Shown one piece after another: positions 1 to 36,106 of a stretch of 36,106 nt of DNA. The notes below the pieces were generated by a model. It did not search any database. It was not told the DNA's origin and worked only from the letters and a program-made list of their open reading frames with translations. Location of the stretch: the NCBI GenBank assembly GCA_019744945.1, contig JAIETT010000041.1:1-36106 (forward strand), written 5' to 3'. Origin of the DNA: Burkholderiales bacterium (lineage in GTDB: Bacteria > Pseudomonadota > Gammaproteobacteria > Burkholderiales > UBA11063). The translations under genes were made by a program, and so were the position numbers. Position 1 is the stretch's first letter. Each line of letters opens with the position of its first letter.

Positions 1-222
1 AATGGAAGGATACTCTCTGACATAATTGCCACCAGAGATATTGAAAATGATGAAAAAGCAAAAGAAGAATTCAAGCGGACCTCGCCAGCCACATCACCGC
101 ACATTAATGTTTACGGGAACTATATTTTTAAAAATCACCATAAGATAGAGTCAATTTCGCAAATTGTGAGCAAATTGAAATTTAGCGACAATAATGTTAA
201 TGAATTGGATGAGGATAGCTAA
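1..222 (+). CDS. 3' end of an unrecognised CDS (73 codons, cut by window edge)
   Basis: The frame is open from base 1 and ends at TAA 220-222, giving the last 73 residues of a longer protein. The visible part is polar, with an acidic helix (DIENDEKAKEEF), a short motif HINVYGNYIF and an acidic tail (NELDEDS). It is not the C-terminus of a Tn3 transposase, which is seen elsewhere in the window for comparison. I recognise no family. The start lies outside the window. Confidence 0.5.
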   Translation, partial: NGRILSDIIATRDIENDEKAKEEFKRTSPATSPHINVYGNYIFKNHHKIESISQIVSKLKFSDNNVNELDEDS

Positions 223-286
223 ACCGCCAATTTCGGGGGATGGGCTAAAATACCCATATATAACTAGAGAGCTAGTAGGGATTCGC
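223..286. other. short intergenic stretch with a small hairpin
   Basis: A weak stem (TGGG/CCCA) sits just after the stop of the first CDS at about 241-256. It has no strong T-run, so it is only a poor terminator candidate. Nothing else is evident. Confidence 0.2.
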
Positions 287-385
287 CTATGATTTTTTTT
301 CGTTATGGTTTACAATTGAGTAATCACGATCTAAACGCTGAGGATTTTCTTTAGATGCTTGTCCAAATATTTTTAATAGTCCCAT
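287..385 (-). CDS. small ORF, 32 aa, unknown
   Basis: On the minus strand an ATG at 385 is preceded by a good ribosome site (GGAG, 4 bases upstream) and runs 32 codons to TAG at 287-289. The product starts MGLLKIFGQASKENPQRLDR and is charged, with no membrane segment. It is convergent with the CDS that ends at 222. The degenerate inverted-repeat element at 413-599 begins about 27 bases upstream, so its promoter may have been disturbed. It could be a genuine micro-gene or the 5' stub of a longer gene. Function unknown. Confidence 0.35.
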   Translation of the reverse strand: MGLLKIFGQASKENPQRLDRDYSIVNHNEKKS

Positions 386-412
386 TGCTCTCCAGCTCTA
401 TTTGCCCACCTT

Positions 413-599
413 GGGTTATGTTTATATATTGAACCAAGTCCAATGAACTTATTTAAATCTGCTTAATTTACAAAATACATCTTTCATAATTTCAACTCGC
501 TATGTAGGCTGTACCAAAAACACCTATTTTTGGTACACTCAGTATAACCTAATGTTAGCAATCGTTATCGAAGTTCGTTGGATTTTACATGATAACCCC
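413..599. repeat. degenerate miniature inverted-repeat element, copy 2
   Basis: The left end (GGGTTATGTTTATATATTG..) and the reverse complement of the right end (GGGGTTATCATG..) share their outer bases and the core TCCAAYGAACTT. The left end also closely resembles the 39-bp terminal repeat of the element at 6782-6993. I read it as an older, decayed copy of that element. An internal perfect 9-bp hairpin (TACCAAAAA, loop CACCTA) lies at about 513-536. No target duplication can be recognised. Confidence 0.45.
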
Positions 600-650
600 T
601 AATAGAGACTGTTTTTCAAGCTTAAATAAAACATTAGGACGAGGCATTTT

Positions 651-1173
651 CTACATTATTAAGATATTTATTAGTCTGGCAATTTCCGCTACAGGAGTGT
701 CTTTATCTTTATGTAGAGTTTTTAATAGCTGTATCTGTTTTTCAGTCAATGATTTAGGCCGTCCACCTTGCCGGACTCTGGCTCTGTCCGCCTCTAACCC
801 TGCGTTAGTTCGCTCTTTTATTATGTCTTTTTCAAATTCAGCTAATGAAGCAAATATATGAAATATTAGTTCCCAGTTGGCGTTGTAGTATCAATATTTT
901 CATGCAGTGATCTAAGTCCAATTTGTCGCTGCTGTAAATCATTTACTATCGTGAGCAGGTCTTTCAATGAACGACCTAAGCGGTCAAGCGTCCACACCAC
1001 AATTACATCATTTGCTCGAGCATATTCAATTGCTTTATGTAATTGTGGTCGTGCTAATTTTGTACCAGTAATTTTTCTTGAAAGATGCGTTCACACCCGA
1101 CATTACTTAACGCATCAATTTGTAGATTTAAATTTTGATCTAACGTTGATACTCTTGCATAACCAATGTTCAT
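651..1173 (-). pseudogene. serine resolvase/invertase, frameshifted
   Basis: Reading from ATG 1173, the protein starts [18 protein letters not shown], with the catalytic serine in the ARVS motif and the conserved VWTLDRLGRSLKDL block. The reading frame breaks at about 868-872, just after DTTTPTG. It continues in another frame as IFHIFASLAEFEKDIIKERT and a Gly/Arg-rich linker, ending at TAG 651. The C-terminal helix-turn-helix is cut short. It is clearly related to the intact resolvase at 32296-32883. Its ATG overlaps the stop of the DUF2442 gene (ATGA), so the two were co-transcribed. Intact homologues resolve Tn3-type cointegrates or invert DNA; this copy should be inactive. Confidence 0.85.
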
Positions 1174-1457
1174 TGCAAATATCCCCATTGTATAAAGAGA
1201 TTTTTAAACTCTGGATTAGTTTTATTTATTAAGAAAAATAAATATTCTGGAGCGATATCTAAGGTACCATTTAACCAGGTAACTACACCCCATTCCTCTA
1301 ATTTGGCTTTTCTAAAAAGTTCTTTATCTTTTAATGGTACAAATACAGTTCCACTTTCTGGTAGATCTTGCAAATCAACTATACCTTCAGTACCATTATC
1401 AAACTGTAATGCTAATTTATAATCTTCGGCGTATCGACAAGATTTAACATGTAACAT
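1170..1457 (-). CDS. DUF2442 domain protein
   Basis: This 95-residue protein (start [19 protein letters not shown], then a GIVDL block and [13 protein letters not shown] near the end) has the layout of the DUF2442 family, small proteins usually encoded next to DUF4160. I chose ATG 1457 because GGAG lies 8 bases upstream; an upstream in-frame ATG at 1517 would overlap the DUF4160 pseudogene and has no such site. It follows DUF4160 by 5 bases and overlaps the resolvase start by 4 bases, forming one minus-strand operon. The DUF4160/DUF2442 pair has been suggested to act like a toxin-antitoxin pair, which is a hypothesis. Here only DUF2442 is intact. Confidence 0.75.
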
Positions 1458-1462
1458 AATTA

Positions 1463-1720
1463 TTACTCCAATGGTGTAATTGCTTTTAATGGTTCGCGTT
1501 TTTGCGCTAGTTCCCAATCCTTAAGTCGCTCTGTTCTATGTAATTCAACCCATTCAAAAACAAGATTAAGCGCGTGTCGCGGAAATTTATCCTTAATTAC
1601 AAGATTATTAATATTTACAGTGATTTAATATTCTCCGTATCGAGCATGGATGTGCGGTGGATTATGATCTCGCTATTGCATCATAATAATGATTCCTAAA
1701 AATCGTGATATCTCTGGCAT
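1463..1720 (-). pseudogene. DUF4160 protein with two in-frame stop codons
   Basis: From ATG 1720 the frame reads MPEISRFLGIIIMMQ, a TAG (1673-1675), then RDHNPPHIHARYGEY, a TAA (1625-1627), and then continues to a natural stop at 1463. The PEISRF.GI..M..RDHNPPH.H pattern and the WVELHRTERLKDWELA helix are diagnostic of DUF4160. There is no frameshift, only two nonsense codons at otherwise conserved spots, so it decayed by point mutation (or, less likely, the stops are read through). It was the first gene of an operon with DUF2442 and the resolvase. Confidence 0.85.
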
Positions 1721-1905
1721 AAAACTATTGTTAAAAATGTGTAAATTCTCACATAAAATCAAATAAATTTACACTTTGATTATTTTATGAGATATTTTAC
1801 TATTTTACGATGTTAATTAGATTATTTTTGAAGATAATTTAGAACATGTAATAAATGAGGGTTTATTACACGATGAGAATTGGCGGGGTATTTGACGGAA
1901 AATTC
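1721..1905. promoter_or_regulatory. AT-rich non-coding region, possible remnant res site
   Basis: This gap between the DUF4160 start and the Tn3-type end holds no gene. At about 1749-1795 there is an imperfect dyad (TCTCACATAAAATCAAA against TTTGATTATTTTATGAGA) of the kind resolvases bind. Its place at the head of a resolvase-containing operon fits a res/promoter region. The assignment rests on position and symmetry only. Confidence 0.3.
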
Positions 1906-1943
1906 CTTAGCGTACTAAAAAGCCCGAATTCTCTCGTGACCCC
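1906..1943 (-). repeat. Tn3-family terminal inverted repeat, solitary
   Basis: Read on the minus strand this 38-bp sequence begins GGGGTCACGAGAGAATTCGG and ends AGTACGCTAAG, matching the two ends of the 22510-36029 transposon except in the middle. It directly abuts a truncated acetyltransferase coding sequence. It marks the outer end of a second, older Tn3-family insertion whose transposase is not in the window. Confidence 0.85.
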
Positions 1944-2032
1944 TGTATGCTTCTACAATGGGTAAACCATTGTATGCAAAATTAGGTTTTGAAGAGGTTG
2001 ATGTATTACAAGAATGGCATTTGAAGAAATAA
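1943..2032 (+). pseudogene. C-terminal remnant of a GNAT-type acetyltransferase
   Basis: Immediately after the Tn3-type end, an open frame reads LYASTMGKPLYAKLGFEEVD and continues to a stop at 2030-2032. The pattern AS..GKPLYEKLGF is the typical end of a GNAT N-acetyltransferase (acetyl-CoA binding helix followed by the last strand). About 29 residues remain; the catalytic core is missing. The gene was cut by the transposon end and should be inactive. Confidence 0.7.
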
Positions 2033-2137
2033 ATTAACTATTAATTATTGAAATTTATATATACTAAACTCGCAATATCAATTGGTTGCAGCAAGGTTTA
2101 AAAAAACCTGTGGTTTACGCATCTGAATTACCGCAGT

Positions 2138-2175
2138 AACTTACATAGATTATGTAAGTTACGTAAATTATGTAA
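2138..2175. promoter_or_regulatory. palindromic TTACATA-type repeats, possible partition site
   Basis: A 23-bp near-perfect palindrome (AACTTACAT, 5-base spacer, ATGTAAGTT) is followed by TTACGTAAATTATGTAA. The same words occur beside and within the parA/RHH operon (3139, 3662, 4361). They are candidate binding sites for the RHH partition protein. The IS5-family element has inserted between this cluster and the next. Confidence 0.45.
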
Positions 2176-2204
2176 AGTACTACAATAATTTATAATAATT
2201 CTAA

Positions 2205-3074
2205 GAACCTGTTTGGAATTAATTGCCAAAAAATATTAAACTAATGTATGTTGAAATTTTTGAATGAGTTAAACATGCGAAAAAGCTATCCAAGCGACAT
2301 AAGTAAAGAGCAATTTTAATTAATATTACCTGATTTAGAGTCTGCGCATAAGAAAACTAAACCCCGTAAAATTGATCTTTATGACATATTTTGTGCGGTA
2401 TATTATGTATTAAAAAGTGGTAGTCAGTGGCGGATGTTGCCAAGCGATTTTCCTAAATAGGAGTCAGTATATTTTTATTTCAGAATATGGACAGATAAAC
2501 CAAAACCAGAAACGGACAGTGTGTTGGAGATGGTCTTAAAAAAAACTGGTAGGCTTGATACGTATAAAAGCTGGCATGCAAGAAATGATGAGTTTTTGCA
2601 TCGTTGATGCGCAAAGTGTAAAAAACACCGATACGGCAGAAAATAAAGGTTACGACGCGGGTAAAAAAATTTCAGGAATAAAACGTCATATAGCAGTAGA
2701 TACCCAAGGCTTGCCACATACCATTTGTATAACTACAGCTAATGTAACTGATATAGCTGGTGCTGAATTAATGTTTGAAGCTGCTAAAGATAATTTAATA
2801 GCAGTACAAAACGTGTTGGTAGATGGTGGATATCGCGGTGAAAATTCTGCTGAAACTGTTAATGAGATACTAAACGAAACAGTTGAGATTGTTAAAAGAA
2901 ATGAGCTGCATAGTTTTCTGATCTTGCCAAAGCGTTGGATAGTCGATCGCTCATTTAGTTGGTTAGAAAAGTGCGTAGATTATGGAAAAATTGCGAGAGG
3001 CTTATGAATACAAGTTTACATATGGTGATACTGGCTCTTGCAACATTAATTTTAAGAAGATTCTAAACGGGTTC
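2205..3074 (+). mobile_element. IS5-family (IS427-like) insertion sequence, inactive
   Basis: The 870-bp element has imperfect ends (GAACCTGTTTGGAAT on the left, GAACCCGTTTAGAAT as the complement of the right) and is flanked by the trinucleotide TAA on both sides (2202-2204 and 3075-3077). This is the TNA-type duplication expected of the IS427 group. It encodes one badly damaged transposase. It lies between two clusters of partition-type palindromes. Confidence 0.8.
2275..3066 (+). pseudogene. IS5-family transposase, multiply disrupted
   Basis: The frame starts at ATG 2275 (MRKSYPSDISKEQF) and meets TAA almost at once, then TAG after LPSDFPK, then loses frame at a run of eight A bases near 2537-2544. 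The second half runs open (about 2555-3007) and shows the DDE-domain landmarks SFCIVDAQSVKNTD and VLVDGGYRG. A further one-base loss near 2972 destroys the C-terminus. The expected catalytic glutamate in WIVERSFSWL is an aspartate (WIVDRSFSWL). Poly-A slippage can be programmed in this group, but two nonsense codons and a second frameshift make the gene non-functional. Confidence 0.85.
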
Positions 3075-3138
3075 TAACAATTATAAGTTTTCCAATAAAT
3101 AACAAATTTTTAAAAACTGTAAGCTAAATAATTTATTT

Positions 3139-3157
3139 AACTTACATAATTTATGTA
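3139..3157. promoter_or_regulatory. partition-type palindrome downstream of the RHH gene
   Basis: AACTTACATAATTTATGTA repeats the half-site found at 2138, 3662 and 4361. It lies just 3' of the RHH gene. It is a likely binding site of that protein. Confidence 0.4.
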
Positions 3158-3165
3158 TTTATAGT

Positions 3166-3522
3166 TTATGACTGCCGACCTTTAGGATGCTTTGTAATTA
3201 AAGAAACCAAATTTGCTAATTCATTTTCAGGTGTTAATTCTAATAGTTTAAGACCAATCCTAATTATTTCAGATTTATTTAAAGTCTTACCAGCAAGTCC
3301 AAATCTACTAACTTGTGCAGTAATATTATCAACTTCATCAATACCAAAAGTAAAAGTTAGATTTTTTGTAGTACTTACTTTTCTAGTTTCTTCATTATCA
3401 CCTAACCCCATAGCTTTATCTGCATTTTTAATTAATTGATTAGTTAAAATAGCTTCAGTAGGTTTATTTATTTGTTGATTAACAGATTTACCGATTAAAT
3501 CATTGAGATTATTCTTCTTCAT
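3166..3522 (-). CDS. ribbon-helix-helix plasmid partition protein (ParB-like)
   Basis: This 118-residue protein begins MKKNNLNDLIGKSVNQQ and has a disordered polar N-half followed by a C-terminal RHH-like domain (NLTFTFGIDEVDNITAQVSRF then LNKSEIIRIGLKLLE). This is the arrangement of the small centromere-binding partners of ParF-like ParA proteins. I prefer the ATG at 3522 because GGGA lies 6 bases upstream; an ATG four codons earlier also exists. It is the second gene after parA, 136 bases downstream. The TTACATAA-type palindromes around the operon are its probable targets. The protein should load on them and link the plasmid to the ParA gradient. Confidence 0.7.
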   Translation of the reverse strand: MKKNNLNDLIGKSVNQQINKPTEAILTNQLIKNADKAMGLGDNEETRKVSTTKNLTFTFGIDEVDNITAQVSRFGLAGKTLNKSEIIRIGLKLLELTPENELANLVSLITKHPKGRQS

Positions 3523-3563
3523 ATAATGTCCCATCTATATCTTTACAGCTTAATATTATAATA

Positions 3564-3590
3564 TTTTACATAAAATACATAAAGTATTAC
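3564..3590. promoter_or_regulatory. degenerate partition-type half-sites before the RHH gene
   Basis: TTACATAAAATACATAAAG lies upstream of the RHH start, in the gap after parA, and resembles the other TTACATAA words. It is a possible autoregulatory site. Confidence 0.3.
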
Positions 3591-3661
3591 AAGTTGCTTT
3601 TTAAGTTAAAGTAACTAAATTGATAACAGGTTTGATCATTTTTAACCTGTCGAAAAATATA

Positions 3662-3687
3662 TTATGTAAGTTACATAATATATGTAA
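3662..3687. promoter_or_regulatory. perfect partition-type palindrome at the parA stop
   Basis: TTATGTAAGTTACATAA is a perfect 8+1+8 palindrome, followed by ATATATGTAA. It overlaps the last codons of parA. It is the best-formed member of the family and may be part of the centromere or an operator. Confidence 0.45.
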
Positions 3688-4327
3688 GAACTTCATCAGT
3701 TAAAAGTGCAATTTCATTTTTAGCTTTACTATTTTTTGAAGTATAAACACTTTCACCAGCCAAGGCAACCTCACCATAAACAGAACGATTATTAACCTGA
3801 CATTTAAATAAATTAATATTTTCATCATTTTTGCAGTAATTAATGATACTTTGTGATAATCGTTTATTTGGTTCACACATATTTGGCACAATTTTAGAAA
3901 CTAATTTTTCATTGGTCATAGCGGCGGCAGAAATTAATTTTAATATGCCGCTGATAGCCCATAAATCTGTAGAACTCGGCTTAACTGGAATTATCGCAAG
4001 ATCCGAAACCAATAATGCTGATGCACTAAATTCAGTCTCAGTACTTGGAGGGCAGTCAATAATAATAACATCGTAATCAGCAATAAAATTTACAATAGAA
4101 CGATGTGCTTTACCTGCAGCACTTGCTAAACTTATAACATGGCAAGGAAACGGTAAATCATCGGCTGCACAATTTGCCCAACTAGTAGCGCTAGATTGTG
4201 TATCACCATCAATCACTAATACTTTTTTATTATGCCTAAGACTTAAAGTTGCTGCCAAATTCATGGTAATTGTTGTTTTTCCACAGCCACCTTTTTGATT
4301 AATTAGAGAAATTATTTTTGCAGCCAT
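3671..4327 (-). CDS. parA: ParA family partition ATPase
   Basis: The 218-residue protein carries the deviant Walker A motif NQKGGCGKTT (lysines 12 and 17), the A' motif VIDGDTQSS near residue 40, and Walker B DVIIIDCPPS near residue 90. It lacks the N-terminal helix-turn-helix domain of large ParA proteins, so it belongs to the short ParF/Soj-like plasmid class (type Ib). It binds DNA non-specifically when ATP-bound and moves plasmid copies apart with its RHH partner, encoded next. The promoter region (4328-4425) is full of TTACATAA-like repeats, which suggests repression by the partner. AACTCC before the start is consistent with a GGAG site on the coding strand. Confidence 0.9.
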   Translation of the reverse strand: MAAKIISLINQKGGCGKTTITMNLAATLSLRHNKKVLVIDGDTQSSATSWANCAADDLPFPCHVISLASAAGKAHRSIVNFIADYDVIIIDCPPSTETEFSASALLVSDLAIIPVKPSSTDLWAISGILKLISAAAMTNEKLVSKIVPNMCEPNKRLSQSIINYCKNDENINLFKCQVNNRSVYGEVALAGESVYTSKNSKAKNEIALLTDEVLTYIM

Positions 4328-4360
4328 AAGCTAACTCCTAAAATACATCATTAATTTATA

Positions 4361-4423
4361 TTACATAAAGTATTATAACATAATAATATACATAACGTAC
4401 ATATACTACATAACTTATGTAAC
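4361..4423. promoter_or_regulatory. parA operator / centromere candidate repeats
   Basis: This stretch upstream of parA holds TTACATAAAG, ATACATAACG, TACATATACT and TACATAACTTATGTAAC in quick succession. They share the half-site of the palindromes at 2138, 3139 and 3662. Position and repetition fit an autoregulated par promoter and partition site. Confidence 0.5.
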
Positions 4424-4916
4424 AAATTTAGCCAGCCAAGTTAAAACAACTATTCCTTAAGAGTAAATACATGTTAAACCACATGCAAAAGGTTAAATTT
4501 TTTGTGAACGGCAACCGTAGAATAAATCATTATTTAATTATGGGTTGCTATTGGCTTTTCTTACCAAACACACAATTAAATAACACTATTATTGCAACTA
4601 ATTTACAATTGTGTTAGCAAAAAATTATAATAATAAATTTTTTTGATTTTTGATTAATTTAAAGCTCTAGAAGCGTTTGAATTTAATGTCCTAATGGGTA
4701 ATTATCAATATTGTATTCCAGTTGTTACTATAGCCCTTAAAATGCCAACTATAGAGACGTTTATTTATAGTTGAGACTTTTCTGAAGCCGTCAATCAATC
4801 TTAATTACTTATGTTGCGCTCGTTTTGGGATATCATTAGGGATAAATTATTATTTAGGATATGATATTTATGTGGATTTATTTTCATTTTTAATTATTAT
4901 AATATTGTGGGGGTTT
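4424..4916. other. non-coding backbone region between parA and the origin
   Basis: I see no credible gene here. There are imperfect inverted repeats (GCAACC/GGGTTGC about 4507-4546 and ACACAATT/AATTGTGT about 4570-4615) and very AT-rich tracts. It may hold promoter elements for parA or origin accessory sites. Confidence 0.4.
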
Positions 4917-4940
4917 AAGGGGGTAGCTCGCTACCCCCTT
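4917..4940. terminator. strong GC-rich hairpin
   Basis: AAGGGGGTAGC and GCTACCCCCTT form a perfect 11-bp stem around a 2-base loop, unusually GC-rich for this window. A second small hairpin (ATTCGC/GCGAAT, 4952-4965) follows within 12 bases. The first could be a bidirectional terminator that insulates the origin, or part of a structured RNA. Confidence 0.5.
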
Positions 4941-4977
4941 TGATTAAAAATATTCGCTTGCGAATTATTTTATTATT

Positions 4978-5040
4978 GAGGTGAGGGGGCTTAGGGCGGG
5001 CGCTATACGAGGTACGAGTATTAGCGGGCGAACTCACCTC
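4978..5040. other. GC-rich structured block beside the iterons
   Basis: The outer arms GAGGTGAG (4978-4985) and CTCACCTC (5033-5040) pair perfectly. They enclose a G-rich segment with the repeated word GCGGGCG/GGGCGGGCG. It stands out sharply from the AT-rich surroundings. It could be a structured RNA, a replication or termination site, or an imported fragment. No coding frame fits. Confidence 0.4.
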
Positions 5041-5155
5041 ACATAGTGAGATAAAATTTTGCTAAAAATTTTTATTTCTATGATTATTTAAAGGATTAAA
5101 TAAGGATTAGGGGTGCTATTAAAGATCATAAAATCAGTAGGATATGTTGTAAATT

Positions 5156-5630
5156 GGTATCTGATAGTAACCTATTCTGGTATCTGATAGTAACCTAATT
5201 GGTATCTGATAGTAACCTAATTGGTATCTGATAGTAACCTAATTGGTATCTGATAGTAACCTAATTGGTTAAGAGCGTGAATAATTTCATGTCAAATTAA
5301 TATAAGCTGTTGTTTTGTGCTAAAATATGTTAACTCGGTATCTGATAGTAACCTAATTTCTTGATTATTCATGATAAAAATATGATTTGGGTATTATGTT
5401 AAATTAAATGTTTATTTGTATGAAATTTGTTGATCATGTAAGAAACTGTTTTATAATTGTTTAACCGCGGGTAGTATCTGATAGTAACCTAATCGGGTAT
5501 TTATCTTTAAAGTACTGACTTCCTAGATCAAGGATTCAACTAAATTGTGCAATTATCAAATAATAAAACATAACAATGCATTACACTGTTATGTTTTATT
5601 ATTTAGGTTATCGGTATCTGATAGTAACCT
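5156..5630. repeat. oriV: iteron array, probable replication origin
   Basis: The 18-bp word GGTATCTGATAGTAACCT occurs eight times, all in the same direction. Copies start at 5156, 5179, 5201, 5223, 5245, 5337, 5473 (first base A) and 5613. Four of them (5179, 5201, 5223, 5245) lie at an exact 22-bp spacing, two helical turns. The array ends 10 bases from the stop of the initiator gene. Iterons like these bind a TrfA/RepA-type initiator, open the AT-rich DNA between them and control copy number by handcuffing. Confidence 0.9.
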
Positions 5631-5639
5631 AGTTTATAA

Positions 5640-6599
5640 TTAAAATCTTTTAAACAGTTGTTGTTGAATTGGTTTACCATATTTATATATTACTAAATAA
5701 TTATTTTCGGTAATCTCCCAGCTCCAATTAGATTTGCTATCCACTGTTTTAAAAGCTTGCTTAATTAGGTCTAAAGCTGATTTAAGCTTTTGTTTAAATC
5801 CTTTAAGTTCTGAAACGCTTCTGCAAAGTGTTTGTATATAATTTAATTTTAATGGAATAGGGTTATTATGACTTTCATAAAAACTATAAATCCACCTTGC
5901 TAATTGGTTATCACCAAGTAAATTACGGACATTTTGATTTATTAGTGTGTAATCTTTATCTGAAAAAATATTAATCATTTTTTTATTGTATCTGATAACT
6001 AGCTTACCATCTCCGTTACCATCAATAAAAACATCATCAATCAAACTACCATAATATTCTTTACCACTAACACGTAATGTGACTTTGCCGAAAGCAAGTC
6101 TCTTTGCTCGTACAATCAATCTGTCTCTGGTAATTTTTTGATTACTTAGGTTCATTAATTTACAAAGTTCATAAAGTGTTATTCTTAGCTCACTATCAAC
6201 GTTATTCTTTTTTGCTAAATAAATTAATGTATCCCACAACTCTTGATCATTTTGATCTAAGTATTCACCACTAAATTTAATATCATACTGGCTCATGCTA
6301 AAAATAGCTTCGTCTTTAACTATAGATCTTTTACCTTTTTTTACAAGACCAAATAGAGCACTTCTTAAAAATCCATTTGGTATTGCTCTTTTTTCTTCAA
6401 AAATGTCAGGCAAAAATATTTCAGTAGGCCTTTGCATAAGCTCATCCTCTGCCCGTAATACAGCTATTTCCTCTTTAATCTTTTGCATATTCTGTATAAT
6501 TAGAAACTTTTGATCTGCTACTTTTTCATCATTTAATTGTTGATTCAATTGTTGAATTAAAAGCTCTTTATCTGCTATAGACATTCTATTTTCTTCCAT
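5640..6599 (-). CDS. plasmid replication initiator, TrfA-like
   Basis: The 319-residue protein has a polar coiled-coil N-terminus (residues 5-60). The block IPNGFLRSALFGLVKKGKR and then IKFSGEYLDQNDQELWDTL follow; both are hallmarks of the TrfA family of iteron-binding initiators. The C-terminal half, with LDLIKQAFK, fits a second winged-helix domain. I chose ATG 6599, with GGTGG seven bases upstream; the preceding codon is TTG and could extend it by one residue. Its iterons lie directly 3' of the gene. A TTAGGT/ACCTAA dyad upstream (about 6620-6660) may be an autorepression site. The protein should melt the origin and recruit host helicase. Confidence 0.8.
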   Translation of the reverse strand: MEENRMSIADKELLIQQLNQQLNDEKVADQKFLIIQNMQKIKEEIAVLRAEDELMQRPTEIFLPDIFEEKRAIPNGFLRSALFGLVKKGKRSIVKDEAIFSMSQYDIKFSGEYLDQNDQELWDTLIYLAKKNNVDSELRITLYELCKLMNLSNQKITRDRLIVRAKRLAFGKVTLRVSGKEYYGSLIDDVFIDGNGDGKLVIRYNKKMINIFSDKDYTLINQNVRNLLGDNQLARWIYSFYESHNNPIPLKLNYIQTLCRSVSELKGFKQKLKSALDLIKQAFKTVDSKSNWSWEITENNYLVIYKYGKPIQQQLFKRF

Positions 6600-6665
6600 C
6601 AAAATACCACCAAACTAAAGTTAGGTCAATTTTATAATTAAGAATACAAATTTCTAACCTAATAA
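6600..6665. promoter_or_regulatory. initiator promoter with TTAGGT/ACCTAA dyad
   Basis: Upstream of the initiator start, TTAGGT and ACCTAA face each other across a very AT-rich spacer of about 30 bases. Initiators of this type often repress their own promoter at inverted half-iterons. The half-site shares CCTAA with the iteron flank (AACCTAA). The role is inferred. Confidence 0.35.
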
Positions 6666-6781
6666 TTGAGGGATAACAAAGTTTAATGACATAACCCCAA
6701 ATTATACATCATTAAACCTATAATTTTCTAAGTGCTTGATTAATGCAGAATACTGTAACTTAAACACAATCCATTGAAGTT

Positions 6782-6993
6782 GGGGTATGTTTAGATATTG
6801 CAGCAAATCCAACGAACATAACAAACACGTTGGTATTAATAGCTTATATCGAAACATCCCAAAAACAGTTGTTATTGAAACATTAGAAAAATAGTTCCAA
6901 AACAGTTTTATCCCAAAATTAAGGCAGGTTATGTTTTGAAACAACCAAACCTGATATGTTCGTTGGATTTGCTGCAATATCTAAACATACCCC
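6782..6993. repeat. 212-bp miniature inverted-repeat element with 39-bp ends
   Basis: The first 39 bases (starting GGGGTATGTTTAGATATTGC) and the last 39 bases are perfect inverted copies. Ends of about 38 bp that begin GGGG are typical of the Tn3 family, so this may be a Tn3-derived miniature element (TIME). It carries no gene. It sits 49 bases upstream of the XRE gene and may supply or disturb its promoter. The flanking 5-mers (AAGTT and TAATA) do not match. A decayed relative is at 413-599. Confidence 0.75.
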
Positions 6994-7042
6994 TAATAGT
7001 GCATTTCAATACAATGCTAATAATACGCTGTAGATATATACT

Positions 7043-7285
7043 ATGCAAAAAGTTTACAATAGTAGTATGGAAAAATTATCACACCCTATATTAGGTATAA
7101 CTGCGGCTAACATTCGCAGATTACGTAAACAACTTGGCCTGTCGCAAGAAGAGCTGGCAGATATTGCTGGTTGTCACCGTACTTATGTTGGTATGGTCGA
7201 ACGTGCTGAAATTAATATTACCATAACTAATCTGCATAAGATTGCTACGGCATTGCAAGTTAATATAATCGAATTATTGAAATAG
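7043..7285 (+). CDS. XRE-family transcriptional regulator
   Basis: An 80-residue protein, essentially one HTH_3 domain: NIRRLRKQLGLSQEELADIA, then the recognition helix region GCHRTYVGMVERAEINITI and a closing helix KIATALQVNIIELL. It resembles restriction-modification controller proteins and small phage/plasmid repressors. No methylase or nuclease gene lies beside it. No clear ribosome site precedes ATG 7043, and the ATG at 7067 is an alternative. Its stop is only three bases from the stop of the convergent small gene at 7289. It probably represses a nearby promoter; the target is unknown. Confidence 0.85.
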   Translation: MQKVYNSSMEKLSHPILGITAANIRRLRKQLGLSQEELADIAGCHRTYVGMVERAEINITITNLHKIATALQVNIIELLK

Positions 7286-7288
7286 TTC

Positions 7289-7453
7289 TTAGCTATTTTG
7301 TTCTTTTTCATTTGTCTCTAATAAGTGCTCAGGTAGCGCAGCACGGAGTACCATATTCACAAAATCATCTAATGAGTTATCATTGCGATGTTTCTCAATC
7401 CATTCATATATATCATGCTCTATTTTTAGCGTAATTTCGCAAACTTTAGTCAC
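7289..7453 (-). CDS. small RHH-like protein, 54 aa
   Basis: The gene starts with GTG at 7453, overlapping the TGA of the preceding 197-aa gene by four bases (GTGA), and ends at 7289. The product has a short strand (KVCEITLKI), a helix (YEWIEKHR) and a second helix (LDDFVNMVLRAALPEHL). This layout is that of a ribbon-helix-helix DNA-binding protein. It is clearly homologous to the 49-aa protein at 9720-9869, which shares DEFVNM..RAA.PEHL. The overlap implies translational coupling to the 197-aa protein. By analogy it may be an antitoxin or an autorepressor; this is inference. Confidence 0.65.
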   Translation of the reverse strand: MTKVCEITLKIEHDIYEWIEKHRNDNSLDDFVNMVLRAALPEHLLETNEKEQNS

Positions 7454-8043
7454 AGATACTCTTTCTTGTAGAGCTTATTATTCTCAATTACTACATTTAG
7501 CTTCTCTAACGAAATAGCATTATTAATTAATTCTTTCATAGCCGCAGCTGTAGTTGCCAGGTTATTCCGAATACGATAGTTTTCAATCTCACCAAAGATT
7601 AAAAAGTCTTCATAGTCATGTAAATCAGTGCGCATTTGCAGGGTTTTATTGATGTATTCTTGCCAGAGCTGTTTCGTTTGTCTGAACAAATAGTCGTGGA
7701 ACATTATTGAATCGATAACTGTAGGTTCATTGGCAATAGCTAGCTGTGTCTCTAAACCAATGATATCTTCGGATTTAACTCCACGCGAATCCTCAAGTTC
7801 TTCAGGAATAGTTAAGTTACTATCATTATGAAACACTTGTTGGCCAAAGTTCTTCTCGATTAAATCGACATAGATTAGCTCTTTGCTTTTCGGATGAATT
7901 GGAGTATAGAATGAACAAACCTTTTTATCTAGTTTATAGCTCAGAACTGTACAAGTTATAGCATTTACAGGATTTTCTTCAAAAGGTACGAAGTTAACGA
8001 TTGAGTAATCAATCAACTTTAAATCGTTATGTTGGACTAACAT
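7450..8043 (-). CDS. unknown 197-aa protein, coupled to an RHH-like gene
   Basis: I do not recognise the family. The protein (MLVQHNDLKLIDYSIVNFVP..) looks soluble, with a beta-rich first half (ITCTVLSYKLDKKVCSFYTP) and a helical C-terminal half that ends basic (NNKLYKKEYL). It has no signal peptide or membrane segment. It is translated together with the 54-aa RHH-like protein through a GTGA overlap and is divergent from the 194-aa gene at 8205, with 161 bases between them. A two-gene unit of an unknown protein plus a tiny RHH protein recalls toxin-antitoxin modules, though the order here is large gene first. Confidence 0.6.
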   Translation of the reverse strand: MLVQHNDLKLIDYSIVNFVPFEENPVNAITCTVLSYKLDKKVCSFYTPIHPKSKELIYVDLIEKNFGQQVFHNDSNLTIPEELEDSRGVKSEDIIGLETQLAIANEPTVIDSIMFHDYLFRQTKQLWQEYINKTLQMRTDLHDYEDFLIFGEIENYRIRNNLATTAAAMKELINNAISLEKLNVVIENNKLYKKEYL

Positions 8044-8204
8044 TATTTATTTCCCACTATATTTTTCATGATTTTATCATAATAATAAAAAGAAAGTTGA
8101 GTGTATTAAATATCATTAATATATCTGAAATATTGTTATAAAATATTACTAATAAACAATGATTATCGGTATAATATCGTAAAGTTAAAATAAAAGGATT
8201 TGGA
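8044..8204. promoter_or_regulatory. divergent promoter region
   Basis: This 161-bp AT-rich gap separates the 197-aa gene (minus) from the 194-aa gene (plus). It contains TATAATATCG near 8171 as a plausible -10 element for the plus-strand gene and an AAAAGGATTTGG ribosome site before 8205. Confidence 0.4.
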
Positions 8205-8789
8205 ATGTATGCCTTACAAGAGTCGTTAATTCCTGAGGAATTTCAGCATAATAATCGGGTAATTAATATCACGCATAAATTTTGTCATAATGAAGATCAA
8301 GATTTAATGGTAGTTATTACCACATTCAAATACGATTTCTTTGATTTTGATGGGCCGAGTATATCTACTGGTTATGAAGGTAAATACTCCGGAAAGAGCA
8401 TGATAACCTTAGCCGTTGATATTGAAACGGCTAAGGTAGATGTTACAAGCATCCCGCGCTTTGCTGACAATCATGATTTCATGGCAATACTCGAAGAAGT
8501 TAAGACTTACTATGATTTGCTGTTACAGATCTCTGATTCAGCGAATCAATTTATTGTCGAAGAAACCATTAAACCAGTTCAAATTAAGTTTAATATGCTC
8601 AATAAAGAAGATTATAAGCTATATTCCGCACTAACCGGATACATCAATAATATTGAATCAAACACACTCAGTGCTGGTCTGCGTAGTATTATGAACTTTG
8701 GATTTAGGGTCCATGATCATGGTGTAAGGGTTTCACCAACCAATAAAGTCTACTTGGTTAAAGAAATGCCGCTTACTAAATCACGGTAG
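8205..8789 (+). CDS. unknown 194-aa protein
   Basis: ATG 8205 has AAAGGA upstream. The product (MYALQESLIPEEFQHNNRVI..) has no signal peptide or membrane helix. It has an Asp/Phe-rich stretch (KYDFFDFDGP), a VDIETAKVDVTSIPRF segment and a basic tail. I recognise no domain. It is divergent from the 197-aa/RHH-like pair, and the two large proteins are of nearly equal length but not obviously similar. Downstream, the arms AAGCTTAT (8790-8797) and ATAAGCTT (8843-8850) can pair and may help termination. Confidence 0.6.
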   Translation: MYALQESLIPEEFQHNNRVINITHKFCHNEDQDLMVVITTFKYDFFDFDGPSISTGYEGKYSGKSMITLAVDIETAKVDVTSIPRFADNHDFMAILEEVKTYYDLLLQISDSANQFIVEETIKPVQIKFNMLNKEDYKLYSALTGYINNIESNTLSAGLRSIMNFGFRVHDHGVRVSPTNKVYLVKEMPLTKSR

Positions 8790-9017
8790 AAGCTTATCTT
8801 TCTTAATTTCTGTACTATAAGTTACTAATTATCAAATCTGAAATAAGCTTTTATTTAATGCTTAATTTTAAGACAAGTAATTGCCTTATTTATAATGGTA
8901 TTCAATAGCTTATCTAATCATTTAATACGAAAAAAAGTTCCATATGTAACAAAGGATACAATCGCTATTGCAATAATTGTAGATAAAATAGTAGCTATAT
9001 CAACTCCTTTTCATTTT
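8790..9017. other. intergenic region with a long-range inverted repeat
   Basis: It holds the AAGCTTAT/ATAAGCTT repeat and, on the minus strand, the possible micro-ORF listed separately. No other gene is evident. Confidence 0.35.
8918..8998 (-). CDS. possible micro-ORF for a single-pass membrane peptide (non-ATG start)
   Basis: On the minus strand a strong AAAAGGAG lies just before an open frame that would start at an ATA (8996-8998) and encode ATILSTIIAIAIVSFVTYGT then FFRIK before TGA at 8918. The peptide has one hydrophobic helix and a basic end, the form of small type I toxins or holin-like peptides. There is no ATG, GTG or TTG in frame, which is a serious objection. I list it as a weak candidate only. 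Confidence 0.2.
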   Translation of the reverse strand: MATILSTIIAIAIVSFVTYGTFFRIK

Positions 9018-9263
9018 TTATATTGACTTATTATTAAAAATATTAGCTTTATTTGGCAAAGTAAAATCATTTGCTAGAAAAACTCTACTTATAGAATATT
9101 CAGCTACTTCTTTAGTCATTCTATCAGCGGCAAGCAAAATAAAATAATAGTAGTGAGGGACTGAAGATTCCATTATAACTTTAATAAATTTACCACAAAA
9201 AGAATCACTTGCTTTTAATAGTTTAGTCATAAACGAGCGAGATTCACCATTTTTTAAGACCAC
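9018..9263 (-). CDS. unknown 81-aa protein, weak call
   Basis: An open frame runs from GTG 9263 to 9018, but no ribosome site precedes it; an internal ATG at 9230 is no better supported. The product has a moderately hydrophobic middle (PHYYYFILLAADRMTKEVA). It follows the 74-aa gene at 9277-9501 on the same strand by 13 bases, so it might be co-translated. It could also be a decayed gene. Confidence 0.3.
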   Translation of the reverse strand: MVLKNGESRSFMTKLLKASDSFCGKFIKVIMESSVPHYYYFILLAADRMTKEVAEYSISRVFLANDFTLPNKANIFNNKSI

Positions 9264-9276
9264 TCTATTGTTATAA

Positions 9277-9501
9277 TTAATTATTAAATTTTTTGTTATT
9301 TATACACCCTTCTAGACGCTCAAGCCTATCATTTATTTGCTTTAATTCAAGAATTACATTCTTAAAATCTCTTTCTAAACCGATTTTAATCCCTTCACTT
9401 AAATACTCTATATCCTTACGCGATGCCATCTTCAATAAGATATCAAAAAGCTTGGCGCCAGTTATTACTAGTTCAAACGGCTTACTATTGTTGTCTGTCA
9501 T
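9277..9501 (-). CDS. small coiled-coil protein, 74 aa
   Basis: I chose ATG 9501 (MTDNNSKPFELVITGAKLFD) because AAAGGA lies about eight bases upstream; ATG 9507 is only two bases from it. The C-terminal half (LERDFKNVILELKQINDRLE) is a clear coiled coil. The segment FDILLKMASRKDIEYL matches VDFLMHMATREDITKL in the 140-aa protein at 15370, so the two share an N-terminal module (LxxMA[ST]R[KE]DI) followed by a coiled coil. Function unknown. Confidence 0.55.
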   Translation of the reverse strand: MTDNNSKPFELVITGAKLFDILLKMASRKDIEYLSEGIKIGLERDFKNVILELKQINDRLERLEGCINNKKFNN

Positions 9502-9719
9502 ATTCATTTCCTTTAATATAAATTTTAAGGTGATTAAAAGCTGCGCTAGTAATCTGTGAGTATTGTAGCAGGTTTATTTGTATTATATTTATATTATTTA
9601 GGTGAATTATTAAATATATTTATTATTTCTATGCAAAATATAATTATTATGCTAAAATCTCGTCAATTAATAAATATTCGTTTTGTGGCTAAACTTTGAT
9701 TAGCTGAAAGCTTTGAATA
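9502..9719. promoter_or_regulatory. divergent AT-rich gap
   Basis: This region separates the 74-aa gene (minus) from the RHH-like gene at 9720 (plus). It is very AT-rich with several TATAAT-like words (for example at 9639-9660). No gene is seen. Confidence 0.3.
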
Positions 9720-9869
9720 ATGAAAACTATTGCAGTAGAAATTAACTTTGACATTGATATCTTCAATTGGATACAGAAATACAAGCAAGAGTTATCTATT
9801 GATGAATTTGTCAATATGATAGTTAGAGCGGCAATGCCAGAACATCTCGCTGATACTATAGATGATTAA
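9720..9869 (+). CDS. small RHH-like protein, 49 aa
   Basis: ATG 9720 to TAA 9867-9869. The product has a strand (TIAVEINFDI), a helix (DIFNWIQKYKQE) and a helix (SIDEFVNMIVRAAMPEHL), the ribbon-helix-helix layout. It is a paralogue of the 54-aa protein at 7289-7453. There is no strong ribosome site; GAAAG lies about 10 bases upstream. It sits just before the hairpin pair at 9916-9992 and the lipoprotein gene at 10004, so it may regulate that operon. That role is inference from position. Confidence 0.6.
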   Translation: MKTIAVEINFDIDIFNWIQKYKQELSIDEFVNMIVRAAMPEHLADTIDD

Positions 9870-9915
9870 TTTATATGGATATTGTAGTCATTAAACAGAA
9901 ATATAAAAACACTAA

Positions 9916-9992
9916 AATGCTAATTATATTATTCATTTTATGAATATAAAAAGTATAGTATAATTAGCATTGCGATATATACTATACTTTTT
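9916..9992 (+). promoter_or_regulatory. two interlocking inverted repeats before the lipoprotein gene
   Basis: AATGCTAATTAT (9916-9927) pairs perfectly with 9960-9971. AAAAAGTATAGTA (9948-9960) pairs perfectly with 9980-9992. The 5' arm of the second hairpin lies in the loop of the first, and they share base 9960. They are therefore alternative folds or a pseudoknot. The second stem ends three bases before the GGAGG of the lipoprotein gene (9995-9999). This could be an RNA switch acting on translation, or nested operators on DNA. Confidence 0.55.
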
Positions 9993-10003
9993 ATGGAGGT
10001 TTT

Positions 10004-10966
10004 ATGAGAAATTCGTTATTAATTTCATGTCTTATAACTGCTGGGATTTTATCCGCGTGTAACAGCGGCGGTAGCTCGTCAGATAGTGGCGGTGACCAAC
10101 CATCCCAACAATGGACCAATCAAATTGGTGCTGCATCTAATGGTGGCGGTAGAATAACTTATGATCCAGTTAAAAACATGGCATACCGTGACTATGAAAG
10201 TGGCGGTAAAGTATTATGCATGGTTTCAGGAAGTGCTTCAGCATCAACGCCTTGGGACTGTAATACATTAAACAATAATTTACCATCAAATATTTCAATT
10301 GGCAGCACGAATGTTGTTACTGATAATTCTGGTAATGTGTATGCGTTTGGTGCTGGCAATAGCCAGTCATACTTACTAAAGTATGATGGTAGCTCATGGA
10401 CTTCATATCCTTTAACTGGAGCACCGACAGATGGTAACAGTATTGGGGATAGTATCTTCTTCTATAATGGTAATTTCTACGCGGTTTCATACTCTGGCTC
10501 ATCAGGTAATGTTACTACTAATTTGGTTGGCTATAATTCATCTGGCAGTTATGTTGGAAGTATTAATAATTTATATAATGGTTCTAGTCAGTTACAGTAC
10601 GCAACATCGGCTATCTATAACGGTAGAATTTATGTGACAGCGAATAACCAAGTGCAATCAATTAATTTAGCTAATCCAAGTGATATACAAAATTTCACCG
10701 CAATCCCATCTCCTGCTGGTGGTATGACAATTGGTCTTACGGTTAATAGTAGCGGTATAGTTGCTTGCAATATCTATGGAATATTTAGTAATTCATTAAA
10801 CAATGGTGGCTGGTCAAACATTGGCTACACGTATAGCATTACTCAATCAGGTCAAACCGCATATATTGGTTGTATGTACGCAGCGTCTAAAGGAAATAAG
10901 GCACTTGTAGTTGGTTATACTCCAGATTCAGGTAGTGGTGTAAACGCTGTATATTTGCAGCCATAA
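10004..10966 (+). CDS. lipoprotein, 320 aa, possible beta-propeller
   Basis: The start has GGAGG five bases upstream. The N-terminus is a lipoprotein signal (hydrophobic residues 4-18, lipobox LSAC, lipidated Cys19), followed by a Gly/Ser-rich linker (residues 20-35). The rest repeats a pattern in which a short strand with Tyr/Val (NVYAFGAG, NFYAVSYSG, RIYVTANN) alternates with Asn/Ser/Gly loops. This resembles kelch-like or other beta-propeller sensor folds, without a definite match. It should be anchored in the outer or inner membrane and face the periplasm or surface. It forms an operon with the exported protein that starts 17 bases downstream. Specific function unknown. Confidence 0.75.
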   Translation: MRNSLLISCLITAGILSACNSGGSSSDSGGDQPSQQWTNQIGAASNGGGRITYDPVKNMAYRDYESGGKVLCMVSGSASASTPWDCNTLNNNLPSNISIGSTNVVTDNSGNVYAFGAGNSQSYLLKYDGSSWTSYPLTGAPTDGNSIGDSIFFYNGNFYAVSYSGSSGNVTTNLVGYNSSGSYVGSINNLYNGSSQLQYATSAIYNGRIYVTANNQVQSINLANPSDIQNFTAIPSPAGGMTIGLTVNSSGIVACNIYGIFSNSLNNGGWSNIGYTYSITQSGQTAYIGCMYAASKGNKALVVGYTPDSGSGVNAVYLQP

Positions 10967-10982
10967 TTAAAGAGATGTTTAT

Positions 10983-11720
10983 ATGAAAAAATTTAGAAAT
11001 CTATTATTAATTGTAATTGTGGCATTACCAATATCTGCTTATGCTGGTGATGATGCGAGTCTAATAAAAACGCGCTTTGTTTATGAGGTTCCATCCACAG
11101 TAGATATTGAAAAATTAAAAGCAAGTTTAAAAGATGCAATTAAATTCCGCGCAGTTGATAAAACTGAAGAGGTAAATAACTTCATGCCAGATGATTTACC
11201 TGAAAAACCTGGTGATGTCGTGTTTCCAGATAGTAATACTCCGAGTAGCAATAACATGTTTGGCTCAATAGTTTCAAACGCGATGACCACAAACGGTCAG
11301 ATGGTGGCAATGAGTGCTAATATGAAAGGTGCTGTATATGGCATTAAAGGCTATTATGCTACTACCGTAATTGGCTTTTCTAAAAACAACTCATCTGAAG
11401 GATATGTTGGAGCTATTTATCCCTATGAGAAAGGCTACCGAGTTTATATCTATACCTTCTTTAATAAAAGCCGCGATATGTTTGGTAAAGCAGCTGATTG
11501 GCTAGTTGGTAAGACCTTAACTGGTGATTTGGACCAAGGCTATTCCAATGCTGTCCAGGTACGCGATAAATTCCTTGAGGCTGAGCCTGAGGCTACAATA
11601 AAACGCCAAGATCCACCATTCTTATCGCAATATAAACTCTCAACGTTAAACACCGTAACGAAGATTGAATCAACACCTGCAGTTAAAATGGTAGAAAGCC
11701 AAGAGTCAGGGATTAAATGA
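10983..11720 (+). CDS. exported protein, 245 aa, unknown
   Basis: A classical signal peptide (MKKFRNLLLIVIVALPISAYA, cut before GDDAS) shows export to the periplasm. The mature protein has a helical lysine-rich start (VDIEKLKASLKDAIKF), a glycine-containing middle and a Pro/Asp-rich loop (DDLPEKPGDVVFPDS). It may have a membrane-facing segment (GIKGYYATTVIGF), but no clear helix. AAAGAGATG precedes the start. It is 17 bases after the lipoprotein gene and surely co-transcribed. No family is recognised. Confidence 0.7.
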   Translation: MKKFRNLLLIVIVALPISAYAGDDASLIKTRFVYEVPSTVDIEKLKASLKDAIKFRAVDKTEEVNNFMPDDLPEKPGDVVFPDSNTPSSNNMFGSIVSNAMTTNGQMVAMSANMKGAVYGIKGYYATTVIGFSKNNSSEGYVGAIYPYEKGYRVYIYTFFNKSRDMFGKAADWLVGKTLTGDLDQGYSNAVQVRDKFLEAEPEATIKRQDPPFLSQYKLSTLNTVTKIESTPAVKMVESQESGIK

Positions 11721-11848
11721 TTATCTTGTTTTAGTTATGCGTTTTTACCGATACTTTGATTAATTCTAAATTAGTCAAAGTATCAAGCTTGAAAATAACT
11801 AATTAAGTGGTCGTGGCATTAGATTGACAAACATTTTAAAGGATTGTA

Positions 11849-12139
11849 ATGAGTACAGCAAGTGTATTGCCAGTAGATAAAATAATCAAGAAGCAAGCAG
11901 TGGCGGCTATCATTGGTGCCATTGTTGGAACAATATTAGCATTCGTATTTGGCTTATTTGGTTTAGCTTTAGGTATTGTGGCTATTTGGCGGAGTAAGAA
12001 AGCTCAAAAGCTTATTGAGAAAAATTCAGTTGAGGATAAAGATTTAGATCGTTACACGACGATTGGCCTAATTTTAGGATGGATATGTTTAGCTATTGGT
12101 GCGCTTAAAACTATTCCAATGATTATGTTTTATTTTTGA
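11849..12139 (+). CDS. small two-helix membrane protein, 96 aa
   Basis: Two hydrophobic spans (AIIGAIVGTILAFVFGLFGL and IGLILGWICLAIGALKTIPM) enclose a charged cytoplasmic loop (RSKKAQKLIEKNSVEDKDLD). The layout resembles DUF4190-type small membrane proteins (a short Gly-rich helix, WRSKK, then GxILGWI), which is only a resemblance. AAAGGA lies ahead of ATG 11849. Two truncated pseudogene copies of its 3' half lie downstream inside the tandem array (12504 and 13280), so it is the founding copy of a duplicated cassette. Confidence 0.65.
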   Translation: MSTASVLPVDKIIKKQAVAAIIGAIVGTILAFVFGLFGLALGIVAIWRSKKAQKLIEKNSVEDKDLDRYTTIGLILGWICLAIGALKTIPMIMFYF

Positions 12140-12221
12140 GACATGGTGGTTTTGAGTTGAATAGAAATACTATTTTGAATAACAATCTAATACCCTGGCT
12201 GTTATTTCACAGGAATGCTTT

Positions 12222-12482
12222 ATGTTTTTTATAGGATTATTATTGTTTACATTTTTGGTCAGTGGATTAAAAATAGGCTCTATGATGTATGATATTTATA
12301 GAAAACCCATAAATTACTTAAGAAAAAATCATTATAACATGAAAGCTGTCTATGAACGTCGGCGTCGCTATCCTGATTTGGTTCTTGAAAGTGAACGTCA
12401 TCTATATCAAAAGAGATTGAGTAAATCAATCTATAAAATACATTTTATGAGAAAAACTAAGCGAGTAACATGTCTGACATAA
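12222..12482 (+). CDS. tiny membrane protein of the RHLYQ family, copy A
   Basis: The protein has one N-terminal membrane helix (MFFIGLLLFTFLVSGLKIGS) and a strongly basic, Tyr-rich cytoplasmic tail with the signature RKPxxYLRKNHYNM, then ESERHLYQKRLSKSI. AGGA precedes the start. The last residues (RVTCLT) run past the point where copy C stops. It is one of four paralogues (12222, 12771, 13007, 13545) that share the tail while the membrane helix varies. I know no family with this signature. Copies A and C form one subtype. Confidence 0.6.
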   Translation: MFFIGLLLFTFLVSGLKIGSMMYDIYRKPINYLRKNHYNMKAVYERRRRYPDLVLESERHLYQKRLSKSIYKIHFMRKTKRVTCLT

Positions 12483-12503
12483 TACTCATTTTAAAGGGTT
12501 GTA

Positions 12504-12653
12504 CTAAGTACAGCAGCTCAAAAGCTTATTGAAGTAAATTCAGTTGAGGATAAAGATTTAGATCGTTACACGAGTATTGGCCTAATTCTAGGATGGATAT
12601 GTTTTGCTATTGGTGCACTTAAAACTATCCCAATGGTTATGTTTTATTTTTGA
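12504..12653 (+). pseudogene. truncated copy 1 of the 96-aa membrane protein gene
   Basis: The sequence keeps the ribosome site and first bases of the 11849 gene, but its ATG has become CTA. About 47 codons, including the first membrane helix, are deleted, joining ACAGCA directly to GCTCAAAAGC. The remaining part encodes AQKLIEVNSVEDKDLDRYTS and the second helix, ending at TGA 12651-12653. Confidence 0.75.
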
Positions 12654-12770
12654 GATCTGTTGCGGAGAGTGACAACCGCAACAATAGGTATTAGCGAGTT
12701 TTGGACTGAGTAGCGATACTATTTTGAGTAAATGTCAGATGCGTCGTTTATTATTTCCATGGAGGATGTT

Positions 12771-12962
12771 ATGTACATATTAGGATTTTTCGTATTTTTA
12801 TTTTTTGCTGTTTTAATTAAAATAGGTTCAATGTATTACGATGTTTTTCGTAAGCCAATGTCTTATTTGAAAAAAGAACATTACAACATGAAAACTGTAA
12901 GAGAACTACGTATTAAATTTAGTCGCTTCGTCCGAGAAGATGAACGGCATCTATATCAATAA
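12771..12962 (+). CDS. tiny membrane protein of the RHLYQ family, copy B
   Basis: I place the start at ATG 12771 because GGAGG lies five bases upstream; an open frame extends upstream to 12732 without such a site. One membrane helix (YILGFFVFLFFAVLIKIGSM) is followed by the shared tail FRKPMSYLKKEHYNM and EDERHLYQ, where this copy stops early, lacking the KRLSKSI end. Copies B and D share the start region and form the second subtype. Confidence 0.6.
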   Translation: MYILGFFVFLFFAVLIKIGSMYYDVFRKPMSYLKKEHYNMKTVRELRIKFSRFVREDERHLYQ

Positions 12963-13006
12963 ATGTCTAAGCCTAACTATTAAGTTTTAATTATTGGGAG
13001 AAAACT

Positions 13007-13240
13007 ATGGTGGTATTAGCTGTTTTATTCTTTTTAGCGGTATTAAAAATTGGTTCAAAAATCTATTTCGTTCTAACGAAACCCCTAAATTACTTAAGAA
13101 AAAATCATTATAACATGAGAACCGTCTATGGACTTCGTCGCCGCCATCCTAGTTGGGTTCGTGAAAGTGAACGTCATCTATATCAAAAGAGATTAAGTAA
13201 ATCAATCTATAAAATACATTTTATGAGAAAAACTATGTGA
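13007..13240 (+). CDS. tiny membrane protein of the RHLYQ family, copy C
   Basis: ATG 13007 has GGGAG seven bases upstream. The protein has a membrane helix (MVVLAVLFFLAVLKIGSKIY) and the tail LTKPLNYLRKNHYNM, then RESERHLYQKRLSKSIYKIH. Its tail is nearly identical to copy A (12222), showing it is the second member of the duplicated subtype-1 pair. It is codirectional with its neighbours. Confidence 0.6.
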   Translation: MVVLAVLFFLAVLKIGSKIYFVLTKPLNYLRKNHYNMRTVYGLRRRHPSWVRESERHLYQKRLSKSIYKIHFMRKTM

Positions 13241-13279
13241 GTAACATGTCTGACATAATACTCATTTTAAAGGGGTGTA

Positions 13280-13427
13280 CTAAGTACAGCAGCTCAAAAG
13301 CTTATTGAGGAAAATTCAGTTGAGGATAAAGATTTAGATCGTTACACGACTATTGGTCTATCTAGGATGGATATGTTTTGCTATTGGTGCACTTAAAACT
13401 ATTCCAATGATTGTGTTTTATTTTTGA
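13280..13427 (+). pseudogene. truncated copy 2 of the 96-aa membrane protein gene
   Basis: It has the same lost start codon and internal deletion as copy 1, so both descend from one damaged unit. It also has a further short deletion (GGTCTATCTAGG in place of GGCCTAATTCTAGG) that shifts the frame. It ends at TGA 13425-13427. Confidence 0.75.
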
Positions 13428-13544
13428 GAAACATTGTGGAGAGTGAAAACCGCAACAATAGGTATTAGCGAGTTTTGGGCTGAGTAGCGATACTATTTTG
13501 AGTAAATGTCAGATGCCTCGTGTATTAGTTTTATGGAGGATGTT

Positions 13545-13787
13545 ATGTACGTATTTGGAGTATTTGGATTTGGAATATTAGTTGGTTTTATTCAAGTTGG
13601 GTTCATGTTTTATAACTCCTTTCGTAAACCATTGTCTTATTTGAAAAAGAAACGTTATAATATGACAACTGTTTATGACCTTCGTCGCAAAATGCCTAAT
13701 TGGGTTCGTGAAGATGAACGTCATCTATATCAAAAGAGATTAAGTAAATCAATCTGTCGAATACATAATATGATTAAAACAAATTGA
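13545..13787 (+). CDS. tiny membrane protein of the RHLYQ family, copy D
   Basis: ATG 13545 is preceded by GGAGG at five bases, as in copy B. One membrane helix (YVFGVFGFGILVGFIQVGFM) leads into FRKPLSYLKKKRYNM and EDERHLYQKRLSKSICRIHN. Its TGA overlaps a possible TTG start of the next gene, and the better ATG of that gene is six bases further on, so the two are probably translationally coupled. That link suggests the RHLYQ proteins work with the 318-aa membrane protein. Confidence 0.6.
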   Translation: MYVFGVFGFGILVGFIQVGFMFYNSFRKPLSYLKKKRYNMTTVYDLRRKMPNWVREDERHLYQKRLSKSICRIHNMIKTN

Positions 13788-13792
13788 GTGGC

Positions 13793-14740
13793 ATGCCTGA
13801 CATAATCCTGAATACGGCAATCTTAAGTTTGCTGTTACAATTGATTTGGCTTTACTACCAGATCAAGAACTCGCATAAGACGCTAGTTAGCAGCCTGTTT
13901 ACCATCAGTATATTTTGTAGCCTGGGTTTATTCAAAGTAGTAACCGTGATCCAACCCGAGCTGTATGGCAAAGAACAGATTACGGCACTATCACTCAATG
14001 ATGTTGTTACTAAACCACATTATTTAACCATGATAATCTTCGCTCTAATGGTGGTAACTCAAGTCATTAGCATACTTTATGTTAAATTTAGCATTCGTCA
14101 TACATATAAACATCGCTATAACGTAACCTTTACCAGTGGCTTTTATCAAAACTATCGAGATTTAGTTAGACGCCATTATAAACAGAGGAAATACCACGAT
14201 AGCCTTAATGCCCGTTACTTACTTGGACCAAGTGGTTATCGTCGTTATCGTCAATTATCAAGTCTAGCCGATGCGTTAATCTATATAATGTTAGCGACAC
14301 TGGTATTCGTCGACATATTCAGTCAGTTCTGGCAGTTCGCGGTTATTCTTGAGGTTTTACTAGCTTTTGGATATTTCTTAATCAAGAAGATGACTAAACA
14401 ACATATTTATCCTAATTTTACGGCAATTGTAATTCATACTGATTTTACAACGCAGCAGATAATTAAAGAACTCCAGGATAGTAGCTATATTAACGCACTA
14501 TTTACGATTAATAAGGTCTATAGCAATGCCGATAATCTACAACTGACTAATCTTAGTGCGCATGATCATTTAGTCATTAAAGATAGCTTAAACTTAGATT
14601 TACGGATGCTGGCCACAACTACGCAAAAAAATCATCAGAAGATTGGTATTCGCGTGGCTAACCAACAACTTAAGGTTTACCTAATTAAGTCGAGTAAAAC
14701 CGATGATAATGACTTTAGCCAAGGAATTAATCATGCTTGA
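13793..14740 (+). CDS. unknown integral membrane protein, about 315 aa
   Basis: The protein has about five hydrophobic segments: near residues 5-20 (LNTAILSLLLQLIWLYY), 30-50, 78-98 (LTMIIFALMVVTQVISILYV), and a pair at about 160-200 (IYIMLATLVFVDIFSQFWQF and AVILEVLLAFGYFLI). Between them is a basic Tyr/Arg-rich loop (NYRDLVRRHYKQRKYHDSLN). A soluble C-terminal domain of about 110 residues follows. I prefer ATG 13793; TTG 13784 is an alternative. It overlaps the next gene by eight bases. No family is recognised; the pair with 14733 looks like a two-subunit membrane complex. Confidence 0.65.
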   Translation: MPDIILNTAILSLLLQLIWLYYQIKNSHKTLVSSLFTISIFCSLGLFKVVTVIQPELYGKEQITALSLNDVVTKPHYLTMIIFALMVVTQVISILYVKFSIRHTYKHRYNVTFTSGFYQNYRDLVRRHYKQRKYHDSLNARYLLGPSGYRRYRQLSSLADALIYIMLATLVFVDIFSQFWQFAVILEVLLAFGYFLIKKMTKQHIYPNFTAIVIHTDFTTQQIIKELQDSSYINALFTINKVYSNADNLQLTNLSAHDHLVIKDSLNLDLRMLATTTQKNHQKIGIRVANQQLKVYLIKSSKTDDNDFSQGINHA

Positions 14741-15302
14741 CATCTACAAATTAAGTCAACTCATGGGCTTACTATTAGTATATCCAATTTTTAAAGTCTA
14801 TAAATTAACCGGTAAATATCGCTTTGGACGCAAGCTCTTTAAACAATACTTACCTATCCAGGTTATTAATCAGAAGATTACCAACACCCAAAATTGTATC
14901 TTTGTAAAGAAGCGCTTTATACAAGAGCATTTACGGGCGATTTACTTATTTCAAACTATAGGCTATGACTATGGGATTAATGAGCGTGAGATTTTCTATG
15001 GGTCGCATAAGGATAGCGTTATCTCCTATGGTGAGTATCACTTTCATGGAGCTAATTATGCGCTCGTTGATATCAATAGTAGATTAGACGCTATGACCGC
15101 CAACGACATGTTTATTCTTGAAGAGCGTTATAACAGCTTAATCTACGTGGTAACTCGTCAGCAGGACAGCAATAAATACACCATTCTTTATCCAGATTTT
15201 AGCAATGATGTGCAACGTGGGATTATTGTGGCCAGTGAATTAGATCAATTTAACTTTAAAGGCAAAGTTGTTAGTTTAGTACAGAACAAGAAAGTGGTTT
15301 AA
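14733..15302 (+). CDS. unknown 189-aa protein coupled to the membrane protein
   Basis: I chose ATG 14733 (MLDIYKLSQLMGLLLVYPIF), with AAGGA seven bases upstream inside the end of the previous gene; the open frame extends to an ATG at 14703. There is one weak N-terminal hydrophobic segment, then a basic stretch (KLTGKYRFGRKLFKQYLP) and a mixed alpha/beta region (YGEYHFHGANYALVDINSRL). It overlaps the 318-aa gene by eight bases, so they are translationally coupled and likely interact. No known domain. Confidence 0.6.
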   Translation: MLDIYKLSQLMGLLLVYPIFKVYKLTGKYRFGRKLFKQYLPIQVINQKITNTQNCIFVKKRFIQEHLRAIYLFQTIGYDYGINEREIFYGSHKDSVISYGEYHFHGANYALVDINSRLDAMTANDMFILEERYNSLIYVVTRQQDSNKYTILYPDFSNDVQRGIIVASELDQFNFKGKVVSLVQNKKVV

Positions 15303-15369
15303 CAATATGTTAGCTATAAACATTACTACCTGAATAATTTTGCTTAAATGAAAACTAAAGGAAAGCCAG

Positions 15370-15792
15370 ATGAATGAGAAAATTGAACAAATAAAAATAC
15401 CTCAAGATAAAGTTGTTGATTTTTTAATGCACATGGCAACTCGTGAGGATATTACAAAATTAGAGACTAAATTTGATTCAAACATGGAGCGTAAATATAA
15501 TGCCCTTCTTACCGAGCTTAAATGGTCTAATCAATTAATTGAATCACGAATGAGTGACCAAATCAAAAAATTTAAATCCGATCTTGATTGGAAATTAGAG
15601 ATGACTGAATATCGTATAGCTGGAAAAATTAAGGACGGTGAGTATCAAATAAAAGGTAGCGCTAAAGTTCTACCAACTTATGCTCATACTACAACGAATA
15701 GTCAGGACAACTGGGATTTAGTGCCGAAAATAATAATTTGTTTCTATATATTTTTTATTATTGTTAATGTGATTTTCTGGTTTGTTCATTAA
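15370..15792 (+). CDS. coiled-coil protein with C-terminal membrane anchor, 140 aa
   Basis: AAAGGAAAG precedes ATG 15370. Residues 14-30 (KVVDFLMHMATREDITKL) match the 74-aa protein at 9277. A long coiled coil (about 30-85) follows, and the last 22 residues are a membrane helix (IIICFYIFFIIVNVIFWFVH). This is a tail-anchored architecture, like small DUF1640-type proteins, which is a resemblance only. It may tether a partner at the inner membrane. It follows the membrane-protein pair on the same strand. Confidence 0.6.
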   Translation: MNEKIEQIKIPQDKVVDFLMHMATREDITKLETKFDSNMERKYNALLTELKWSNQLIESRMSDQIKKFKSDLDWKLEMTEYRIAGKIKDGEYQIKGSAKVLPTYAHTTTNSQDNWDLVPKIIICFYIFFIIVNVIFWFVH

Positions 15793-15812
15793 AATCAAGA
15801 AAGCAGTAAATC

Positions 15813-15905
15813 ATGAAACTCATTTATCTTATGGACTTGGAAGGCGTAATGAGCCTAGTGAGTTTAATACACATTTGTTACTCACTGTTTCTGTTAGTAA
15901 ATTAG
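15813..15905 (+). CDS. possible 30-aa hydrophobic peptide
   Basis: ATG 15813 to TAG 15905 encodes MKLIYLMDLEGVMSLVSLIH and a hydrophobic end. GAAAG lies about 10 bases upstream. It could be a small membrane peptide or chance. Confidence 0.25.
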   Translation: MKLIYLMDLEGVMSLVSLIHICYSLFLLVN

Positions 15906-16069
15906 TTGTATTTTAGGCAGAAATCTAAAAAGAGATTAAACAATGTTTACTTTGCAAATTATTTGCCGCAATAATTTTACTAGTGATGTATAAATGTTGA
16001 TATGAATTAATGAGTATTTAATAAACTCTTTAATTAGCTCTTTTAGGGAAGTAGCATAAAATTCTCTTC
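15906..16069. other. AT-rich intergenic region
   Basis: I see no gene; stops occur in all frames. It may contain the promoter of the following small genes. Confidence 0.3.
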
Positions 16070-16249
16070 TTGCTTAGTGTATTATTGTTGTTAATTATTA
16101 TTGGCGTTAGTTTAATTCATCATGTTCTAACCACTGATGTAATTCAATTGTATTCAGAAGGTTATACTGATGAACAAATTCATAGGATAAAGAAATTATA
16201 TAGATTATTCAATTTTTATCGAATTAGAAAATTACATAAGAAGTTATGA
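16070..16249 (+). CDS. small membrane protein, about 59 aa, non-ATG start
   Basis: The frame opens after a TAG near 16052. The first plausible start is TTG 16070; an ATT at 16061 lies nearer an AGGGA site. The product has one N-terminal membrane helix (LLSVLLLLIIIGVSLI) and a basic tail (DEQIHRIKKLYRLFNFYRIR). The absence of an ATG suggests either an unusual start or a gene that has lost its 5' end. The format, one helix plus a basic tail, is the same as in the RHLYQ proteins nearby. Confidence 0.35.
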   Translation: MLSVLLLLIIIGVSLIHHVLTTDVIQLYSEGYTDEQIHRIKKLYRLFNFYRIRKLHKKL

Positions 16250-16306
16250 TTTTGTAACCATAATTGTAATCACTTTAAGTTAATTAATTTTTAAGGAGCT
16301 AATCTA

Positions 16307-16537
16307 ATGACTTTCTGGGCACTTTTTATTATAGCTGCTTTTGGCTCTGGGATATTTTCATTATCAAAATTCTTATACAGAAGTGCTGATGATTTTGATA
16401 ATTACAAAAAAGAAAATCCAAATTTAGTATTAAACAATGGTACCGTAATTTGCAAATACTGTAATAGCCGCAAAAGTTACATAAGAAATAAAGAGAAGAT
16501 CTGCCAAACTTGCGGTAAACGGTTATATTATGTTTAG
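16307..16537 (+). CDS. membrane-anchored zinc-ribbon protein, 76 aa
   Basis: AAGGAG lies eight bases ahead of ATG 16307. One membrane helix (WALFIIAAFGSGIFSLSKFL) is followed by a linker (about residues 22-44). A four-cysteine zinc ribbon then follows (CKYCNSRKSY...CQTCGKRL, CxxC-x(n)-CxxC, residues about 49-71). Such proteins often act as small adaptors. It is well formed and probably expressed. No specific function can be assigned. Confidence 0.7.
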   Translation: MTFWALFIIAAFGSGIFSLSKFLYRSADDFDNYKKENPNLVLNNGTVICKYCNSRKSYIRNKEKICQTCGKRLYYV

Positions 16538-16549
16538 TTTATTAATTAA

Positions 16550-16732
16550 ATGTGGCAAATGCATATTAATCTAATCTTAGTTCCATGTTTTAACCATAAA
16601 GTTAAGGAAATCAGAGTCTGGCATCTAAAAACACAAGATCGTCAAGGTGCTGAAGTTGTCAGTGCCGGCCATTTTTTAGGAGGAGTTTACTCCGACATAA
16701 AAAACGGGCAACTTTATAGTGTTATTTCATAA
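16550..16732 (+). CDS. possible 60-aa protein or gene fragment
   Basis: An ATG with no ribosome site opens a frame whose second half (KEIRVWHLKTQDRQGAEVVS..HFLGGVYSDIKNG) reads like genuine protein. It may be the end of a decayed gene. Function unknown. Confidence 0.25.
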   Translation: MWQMHINLILVPCFNHKVKEIRVWHLKTQDRQGAEVVSAGHFLGGVYSDIKNGQLYSVIS

Positions 16733-16875
16733 ATCACTAAAACTTAGGTGCATTGTGTTCTTATTGTTACCAATTCAGATTTGGATTTGAGTATCGATCT
16801 AAAATCAATTACATTCAAGATTGTAAATTTTATATTATGAAGTTTAGTATTATTTTCAGGCAAAAGGACAGATAA
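16733..16875. promoter_or_regulatory. repeated leader of the GIYAG peptide genes, copy 1
   Basis: The segment CATTCAAGATTGTAAATTTTA (in part) and its surroundings, ahead of 16876, recur ahead of 17226. The duplicated leader probably carries the promoter and ribosome site (AAAGGACAGATAA) of this small gene family. Confidence 0.35.
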
Positions 16876-17007
16876 ATGACTACTGGCGCATTAATTGCAC
16901 TTGAAGTGTTCATTGGTTTAGTGATTCTATTTGGTATCTATGCAGGACGTCATCCTAAGGACAAAACACAATCTAAATCAAAGAAGAAGAAACATAACCG
17001 TTTATGA
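16876..17007 (+). CDS. small membrane peptide, GIYAG family copy 1 (43 aa)
   Basis: ATG 16876 follows AAAGGACAGATAA. The peptide MTTGALIALEVFIGLVILFG has one membrane helix, then the signature IYAGRHPKDK and a Lys-rich tail. Two relatives lie downstream: 17226 (intact) and 18261 (broken). The conserved part is (F/I)G(I/V)YAG(R/F/Y)H at the cytoplasmic end of the helix. These genes are below the size most gene finders accept. Function unknown; size and shape recall small membrane toxins or stress peptides. Confidence 0.55.
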   Translation: MTTGALIALEVFIGLVILFGIYAGRHPKDKTQSKSKKKKHNRL

Positions 17008-17225
17008 ATATGTTTTGTATTTTAACATTTACATGGACATCGAGTACTCAGTGTTTTTTACGTGTGTCAGACATTGAACATATATATGTATTAGACGAAT
17101 TGGATTTTGACGGCATCCACAGCTAATTTAGATATGAGTACCAATTTATGCTCCATTACATTCAAGATTGTACATTTTAAATTATTAGAATGATTAACTT
17201 TATTTTTATATAAAAGGAGCGATAA

Positions 17226-17366
17226 ATGATTTCAGGAGCCGTAATTGTTTTTATAGTATCAGTTATTGTATGTGGGCTAATAGGTATTTATGCTGGTTTC
17301 CATGTAAAAGATGATACACGTTATAAATCAGAGGATAGCAGTCATAACAATGATAAGCTAAGTTAG
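17226..17366 (+). CDS. small membrane peptide, GIYAG family copy 2 (46 aa)
   Basis: ATG 17226 has AAAGGAGCGATAA upstream. The peptide begins MISGAVIVFIVSVIVCGLIG, with the same IYAGFH motif after the helix and a polar tail (VKDDTRYKSEDSSHNNDKLS). The 90 bases upstream resemble those of copy 1, so gene and leader were duplicated together. The tail is far less basic than that of copy 1. Confidence 0.55.
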   Translation: MISGAVIVFIVSVIVCGLIGIYAGFHVKDDTRYKSEDSSHNNDKLS

Positions 17367-17403
17367 AAACTTACGCTCTTCGCTTTTTTCTTTGAGGATT
17401 TCC

Positions 17404-17592
17404 TTACTCCAGTATAGGTAATTCCAGTACATGAGTACATTTTAAATCAATCAACGACATCATTCCACAACATCCTGACCTTCTGTGTCTCCCTGAAGGA
17501 ACAATGGCCTGAGCTAGTTTATGTGAGCCGTCAACCTTATTCAACTGTTTCTCAAGTGATTGATATTCAAACCTATTATAGATGGAAGTCAT
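17404..17592 (-). CDS. possible remnant ORF, 62 aa
   Basis: A minus-strand ATG at 17592, without a ribosome site, opens a frame with MTSIYNRFEYQSLEKQLNKV and SHKLAQAIVPSGRHRR. Its codon use looks richer in GC than its neighbours, which hints at an imported fragment. I recognise no family, and it could be chance. Confidence 0.2.
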   Translation of the reverse strand: MTSIYNRFEYQSLEKQLNKVDGSHKLAQAIVPSGRHRRSGCCGMMSLIDLKCTHVLELPILE

Positions 17593-17975
17593 GAGCTTGG
17601 TTATTATATTTAATTATATCTAGATCTAATCATCTACGTATAGATAATTGACCAGGAGAAAAGATATTTGAAAACAGGAACTAAACTTGATGATCATAAA
17701 ATCACTAAAAATTAGTGATTTACAGGGAATTTAATAGCATAAAATGTGAAGAGTGACAACTACAAAAATGAAAAGAGAACGAGTTTCCATAAAAATGCTC
17801 CGACCGTCACTGGAAGCCTATTAATACAATAATTGAGTAAAATGCTCAACTAATAATACCAAGGAAATTTTAAACTTACAGAAAGGAGCTACAATTAAGT
17901 AAGAAATTACTGAATCGAAATTAACTGATAAAATTGTGGATATTCTACGGATTTTAGGCTATAGTCTATTAACAA
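17593..17975. other. non-coding region with a hairpin and degenerate gene leader
   Basis: A palindrome (AAATCACTA, 5-base loop, TAGTGATTT) lies at 17699-17721. At 17880-17890 AGAAAGGAGC resembles the ribosome site of the GIYAG genes but is followed by ATTAAGTAA, so the gene there is lost. No intact gene is seen. Confidence 0.35.
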
Positions 17976-18186
17976 CTACTTGATCAGGGTAAACGCATCT
18001 AAATGAACTGAAAAGCTGCGTTTACAAGTATTTTTTAAGTAAAGTTTATAGTGTTTTAGAACACTATCTCCCACTTTAGACCAAATTTTATATTTTAAGT
18101 GAGATTAAAACAGGTACAATCTAAGTTCTGAAAGTCGTCATATTGTTTTACTTAATTATTTAGATGCGTTTACCCTGCTACTTGAT
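17976..18186. mobile_element. 193-bp MITE with 9-bp target-site duplication
   Basis: CAGGGTAAACGCATCTAAAT (17985-18004) and its exact reverse complement (18158-18177) are the element's 20-bp ends. They are bounded by the perfect direct repeat CTACTTGAT (17976-17984 and 18178-18186). The interior codes for nothing. A second partial copy of the end word (GCTGCGTTTAC, 18012-18022) lies inside. A 9-bp duplication indicates mobilisation by a transposase of a group that makes 9-bp cuts (several DDE families, such as IS4-type). The helper is not in the window. Confidence 0.85.
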
Positions 18187-18260
18187 TGGGATTATTACAA
18201 CATGGTATATAATATGGTAATTAAAGTTAACACAAAATCAGTTTTCCGAGGACTTAATAA

Positions 18261-18392
18261 ATGATAAATTGAGCCTTAATTATATTAGAGATTTTTATTT
18301 TTCTGGTGGTTGTATTTGGCGTTTATGCTGGTTATCATCAGAAAGGAGACAAGCCAATTAAAATTCAGGTAAGGTTAGGTTATTATGATTGA
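18261..18392 (+). pseudogene. GIYAG family copy 3, interrupted by TGA
   Basis: ATG 18261 (after GAGGACTTAATAA) is followed by ATA AAT TGA, then the frame continues through a membrane helix into VFGVYAGYHQKGDKPI and stops at 18390-18392. Only codon 4 is nonsense, so the decay is recent. Its end overlaps the start of the 303-aa gene by eight bases, which implies an original two-gene unit. Confidence 0.6.
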
Positions 18393-19296
18393 TTTATTTG
18401 ATGATGAATATCGTAGATTATTGGAACAGGTAGCGAATGATGAAAGCAGGATGAGAGAAATTATTATTCAAATTCATGAAAATAAGCGTAATGATTTAAA
18501 TCCTGCTAATACTATTATGACAGAGTTAAATGATATTCGGGATAGGCACACTAGATATGAACAATTAAGGAATGATAATTTTTCTAGGGCACTAGATTCT
18601 GTCTCAAAAATCCCGACTATAGAGGGTCTCTTGAGCACTACAGTTGAGCAGGACAGTAAATTTATTTTTAATGAGAAAAATCTTAATAATTTATTGGACC
18701 ACATAGAAAAAAAGAATATCTTTAATGGGATAGGCTATGGCTTAATAGATGCTGATACTAATAAAATATATGAATGTAAAGAAGTGATTACATTGTTATT
18801 GAGCTTATCTATCATTGTTTATACTGAACATGAATTAACTAGCTACATATTCAATTATAGATGTATGTGCAATAATAACCTGAAAAAAGTATCTTATTAT
18901 TTACTGAATGCATTTTTATGTTTTTATATTGATAGTTATACTAATACGAAAAGAAATCAATATTGTGAATTATCTACATGGTTAATGCTGGCTAATAAAG
19001 AATTAATCTCCTCTCATTCCAAAATAAAATCAACACTTTCTAAAGTTAAAAAACTGCCGCTGGAATTTAAAGATTGTGTTGCAATTATTAAAGGTGTTGA
19101 GCAAGGTAAAAAGCAAACAAATGTATTAATTAGTCTTAATAAAGGTAATCGTGATGATACAAGAGGAAAATCAATCATTTCTGCATATAAAATTGTGACG
19201 GAGGAACTAGATAAATATAAACAACATTATTTACCAGGAAACGAATATCTGTTTTTAGGGTTAAAACTACTCAGAGAATCAACTAAAATAAAATAA
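18385..19296 (+). CDS. unknown 303-aa protein
   Basis: ATG 18385 lies within the end of the third GIYAG gene, with AGGTTAGG upstream. The N-terminal 75 residues are a charged helix/coiled coil (DDEYRRLLEQVANDESRMRE). The middle has a hydrophobic stretch (CKEVITLLLSLSIIVYTEH) and a Cys-rich segment (NYRCMCNNNLKKVSYYLLNA). The C-terminus is helical (SIISAYKIVTEELDKYKQHY). No signal peptide. I recognise no domain. It stands at the border between the small-membrane-protein region and the AbiF-like unit. Confidence 0.6.
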   Translation: MIDLFDDEYRRLLEQVANDESRMREIIIQIHENKRNDLNPANTIMTELNDIRDRHTRYEQLRNDNFSRALDSVSKIPTIEGLLSTTVEQDSKFIFNEKNLNNLLDHIEKKNIFNGIGYGLIDADTNKIYECKEVITLLLSLSIIVYTEHELTSYIFNYRCMCNNNLKKVSYYLLNAFLCFYIDSYTNTKRNQYCELSTWLMLANKELISSHSKIKSTLSKVKKLPLEFKDCVAIIKGVEQGKKQTNVLISLNKGNRDDTRGKSIISAYKIVTEELDKYKQHYLPGNEYLFLGLKLLRESTKIK

Positions 19297-19406
19297 TATA
19301 TAACAATGTGTTAATGCTAATAAATACACTAAAATAATGCTTGATTTTTCTTCAGATTTGAATAATAATAACGCCATTCAAAAAACAAATGAGGAAATAA
19401 ATTATC
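19297..19406. other. AT-rich gap
   Basis: No gene is seen. The segment reads openly for a few codons (SDLNNNNAIQ-like) in one frame without a start and may be a gene tail. Confidence 0.25.
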
Positions 19407-19508
19407 ATGGAAAATTATTTTGTATTTATCTGGCTTCATGCATTAATTAAGGCTATTAAGAAAATCAATCTGTCATTAGAAATTAAATTCAAAGTGGTCG
19501 TTAAGTAG
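19407..19508 (+). CDS. possible 33-aa peptide
   Basis: ATG 19407 with GAGGA 11 bases upstream encodes MENYFVFIWLHALIKAIKKI and a basic end before TAG 19506-19508. It is amphipathic rather than a clean membrane helix. It could be real or chance. Confidence 0.3.
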   Translation: MENYFVFIWLHALIKAIKKINLSLEIKFKVVVK

Positions 19509-19657
19509 TAGTATACTTACATTTGCTATTATCGCGGATTTTTGCATATTTCAATATTTCAAAAGCAATGCTTACACGATTACACGATAATATAAATACA
19601 TGACTATAAATTTATATGATATAATGTTCGCATATATAAATTTTAAGGCATTTCATA
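19509..19657. promoter_or_regulatory. promoter region of the HTH gene with symmetric AT repeats
   Basis: It contains ATATGATATAATG (likely -10), the palindrome TATAAATTTATA (about 19605-19616), a second similar word CATATATAAATTTT, and the direct repeat ACACGATTACACGATA. The palindromes just before the HTH gene are candidate autoregulatory sites. Confidence 0.4.
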
Positions 19658-20641
19658 ATGAATAAAACAGTTACAGAACTGGCAATACATTTTGGCTTAG
19701 CAAGATCAACCATTGTTAAATACACTAAAGAGTGCCCAACGTTTCCTCAGCCATCAGTGAAAACAAAAGTACCTATGTATGATGTAAATGAAGTAAACCA
19801 ATTCATTCAAAACAGAAATGCTACTAATAAAGAGCGCAGAGCAAAACAGGGTATATTAATTAATGCAACTCGCTGGATGCTAGACGAAAAAATAAATACT
19901 ATAATGGACAACATTAATAAAAAAACTATAAATAACAACTTGTACTATGAATTTGAAGATCTTTGCAAAAAAGTTGGATTTACACCATCAATATTATCAA
20001 AAACAATTACATTTAATGGGCTTTTGGTCTATGAAGACCAAGAACGAATGCAATGTGTTCCTCAGAGAACAGATATTACATTGTACTTTAAAAATGAAGA
20101 TATTGCTAAATTAGTTGTTGAAGCATCTTTTAAAACTAATGGGTTACATGTTGAGTACCTCGTTAATGGACTAATGAGAGAAGCTGAAGGCATTAGAACA
20201 AATGCACAGTTAGGCTTTAATTCGGTAATTAACTTAACCAACGGAGATCTATCAAACAACGAATCCTTGGTTGATGAAATAACATATACAAAAATAGAAA
20301 CTAATACCTTAGAAAAATTAGCTTTAGCACTAATTAAACGAAAAAACAATATTGAAGAACAGGAAGTAATAATGTCAGAAATAGCACTTTTAAAAGCAAA
20401 ATCTTTAATCGATGAATCTAGGTCTCAATATACCACTACAGGCAAACGTCCTGTCATATTCATTGAAACTGGTGTTAAATATAATGATAAAACTGAAATA
20501 CCGCCGAGATTTCAACAAAAAGTGCCAAACTCAGGCAGTAAATATATGATTGATTTTTCTGGATACGAATACCAATACATAGACCTATTGGATCCAATTG
20601 AATTAGCAAAAATCATGAGTAAAAACCCACAAAATGGCTAA
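19658..20641 (+). CDS. DNA-binding protein with N-terminal HTH, 327 aa
   Basis: The N-terminus reads VTELAIHFGLARSTIVKYTK followed by PMYDVNEVNQFIQN, the form of an excisionase/AlpA-like winged helix-turn-helix (helix-turn-helix, short wing, then a helix). The remaining 250 residues contain several helices (LEKLALALIKRKNNIEEQ) and a beta-rich end (GSKYMIDFSGYEYQYIDLLD) that I do not recognise. AAGG lies ten bases before ATG 19658. The gene stands alone, followed by a clear terminator at 20662. It may be a regulator of the neighbouring defence or plasmid genes. Confidence 0.65.
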   Translation: MNKTVTELAIHFGLARSTIVKYTKECPTFPQPSVKTKVPMYDVNEVNQFIQNRNATNKERRAKQGILINATRWMLDEKINTIMDNINKKTINNNLYYEFEDLCKKVGFTPSILSKTITFNGLLVYEDQERMQCVPQRTDITLYFKNEDIAKLVVEASFKTNGLHVEYLVNGLMREAEGIRTNAQLGFNSVINLTNGDLSNNESLVDEITYTKIETNTLEKLALALIKRKNNIEEQEVIMSEIALLKAKSLIDESRSQYTTTGKRPVIFIETGVKYNDKTEIPPRFQQKVPNSGSKYMIDFSGYEYQYIDLLDPIELAKIMSKNPQNG

Positions 20642-20661
20642 TAAATCACGTGGAAATGAGA

Positions 20662-20685
20662 AGAGCACTTCTTGCGAAGTGCTCT
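20662..20685 (+). terminator. Rho-independent terminator of the HTH gene
   Basis: AGAGCACTTC and GAAGTGCTCT form a perfect 10-bp stem around TTGC, followed by a moderately T-rich stretch (TATATTCTTT). It lies 20 bases after the stop at 20641 and separates it from the AbiF-like unit. Confidence 0.85.
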
Positions 20686-20689
20686 ATAT

Positions 20690-20790
20690 TCTTTGCCTCT
20701 TACGCTACACTGGATCCGCTAGTTTATGTTTCCATAGTCAACACGCAAGAGATGTTGACATTCAACTAGAGTCACGACCCTGTTTTCTAA
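20690..20790 (+). ncRNA. probable structured antitoxin RNA upstream of the AbiF-like gene
   Basis: Between the terminator and the AbiF-like gene lies about 100 bases of GC-richer sequence that can fold tightly. CTAGTT (20719-20724) pairs with AACTAG (20764-20769). Inside, GTCAACA (20737-20743) pairs with TGTTGAC (20753-20759), leaving loop CGCAAGAGA. The loop (CGCAAGAG) can pair with CTCTTACG (20697-20704) apart from one mismatch, forming a pseudoknot. A conserved abiF RNA motif upstream of such genes is known from comparative genomics, and related HEPN genes have RNA antitoxins. The exact ends and direction are inferred. Confidence 0.6.
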
Positions 20791-20816
20791 CTAGTATTAT
20801 ATCATAAAGTACACAT

Positions 20817-21443
20817 ATGGAAAAATATTTTACACAACAAAGACTCAGCTCTTATACAGACCTAACAGATTATATTGAAAACATTAAAATATGTCAACGA
20901 TACTATCCAATTTTAAATATTTTTGAAATTGTGCTACGAAACAGGATCAACGATTTTTTTATTAAAACGTTTGGTACAGCATGGTTAAAAAAAATATTAA
21001 AAAATCAATTTAGTTTCGAGCCAGGTACTGAAATTGAAAACAAAGTTAAATCAGCTGCAATAATTTTAACTCGAGAAAACAAATCTATCACACATGATGC
21101 TTTGCTTAGCAATTTAACATTGGGGTTTTGGGTTGCTTTACTGTCAAATGAAAAAGATCAATTTTTTCACCGCCTAAATCGACATGATAAACGCATGTCT
21201 TCGAAGCATAATAAAACCTTTATGCGAGAAGTCTTTAAATTAAACGCAACCGATTCAGGAAGCGACACAAAAATTGAAGAAGTAAGAAAGGAATTAGATT
21301 CAATTAGAAAATTTAGAAATCGAGTTTTTCACTATGAAAAAGTTTCACATGTAGAACTAGGTATAAAACCAATCACAGAAAAATACATTATCATATTTCA
21401 AAATGAGACAGAGGATATCAACATATTTTTACAAAATTTTTGA
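20817..21443 (+). CDS. AbiF/AbiD-like (Abi_2 family) HEPN protein
   Basis: The 208-residue protein has the family pattern: QQRLSSYTDLTDYIENIKIC, then FEIVLRNRINDFF (about residues 36-48), LTLGFWVALLSN in the middle, and a C-terminal FRNRVFHYE. The last holds the HEPN RNase motif R-x4-H (R167, N168, H172). This is the layout of Abi_2-type abortive infection proteins, which cleave RNA and stop growth on phage infection. No good ribosome site precedes ATG 20817, so translation may be weak or controlled. It is shorter than the usual 250-320 residues of the family. The structured segment just upstream is the probable antitoxin RNA. Catalytic residues look intact. Confidence 0.75.
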   Translation: MEKYFTQQRLSSYTDLTDYIENIKICQRYYPILNIFEIVLRNRINDFFIKTFGTAWLKKILKNQFSFEPGTEIENKVKSAAIILTRENKSITHDALLSNLTLGFWVALLSNEKDQFFHRLNRHDKRMSSKHNKTFMREVFKLNATDSGSDTKIEEVRKELDSIRKFRNRVFHYEKVSHVELGIKPITEKYIIIFQNETEDINIFLQNF

Positions 21444-21514
21444 TAGAATACTATAGCCCAAAGTTCAGGCAAAATGAACTTAAAAATAAGAAAAAAAGTA
21501 AGGGGAATCTTAGA

Positions 21515-21628
21515 ATGGATTGGTTTATTGGTTCTGCTTTGATACTTATGTTCGTTTCAGGTCTCTTTACCTATTCATTATACAAATTTGCTGAACACGA
21601 ATTTAAAAAGAAGAAAGAGCAGAAATAA
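21515..21628 (+). CDS. small membrane protein, 37 aa, after the AbiF-like gene
   Basis: I chose ATG 21515, preceded by AAGGGGAA; the frame can be opened to TTG 21440, which has no site. The peptide MDWFIGSALILMFVSGLFTY has one membrane helix and ends with a lysine-rich tail (KKKKEQK). It lies 72 bases after the AbiF-like gene on the same strand. It may be an accessory or an unrelated small membrane peptide like those upstream. Confidence 0.45.
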   Translation: MDWFIGSALILMFVSGLFTYSLYKFAEHEFKKKKEQK

Positions 21629-21879
21629 GTCATTAGCTTTTATGAAACATTAACAGTTAATTATAAAATATGTCCAAGATTTCACCGATAGAAAGATTCA
21701 GCTTATTTATATGTTAAAGTTAAATCAGCCGTAAATGATGATGTTGCCATGATTAGGTATCCTTGAATTATTTAATCAATATTTAACTATCTATAGTAAA
21801 ACAATATTATATGTTTAAGCTGATTTGATTTGGTAATTTATTTTAGCGGTAGTTAGATTGGCAGATCTGAAAAATATGA
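21629..21879. other. intergenic region with a remnant duplication
   Basis: The minus strand at 21703-21750 repeats the first bases of the 57-aa gene at 22053 (ATGGCAACATCATCATTT, with the same AAGGATA leader) and ends after 15 codons. It is the stub of a duplicated gene. Nothing else is seen. Confidence 0.5.
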
Positions 21880-22053
21880 CTAGAAAAATGAGAACTTTTG
21901 AATAAGTTCACGACCTTCACGCAGAGTTTCTTCAGTAACTAAATCGGTTCTAATTATACGAGAAGCAGGATCAGGATTTAATAATTCTTCAATTAGACGT
22001 ATTGATGACTCTTCGGTAAGAGTGAAATCAACATCAAATGATGATGTTGCCAT
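21880..22053 (-). CDS. small antitoxin-like protein, 57 aa
   Basis: ATG 22053 is preceded by AAGGA. The product MATSSFDVDFTLTEESSIRL continues with an ELLNPDP segment and a helix (ETLREGRELIQKF). Its short strand, acidic helix and NPDP turn resemble the toxin-wrapping C-termini of small antitoxins, but it lacks an evident DNA-binding domain. It lies downstream of the ParE-like toxin on the same strand, separated by 182 bases. It may be its partner in reversed order or an unrelated orphan. A truncated duplicate of its 5' end lies at 21703-21750. Confidence 0.5.
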   Translation of the reverse strand: MATSSFDVDFTLTEESSIRLIEELLNPDPASRIIRTDLVTEETLREGRELIQKFSFF

Positions 22054-22235
22054 AACGACGTATCCTTGAATTGGTTTGTTTATGTGAACTGGCTATATTA
22101 GTGCATTATTATACCACCAAGCTTGTTCGATTAGGTGGTTGTTTTACTGCACAGCAAAGCAATTCACATTAGTTGTTAGCGTTGAAAAATGCTGAAAATA
22201 GCTTGCAAACTGAACACGTTACCCCTAGCCGTGAA
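22054..22235. other. gap between ParE-like and antitoxin-like genes
   Basis: No gene is seen. It holds the AAGGA leader of the 57-aa gene and a short inverted repeat (CCACCAAGC / GATTAGGTGG, about 22115-22138). Confidence 0.3.
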
Positions 22236-22517
22236 CTATTTTTTCTTTTTTTGATGTAAAAAAGATGTAATAACTATTTCAGTACAATCCTTAATCCAAT
22301 AAGAAATTAGAAAAGGAAATTGTTGTACAACATATTCCCTTAATTCAGGTATTTCATCTACCATTCTGGCAATAGAGTTATTATCTTTTATAGAGTCCAA
22401 TGCTTTTTCAACAGCTTCAATAAACCCACCTGCTATCACTTCATTAGCGTTTTGCAAATACCAGTCAATATAGTCTTCGAAATCATTTAATGCCTCTAGC
22501 GTCCAAGTTGGGGTCAC
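22236..22517 (-). CDS. ParE/RelE-family toxin, 5' end altered by the transposon
   Basis: The protein WTLEALNDFEDYIDWYLQN.. has the ParE pattern: N-terminal W-x-EA..DL..I, a helical hairpin, a MVDEIPELREYVVQQFPFLI strand block and a C-terminal IVITSFLHQKK. The frame begins at a GTG (22515-22517) that lies inside the transposon's terminal repeat, so the first residues (MTPT) come from the transposon and the native start, ribosome site and any upstream antitoxin were removed. About 90 residues remain, close to full length. If expressed it would poison gyrase or ribosome function, as in its family. Expression is doubtful. Confidence 0.7.
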   Translation of the reverse strand: MTPTWTLEALNDFEDYIDWYLQNANEVIAGGFIEAVEKALDSIKDNNSIARMVDEIPELREYVVQQFPFLISYWIKDCTEIVITSFLHQKKKK

Positions 22518-22547
22518 ACGAGAATTCGGAAATTATCGTACGCTAAC
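22510..22547 (+). repeat. left terminal inverted repeat of the transposon
   Basis: It starts GGGGTCACACGAGAATTCGG and ends TACGCTAAC. It matches the right end at 37 of 38 positions. Confidence 0.9.
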
Positions 22548-22786
22548 ACCTATCTTTGTGTGTCTTAGATATTTTATTCTGCGTACTTTTTAGCAATTCT
22601 TATAGCTTATATGCTCCATATAGGTTATTCCCCAGATAATTTTTAATAAACTCTATATTTTATTAAAAATACTTATATAGTTGTAAAATGTTTGCTTAGC
22701 TGAATCAATATTAATATCAAACTGATTATAATTATTATTCAATTAAACTGCACATGATATAATAACCATAGCAGGAGGATAGTAAA
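22548..22786 (+). promoter_or_regulatory. left end of the transposon and promoter of the metal operon
   Basis: No gene is seen in these 239 bases. TATAAT at 22758-22763 is a good -10 element and AGGAGG (about 22772-22777) the ribosome site of the repressor gene. A short C-run (TTCCCCAG, about 22630) might be part of a CsoR-type operator, but no full G-tract dyad is evident. Confidence 0.45.
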
Positions 22787-23062
22787 ATGAGTAATAGTGC
22801 TGTTATTAAACATAAAGATATAATCTCTAGACTAAATAGAATAAATGGTCACTTATTAAAAGTAATAAACATGCTTGAGAATGAAAGAGAATGTACTGAA
22901 GTTGCTCAGCAGCTACAGGCTGTGGAAAATGCTTTAAATGGAGCTAAAAAATCATTGATTCATAAGCATATTGATATTTGCTTGGAAAACGCATTAGAAA
23001 AAAATACGATCCCAGCTAAGAGTATACTTCAGGAGTTTAGAGAGATTTCTAAATATCTCTAA
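22787..23062 (+). CDS. CsoR/RcnR-family metal-sensing repressor
   Basis: The 91-residue all-helical protein has the family signature RLNRINGHLLKVINMLE, C36 in ERECTEVAQQLQAVENAL and HKHIDIC. The metal-site positions read C36-H61-C65, the set used by copper sensor CsoR, and there is no histidine at the N-terminal W position of RcnR (nickel/cobalt). The numbering matches Mycobacterium CsoR directly. It is the first gene of the cargo, with a strong ribosome site, and should repress the operon until metal binds. The downstream ATPase and RND pump look like zinc/cadmium or broad-metal exporters, so the true inducer is uncertain. Confidence 0.85.
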   Translation: MSNSAVIKHKDIISRLNRINGHLLKVINMLENERECTEVAQQLQAVENALNGAKKSLIHKHIDICLENALEKNTIPAKSILQEFREISKYL

Positions 23063-23146
23063 TAATGGTTATTAGTGTAAAGATATAGTTTTAATTCTGG
23101 CGACCTAAAAACTATATTTTTAATATTTTATATGAGGGTAAATAAA

Positions 23147-23482
23147 ATGAAGCGCATAGCAATACCTTTCTTGTTAGTTGCTTTAGTCGGGTGCTCTACG
23201 AGTAATAAGCCTGAATACGTTATGGCAGACGACGATCCATTGATTTATATGTCTGAGGCTAAAGCTCCGCCAAGTTGTAAGCTCATTGGGTATACTAAAG
23301 GTCCCTATCAAACTTTTACCACGGGGAATTTCAAGCTTGGCAAAAACCTACACCAAGCTCATATAAATAAAGCTCAAGCTCTAGGTGGAAATTATTTAGA
23401 AAAAAATCATTTTAATGAAACTGGAAAAGTTTACTTATGTCCTCAATCTGAACTTTTGAAGATGGAAGCGGCATCGAAATAG
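23147..23482 (+). CDS. lipoprotein, DUF4156-like, 111 aa
   Basis: ATG 23147 (MKRIAIPFLLVALVGCSTSN) has GAGGG about 10 bases upstream; an earlier ATG at 23132 is part of that leader. The lipobox is LVGC with Cys16. The mature part has CKLIGYTKGPYQTF, a helix with NLHQAHINKAQALGGNYLE, and a final Cys. This pattern (Cys near the start, A..LGGN.L) is reminiscent of DUF4156 lipoproteins. It lies between the repressor and the ATPase and may be a periplasmic metal or stress accessory. Similarity only; function unknown. Confidence 0.65.
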   Translation: MKRIAIPFLLVALVGCSTSNKPEYVMADDDPLIYMSEAKAPPSCKLIGYTKGPYQTFTTGNFKLGKNLHQAHINKAQALGGNYLEKNHFNETGKVYLCPQSELLKMEAASK

Positions 23483-23516
23483 TAATTAATATACTGAATA
23501 AGAATATTGGAATAAA

Positions 23517-25628
23517 ATGAAAATTACAGTTTTTAGTGTCTTAGGTTTAGATTGTCCTGCTGAAGAAAAATTGATTCGAAATAAATTTAAAAATATCAGT
23601 GGAATTACTAATTTAGAGTTTAATTTTATACGTCAAGAGTTAATGGTAACGCATGATTTGAGCGATGTACAAATCATCTTATCGGCAATTAAAGATATTG
23701 GCATGGAAGCAAGTGTAAAAAACTCAGGAGCTTCAAAACAGATTAAAAAAAAGCCAACATTTGCATATAAAAGTTGGGGTTTAGTTGCGATTGCAGGATT
23801 AATGGCTTTAGGTGCAGAAGTTTATGCTTATTTCTCCCAGAATGAAAAATCTATTTTAGTTATTTTTCTATCTATTGGTGCCATCATTTTAGTTGGAAAA
23901 CCAACCTTTAAGAAAGGATGGTTAGCTCTACGTTCTTTTACCCTCAATATTAATTTCTTAATGATGATAGCAATTACAGGTGCTGCGATTATTGGAGAAT
24001 GGCCAGAGGCGGCAATGGTAACAGTTCTTTTTGCCCTTGCTGAATTAATTGAACGTTATTCGTTAGATAAGGCCCGCCATGCAATTGAGGGCTTAATGGA
24101 AATAGCACCAAATGAGGCATTAGTTAAAAATGGAAATGAGTGGAAATTAACTCCTGTTATAGAAATTACTCAGGGGGATATTATTAAAGTTAAACCAGGC
24201 GAGAGAATTCCAATTGATGGGATTCTTATGTCAGGGAATAGTTCAATAAATCAAGCTCCAATTACTGGTGAGTCAATACCTGTAGAAAAAAATATAGATG
24301 ATATCGTTTATGCTGGAACTATTAATGAGCATGGTTCTTTTGAGTTCAAAGTTACGACATCAGTTAATAATACTATGCTCGCTAAAATTATTCATTCCGT
24401 TGAAGAAGCTCAAGCAGTAAAAGCCCCGACACAAAGATTTGTAGATCAGTTTTCAAAATATTATACTCCATTAATGGTAATTACCGCGATATGTATTGCT
24501 ATAATTCCTTCTTTATTTTTTGGGCAACCTTTATCAATTTGGCTGCCTAAAGCTCTAGTTTTGTTGGTTATAGCCTGCCCATGTGCTTTAGTTATCTCAA
24601 CTCCAGTAACGGTTGTCAGTGGTTTGGCTGCTGGCGCAAGACAAGGGCTCCTTATTAAAGGCAGCACTTACTTAGAGAATGGTCATAAATTAAGAGTAAT
24701 TGCATTAGATAAGACTGGCACTATTACTCAAGGCAAACCACTAGTCACTAATATAATATCTTTAAATGGAGTCAAGGAAGAGACCATATTAAAAATCGCG
24801 GCTAGTTTAGATATACTCTCAGAACATCCTGTAGCACATGCAATTGTTACTCATTATCAACAAAAATATTCAGGTGATATATTGGAAATTAAGCAATTTT
24901 CAGCAATACCTGGTCATGGGGTTGTAGGATATATTGATAATAAGATTTACTATGTCGGTAATCACCGATTGGCTGAAAAAAATAAAGTTTGTAGTAAGGA
25001 AATTGAGCTGCAGCTAGAGCATTTGGAACAAGAAGGTAAAACTACAGTAATCATTTCAACAGATCAACAGGTAATTGGAATTATTGCGGTTGCTGATGCA
25101 ATAAAAAACACAAGTGCCCAGGCAATAAAGGAATTGCACCAGCTTGGTATTAAAACTGTCATGATAACCGGGGATAATTCTTTAACAGCGAATTCTATTG
25201 CAAATCTAGTTGGCATTGATGAAGTCTATGCCAATATGTTACCAGAAAATAAATTGGCAACTATTGATAAATTGATTGATCAATATCAATTTGTAGGCAT
25301 GGTTGGTGATGGAATTAATGATGCACCAGCCTTAGCTAAAGCAAACATTGGTTTTGCAATGGGTAGCGAAGGTACAGATATAGCATTAGAAACAGCAGAT
25401 GTTGCATTAATGGAAAATAGTTTAATTAAGCTCCCAACTTTTATAAAAATAAGTCGTAAAACATCAAATATATTAATTCAAAATATTTCTTTCGCTATTA
25501 TTGTTAAAATAATATTTTTTGCTCTAGCCATCTTTGGAAAAGCTACTTTATGGATGGCCGTATTTGCGGATATGGGCGCAAGTTTAGTAGTAGTATTTAA
25601 TGGTTTAAGATTACTCAAATCTAGATAG
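23517..25628 (+). CDS. P1B-type heavy-metal-transporting ATPase (Zn/Cd/Pb type)
   Basis: The 703-residue pump has an N-terminal HMA domain with the motif GLDCPAEE (Cys13). TGES (250-253) is in the actuator domain. The CPC ion-binding motif ACPCALVIS has its cysteines at 354 and 356. DKTGT (398-402) holds the phosphorylated Asp398; HP (437-438) is in the nucleotide domain, followed by TGDN and GDGINDAPALA (597 onward). The CPC motif and HMA type place it in the CadA/ZntA group, which exports Zn2+, Cd2+ or Pb2+ from the cytoplasm. The single CPAE motif replaces the usual CxxC. It follows the lipoprotein gene by 34 bases in the metal operon. All catalytic residues are intact. Confidence 0.93.
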   Translation: MKITVFSVLGLDCPAEEKLIRNKFKNISGITNLEFNFIRQELMVTHDLSDVQIILSAIKDIGMEASVKNSGASKQIKKKPTFAYKSWGLVAIAGLMALGAEVYAYFSQNEKSILVIFLSIGAIILVGKPTFKKGWLALRSFTLNINFLMMIAITGAAIIGEWPEAAMVTVLFALAELIERYSLDKARHAIEGLMEIAPNEALVKNGNEWKLTPVIEITQGDIIKVKPGERIPIDGILMSGNSSINQAPITGESIPVEKNIDDIVYAGTINEHGSFEFKVTTSVNNTMLAKIIHSVEEAQAVKAPTQRFVDQFSKYYTPLMVITAICIAIIPSLFFGQPLSIWLPKALVLLVIACPCALVISTPVTVVSGLAAGARQGLLIKGSTYLENGHKLRVIALDKTGTITQGKPLVTNIISLNGVKEETILKIAASLDILSEHPVAHAIVTHYQQKYSGDILEIKQFSAIPGHGVVGYIDNKIYYVGNHRLAEKNKVCSKEIELQLEHLEQEGKTTVIISTDQQVIGIIAVADAIKNTSAQAIKELHQLGIKTVMITGDNSLTANSIANLVGIDEVYANMLPENKLATIDKLIDQYQFVGMVGDGINDAPALAKANIGFAMGSEGTDIALETADVALMENSLIKLPTFIKISRKTSNILIQNISFAIIVKIIFFALAIFGKATLWMAVFADMGASLVVVFNGLRLLKSR

Positions 25629-25657
25629 TTGTAATATGATTTTGTTCGAAAGAAAAT

Positions 25658-26998
25658 ATGCTTAAAGCCATATATACCCTTGTAACAGCACTATTTTTGG
25701 TCTCATGTGCGACCTATTCACCAAAGCCATTAACTGATAGTGAAGTAAATAAGGCTTTAGGCATGCCTATTGAATCTATTAGTCAAAACCAACTCAAACC
25801 AGTACCAATTGATTTTAGCAAGCCACTTACAGTTCAGCAAATTGCGCTTATCACTGTTATAACTAACCCAGATTTGAAAGCTTTACGAGCTAAAAATGAT
25901 ATAGCAAGTGCTCAAGTGTTTGATGCAGGGTTATTGCCAGACCCACAAATTATGCCAGCTTACGAAATTCCTACAACTACGGGAAATGGCGTAACTCCCG
26001 CATACTCTTTATGGATAAATTGGGATATTGGAAGTTTAATGACAAGATCATTAAAAGAGTCCGCTGCTAAGGAACTTCAAAAACAGGTAAGCTATAGTAC
26101 TGCATGGCAAGAATGGATGATTGCCAATCAAGCAGAACTATTGGCAACAAGAGTATATTATTTACAAGAACAAGCTCGATTAATTCAACAATCCAATATT
26201 ATTTCAAAAAATTACTTGAATGAATTACAGGCTAATTTTGAGCAACATAATATTAAAATCGATTATTTTAATCAGGAAAAAGCTACCTATCTAGATTTAG
26301 TAAATCAACAACAAACAATAGAGCGATTATTAGCTAAAACGAAACTAGAATTAACCCAAGTCATGGGACTTCCTCCAACTGCTAGTATACAGCTTCAAAT
26401 TAATCCAAATATTACCATCCCAAAATTAAATGAAAGCGAATTATTTGCTTATGCTAGACAAAATAGGCTAGATGTTTTGGCACTAAAAGCAGGTTATAAC
26501 AATCAAGAAATTCAAGTGCGCCAGGCTGTACTAGGTCAATACCCTCATTTTACTACTAGCATTTACCCAGGGCAAGATAATACAAGTAATGGATTCTTCG
26601 GAACTAATGTAGCTTTTGATATTCCTGTATTTAATCGTAATCGTGGAGCAATCGCTATTGCAACCGCTACGCGCGAGAATCTATATCTGGAATATATAGC
26701 AAGGTTACATAATATTCAATATGCTATTTATAGTGTGTCAAAAGAACTGACTTGGGCTACCGAGCAAGAAAAGACACTTAATAGTGAAATGCCACAACTT
26801 AGAAACACGGATAGTAGATTAAAGCAAGAGTTGTTAAATTCAAATATAAGCATGTCTAACTATACTAGTTTCCATAATACATTATTAACTAAAGAATTAA
26901 AACTCTTGTCTGTGCAACAAGATATAGCTGAACAGGGTGTAGCCATGCAAATGGCTTTAGGAAAATATTTAGATGGGCGCAATAATGAAATTAAATAA
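25658..26998 (+). CDS. TolC-family outer membrane factor (CzcC-like lipoprotein)
   Basis: A lipoprotein signal (TLVTALFLVSCATYSPKPLT, lipidated Cys17) starts a 446-residue protein with two OEP repeats. The first contains LTVQQIALITVITNPDLKAL, and the second ends with long helices (EQGVAMQMALGKYL). Such proteins form the outer-membrane channel of tripartite RND pumps. It is the first of three overlapping pump genes (channel, adaptor, permease) and overlaps the next gene by 14 bases. The weak ribosome site (GAAAG) fits coupling to the ATPase transcript. Confidence 0.85.
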   Translation: MLKAIYTLVTALFLVSCATYSPKPLTDSEVNKALGMPIESISQNQLKPVPIDFSKPLTVQQIALITVITNPDLKALRAKNDIASAQVFDAGLLPDPQIMPAYEIPTTTGNGVTPAYSLWINWDIGSLMTRSLKESAAKELQKQVSYSTAWQEWMIANQAELLATRVYYLQEQARLIQQSNIISKNYLNELQANFEQHNIKIDYFNQEKATYLDLVNQQQTIERLLAKTKLELTQVMGLPPTASIQLQINPNITIPKLNESELFAYARQNRLDVLALKAGYNNQEIQVRQAVLGQYPHFTTSIYPGQDNTSNGFFGTNVAFDIPVFNRNRGAIAIATATRENLYLEYIARLHNIQYAIYSVSKELTWATEQEKTLNSEMPQLRNTDSRLKQELLNSNISMSNYTSFHNTLLTKELKLLSVQQDIAEQGVAMQMALGKYLDGRNNEIK

Positions 26999-28046
26999 GA
27001 CCAAGATCTATTTAACTATAACCGGAATAGTTTGTTTAGTTATTGCCCTGCTAATTTACTTTAATAAAGCAGATGATTCAGAACAAGAAATCAAACCAAC
27101 TGCTTTAGTTAATATAGCAAAAGTAAAGAAACAAGAAATGGTAAGAACCTTATACGTTAATGGCACTGTAAACTATGCACCAGATAAGGTTCAACAAATT
27201 AGTTTTAATACAGATGTAGTAGTTGATCAGGTATTCATTCAACCAGGGCAGAAAGTTAAAAATGGACAAATTCTTTTAAAACTTAGCCCCAGCCCTAGTA
27301 CTAGAGCTATTGTTGACAATGCTAAAATTTCGGTAGATTTTTCTCAAAAAGAATATAACCGATTGAATATTTTACGTAGTAAATATCTTGCTACCAACGC
27401 TGAAGTACAGAATGCTCAACAACAGTTATTAAAGTCTCAAACAGATTTACAGAATTTACTTGTTACTATCAATAGAATTAACCATACTTACTCTGCGAAT
27501 ATGAATGGCGTAGTAATTAATGTTAATGCTCAGGCTGGCCAAATTGTTCCTGCCGGAACCTTATTATTAAGTATCGGAAATAAATTACAAGCACAATTTA
27601 ATGCGCCTGCTACTTATAAAGATAACATTAAATTAAATCAAAAAATTCAAGTTACTAGCTTAAATAATACTAAGTACACTCAGTTAAGCCTAATCTCAAA
27701 TATATCAGGGCAAATTGATCCAATTAGCGCCACCATAGGACTTAATGCACCATTGGATATATCTACTGGCTTTATATCAGGAGATAGTATTACCGGTAAA
27801 ATTTATTTAGATCAAGTGAGTCAACAACTGGCTATTCCCAAATCAGCATTGTTGTATAAAGGGGATATCCCGTATATCTTTATTAATAAGAAAGGAATTG
27901 CCGAGCAAAAATGGGTGACTATCTTATATCAAAACGAAAGTACTGTTTATCTTAGTAGTGGTGTTTCTGAAAATGAAGAGGTTATAACATCAGGGAATTA
28001 CGAACTAGACCCAGGAACTAAATTACGTACGGAGTTGAATAAATGA
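26985..28046 (+). CDS. periplasmic adaptor (membrane fusion protein) of the RND pump
   Basis: I chose ATG 26985 (MKLNKTKIYLTITGIVCLVI); the frame opens at 26973. An inner-membrane anchor (about residues 8-25) is followed by a lipoyl-like domain (VFIQPGQKVKNGQILLKL), a coiled-coil hairpin (EYNRLNILRSKYLATNAEVQ) and the second lipoyl half (NVNAQAGQIVPAGTLLL). A beta-barrel and membrane-proximal domain (ISTGFISGDSITGKIY, LAIPKSALLYKGDIPYIF) complete it. It links the RND permease to the TolC-type channel. It overlaps both neighbours (14 and 4 bases). It lacks obvious His-rich metal-binding tails. Confidence 0.85.
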   Translation: MKLNKTKIYLTITGIVCLVIALLIYFNKADDSEQEIKPTALVNIAKVKKQEMVRTLYVNGTVNYAPDKVQQISFNTDVVVDQVFIQPGQKVKNGQILLKLSPSPSTRAIVDNAKISVDFSQKEYNRLNILRSKYLATNAEVQNAQQQLLKSQTDLQNLLVTINRINHTYSANMNGVVINVNAQAGQIVPAGTLLLSIGNKLQAQFNAPATYKDNIKLNQKIQVTSLNNTKYTQLSLISNISGQIDPISATIGLNAPLDISTGFISGDSITGKIYLDQVSQQLAIPKSALLYKGDIPYIFINKKGIAEQKWVTILYQNESTVYLSSGVSENEEVITSGNYELDPGTKLRTELNK

Positions 28047-31000
28047 TTTCATTATGGCTTAAAAAACATCGTACTTCAATATTATTTTTATTTTTTGTTT
28101 TAACTGCGGCAGGAATTTTTACAACGATAAAATTACCTGTTTCTCTCTTTCCTAGCATTGAATTTCCTCGGATAATTGTAAATGTGGATACAGGTGATAT
28201 GCCAATTGATAAAATGATTGTTGAAGTAACAAAGCCATTAGAATATGCTTTACGTAAAGTTCCCGGAGCTAGTGGTATCCGTTCAATAAGCAATAACGGC
28301 ACCACAGAGTTATCAGTCAATTTTCAGTGGGGGCATGATATGCCCCTTGCACTACTTCAAACTCAAGCTGCAATTAGTCAAATAGCTCCTACTTTACCGG
28401 AAGGTGTCTCTATGAATGCTTTCCGTGTTGATCTAAGTGGATATCCAATGTTTGGGCTATCTCTCACCTCTGTACTTAAAAGTATGGTCGAAATAAAAGA
28501 TTTTGCAAACTTTGAGTTATTGCCAATACTAAATTCTGTCCAGGGAGTTGCCAGTGTTGAAGTCTTGGGCGGGCAAAATGCGGAATTTCAAATACAATTT
28601 AACCCTCTGAAATTAAAGCAAAACAGCTTAACTATAAATGATATTAATCAGGCTCTTGCTACAAATAACACTATAGTTTCTGCGGGGAGGATAGAAGACC
28701 GTTATCGCCTATACTTAGTGATGTCCGGAAGTCGAAAGAAAAATTTAGAAGATTTAAAACAGGTAATAGTGCGGAGTGATGCTAGTGGAATACTGAGATT
28801 ATCTGATATCGCTTCCATAAAAATTGGTACTACACCGGCATGGATACGGGTAACATCGAATAATACAAACGCGGTGCTAATTAATATCCGTCAACAAATT
28901 GGTGCAAACACTGTTGAGATAGCAAATTTAATCAAAGATAGATTAAAAGACTTCGGCCAAACAGCTTCAAAAAGCATAACATTACAGACTTATTATGATC
29001 AATCAAAATTAATCAAGGATGCTGCCGGCAGCGTAAAAGAGGCTATTCTAATTGGTGCATTTTTAGCAGCTTTAGTTGTATTGTTTTTTTTAAGAAACTG
29101 GCGATTAACTATTATAGTAATTCTGATTATTCCCTGTGTAATTTCAACAACCGTTTTAATCCTTTATGCATTTGATATGAGCTTTAATATCATGACTTTA
29201 GGTGGGATAGCTGCAGCTGTTGGCTTAGTAATTGATGATGCCGTGGTAATGATAGAACATATAGCTCGAAGATTGGCCGAGGAACAATCTAATCCCAATT
29301 ACCATAACGAAGGTATAATTAACGCCGGTATGGAAATGCTTAAACCACTAATTGGCTCATCTATGGCCACTATTATTATCTTTGTCCCTCTATCTTTCCT
29401 TAGCGGAATTACTGGTAGTCTCTTTAAAGCTTTGGCACTTACCATGACATCTGCGCTGCTCATATCCTTTTTCTTCACATTTTTAGTTGTTCCCTTGCTT
29501 AGTGAAATGCTATTGATTAAGGTTAAATTCCGACATCATGAAGACGGAAAATTACTGCATAAACTACAAGGAAAATACGTATCAGTTATGCAAAATGTGT
29601 TATCTACTCCTAAATTGTTAATAATCCCGATTTTAGGATTCCTTTTAATTGGCTACGCGGCTTATGATAAAGTTGATTCAGGGTTTATGCCATATATGGA
29701 TGAAGGGACAATTGCTATTGACTATACAACAAAACCAGGTACATCCTTAACTGAAACAGATTGGATTCTCAAGCAAGCCGAGTCAATTATAACGTCTATT
29801 CCAGAAGTAAATGGTTACTCTCGCAGAACCGGATTACTTTTTGGTGGGAGTATTACTCCACCCAATAGAGGCGATTTTTTTATTAGCTTAAAGGATCACC
29901 CCAGAAGAAATATTGATGAAATCATAGATGAGTTACGTAATAAAATTGCCCAAACAATTCCGGGTCTACAATTTAGTATAGCGCAATTAATTGGTGATAT
30001 GATTGGAGATTTAACCTCAGTTCCTCAACCGATTGAAATAAAGATTTTTGGAGGTACTCAAACTTCTTTGATGCCAATTGCGACTATTGTTGCTGAAAAA
30101 ATCAGCAAGGTACGTGGAGTCGTTGAAATTAAGGATGGAATTGTATATTCAGGTGATAATATTGAAATTGATGTTGATCCAACAAAAGCTGCAATATTTG
30201 GTTTAGATCCAGATAAAGTAAATCAGCAAGTTCAAAGTCAAATAGCTGGGAAGTATGTTAGTAATGTATTAAGTAAAGATAAGGTGATTCCTATTCGAAT
30301 CATGGCTGAAGATAATTTACACAGTACTGTAGAGCAACTAAATAATATTATGCTTAGTGGTTCTGCGGGTAAATATACAATATTGGAACAAATCGCCAAT
30401 ATTAAAGCTCAAACAAACCAAACTCAACAAATAAGAGAAAACTTAAAACCAATGATAGCTGTTACAGCAAGGATCAGTGGCCGAGGACTTGGCTCGACAA
30501 TGGAGGAAATTAAGGGAATAATGAAAAAAACTAATCTTCCTAGGGGGGTATATGTTCAGTATGGCGGGATATATCAAGAGCAGCAAAAATCTTTTAAGGA
30601 TTTAATCCTTGTATTTGTTAGCGCAGAGTTCTTGGTTATATTATTATTGTTGATAATTTATGAGAATATTAGTATCGTATTGAGTATTCTAATAATGACA
30701 TTGCTTACACTACCTGGAATGTTTATAGGGTTATTCTTAACTAAAACTGAACTAAATATTTCATCAATGATGGGCATGACGATGGTAATTGGTATGGTAA
30801 CAGAAATTGCTATTTTTTACTTTTCGGAATTGAATTTATTGCCAAATCAAGATCAAAAACACATAATTCACGTGGGGGTTATGCGCATGCGCCCAATTTT
30901 AATGACCTCAATTATAGCTGTTTTAGCACTTCTTCCACTAGCCGTTGGATTTGGAGTTGGTTCCGAAATGCAGCAGCCACTAGCTATTACAATTATTTCG

Positions 31001-31087
31001 GGTTTAATTGTTGCTGTTCCATTAATTTTGGTTGTAATGCCAAGTATTTACCTAGTTTTACAAAAGAAAACTCATAGAAAAGTTTAG
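28043..31087 (+). CDS. RND-family efflux permease (CzcA/AcrB-like)
   Basis: The 1014-residue protein has twelve expected membrane spans in two halves, each with a large periplasmic loop. The start overlaps the adaptor stop (ATGA). In TM4 it reads TLGGIAAAVGLVIDDAVVMIEH, with the adjacent proton-relay aspartates D398-D399 as in AcrB-type pumps. Classical metal pumps (CzcA/CusA) instead have a DFGxxxDG motif there. So although its neighbours suggest metals, this permease belongs to a less specific RND group and its substrate is open. The C-half repeats the pattern (MTMVIGMVTEIAIFYFSEL). Confidence 0.85.
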   Translation: MISLWLKKHRTSILFLFFVLTAAGIFTTIKLPVSLFPSIEFPRIIVNVDTGDMPIDKMIVEVTKPLEYALRKVPGASGIRSISNNGTTELSVNFQWGHDMPLALLQTQAAISQIAPTLPEGVSMNAFRVDLSGYPMFGLSLTSVLKSMVEIKDFANFELLPILNSVQGVASVEVLGGQNAEFQIQFNPLKLKQNSLTINDINQALATNNTIVSAGRIEDRYRLYLVMSGSRKKNLEDLKQVIVRSDASGILRLSDIASIKIGTTPAWIRVTSNNTNAVLINIRQQIGANTVEIANLIKDRLKDFGQTASKSITLQTYYDQSKLIKDAAGSVKEAILIGAFLAALVVLFFLRNWRLTIIVILIIPCVISTTVLILYAFDMSFNIMTLGGIAAAVGLVIDDAVVMIEHIARRLAEEQSNPNYHNEGIINAGMEMLKPLIGSSMATIIIFVPLSFLSGITGSLFKALALTMTSALLISFFFTFLVVPLLSEMLLIKVKFRHHEDGKLLHKLQGKYVSVMQNVLSTPKLLIIPILGFLLIGYAAYDKVDSGFMPYMDEGTIAIDYTTKPGTSLTETDWILKQAESIITSIPEVNGYSRRTGLLFGGSITPPNRGDFFISLKDHPRRNIDEIIDELRNKIAQTIPGLQFSIAQLIGDMIGDLTSVPQPIEIKIFGGTQTSLMPIATIVAEKISKVRGVVEIKDGIVYSGDNIEIDVDPTKAAIFGLDPDKVNQQVQSQIAGKYVSNVLSKDKVIPIRIMAEDNLHSTVEQLNNIMLSGSAGKYTILEQIANIKAQTNQTQQIRENLKPMIAVTARISGRGLGSTMEEIKGIMKKTNLPRGVYVQYGGIYQEQQKSFKDLILVFVSAEFLVILLLLIIYENISIVLSILIMTLLTLPGMFIGLFLTKTELNISSMMGMTMVIGMVTEIAIFYFSELNLLPNQDQKHIIHVGVMRMRPILMTSIIAVLALLPLAVGFGVGSEMQQPLAITIISGLIVAVPLILVVMPSIYLVLQKKTHRKV

Positions 31088-31137
31088 CGAGTTGAGTTTA
31101 TTATAACATGTACTATAGTTAGTTAGAGGTCGTTATT

Positions 31138-31842
31138 ATGTTAAATCAAATTTTACTATTTATCTTAACACCTTCGATTTGCATGATTTTAGGTGGGATT
31201 ACTGCAATTTATTTTACTCCATCAGAGAAAATAACTTCAATGACCCAACATTTTGCAGCAGGAGTAGTTTTTGCAGCGGTAGCTAAAGAGTTAGTAGTAA
31301 AGCTGGGTGGTGCTCATCAAAGCCAATTGTCCCTGATTGGTGGCTTCTTGCTGGGCTTGGCCTGTATGCTTTTTGCAAAATTTATAAGTAATAAACTTGA
31401 AGAAAAGAATAATAAACTAGCAATAGGCTTTATTGTTTCGATTTTTATAGATGTATTTATAGATGGGCTATTAATTGGGATTGCGTTTCTAACTGGCGAA
31501 AAAGGTGGAATATTAATTACTATCGCACTTTCTATAGAAATAATCTTTTTAGGAATCGCAACTAGCGCTACATTAAAAGATAAAAACCTAAATACGCTCC
31601 TTAAAATTTTGATAATTTTAGGACTATCTCTAACGATACCTTTTGCAGCAGTTATAGGATTAACTTTATTTAAAAATGTTAACCCTAATTTAATGGGTGG
31701 TATTTTAGCTTTTGGTACTGCTGCTCTACTTTATTTGGTGACAGAAGAGTTATTAGTAGAAGCTCATTTAACAAAAGAAAAATTCTGGATGCCAATGTTT
31801 TTCTTTCTAGGGTTTTTATTGATATTAGTTCTGGAAAATTAA
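31138..31842 (+). CDS. ZIP-family divalent metal transporter
   Basis: The 234-residue membrane protein has about eight hydrophobic helices and the ZIP signatures: HFAAGVVFAAVAKELV in an early helix, FIDVFIDGLLIG in the middle and EIIFLGIATSA, with acidic residues replacing some of the usual His metal ligands, and LLYLVTEELLVEAH near the end. AGAGG precedes the start. ZIP proteins usually import Zn2+, so its place behind exporters is notable; it might export, balance or recruit metal. It is the last plus-strand cargo gene, facing the minus-strand YnfA gene. Confidence 0.8.
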   Translation: MLNQILLFILTPSICMILGGITAIYFTPSEKITSMTQHFAAGVVFAAVAKELVVKLGGAHQSQLSLIGGFLLGLACMLFAKFISNKLEEKNNKLAIGFIVSIFIDVFIDGLLIGIAFLTGEKGGILITIALSIEIIFLGIATSATLKDKNLNTLLKILIILGLSLTIPFAAVIGLTLFKNVNPNLMGGILAFGTAALLYLVTEELLVEAHLTKEKFWMPMFFFLGFLLILVLEN

Positions 31843-31941
31843 TTATATAATAGCCCATCATACAAAATACAGTTAGAGTGACGATAATAATTAAGGATCT
31901 ATTATTTTCTACTAAGATTATAGACAACATTAATAAAGATA

Positions 31942-32274
31942 TTATGTGATTTTATTACCAAACATGATTATTGCCATGCCGAGTAAGGTTACGCCAGAGC
32001 CAATAATATCCCAAACAGTTGGCGTTATGCTATCAACAATCCAAAGCCACAAAATTGCCGTTCCAATGTAAACTCCCCCATATGCAGCATAAACTCGTCC
32101 AGCAGCGGCTGGGTGAAGCGTAAGTAGCCAAGAAAATACAGCAAGTGAAATAAAAGCAGGGAAGAGAAGCCACGGACTTTTTCCATGATTAAGCCATAAC
32201 GCAGGTAGATAGCATCCCAAAATTTCTGCTATTGCTGTTACGAAAAAAAGCCCAAGTGTTTTCAGTTCTAACAT
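31942..32274 (-). CDS. ynfA: YnfA/UPF0060 family membrane protein
   Basis: The 110-residue protein has four membrane helices and the family motifs: [20 protein letters not shown], then [40 protein letters not shown] and a final GMAIIMFGN. YnfA proteins are small SMR-like transporters often carried beside resistance genes on transposons. AAGAG precedes ATG 32274. It follows the resolvase gene by 21 bases on the same strand. Its role here is probably drug/cation efflux, and its substrate is unknown. Confidence 0.9.
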
Positions 32275-32295
32275 AGTTAACTCTTAATAAAGGTT

Positions 32296-32883
32296 TTATG
32301 ATTTGTATGCGCTTATTTGTACGCCGCGATGTCTTAGATATTTATAAAGAGTGTTTTTTGCAATACCTAATTGGCCTGCAATTTGATTAACACTTAATTT
32401 ACCTTCTTTATATAATGTTTCGGCAGCGCAAGCGGTGGCTTCAGCATGCTGTGATAATCCTTTAGGTTTCCCGCCTTTACGCCCTCTGGCTCGGGCAGAT
32501 TCAAGCCCAGCTTTTGTACGCTCACTAATCAAATCGCGTTCAAATTCAGCCAGACTTGCAAAGATATTAAAAGTTAAACGACCTTGCGGGGTAGTAGTAT
32601 CAATATTATCGTGCAAGCTTTTAAGCCCAATCTCTTGTTTAATAAGTTGGCCAACTATATCAACAAGGTTTTTAAGTGATCTACCCAGTCTATCTAATTT
32701 CCAAATAATTATTACATCACCCGGCCTCACCGGATTTAACATTTCCTGTAAAACAGGTCTTTCAGATTTTGCCCCACTAATAACTTCTTTGTATATCCTG
32801 GCACATTTTTCTTTATTCAGTGCATCAAGCTGTAAATCAAGGTTTTGATCTTTAGTGGATACTCTAGCATAACCGATTATCAT
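32296..32883 (-). CDS. tnpR: transposon resolvase (serine recombinase)
   Basis: The 195-residue protein has the catalytic domain [20 protein letters not shown] (nucleophile Ser9), the VIIIWKLDRLGRSLKNLV block, the E-helix FNIFASLAEFERDLISERT and a Gly/Arg linker. It ends with a C-terminal helix-turn-helix (LSVNQIAGQLGIAKNTLYKY). It is complete. It resolves the cointegrate formed during replicative transposition at the res site upstream (32884-33041). It is divergent from tnpA, the standard Tn3-subgroup arrangement. The broken copy at 651-1173 is a relative. Confidence 0.93.
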   Translation of the reverse strand: MIIGYARVSTKDQNLDLQLDALNKEKCARIYKEVISGAKSERPVLQEMLNPVRPGDVIIIWKLDRLGRSLKNLVDIVGQLIKQEIGLKSLHDNIDTTTPQGRLTFNIFASLAEFERDLISERTKAGLESARARGRKGGKPKGLSQHAEATACAAETLYKEGKLSVNQIAGQLGIAKNTLYKYLRHRGVQISAYKS

Positions 32884-33041
32884 ATTAATCCTTAAAATTG
32901 TATACGAAAGTCAACGTATAAAGAATATTTATACTTTGATAATGCTAACCAGTATTATGACCTATTTTTGAGTTATAATGTTGCATATTTCCAAGCTTAC
33001 AAAAAGTATAACAAAACCTTCGTTATTATGGACTATAAATT
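32884..33041. promoter_or_regulatory. res site and divergent promoters of the transposon
   Basis: The 158 bp between resolvase and transposase contain dyads of the resolvase-site kind: GTATAAA/TTTATAC with a 5-base spacer (32916-32934) and a neighbouring TTGTATAC...ACGTATAA. The position fits res subsites I to III. Both genes start at its borders, so resolvase binding should also control transcription. Confidence 0.65.
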
Positions 33042-35988
33042 ATGCCACGCCGTAGTGTATTAACCGAATCAGAAAAACAAGCGTTACTTATAATTCCAAC
33101 TGAATTACCTGAATTAAGCAAGTATTACTTGCTCTCTGAAGCGGACATTTCGCTAATCGGCAAAAAGCGAGGGAAACATAATAAACTTGGTTTTGCACTT
33201 TTATTATGTTGTATGCGGTACCCAGGTTCATCTTTTGACGCTGAAACCGATATTCCATTACTAACACTAAAGTTTATTGCTAACCAACTAAAAATCAAAG
33301 ATTTTTCAGTTTGGAGAAATTACTTTAAGCGTGATTCAACTCGTAGAGAACATATTTTAGAATTACAAAGTTTATTTGGGTTTAAAACGTTTACTAATTC
33401 GCACTACGAGAATTACATTAAAAAATTAACGCCATGCAAAACAAAATGATAAGGGTATTATTGTAGCGAATCAGTTAATCACATTGCTACATATGAATAA
33501 AATAATAGTTCCCAGCATATCAGTAATTGAACGTTTGTGTGCCGAAGCCATAACGAATGGTAATCAAGAGTTATATAGTGATTTAGTTGCACATCTCTCA
33601 GACATACATATATTTGAGTTAGACGAGTTATTAAAGCTAAAAGCTGAAACAAGAATTAGTAATTTGCACTGGTTACTGCAACCAGCAACAATACCAAAGC
33701 CAAAGCATATTTTACTGCACATTGAACGATTAAAAGTGATTAACAAGCTTAATTTACCGAGTAATATTAGTAAAAACGTGCACCAAAATCGTTTGATCCG
33801 GATAGCTAAAGAAGGTAAAAACATGCCAGCGGGGGAGATTCAGAAGTTTGAACCAAGCCGCAGATATGCTACGCTTGTAGCAGTGGTCATAGAAACAAGA
33901 GCTTCTATTATTGATGAAATAATTGAACTTAACGACAAAATACTTGGAAATATCTTTAATAAGGCTAAGCATAGTCATAATAATGAATTTCAAAACTCAA
34001 GTAAAACCATAAATGAAAAACTTAACCTCTATGTTAGGATTGGCCAAATACTAATTACCGCCAAACAAAATAATGAAGACCCATTTCAAGCCATCGAAGC
34101 AGTCATTCCTTGGGATGACTTTACTAAGTCAGTCAATGATACCAAAGAGCTTGCCAAGCCAGATAGCTTTGATTCGCTTTATAAAATCACTGCATACTAT
34201 TCATGGATTAAACGGTATATGATTGAATTCTTGGAAGCCCTGGAATTTAAACCGTCTAATAGTACAACTGAGCTTTTCAAAGCCTTGGGAATAGTAAAAC
34301 AGATGCATCATGGTAAATTGCGTAAGGTTCCGGATAAAGCCTCGACAATATTTATCAAAAAGCAATGGCATAGCTTAGTTTTCAAAGACAATGGTGCTAT
34401 TGATAAACAGTTTTATGAGTTTGCGGTACTTACCGAATTAAAAAATTCGCTCCGTTCTGGGGACATTTGGGTTGTCGGCTCCCGTAAACACAAAGACTTT
34501 GATGAATATTTATTGGACAAAGAAATTTTCAAACAAAAACGTTTAGAATCACCATTGCCTACAGTTGGCTCATGCAGTTTCAAAGAGTTTATTACTGGCA
34601 GAACCGATATTTTAAAAGCTAACCTTAAAGAAGTTCATGAGTTAGCATTAAAAGATGAATTACATGATGCAACCATTAACGATGATGGCTTGAAAATTAC
34701 CCCACTGACAAATTCAGTCCCAGAAGAAGCATATGCATTTAATCAAAAGGTATATGCCTTACTACCTAAAATAAAAATCACTAATTTGCTTCAGGAGGTT
34801 GATACTTGGACGAATTATACACAACATTTTATCCATTTAAAAAATGAAAAGCCAGCCGGAAACAATCAATTATTATTAACTGTAGTGCTCTCTGATGCAA
34901 TAAATTTGGGGCTGACTAAAATGGCTGAAGCTTGTCCTGGTACCACTTACTCAAAACTATCTTCAATGCAGGCCTGGCATATTAGGGAAGATACCTATAC
35001 AAGAGCGCAGGCAGTTCTGACTAACACCCAGCATCAACAGGAAATTACAAAATATTGGGGAGATGGTAATAGCTCATCTTCTGATGGCCAACGATTTAAA
35101 GCAGGCGGCACAAATCAGCATTCAGCGAACAAAAATCCAAAATACGGCAGAGAACCAGGTGTAACTTACTATGGGCATATTTCAGACTTGTATGCACCAT
35201 TTCACATGAACCTGATAACCACTAATCTCCGTGATTCAACTTATGTCTTGGACGGTTTGCTGCACCATGAGGCAGACCTTAATATCTATGAACACTATAC
35301 AGATACTGCTGGATTTACCGACCATGTGTTCGCATTAATGTATCTGTTAGGCTTCAAGTTTGCACCAAGAATCCGCGACTTAAACGATAAACGGATATAT
35401 TTGCCTAATAAATCTGCCAGTTATCCGGCATTATCCAGTATGGTTGGTGGTTACCTTAATTTAAAATTAATTGAGCAGAATTGGGATGAAATCATGAGAT
35501 TGGCTATGTCAATAAAGCATGGCACGGTTACATCATCATTAATACTACGGAAGCTTGGCAGTTACCCACGACAAAATAAACTAGCTCTGGCACTTCGAGA
35601 GCTTGGTAAGCTGGAGCGTAGCATTTTTATGCTTGAATGGTCAAAAGATCCGCAATTACGGCGCAGGGTACAAGCAGGACTAAATAAAGGTGAAGCAAGA
35701 CATGCTTTAACCAGAGCGGTACATTTTAACCGGCTAGGCGAAATTAGAGATAGAACATTTGAAAATCAATTGCACCGGGCAAGCGGTTTAAATTTAGTGG
35801 TTGGAGCCATTATATTGTGGAATACGGTTTATATTCAAAAAGCGATTGATTATTTACGAAAAACGGACAAAGACTTTAATGAAGGATTAATCAAGCACTT
35901 ATCGCCCTTAGGTTGGGAGCATATCAATTTAACCGGAGATTATATTTGGAGTAATGCACTAAAGAATAGTCAGCTAAGAATTGGATAA
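33042..35988 (+). pseudogene. tnpA: Tn3-family transposase, split by one frameshift
   Basis: The first frame (33042-33449, 135 aa, MPRRSVLTESEKQALLIIPT) and the second (open from before 33484 to 35988, 834 aa) together match a full Tn3-type transposase of about 980 residues. Just before the break the reading is YENYIKKLTP; the other frame continues as AKQNDKGIIVANQLITLLHM. The break near 33435 is a 2-bp deletion or a 1-bp insertion. The DDE catalytic region is intact in the second part: WGDGNSSSSDGQRF, ..HYTDTAGFTDHVFALMYLLG, and RTFENQLHRASGLNLV near the end. A sequencing error or a recoding event cannot be excluded. Confidence 0.85.
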
Positions 35989-35991
35989 TTC

Positions 35992-36029
35992 CTTAGCGTA
36001 CGATAATTTCCGAATTCTCGTGTGACCCC
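35992..36029 (-). repeat. right terminal inverted repeat of the transposon
   Basis: It lies three bases beyond the transposase stop. Read on the minus strand it begins GGGGTCACACGAGAATTCGG and ends TACGCTAAG. The first bases of the ATPase fragment follow it. Confidence 0.9.
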
Positions 36030-36031
36030 AG

Positions 36032-36106
36032 GTATGCCGTAAGGCTGGGATTAGGGTTGTAATGATAACAGGTGATAATGGATTAACCGCACAATCTATT
36101 GCTAAA
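36032..36106 (+). pseudogene. fragment of another P-type ATPase, cut by the transposon
   Basis: The frame directly after the right end reads VCRKAGIRVVMITGDNGLTA and then QSIAK to the window edge. MITGDN is the hinge motif of P-type ATPases. CRKAGIR is unlike the matching part of the cargo ATPase (HQLGIKTVMITGDNSLTA), so this is another gene, nearer to Ca2+/Mg2+-type pumps than to CPx metal pumps. The upstream part of the gene is not next to it; it was separated by the transposon insertion or a later rearrangement. The rest lies outside the window. Confidence 0.75.

Follow-up and report, generated by a model that had tools for sequence, protein, structure and literature searches.

The window, i.e., the whole stretch of 36,106 nucleotides that was analysed, looks like a plasmid from the genes it carries: ParA, a TrfA-like replication protein, a resolvase and a Tn3 transposase are encoded at 3671–6602 and 32296–35988. 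The MAG from which it comes is 87.6% complete with 5.4% contamination, and the host of the plasmid is therefore uncertain. A metal-resistance cassette, made up of a P-type ATPase, an outer-membrane efflux protein, an RND pump and a ZIP transporter, occupies 23517–31842, and two unnamed plus-strand genes (303 and 327 aa) lie at 18385–20641, the second of which weakly matches, in its N-terminal part, phage terminase small subunits and DNA-binding proteins. Just downstream of these two genes is the locus described here, the elements of which are the following (three helices, S0, S1 and S2, are distinguished in the RNA):

20655–20789, minus strand: proposed divergent structured RNA of approximately 105–135 nt, with a predicted start at about 20789 (from folding and homologous RNAs)
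20662–20685, both strands: terminator-like hairpin, usable both ways, between the upstream plus-strand gene and the divergent RNA
20697–20704, minus strand: 3' strand of the S2 pseudoknot helix, RNA CGUAAGAG (GCAGGG in relatives)
20719–20724, minus strand: 3' arm of stem S0, RNA AACUAG (S0 in 4/7 sequences)
20737–20743, minus strand: 3' arm of stem S1, RNA UGUUGAC (plus strand GTCAACA), from the seven-sequence helix tally
20744–20751, minus strand: S1 loop, which is also the 5' strand of S2, RNA CUCUUGCG (same tally)
20753–20759, minus strand: 5' arm of stem S1, RNA GUCAACA (plus strand TGTTGAC; same tally)
20764–20769, minus strand: 5' arm of stem S0, RNA CUAGUU
20796–20804, minus strand: extended -10 box TGATATAAT of the divergent RNA promoter (TGnTANAAT, kept in 7/7 clade RNAs of alignment A3)
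20823–20818, minus strand: weak -35 element TTTCCA, paired with this -10 box (10/12 matches)
20817–21443, plus strand: HEPN-type open reading frame of 208 aa, PD-T4-5/distant AbiF-AbiD subfamily, predicted RNase toxin
20869–20897, minus strand: perfect TTGACA-17-TATAAT promoter inside the toxin frame and pointing out of it (12/12 consensus)
21315–21332, plus strand: codons of the HEPN R-x4-H motif, R167-N-R-V-F-H172 (from sequence and alignment)

The reading frame and its R167-x4-H172 motif, both reported in the preliminary description of this DNA, are real: the R-N-x3-H catalytic motif of Abi_2/AbiF is present as R167-N-R-V-F-H172, and R167, N168, R169, F171 and H172 are invariant among the 20 homologues of alignment A2. 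The assignment to Abi_2 made in the same description did not hold, since a Pfam search of the protein gave no match whatever, Abi_2 (PF07751) included, at E values up to 10, and Pfam, PHROGs and NCBIfam offered nothing useful to name it by. What matches instead is the PADLOC model PD-T4-5 (E 1.1e-13, 49.1 bits, residues 19–175 against model positions 38–203 of 309), a model approximately 100 aa longer than the protein. Relatives are borderline, with scores close to the 25.6-bit Abi_2 cut-off (22.4 for L012 and 19.6 for L083, under it, and 30.2 for L091, over it). The AlphaFold2 model (pLDDT 84) has as its top match in the PDB the PbAbiF-ncRNA complex 8VZ6, with a probability of 0.96 but an E value of 0.29 and a TM score of 0.50; among the PDB matches listed for the model, no other has a probability above 0.1. 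Searches of the PDB by sequence, profile included, gave no match, and a profile comparison with one Abi_2 protein returned too weak a signal for use. The protein had also been considered short for its family; 208 aa is a normal length for this subfamily, whose close relatives usually measure approximately 190–240 aa, though the Abi_2 proteins accompanied by abiF RNA are longer (open frames of 291–351 aa). We class it as a PD-T4-5-type, AbiF/D-like HEPN protein outside Pfam Abi_2, and it is probably a defence toxin that cuts RNA. No strong plus-strand promoter was found for its gene, and no evident ribosome site precedes the frame, as had been remarked before.

The protein shares about 30% identity with its nearest kin; relatives of 30–39% identity are present in the same genus, and further homologues occur in Campylobacterota, Bacteroidota, Cyanobacteria, Melainabacteria and Actinomycetota, on plasmids and in a few viral contigs; a scan of viral contigs with the single 208-aa protein as query gave no match, nor did an E. 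coli genome search with the Pantoea locus. In the tree, the protein sits on a long branch and groups with relatives from Burkholderiales and Neisseriaceae (98/91), with a Campylobacterota set as sister. A short structured element lies upstream of the genes of most relatives, not of all, and Melainabacteria-type relatives have no clear upstream element. Two same-genus copies of the toxin gene (L006, L008) are disrupted, through stop codons or a broken frame, and retain the neighbouring divergent RNA.

The structure upstream of the gene was first read on the plus strand, as a 7-bp stem GTCAACA/TGTTGAC (20737–20743/20753–20759) with a GCAAGAG loop complementary to CTCTTACG at 20697–20704. These pairings stand, and it is the strand that was almost certainly wrong: on the plus strand the loop pairing CTCTTACG/CGCAAGAG reaches 7/8 with one A.C mismatch, and on the minus strand CUCUUGCG/CGUAAGAG reaches 8/8 with one G.U. 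Either helix would arise in shuffled versions of the window sequence with a chance of about 0.05, so that the window on its own is only suggestive, and the two helices become convincing only through the homologues. The alignment of homologous loci shows the compensatory changes at the stems that the preliminary description had asked for, read on the divergent strand. In clade alignment A3, composed of the window RNA and six related upstream sequences (seven in total), an H-type pseudoknot geometry is kept in the six relatives, with compensatory changes. The helix lists behind this and the following tallies were compiled manually, using the alignments, ahead of counting. On the divergent strand, S1 gives 44/44 Watson–Crick pairs, with changes on both sides; S2 gives 48 Watson–Crick pairs, 6 G.U, 0 A.C and 2 other; and S0, the outer stem found in four of the seven, gives 29 Watson–Crick pairs, 3 G.U and 1 A.C. 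The 5' strand of S2 is CCCUGC-like in the relatives and its 3' strand GCAGGG-like, and several positions of the window RNA differ from theirs on both sides with pairing kept. Almost no spacing separates S2 from the second S1 arm, which suggests the classical H-type geometry.

The strand of the RNA can be read from its non-Watson–Crick pairs. When the stem pairs of 35 loci are counted strand-neutrally and read on the divergent strand, there are 26 G.U, 1 A.C and 5 other pairs, and the same 26 G.U pairs become A.C mismatches when read on the gene strand. In L015 and L007 the S1 strings are bulged and, without the bulge, entirely Watson–Crick. On the divergent strand, a T-rich 3' tail (at least 6 T in 10) follows the outer helix in 23/34 loci, against 0/34 on the gene strand, the count having been made with a fixed strand orientation. 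The strip between RNA and gene contains extended -10 or sigma70 promoters (TGnTANAAT or TTGACA-17-TATAAT) directed away from the gene, with a combined p of 3e-17 that is overstated because the clades and loci are related, and in Bacteroidota loci it contains a TAnnTTTG box, likewise directed away from the gene. Folding energies point the same way in the window region (-39.8 kcal/mol on the minus strand, z -3.1, 0/200 shuffles; -31.6 kcal/mol and z -1.8 on the plus strand). Over the best-folding windows of 63 loci, the same comparison favours the minus strand in 33 and the plus strand in 21, an ambiguous result because unrelated hairpins are mixed in, and the assignment of the strand therefore relies on the G.U counts, the tails and the promoters. 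At the far end of the RNA, the hairpin at 20662–20685 was detected on both strands (shuffles mean 0.1) and would therefore also terminate the upstream plus-strand gene; its U-run on the minus strand, TCTCATTTCC, is weak.

Hence the stem and the loop pairing almost certainly belong, on comparative sequence evidence, to an RNA of the strand opposite to the gene, and computation establishes the gene, its HEPN motif, the conserved structured RNA with its strand, and the promoter and terminator pattern. The earlier idea of a HEPN toxin with an upstream pseudoknotted controlling RNA is thus supported in its core by conservation, covariation and the fold match to AbiF-ncRNA, and corrected in that the RNA is divergent and does not lie in the toxin leader. 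Nor is the RNA an abiF motif (RF03085): Rfam searches of both strands, at gathering and relaxed thresholds, returned nothing for the window or for the upstream RNAs of relatives. Since the RNA is transcribed from the opposite strand and is not RF03085, the control of translation through a 5' leader that had been proposed is unlikely, and control by a protein-binding RNA with overlapping promoters fits better.

The comparison with known systems begins with AbiF/Abi_2 and its abiF RNA (C. difficile AbiF-RCd22; PbAbiF-ncRNA, 8VZ6), which resemble the present locus in the HEPN R-x4-H RNase-type protein, the small structured RNA just upstream and, tentatively, the predicted fold. The C. difficile pair is an experimentally shown toxin–RNA antitoxin system, in which the protein is toxic, the catalytic R/H are required and the RNA, supplied in trans, neutralises it by binding; a single transcript carries abiF together with RCd22, which lies in its leader (PMC12373285). 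A control search for RF03085 covered 274 Gammaproteobacterial genomes, and in the five top loci with an intact-HEPN Abi_2 frame the RNA lies on the strand of the gene, as in C. difficile, so that the divergent arrangement sets this branch apart from the described abiF systems, together with the H-type pseudoknot and a protein of 208 aa outside Pfam Abi_2. In the open literature no report was found that pairs AbiF/D-type toxins with an RNA transcribed divergently; an earlier description is possible, the key Cell paper on AbiF/Cas13 lying outside this scope. PD-T4-5, an E. coli plasmid defence gene (Vassallo et al., 2022), is homologous in protein, plasmid-borne and HEPN-type; in the available part of the source it is called a distant relative of AbiF/D, is placed with the TA-like systems whose defence is of the Abi type, and is presented as a single gene with no RNA partner mentioned (PMC9519451), whereas the window locus has a predicted adjoining RNA. 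Type III systems (ToxIN, CptIN, TenpIN) share a toxin that is, here probably, neutralised by a pseudoknotted RNA, and a structured, pseudoknotted small RNA was found beside the toxin gene in the seven clade sequences, on the divergent strand. The toxin fold of these systems is unrelated to the HEPN protein. ToxI RNA is built from tandem repeats and is found upstream, on the strand of the toxin; unlike it, the present RNA is on the opposite strand, and no tandem repeats occur at 20500–20900. Finally, Cas13 belongs to a HEPN RNase lineage for which descent from AbiD/F has been proposed (PMC12165695), with AbiF as the suggested ancestor (PMC12165695; PMC12737573); it has two HEPN domains and a CRISPR array, in contrast to the one HEPN motif in 208 aa found here, and a search of the window against CRISPR repeat families gave no match, with no repeats or spacers noticed.

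The favoured reading, with a probability of roughly two in three, is a plasmid-borne toxin–RNA antitoxin module of type III logic whose RNA is divergently transcribed. We infer toxicity, RNase activity, binding of RNA to protein, transcription and the trigger; that an RNase toxin is restrained by the RNA is argued by analogy with AbiF-RCd22. Weighing against this reading are the low identity of the protein to its nearest kin and its long branch, the modest E value and TM score of the fold match, the failure of the RNAs to align as one structure across clades, the lack of a strong toxin promoter and the weak minus-strand U-run of the terminator. The 208-aa HEPN protein would act as an RNase toxin, probably serving in abortive infection as an effector and/or as a plasmid addiction factor; addiction and abortive phage defence would each be a plausible role for a plasmid-borne module. 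A strong divergent promoter adjoining the toxin gene, and possibly also one within it, would make an RNA of approximately 105–135 nt that folds into the H-type pseudoknot and terminates at the hairpin at 20662–20685. This abundant RNA would bind the HEPN dimer and block its active site, and its promoter, overlapping the weak promoter of the toxin, would compete with it; divergent promoters of this kind imply mutual exclusion of RNA and toxin transcription. Loss of the RNA, either by phage shut-off of transcription or by plasmid loss, would free the toxin.

It is less likely, with a chance of about one in five, that the divergent RNA governs expression of the toxin and not the protein itself, either by promoter occlusion or through a longer form, started at 20897–20869, that is antisense to the toxin start in a type I-like manner. 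The perfect -35/-10 promoter within the frame agrees with this, as it could yield an extra antisense RNA that covers the start codon and roughly the first 15 codons of the toxin, and so does the position of the divergent promoters, in most loci within approximately 20–60 nt of the start codon; against it, the in-frame promoter is not conserved in relatives, whose predicted RNA begins upstream of the frame and hardly overlaps it, and the conserved structure would be needless for antisense or interference alone. Considerably less probable is a plus-strand leader RNA, or an abiF-type RNA co-transcribed with the toxin, acting in cis. Proven AbiF systems do carry their RNA in the leader (PMC12373285), and Coriobacteria relatives (L063, L066, L067, L068, L071, L072) have a conserved gene-strand hairpin directly upstream of the gene, followed by a Shine–Dalgarno sequence, which would suit such a leader; this hairpin is a different arrangement within the same protein family, and the reading is contradicted by the ratios of G.U to A.C (26:1) and of tails (23:0), the promoter positions, the weaker plus-strand folding and the missing RF03085 match. 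Equally improbable is that the RNA serves the HEPN RNase as a conserved sensor or Cas13-like pre-guide and not as a plain inhibitor, for although the proposed ancestry of Cas13 and the strongly conserved yet unpaired CCUCUC and UGAUGA segments would fit it, those segments are equally compatible with protein contacts, tandem repeats are absent and no variable spacer-like segment was noticed.

The type III-like module may not be confined to the lineage of the window. Covariance model R1, built from the RNA core of Bacteroidota and Cyanobacteria, was searched over 473 kb from 65 loci on both strands, and its 24 matches up to E = 5 are, every one, on the divergent strand directly beside the gene, a further line of evidence for the strand of the RNA. 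Nine of the 24 come from loci without any sequence in the training set (L091, L031, L081, L082, L083, L053, L016, L060, L050), with E values at or below 0.01 only for L091 and L031; the match in L016, at E = 1, is in the right position and is only a hint of common descent across clades. Neither a common structural alignment nor a merged model accommodates the RNAs of different clades, and common descent of all of them is therefore not established. We lean slightly towards a class of RNA-antitoxin modules that spans several phyla, has no Rfam family and joins small PD-T4-5/AbiD-like HEPN toxins to an RNA transcribed divergently from them; the core of this RNA (outer stem, CCUCUC, hairpin, UGAUGA) would occur in Bacteroidota, Pseudomonadota, Cyanobacteria and Chloroflexi, as well as weakly in Campylobacterota, and would have been rebuilt as an H-type pseudoknot in the lineage of the window.

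The interest of a second branch lies in the proposal that AbiF-type HEPN toxins with RNA antitoxins are ancestors of Cas13. If this branch uses a different, opposite-strand RNA, RNA control would be more ancient and more flexible than the abiF-leader model implies, and the RNA partner of Cas13-ancestral HEPN toxins would have switched strand and structure in evolution. PD-T4-5-type defence genes, presented singly in what is available of the source, would likewise gain a likely missing partner, which matters for cloning and annotation. The compact plasmid loci of approximately 900 bp from Enterobacterales, Aeromonas and Pantoea (L081–L083) make these proposals directly testable.

Two further loci may be mentioned. 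In L107 (genome G436, about 1495–1550), a core RNA, matched by the core model and followed by a terminator, lies next to a HigA-like gene and an ATG-like remnant, with no HEPN gene; it is therefore counted as an orphan and is possibly an orphan antitoxin RNA. In L088, a Vibrio phage record (Tectiliviricetes), a PD-T4-5-type gene adjoins an integrase-like gene.
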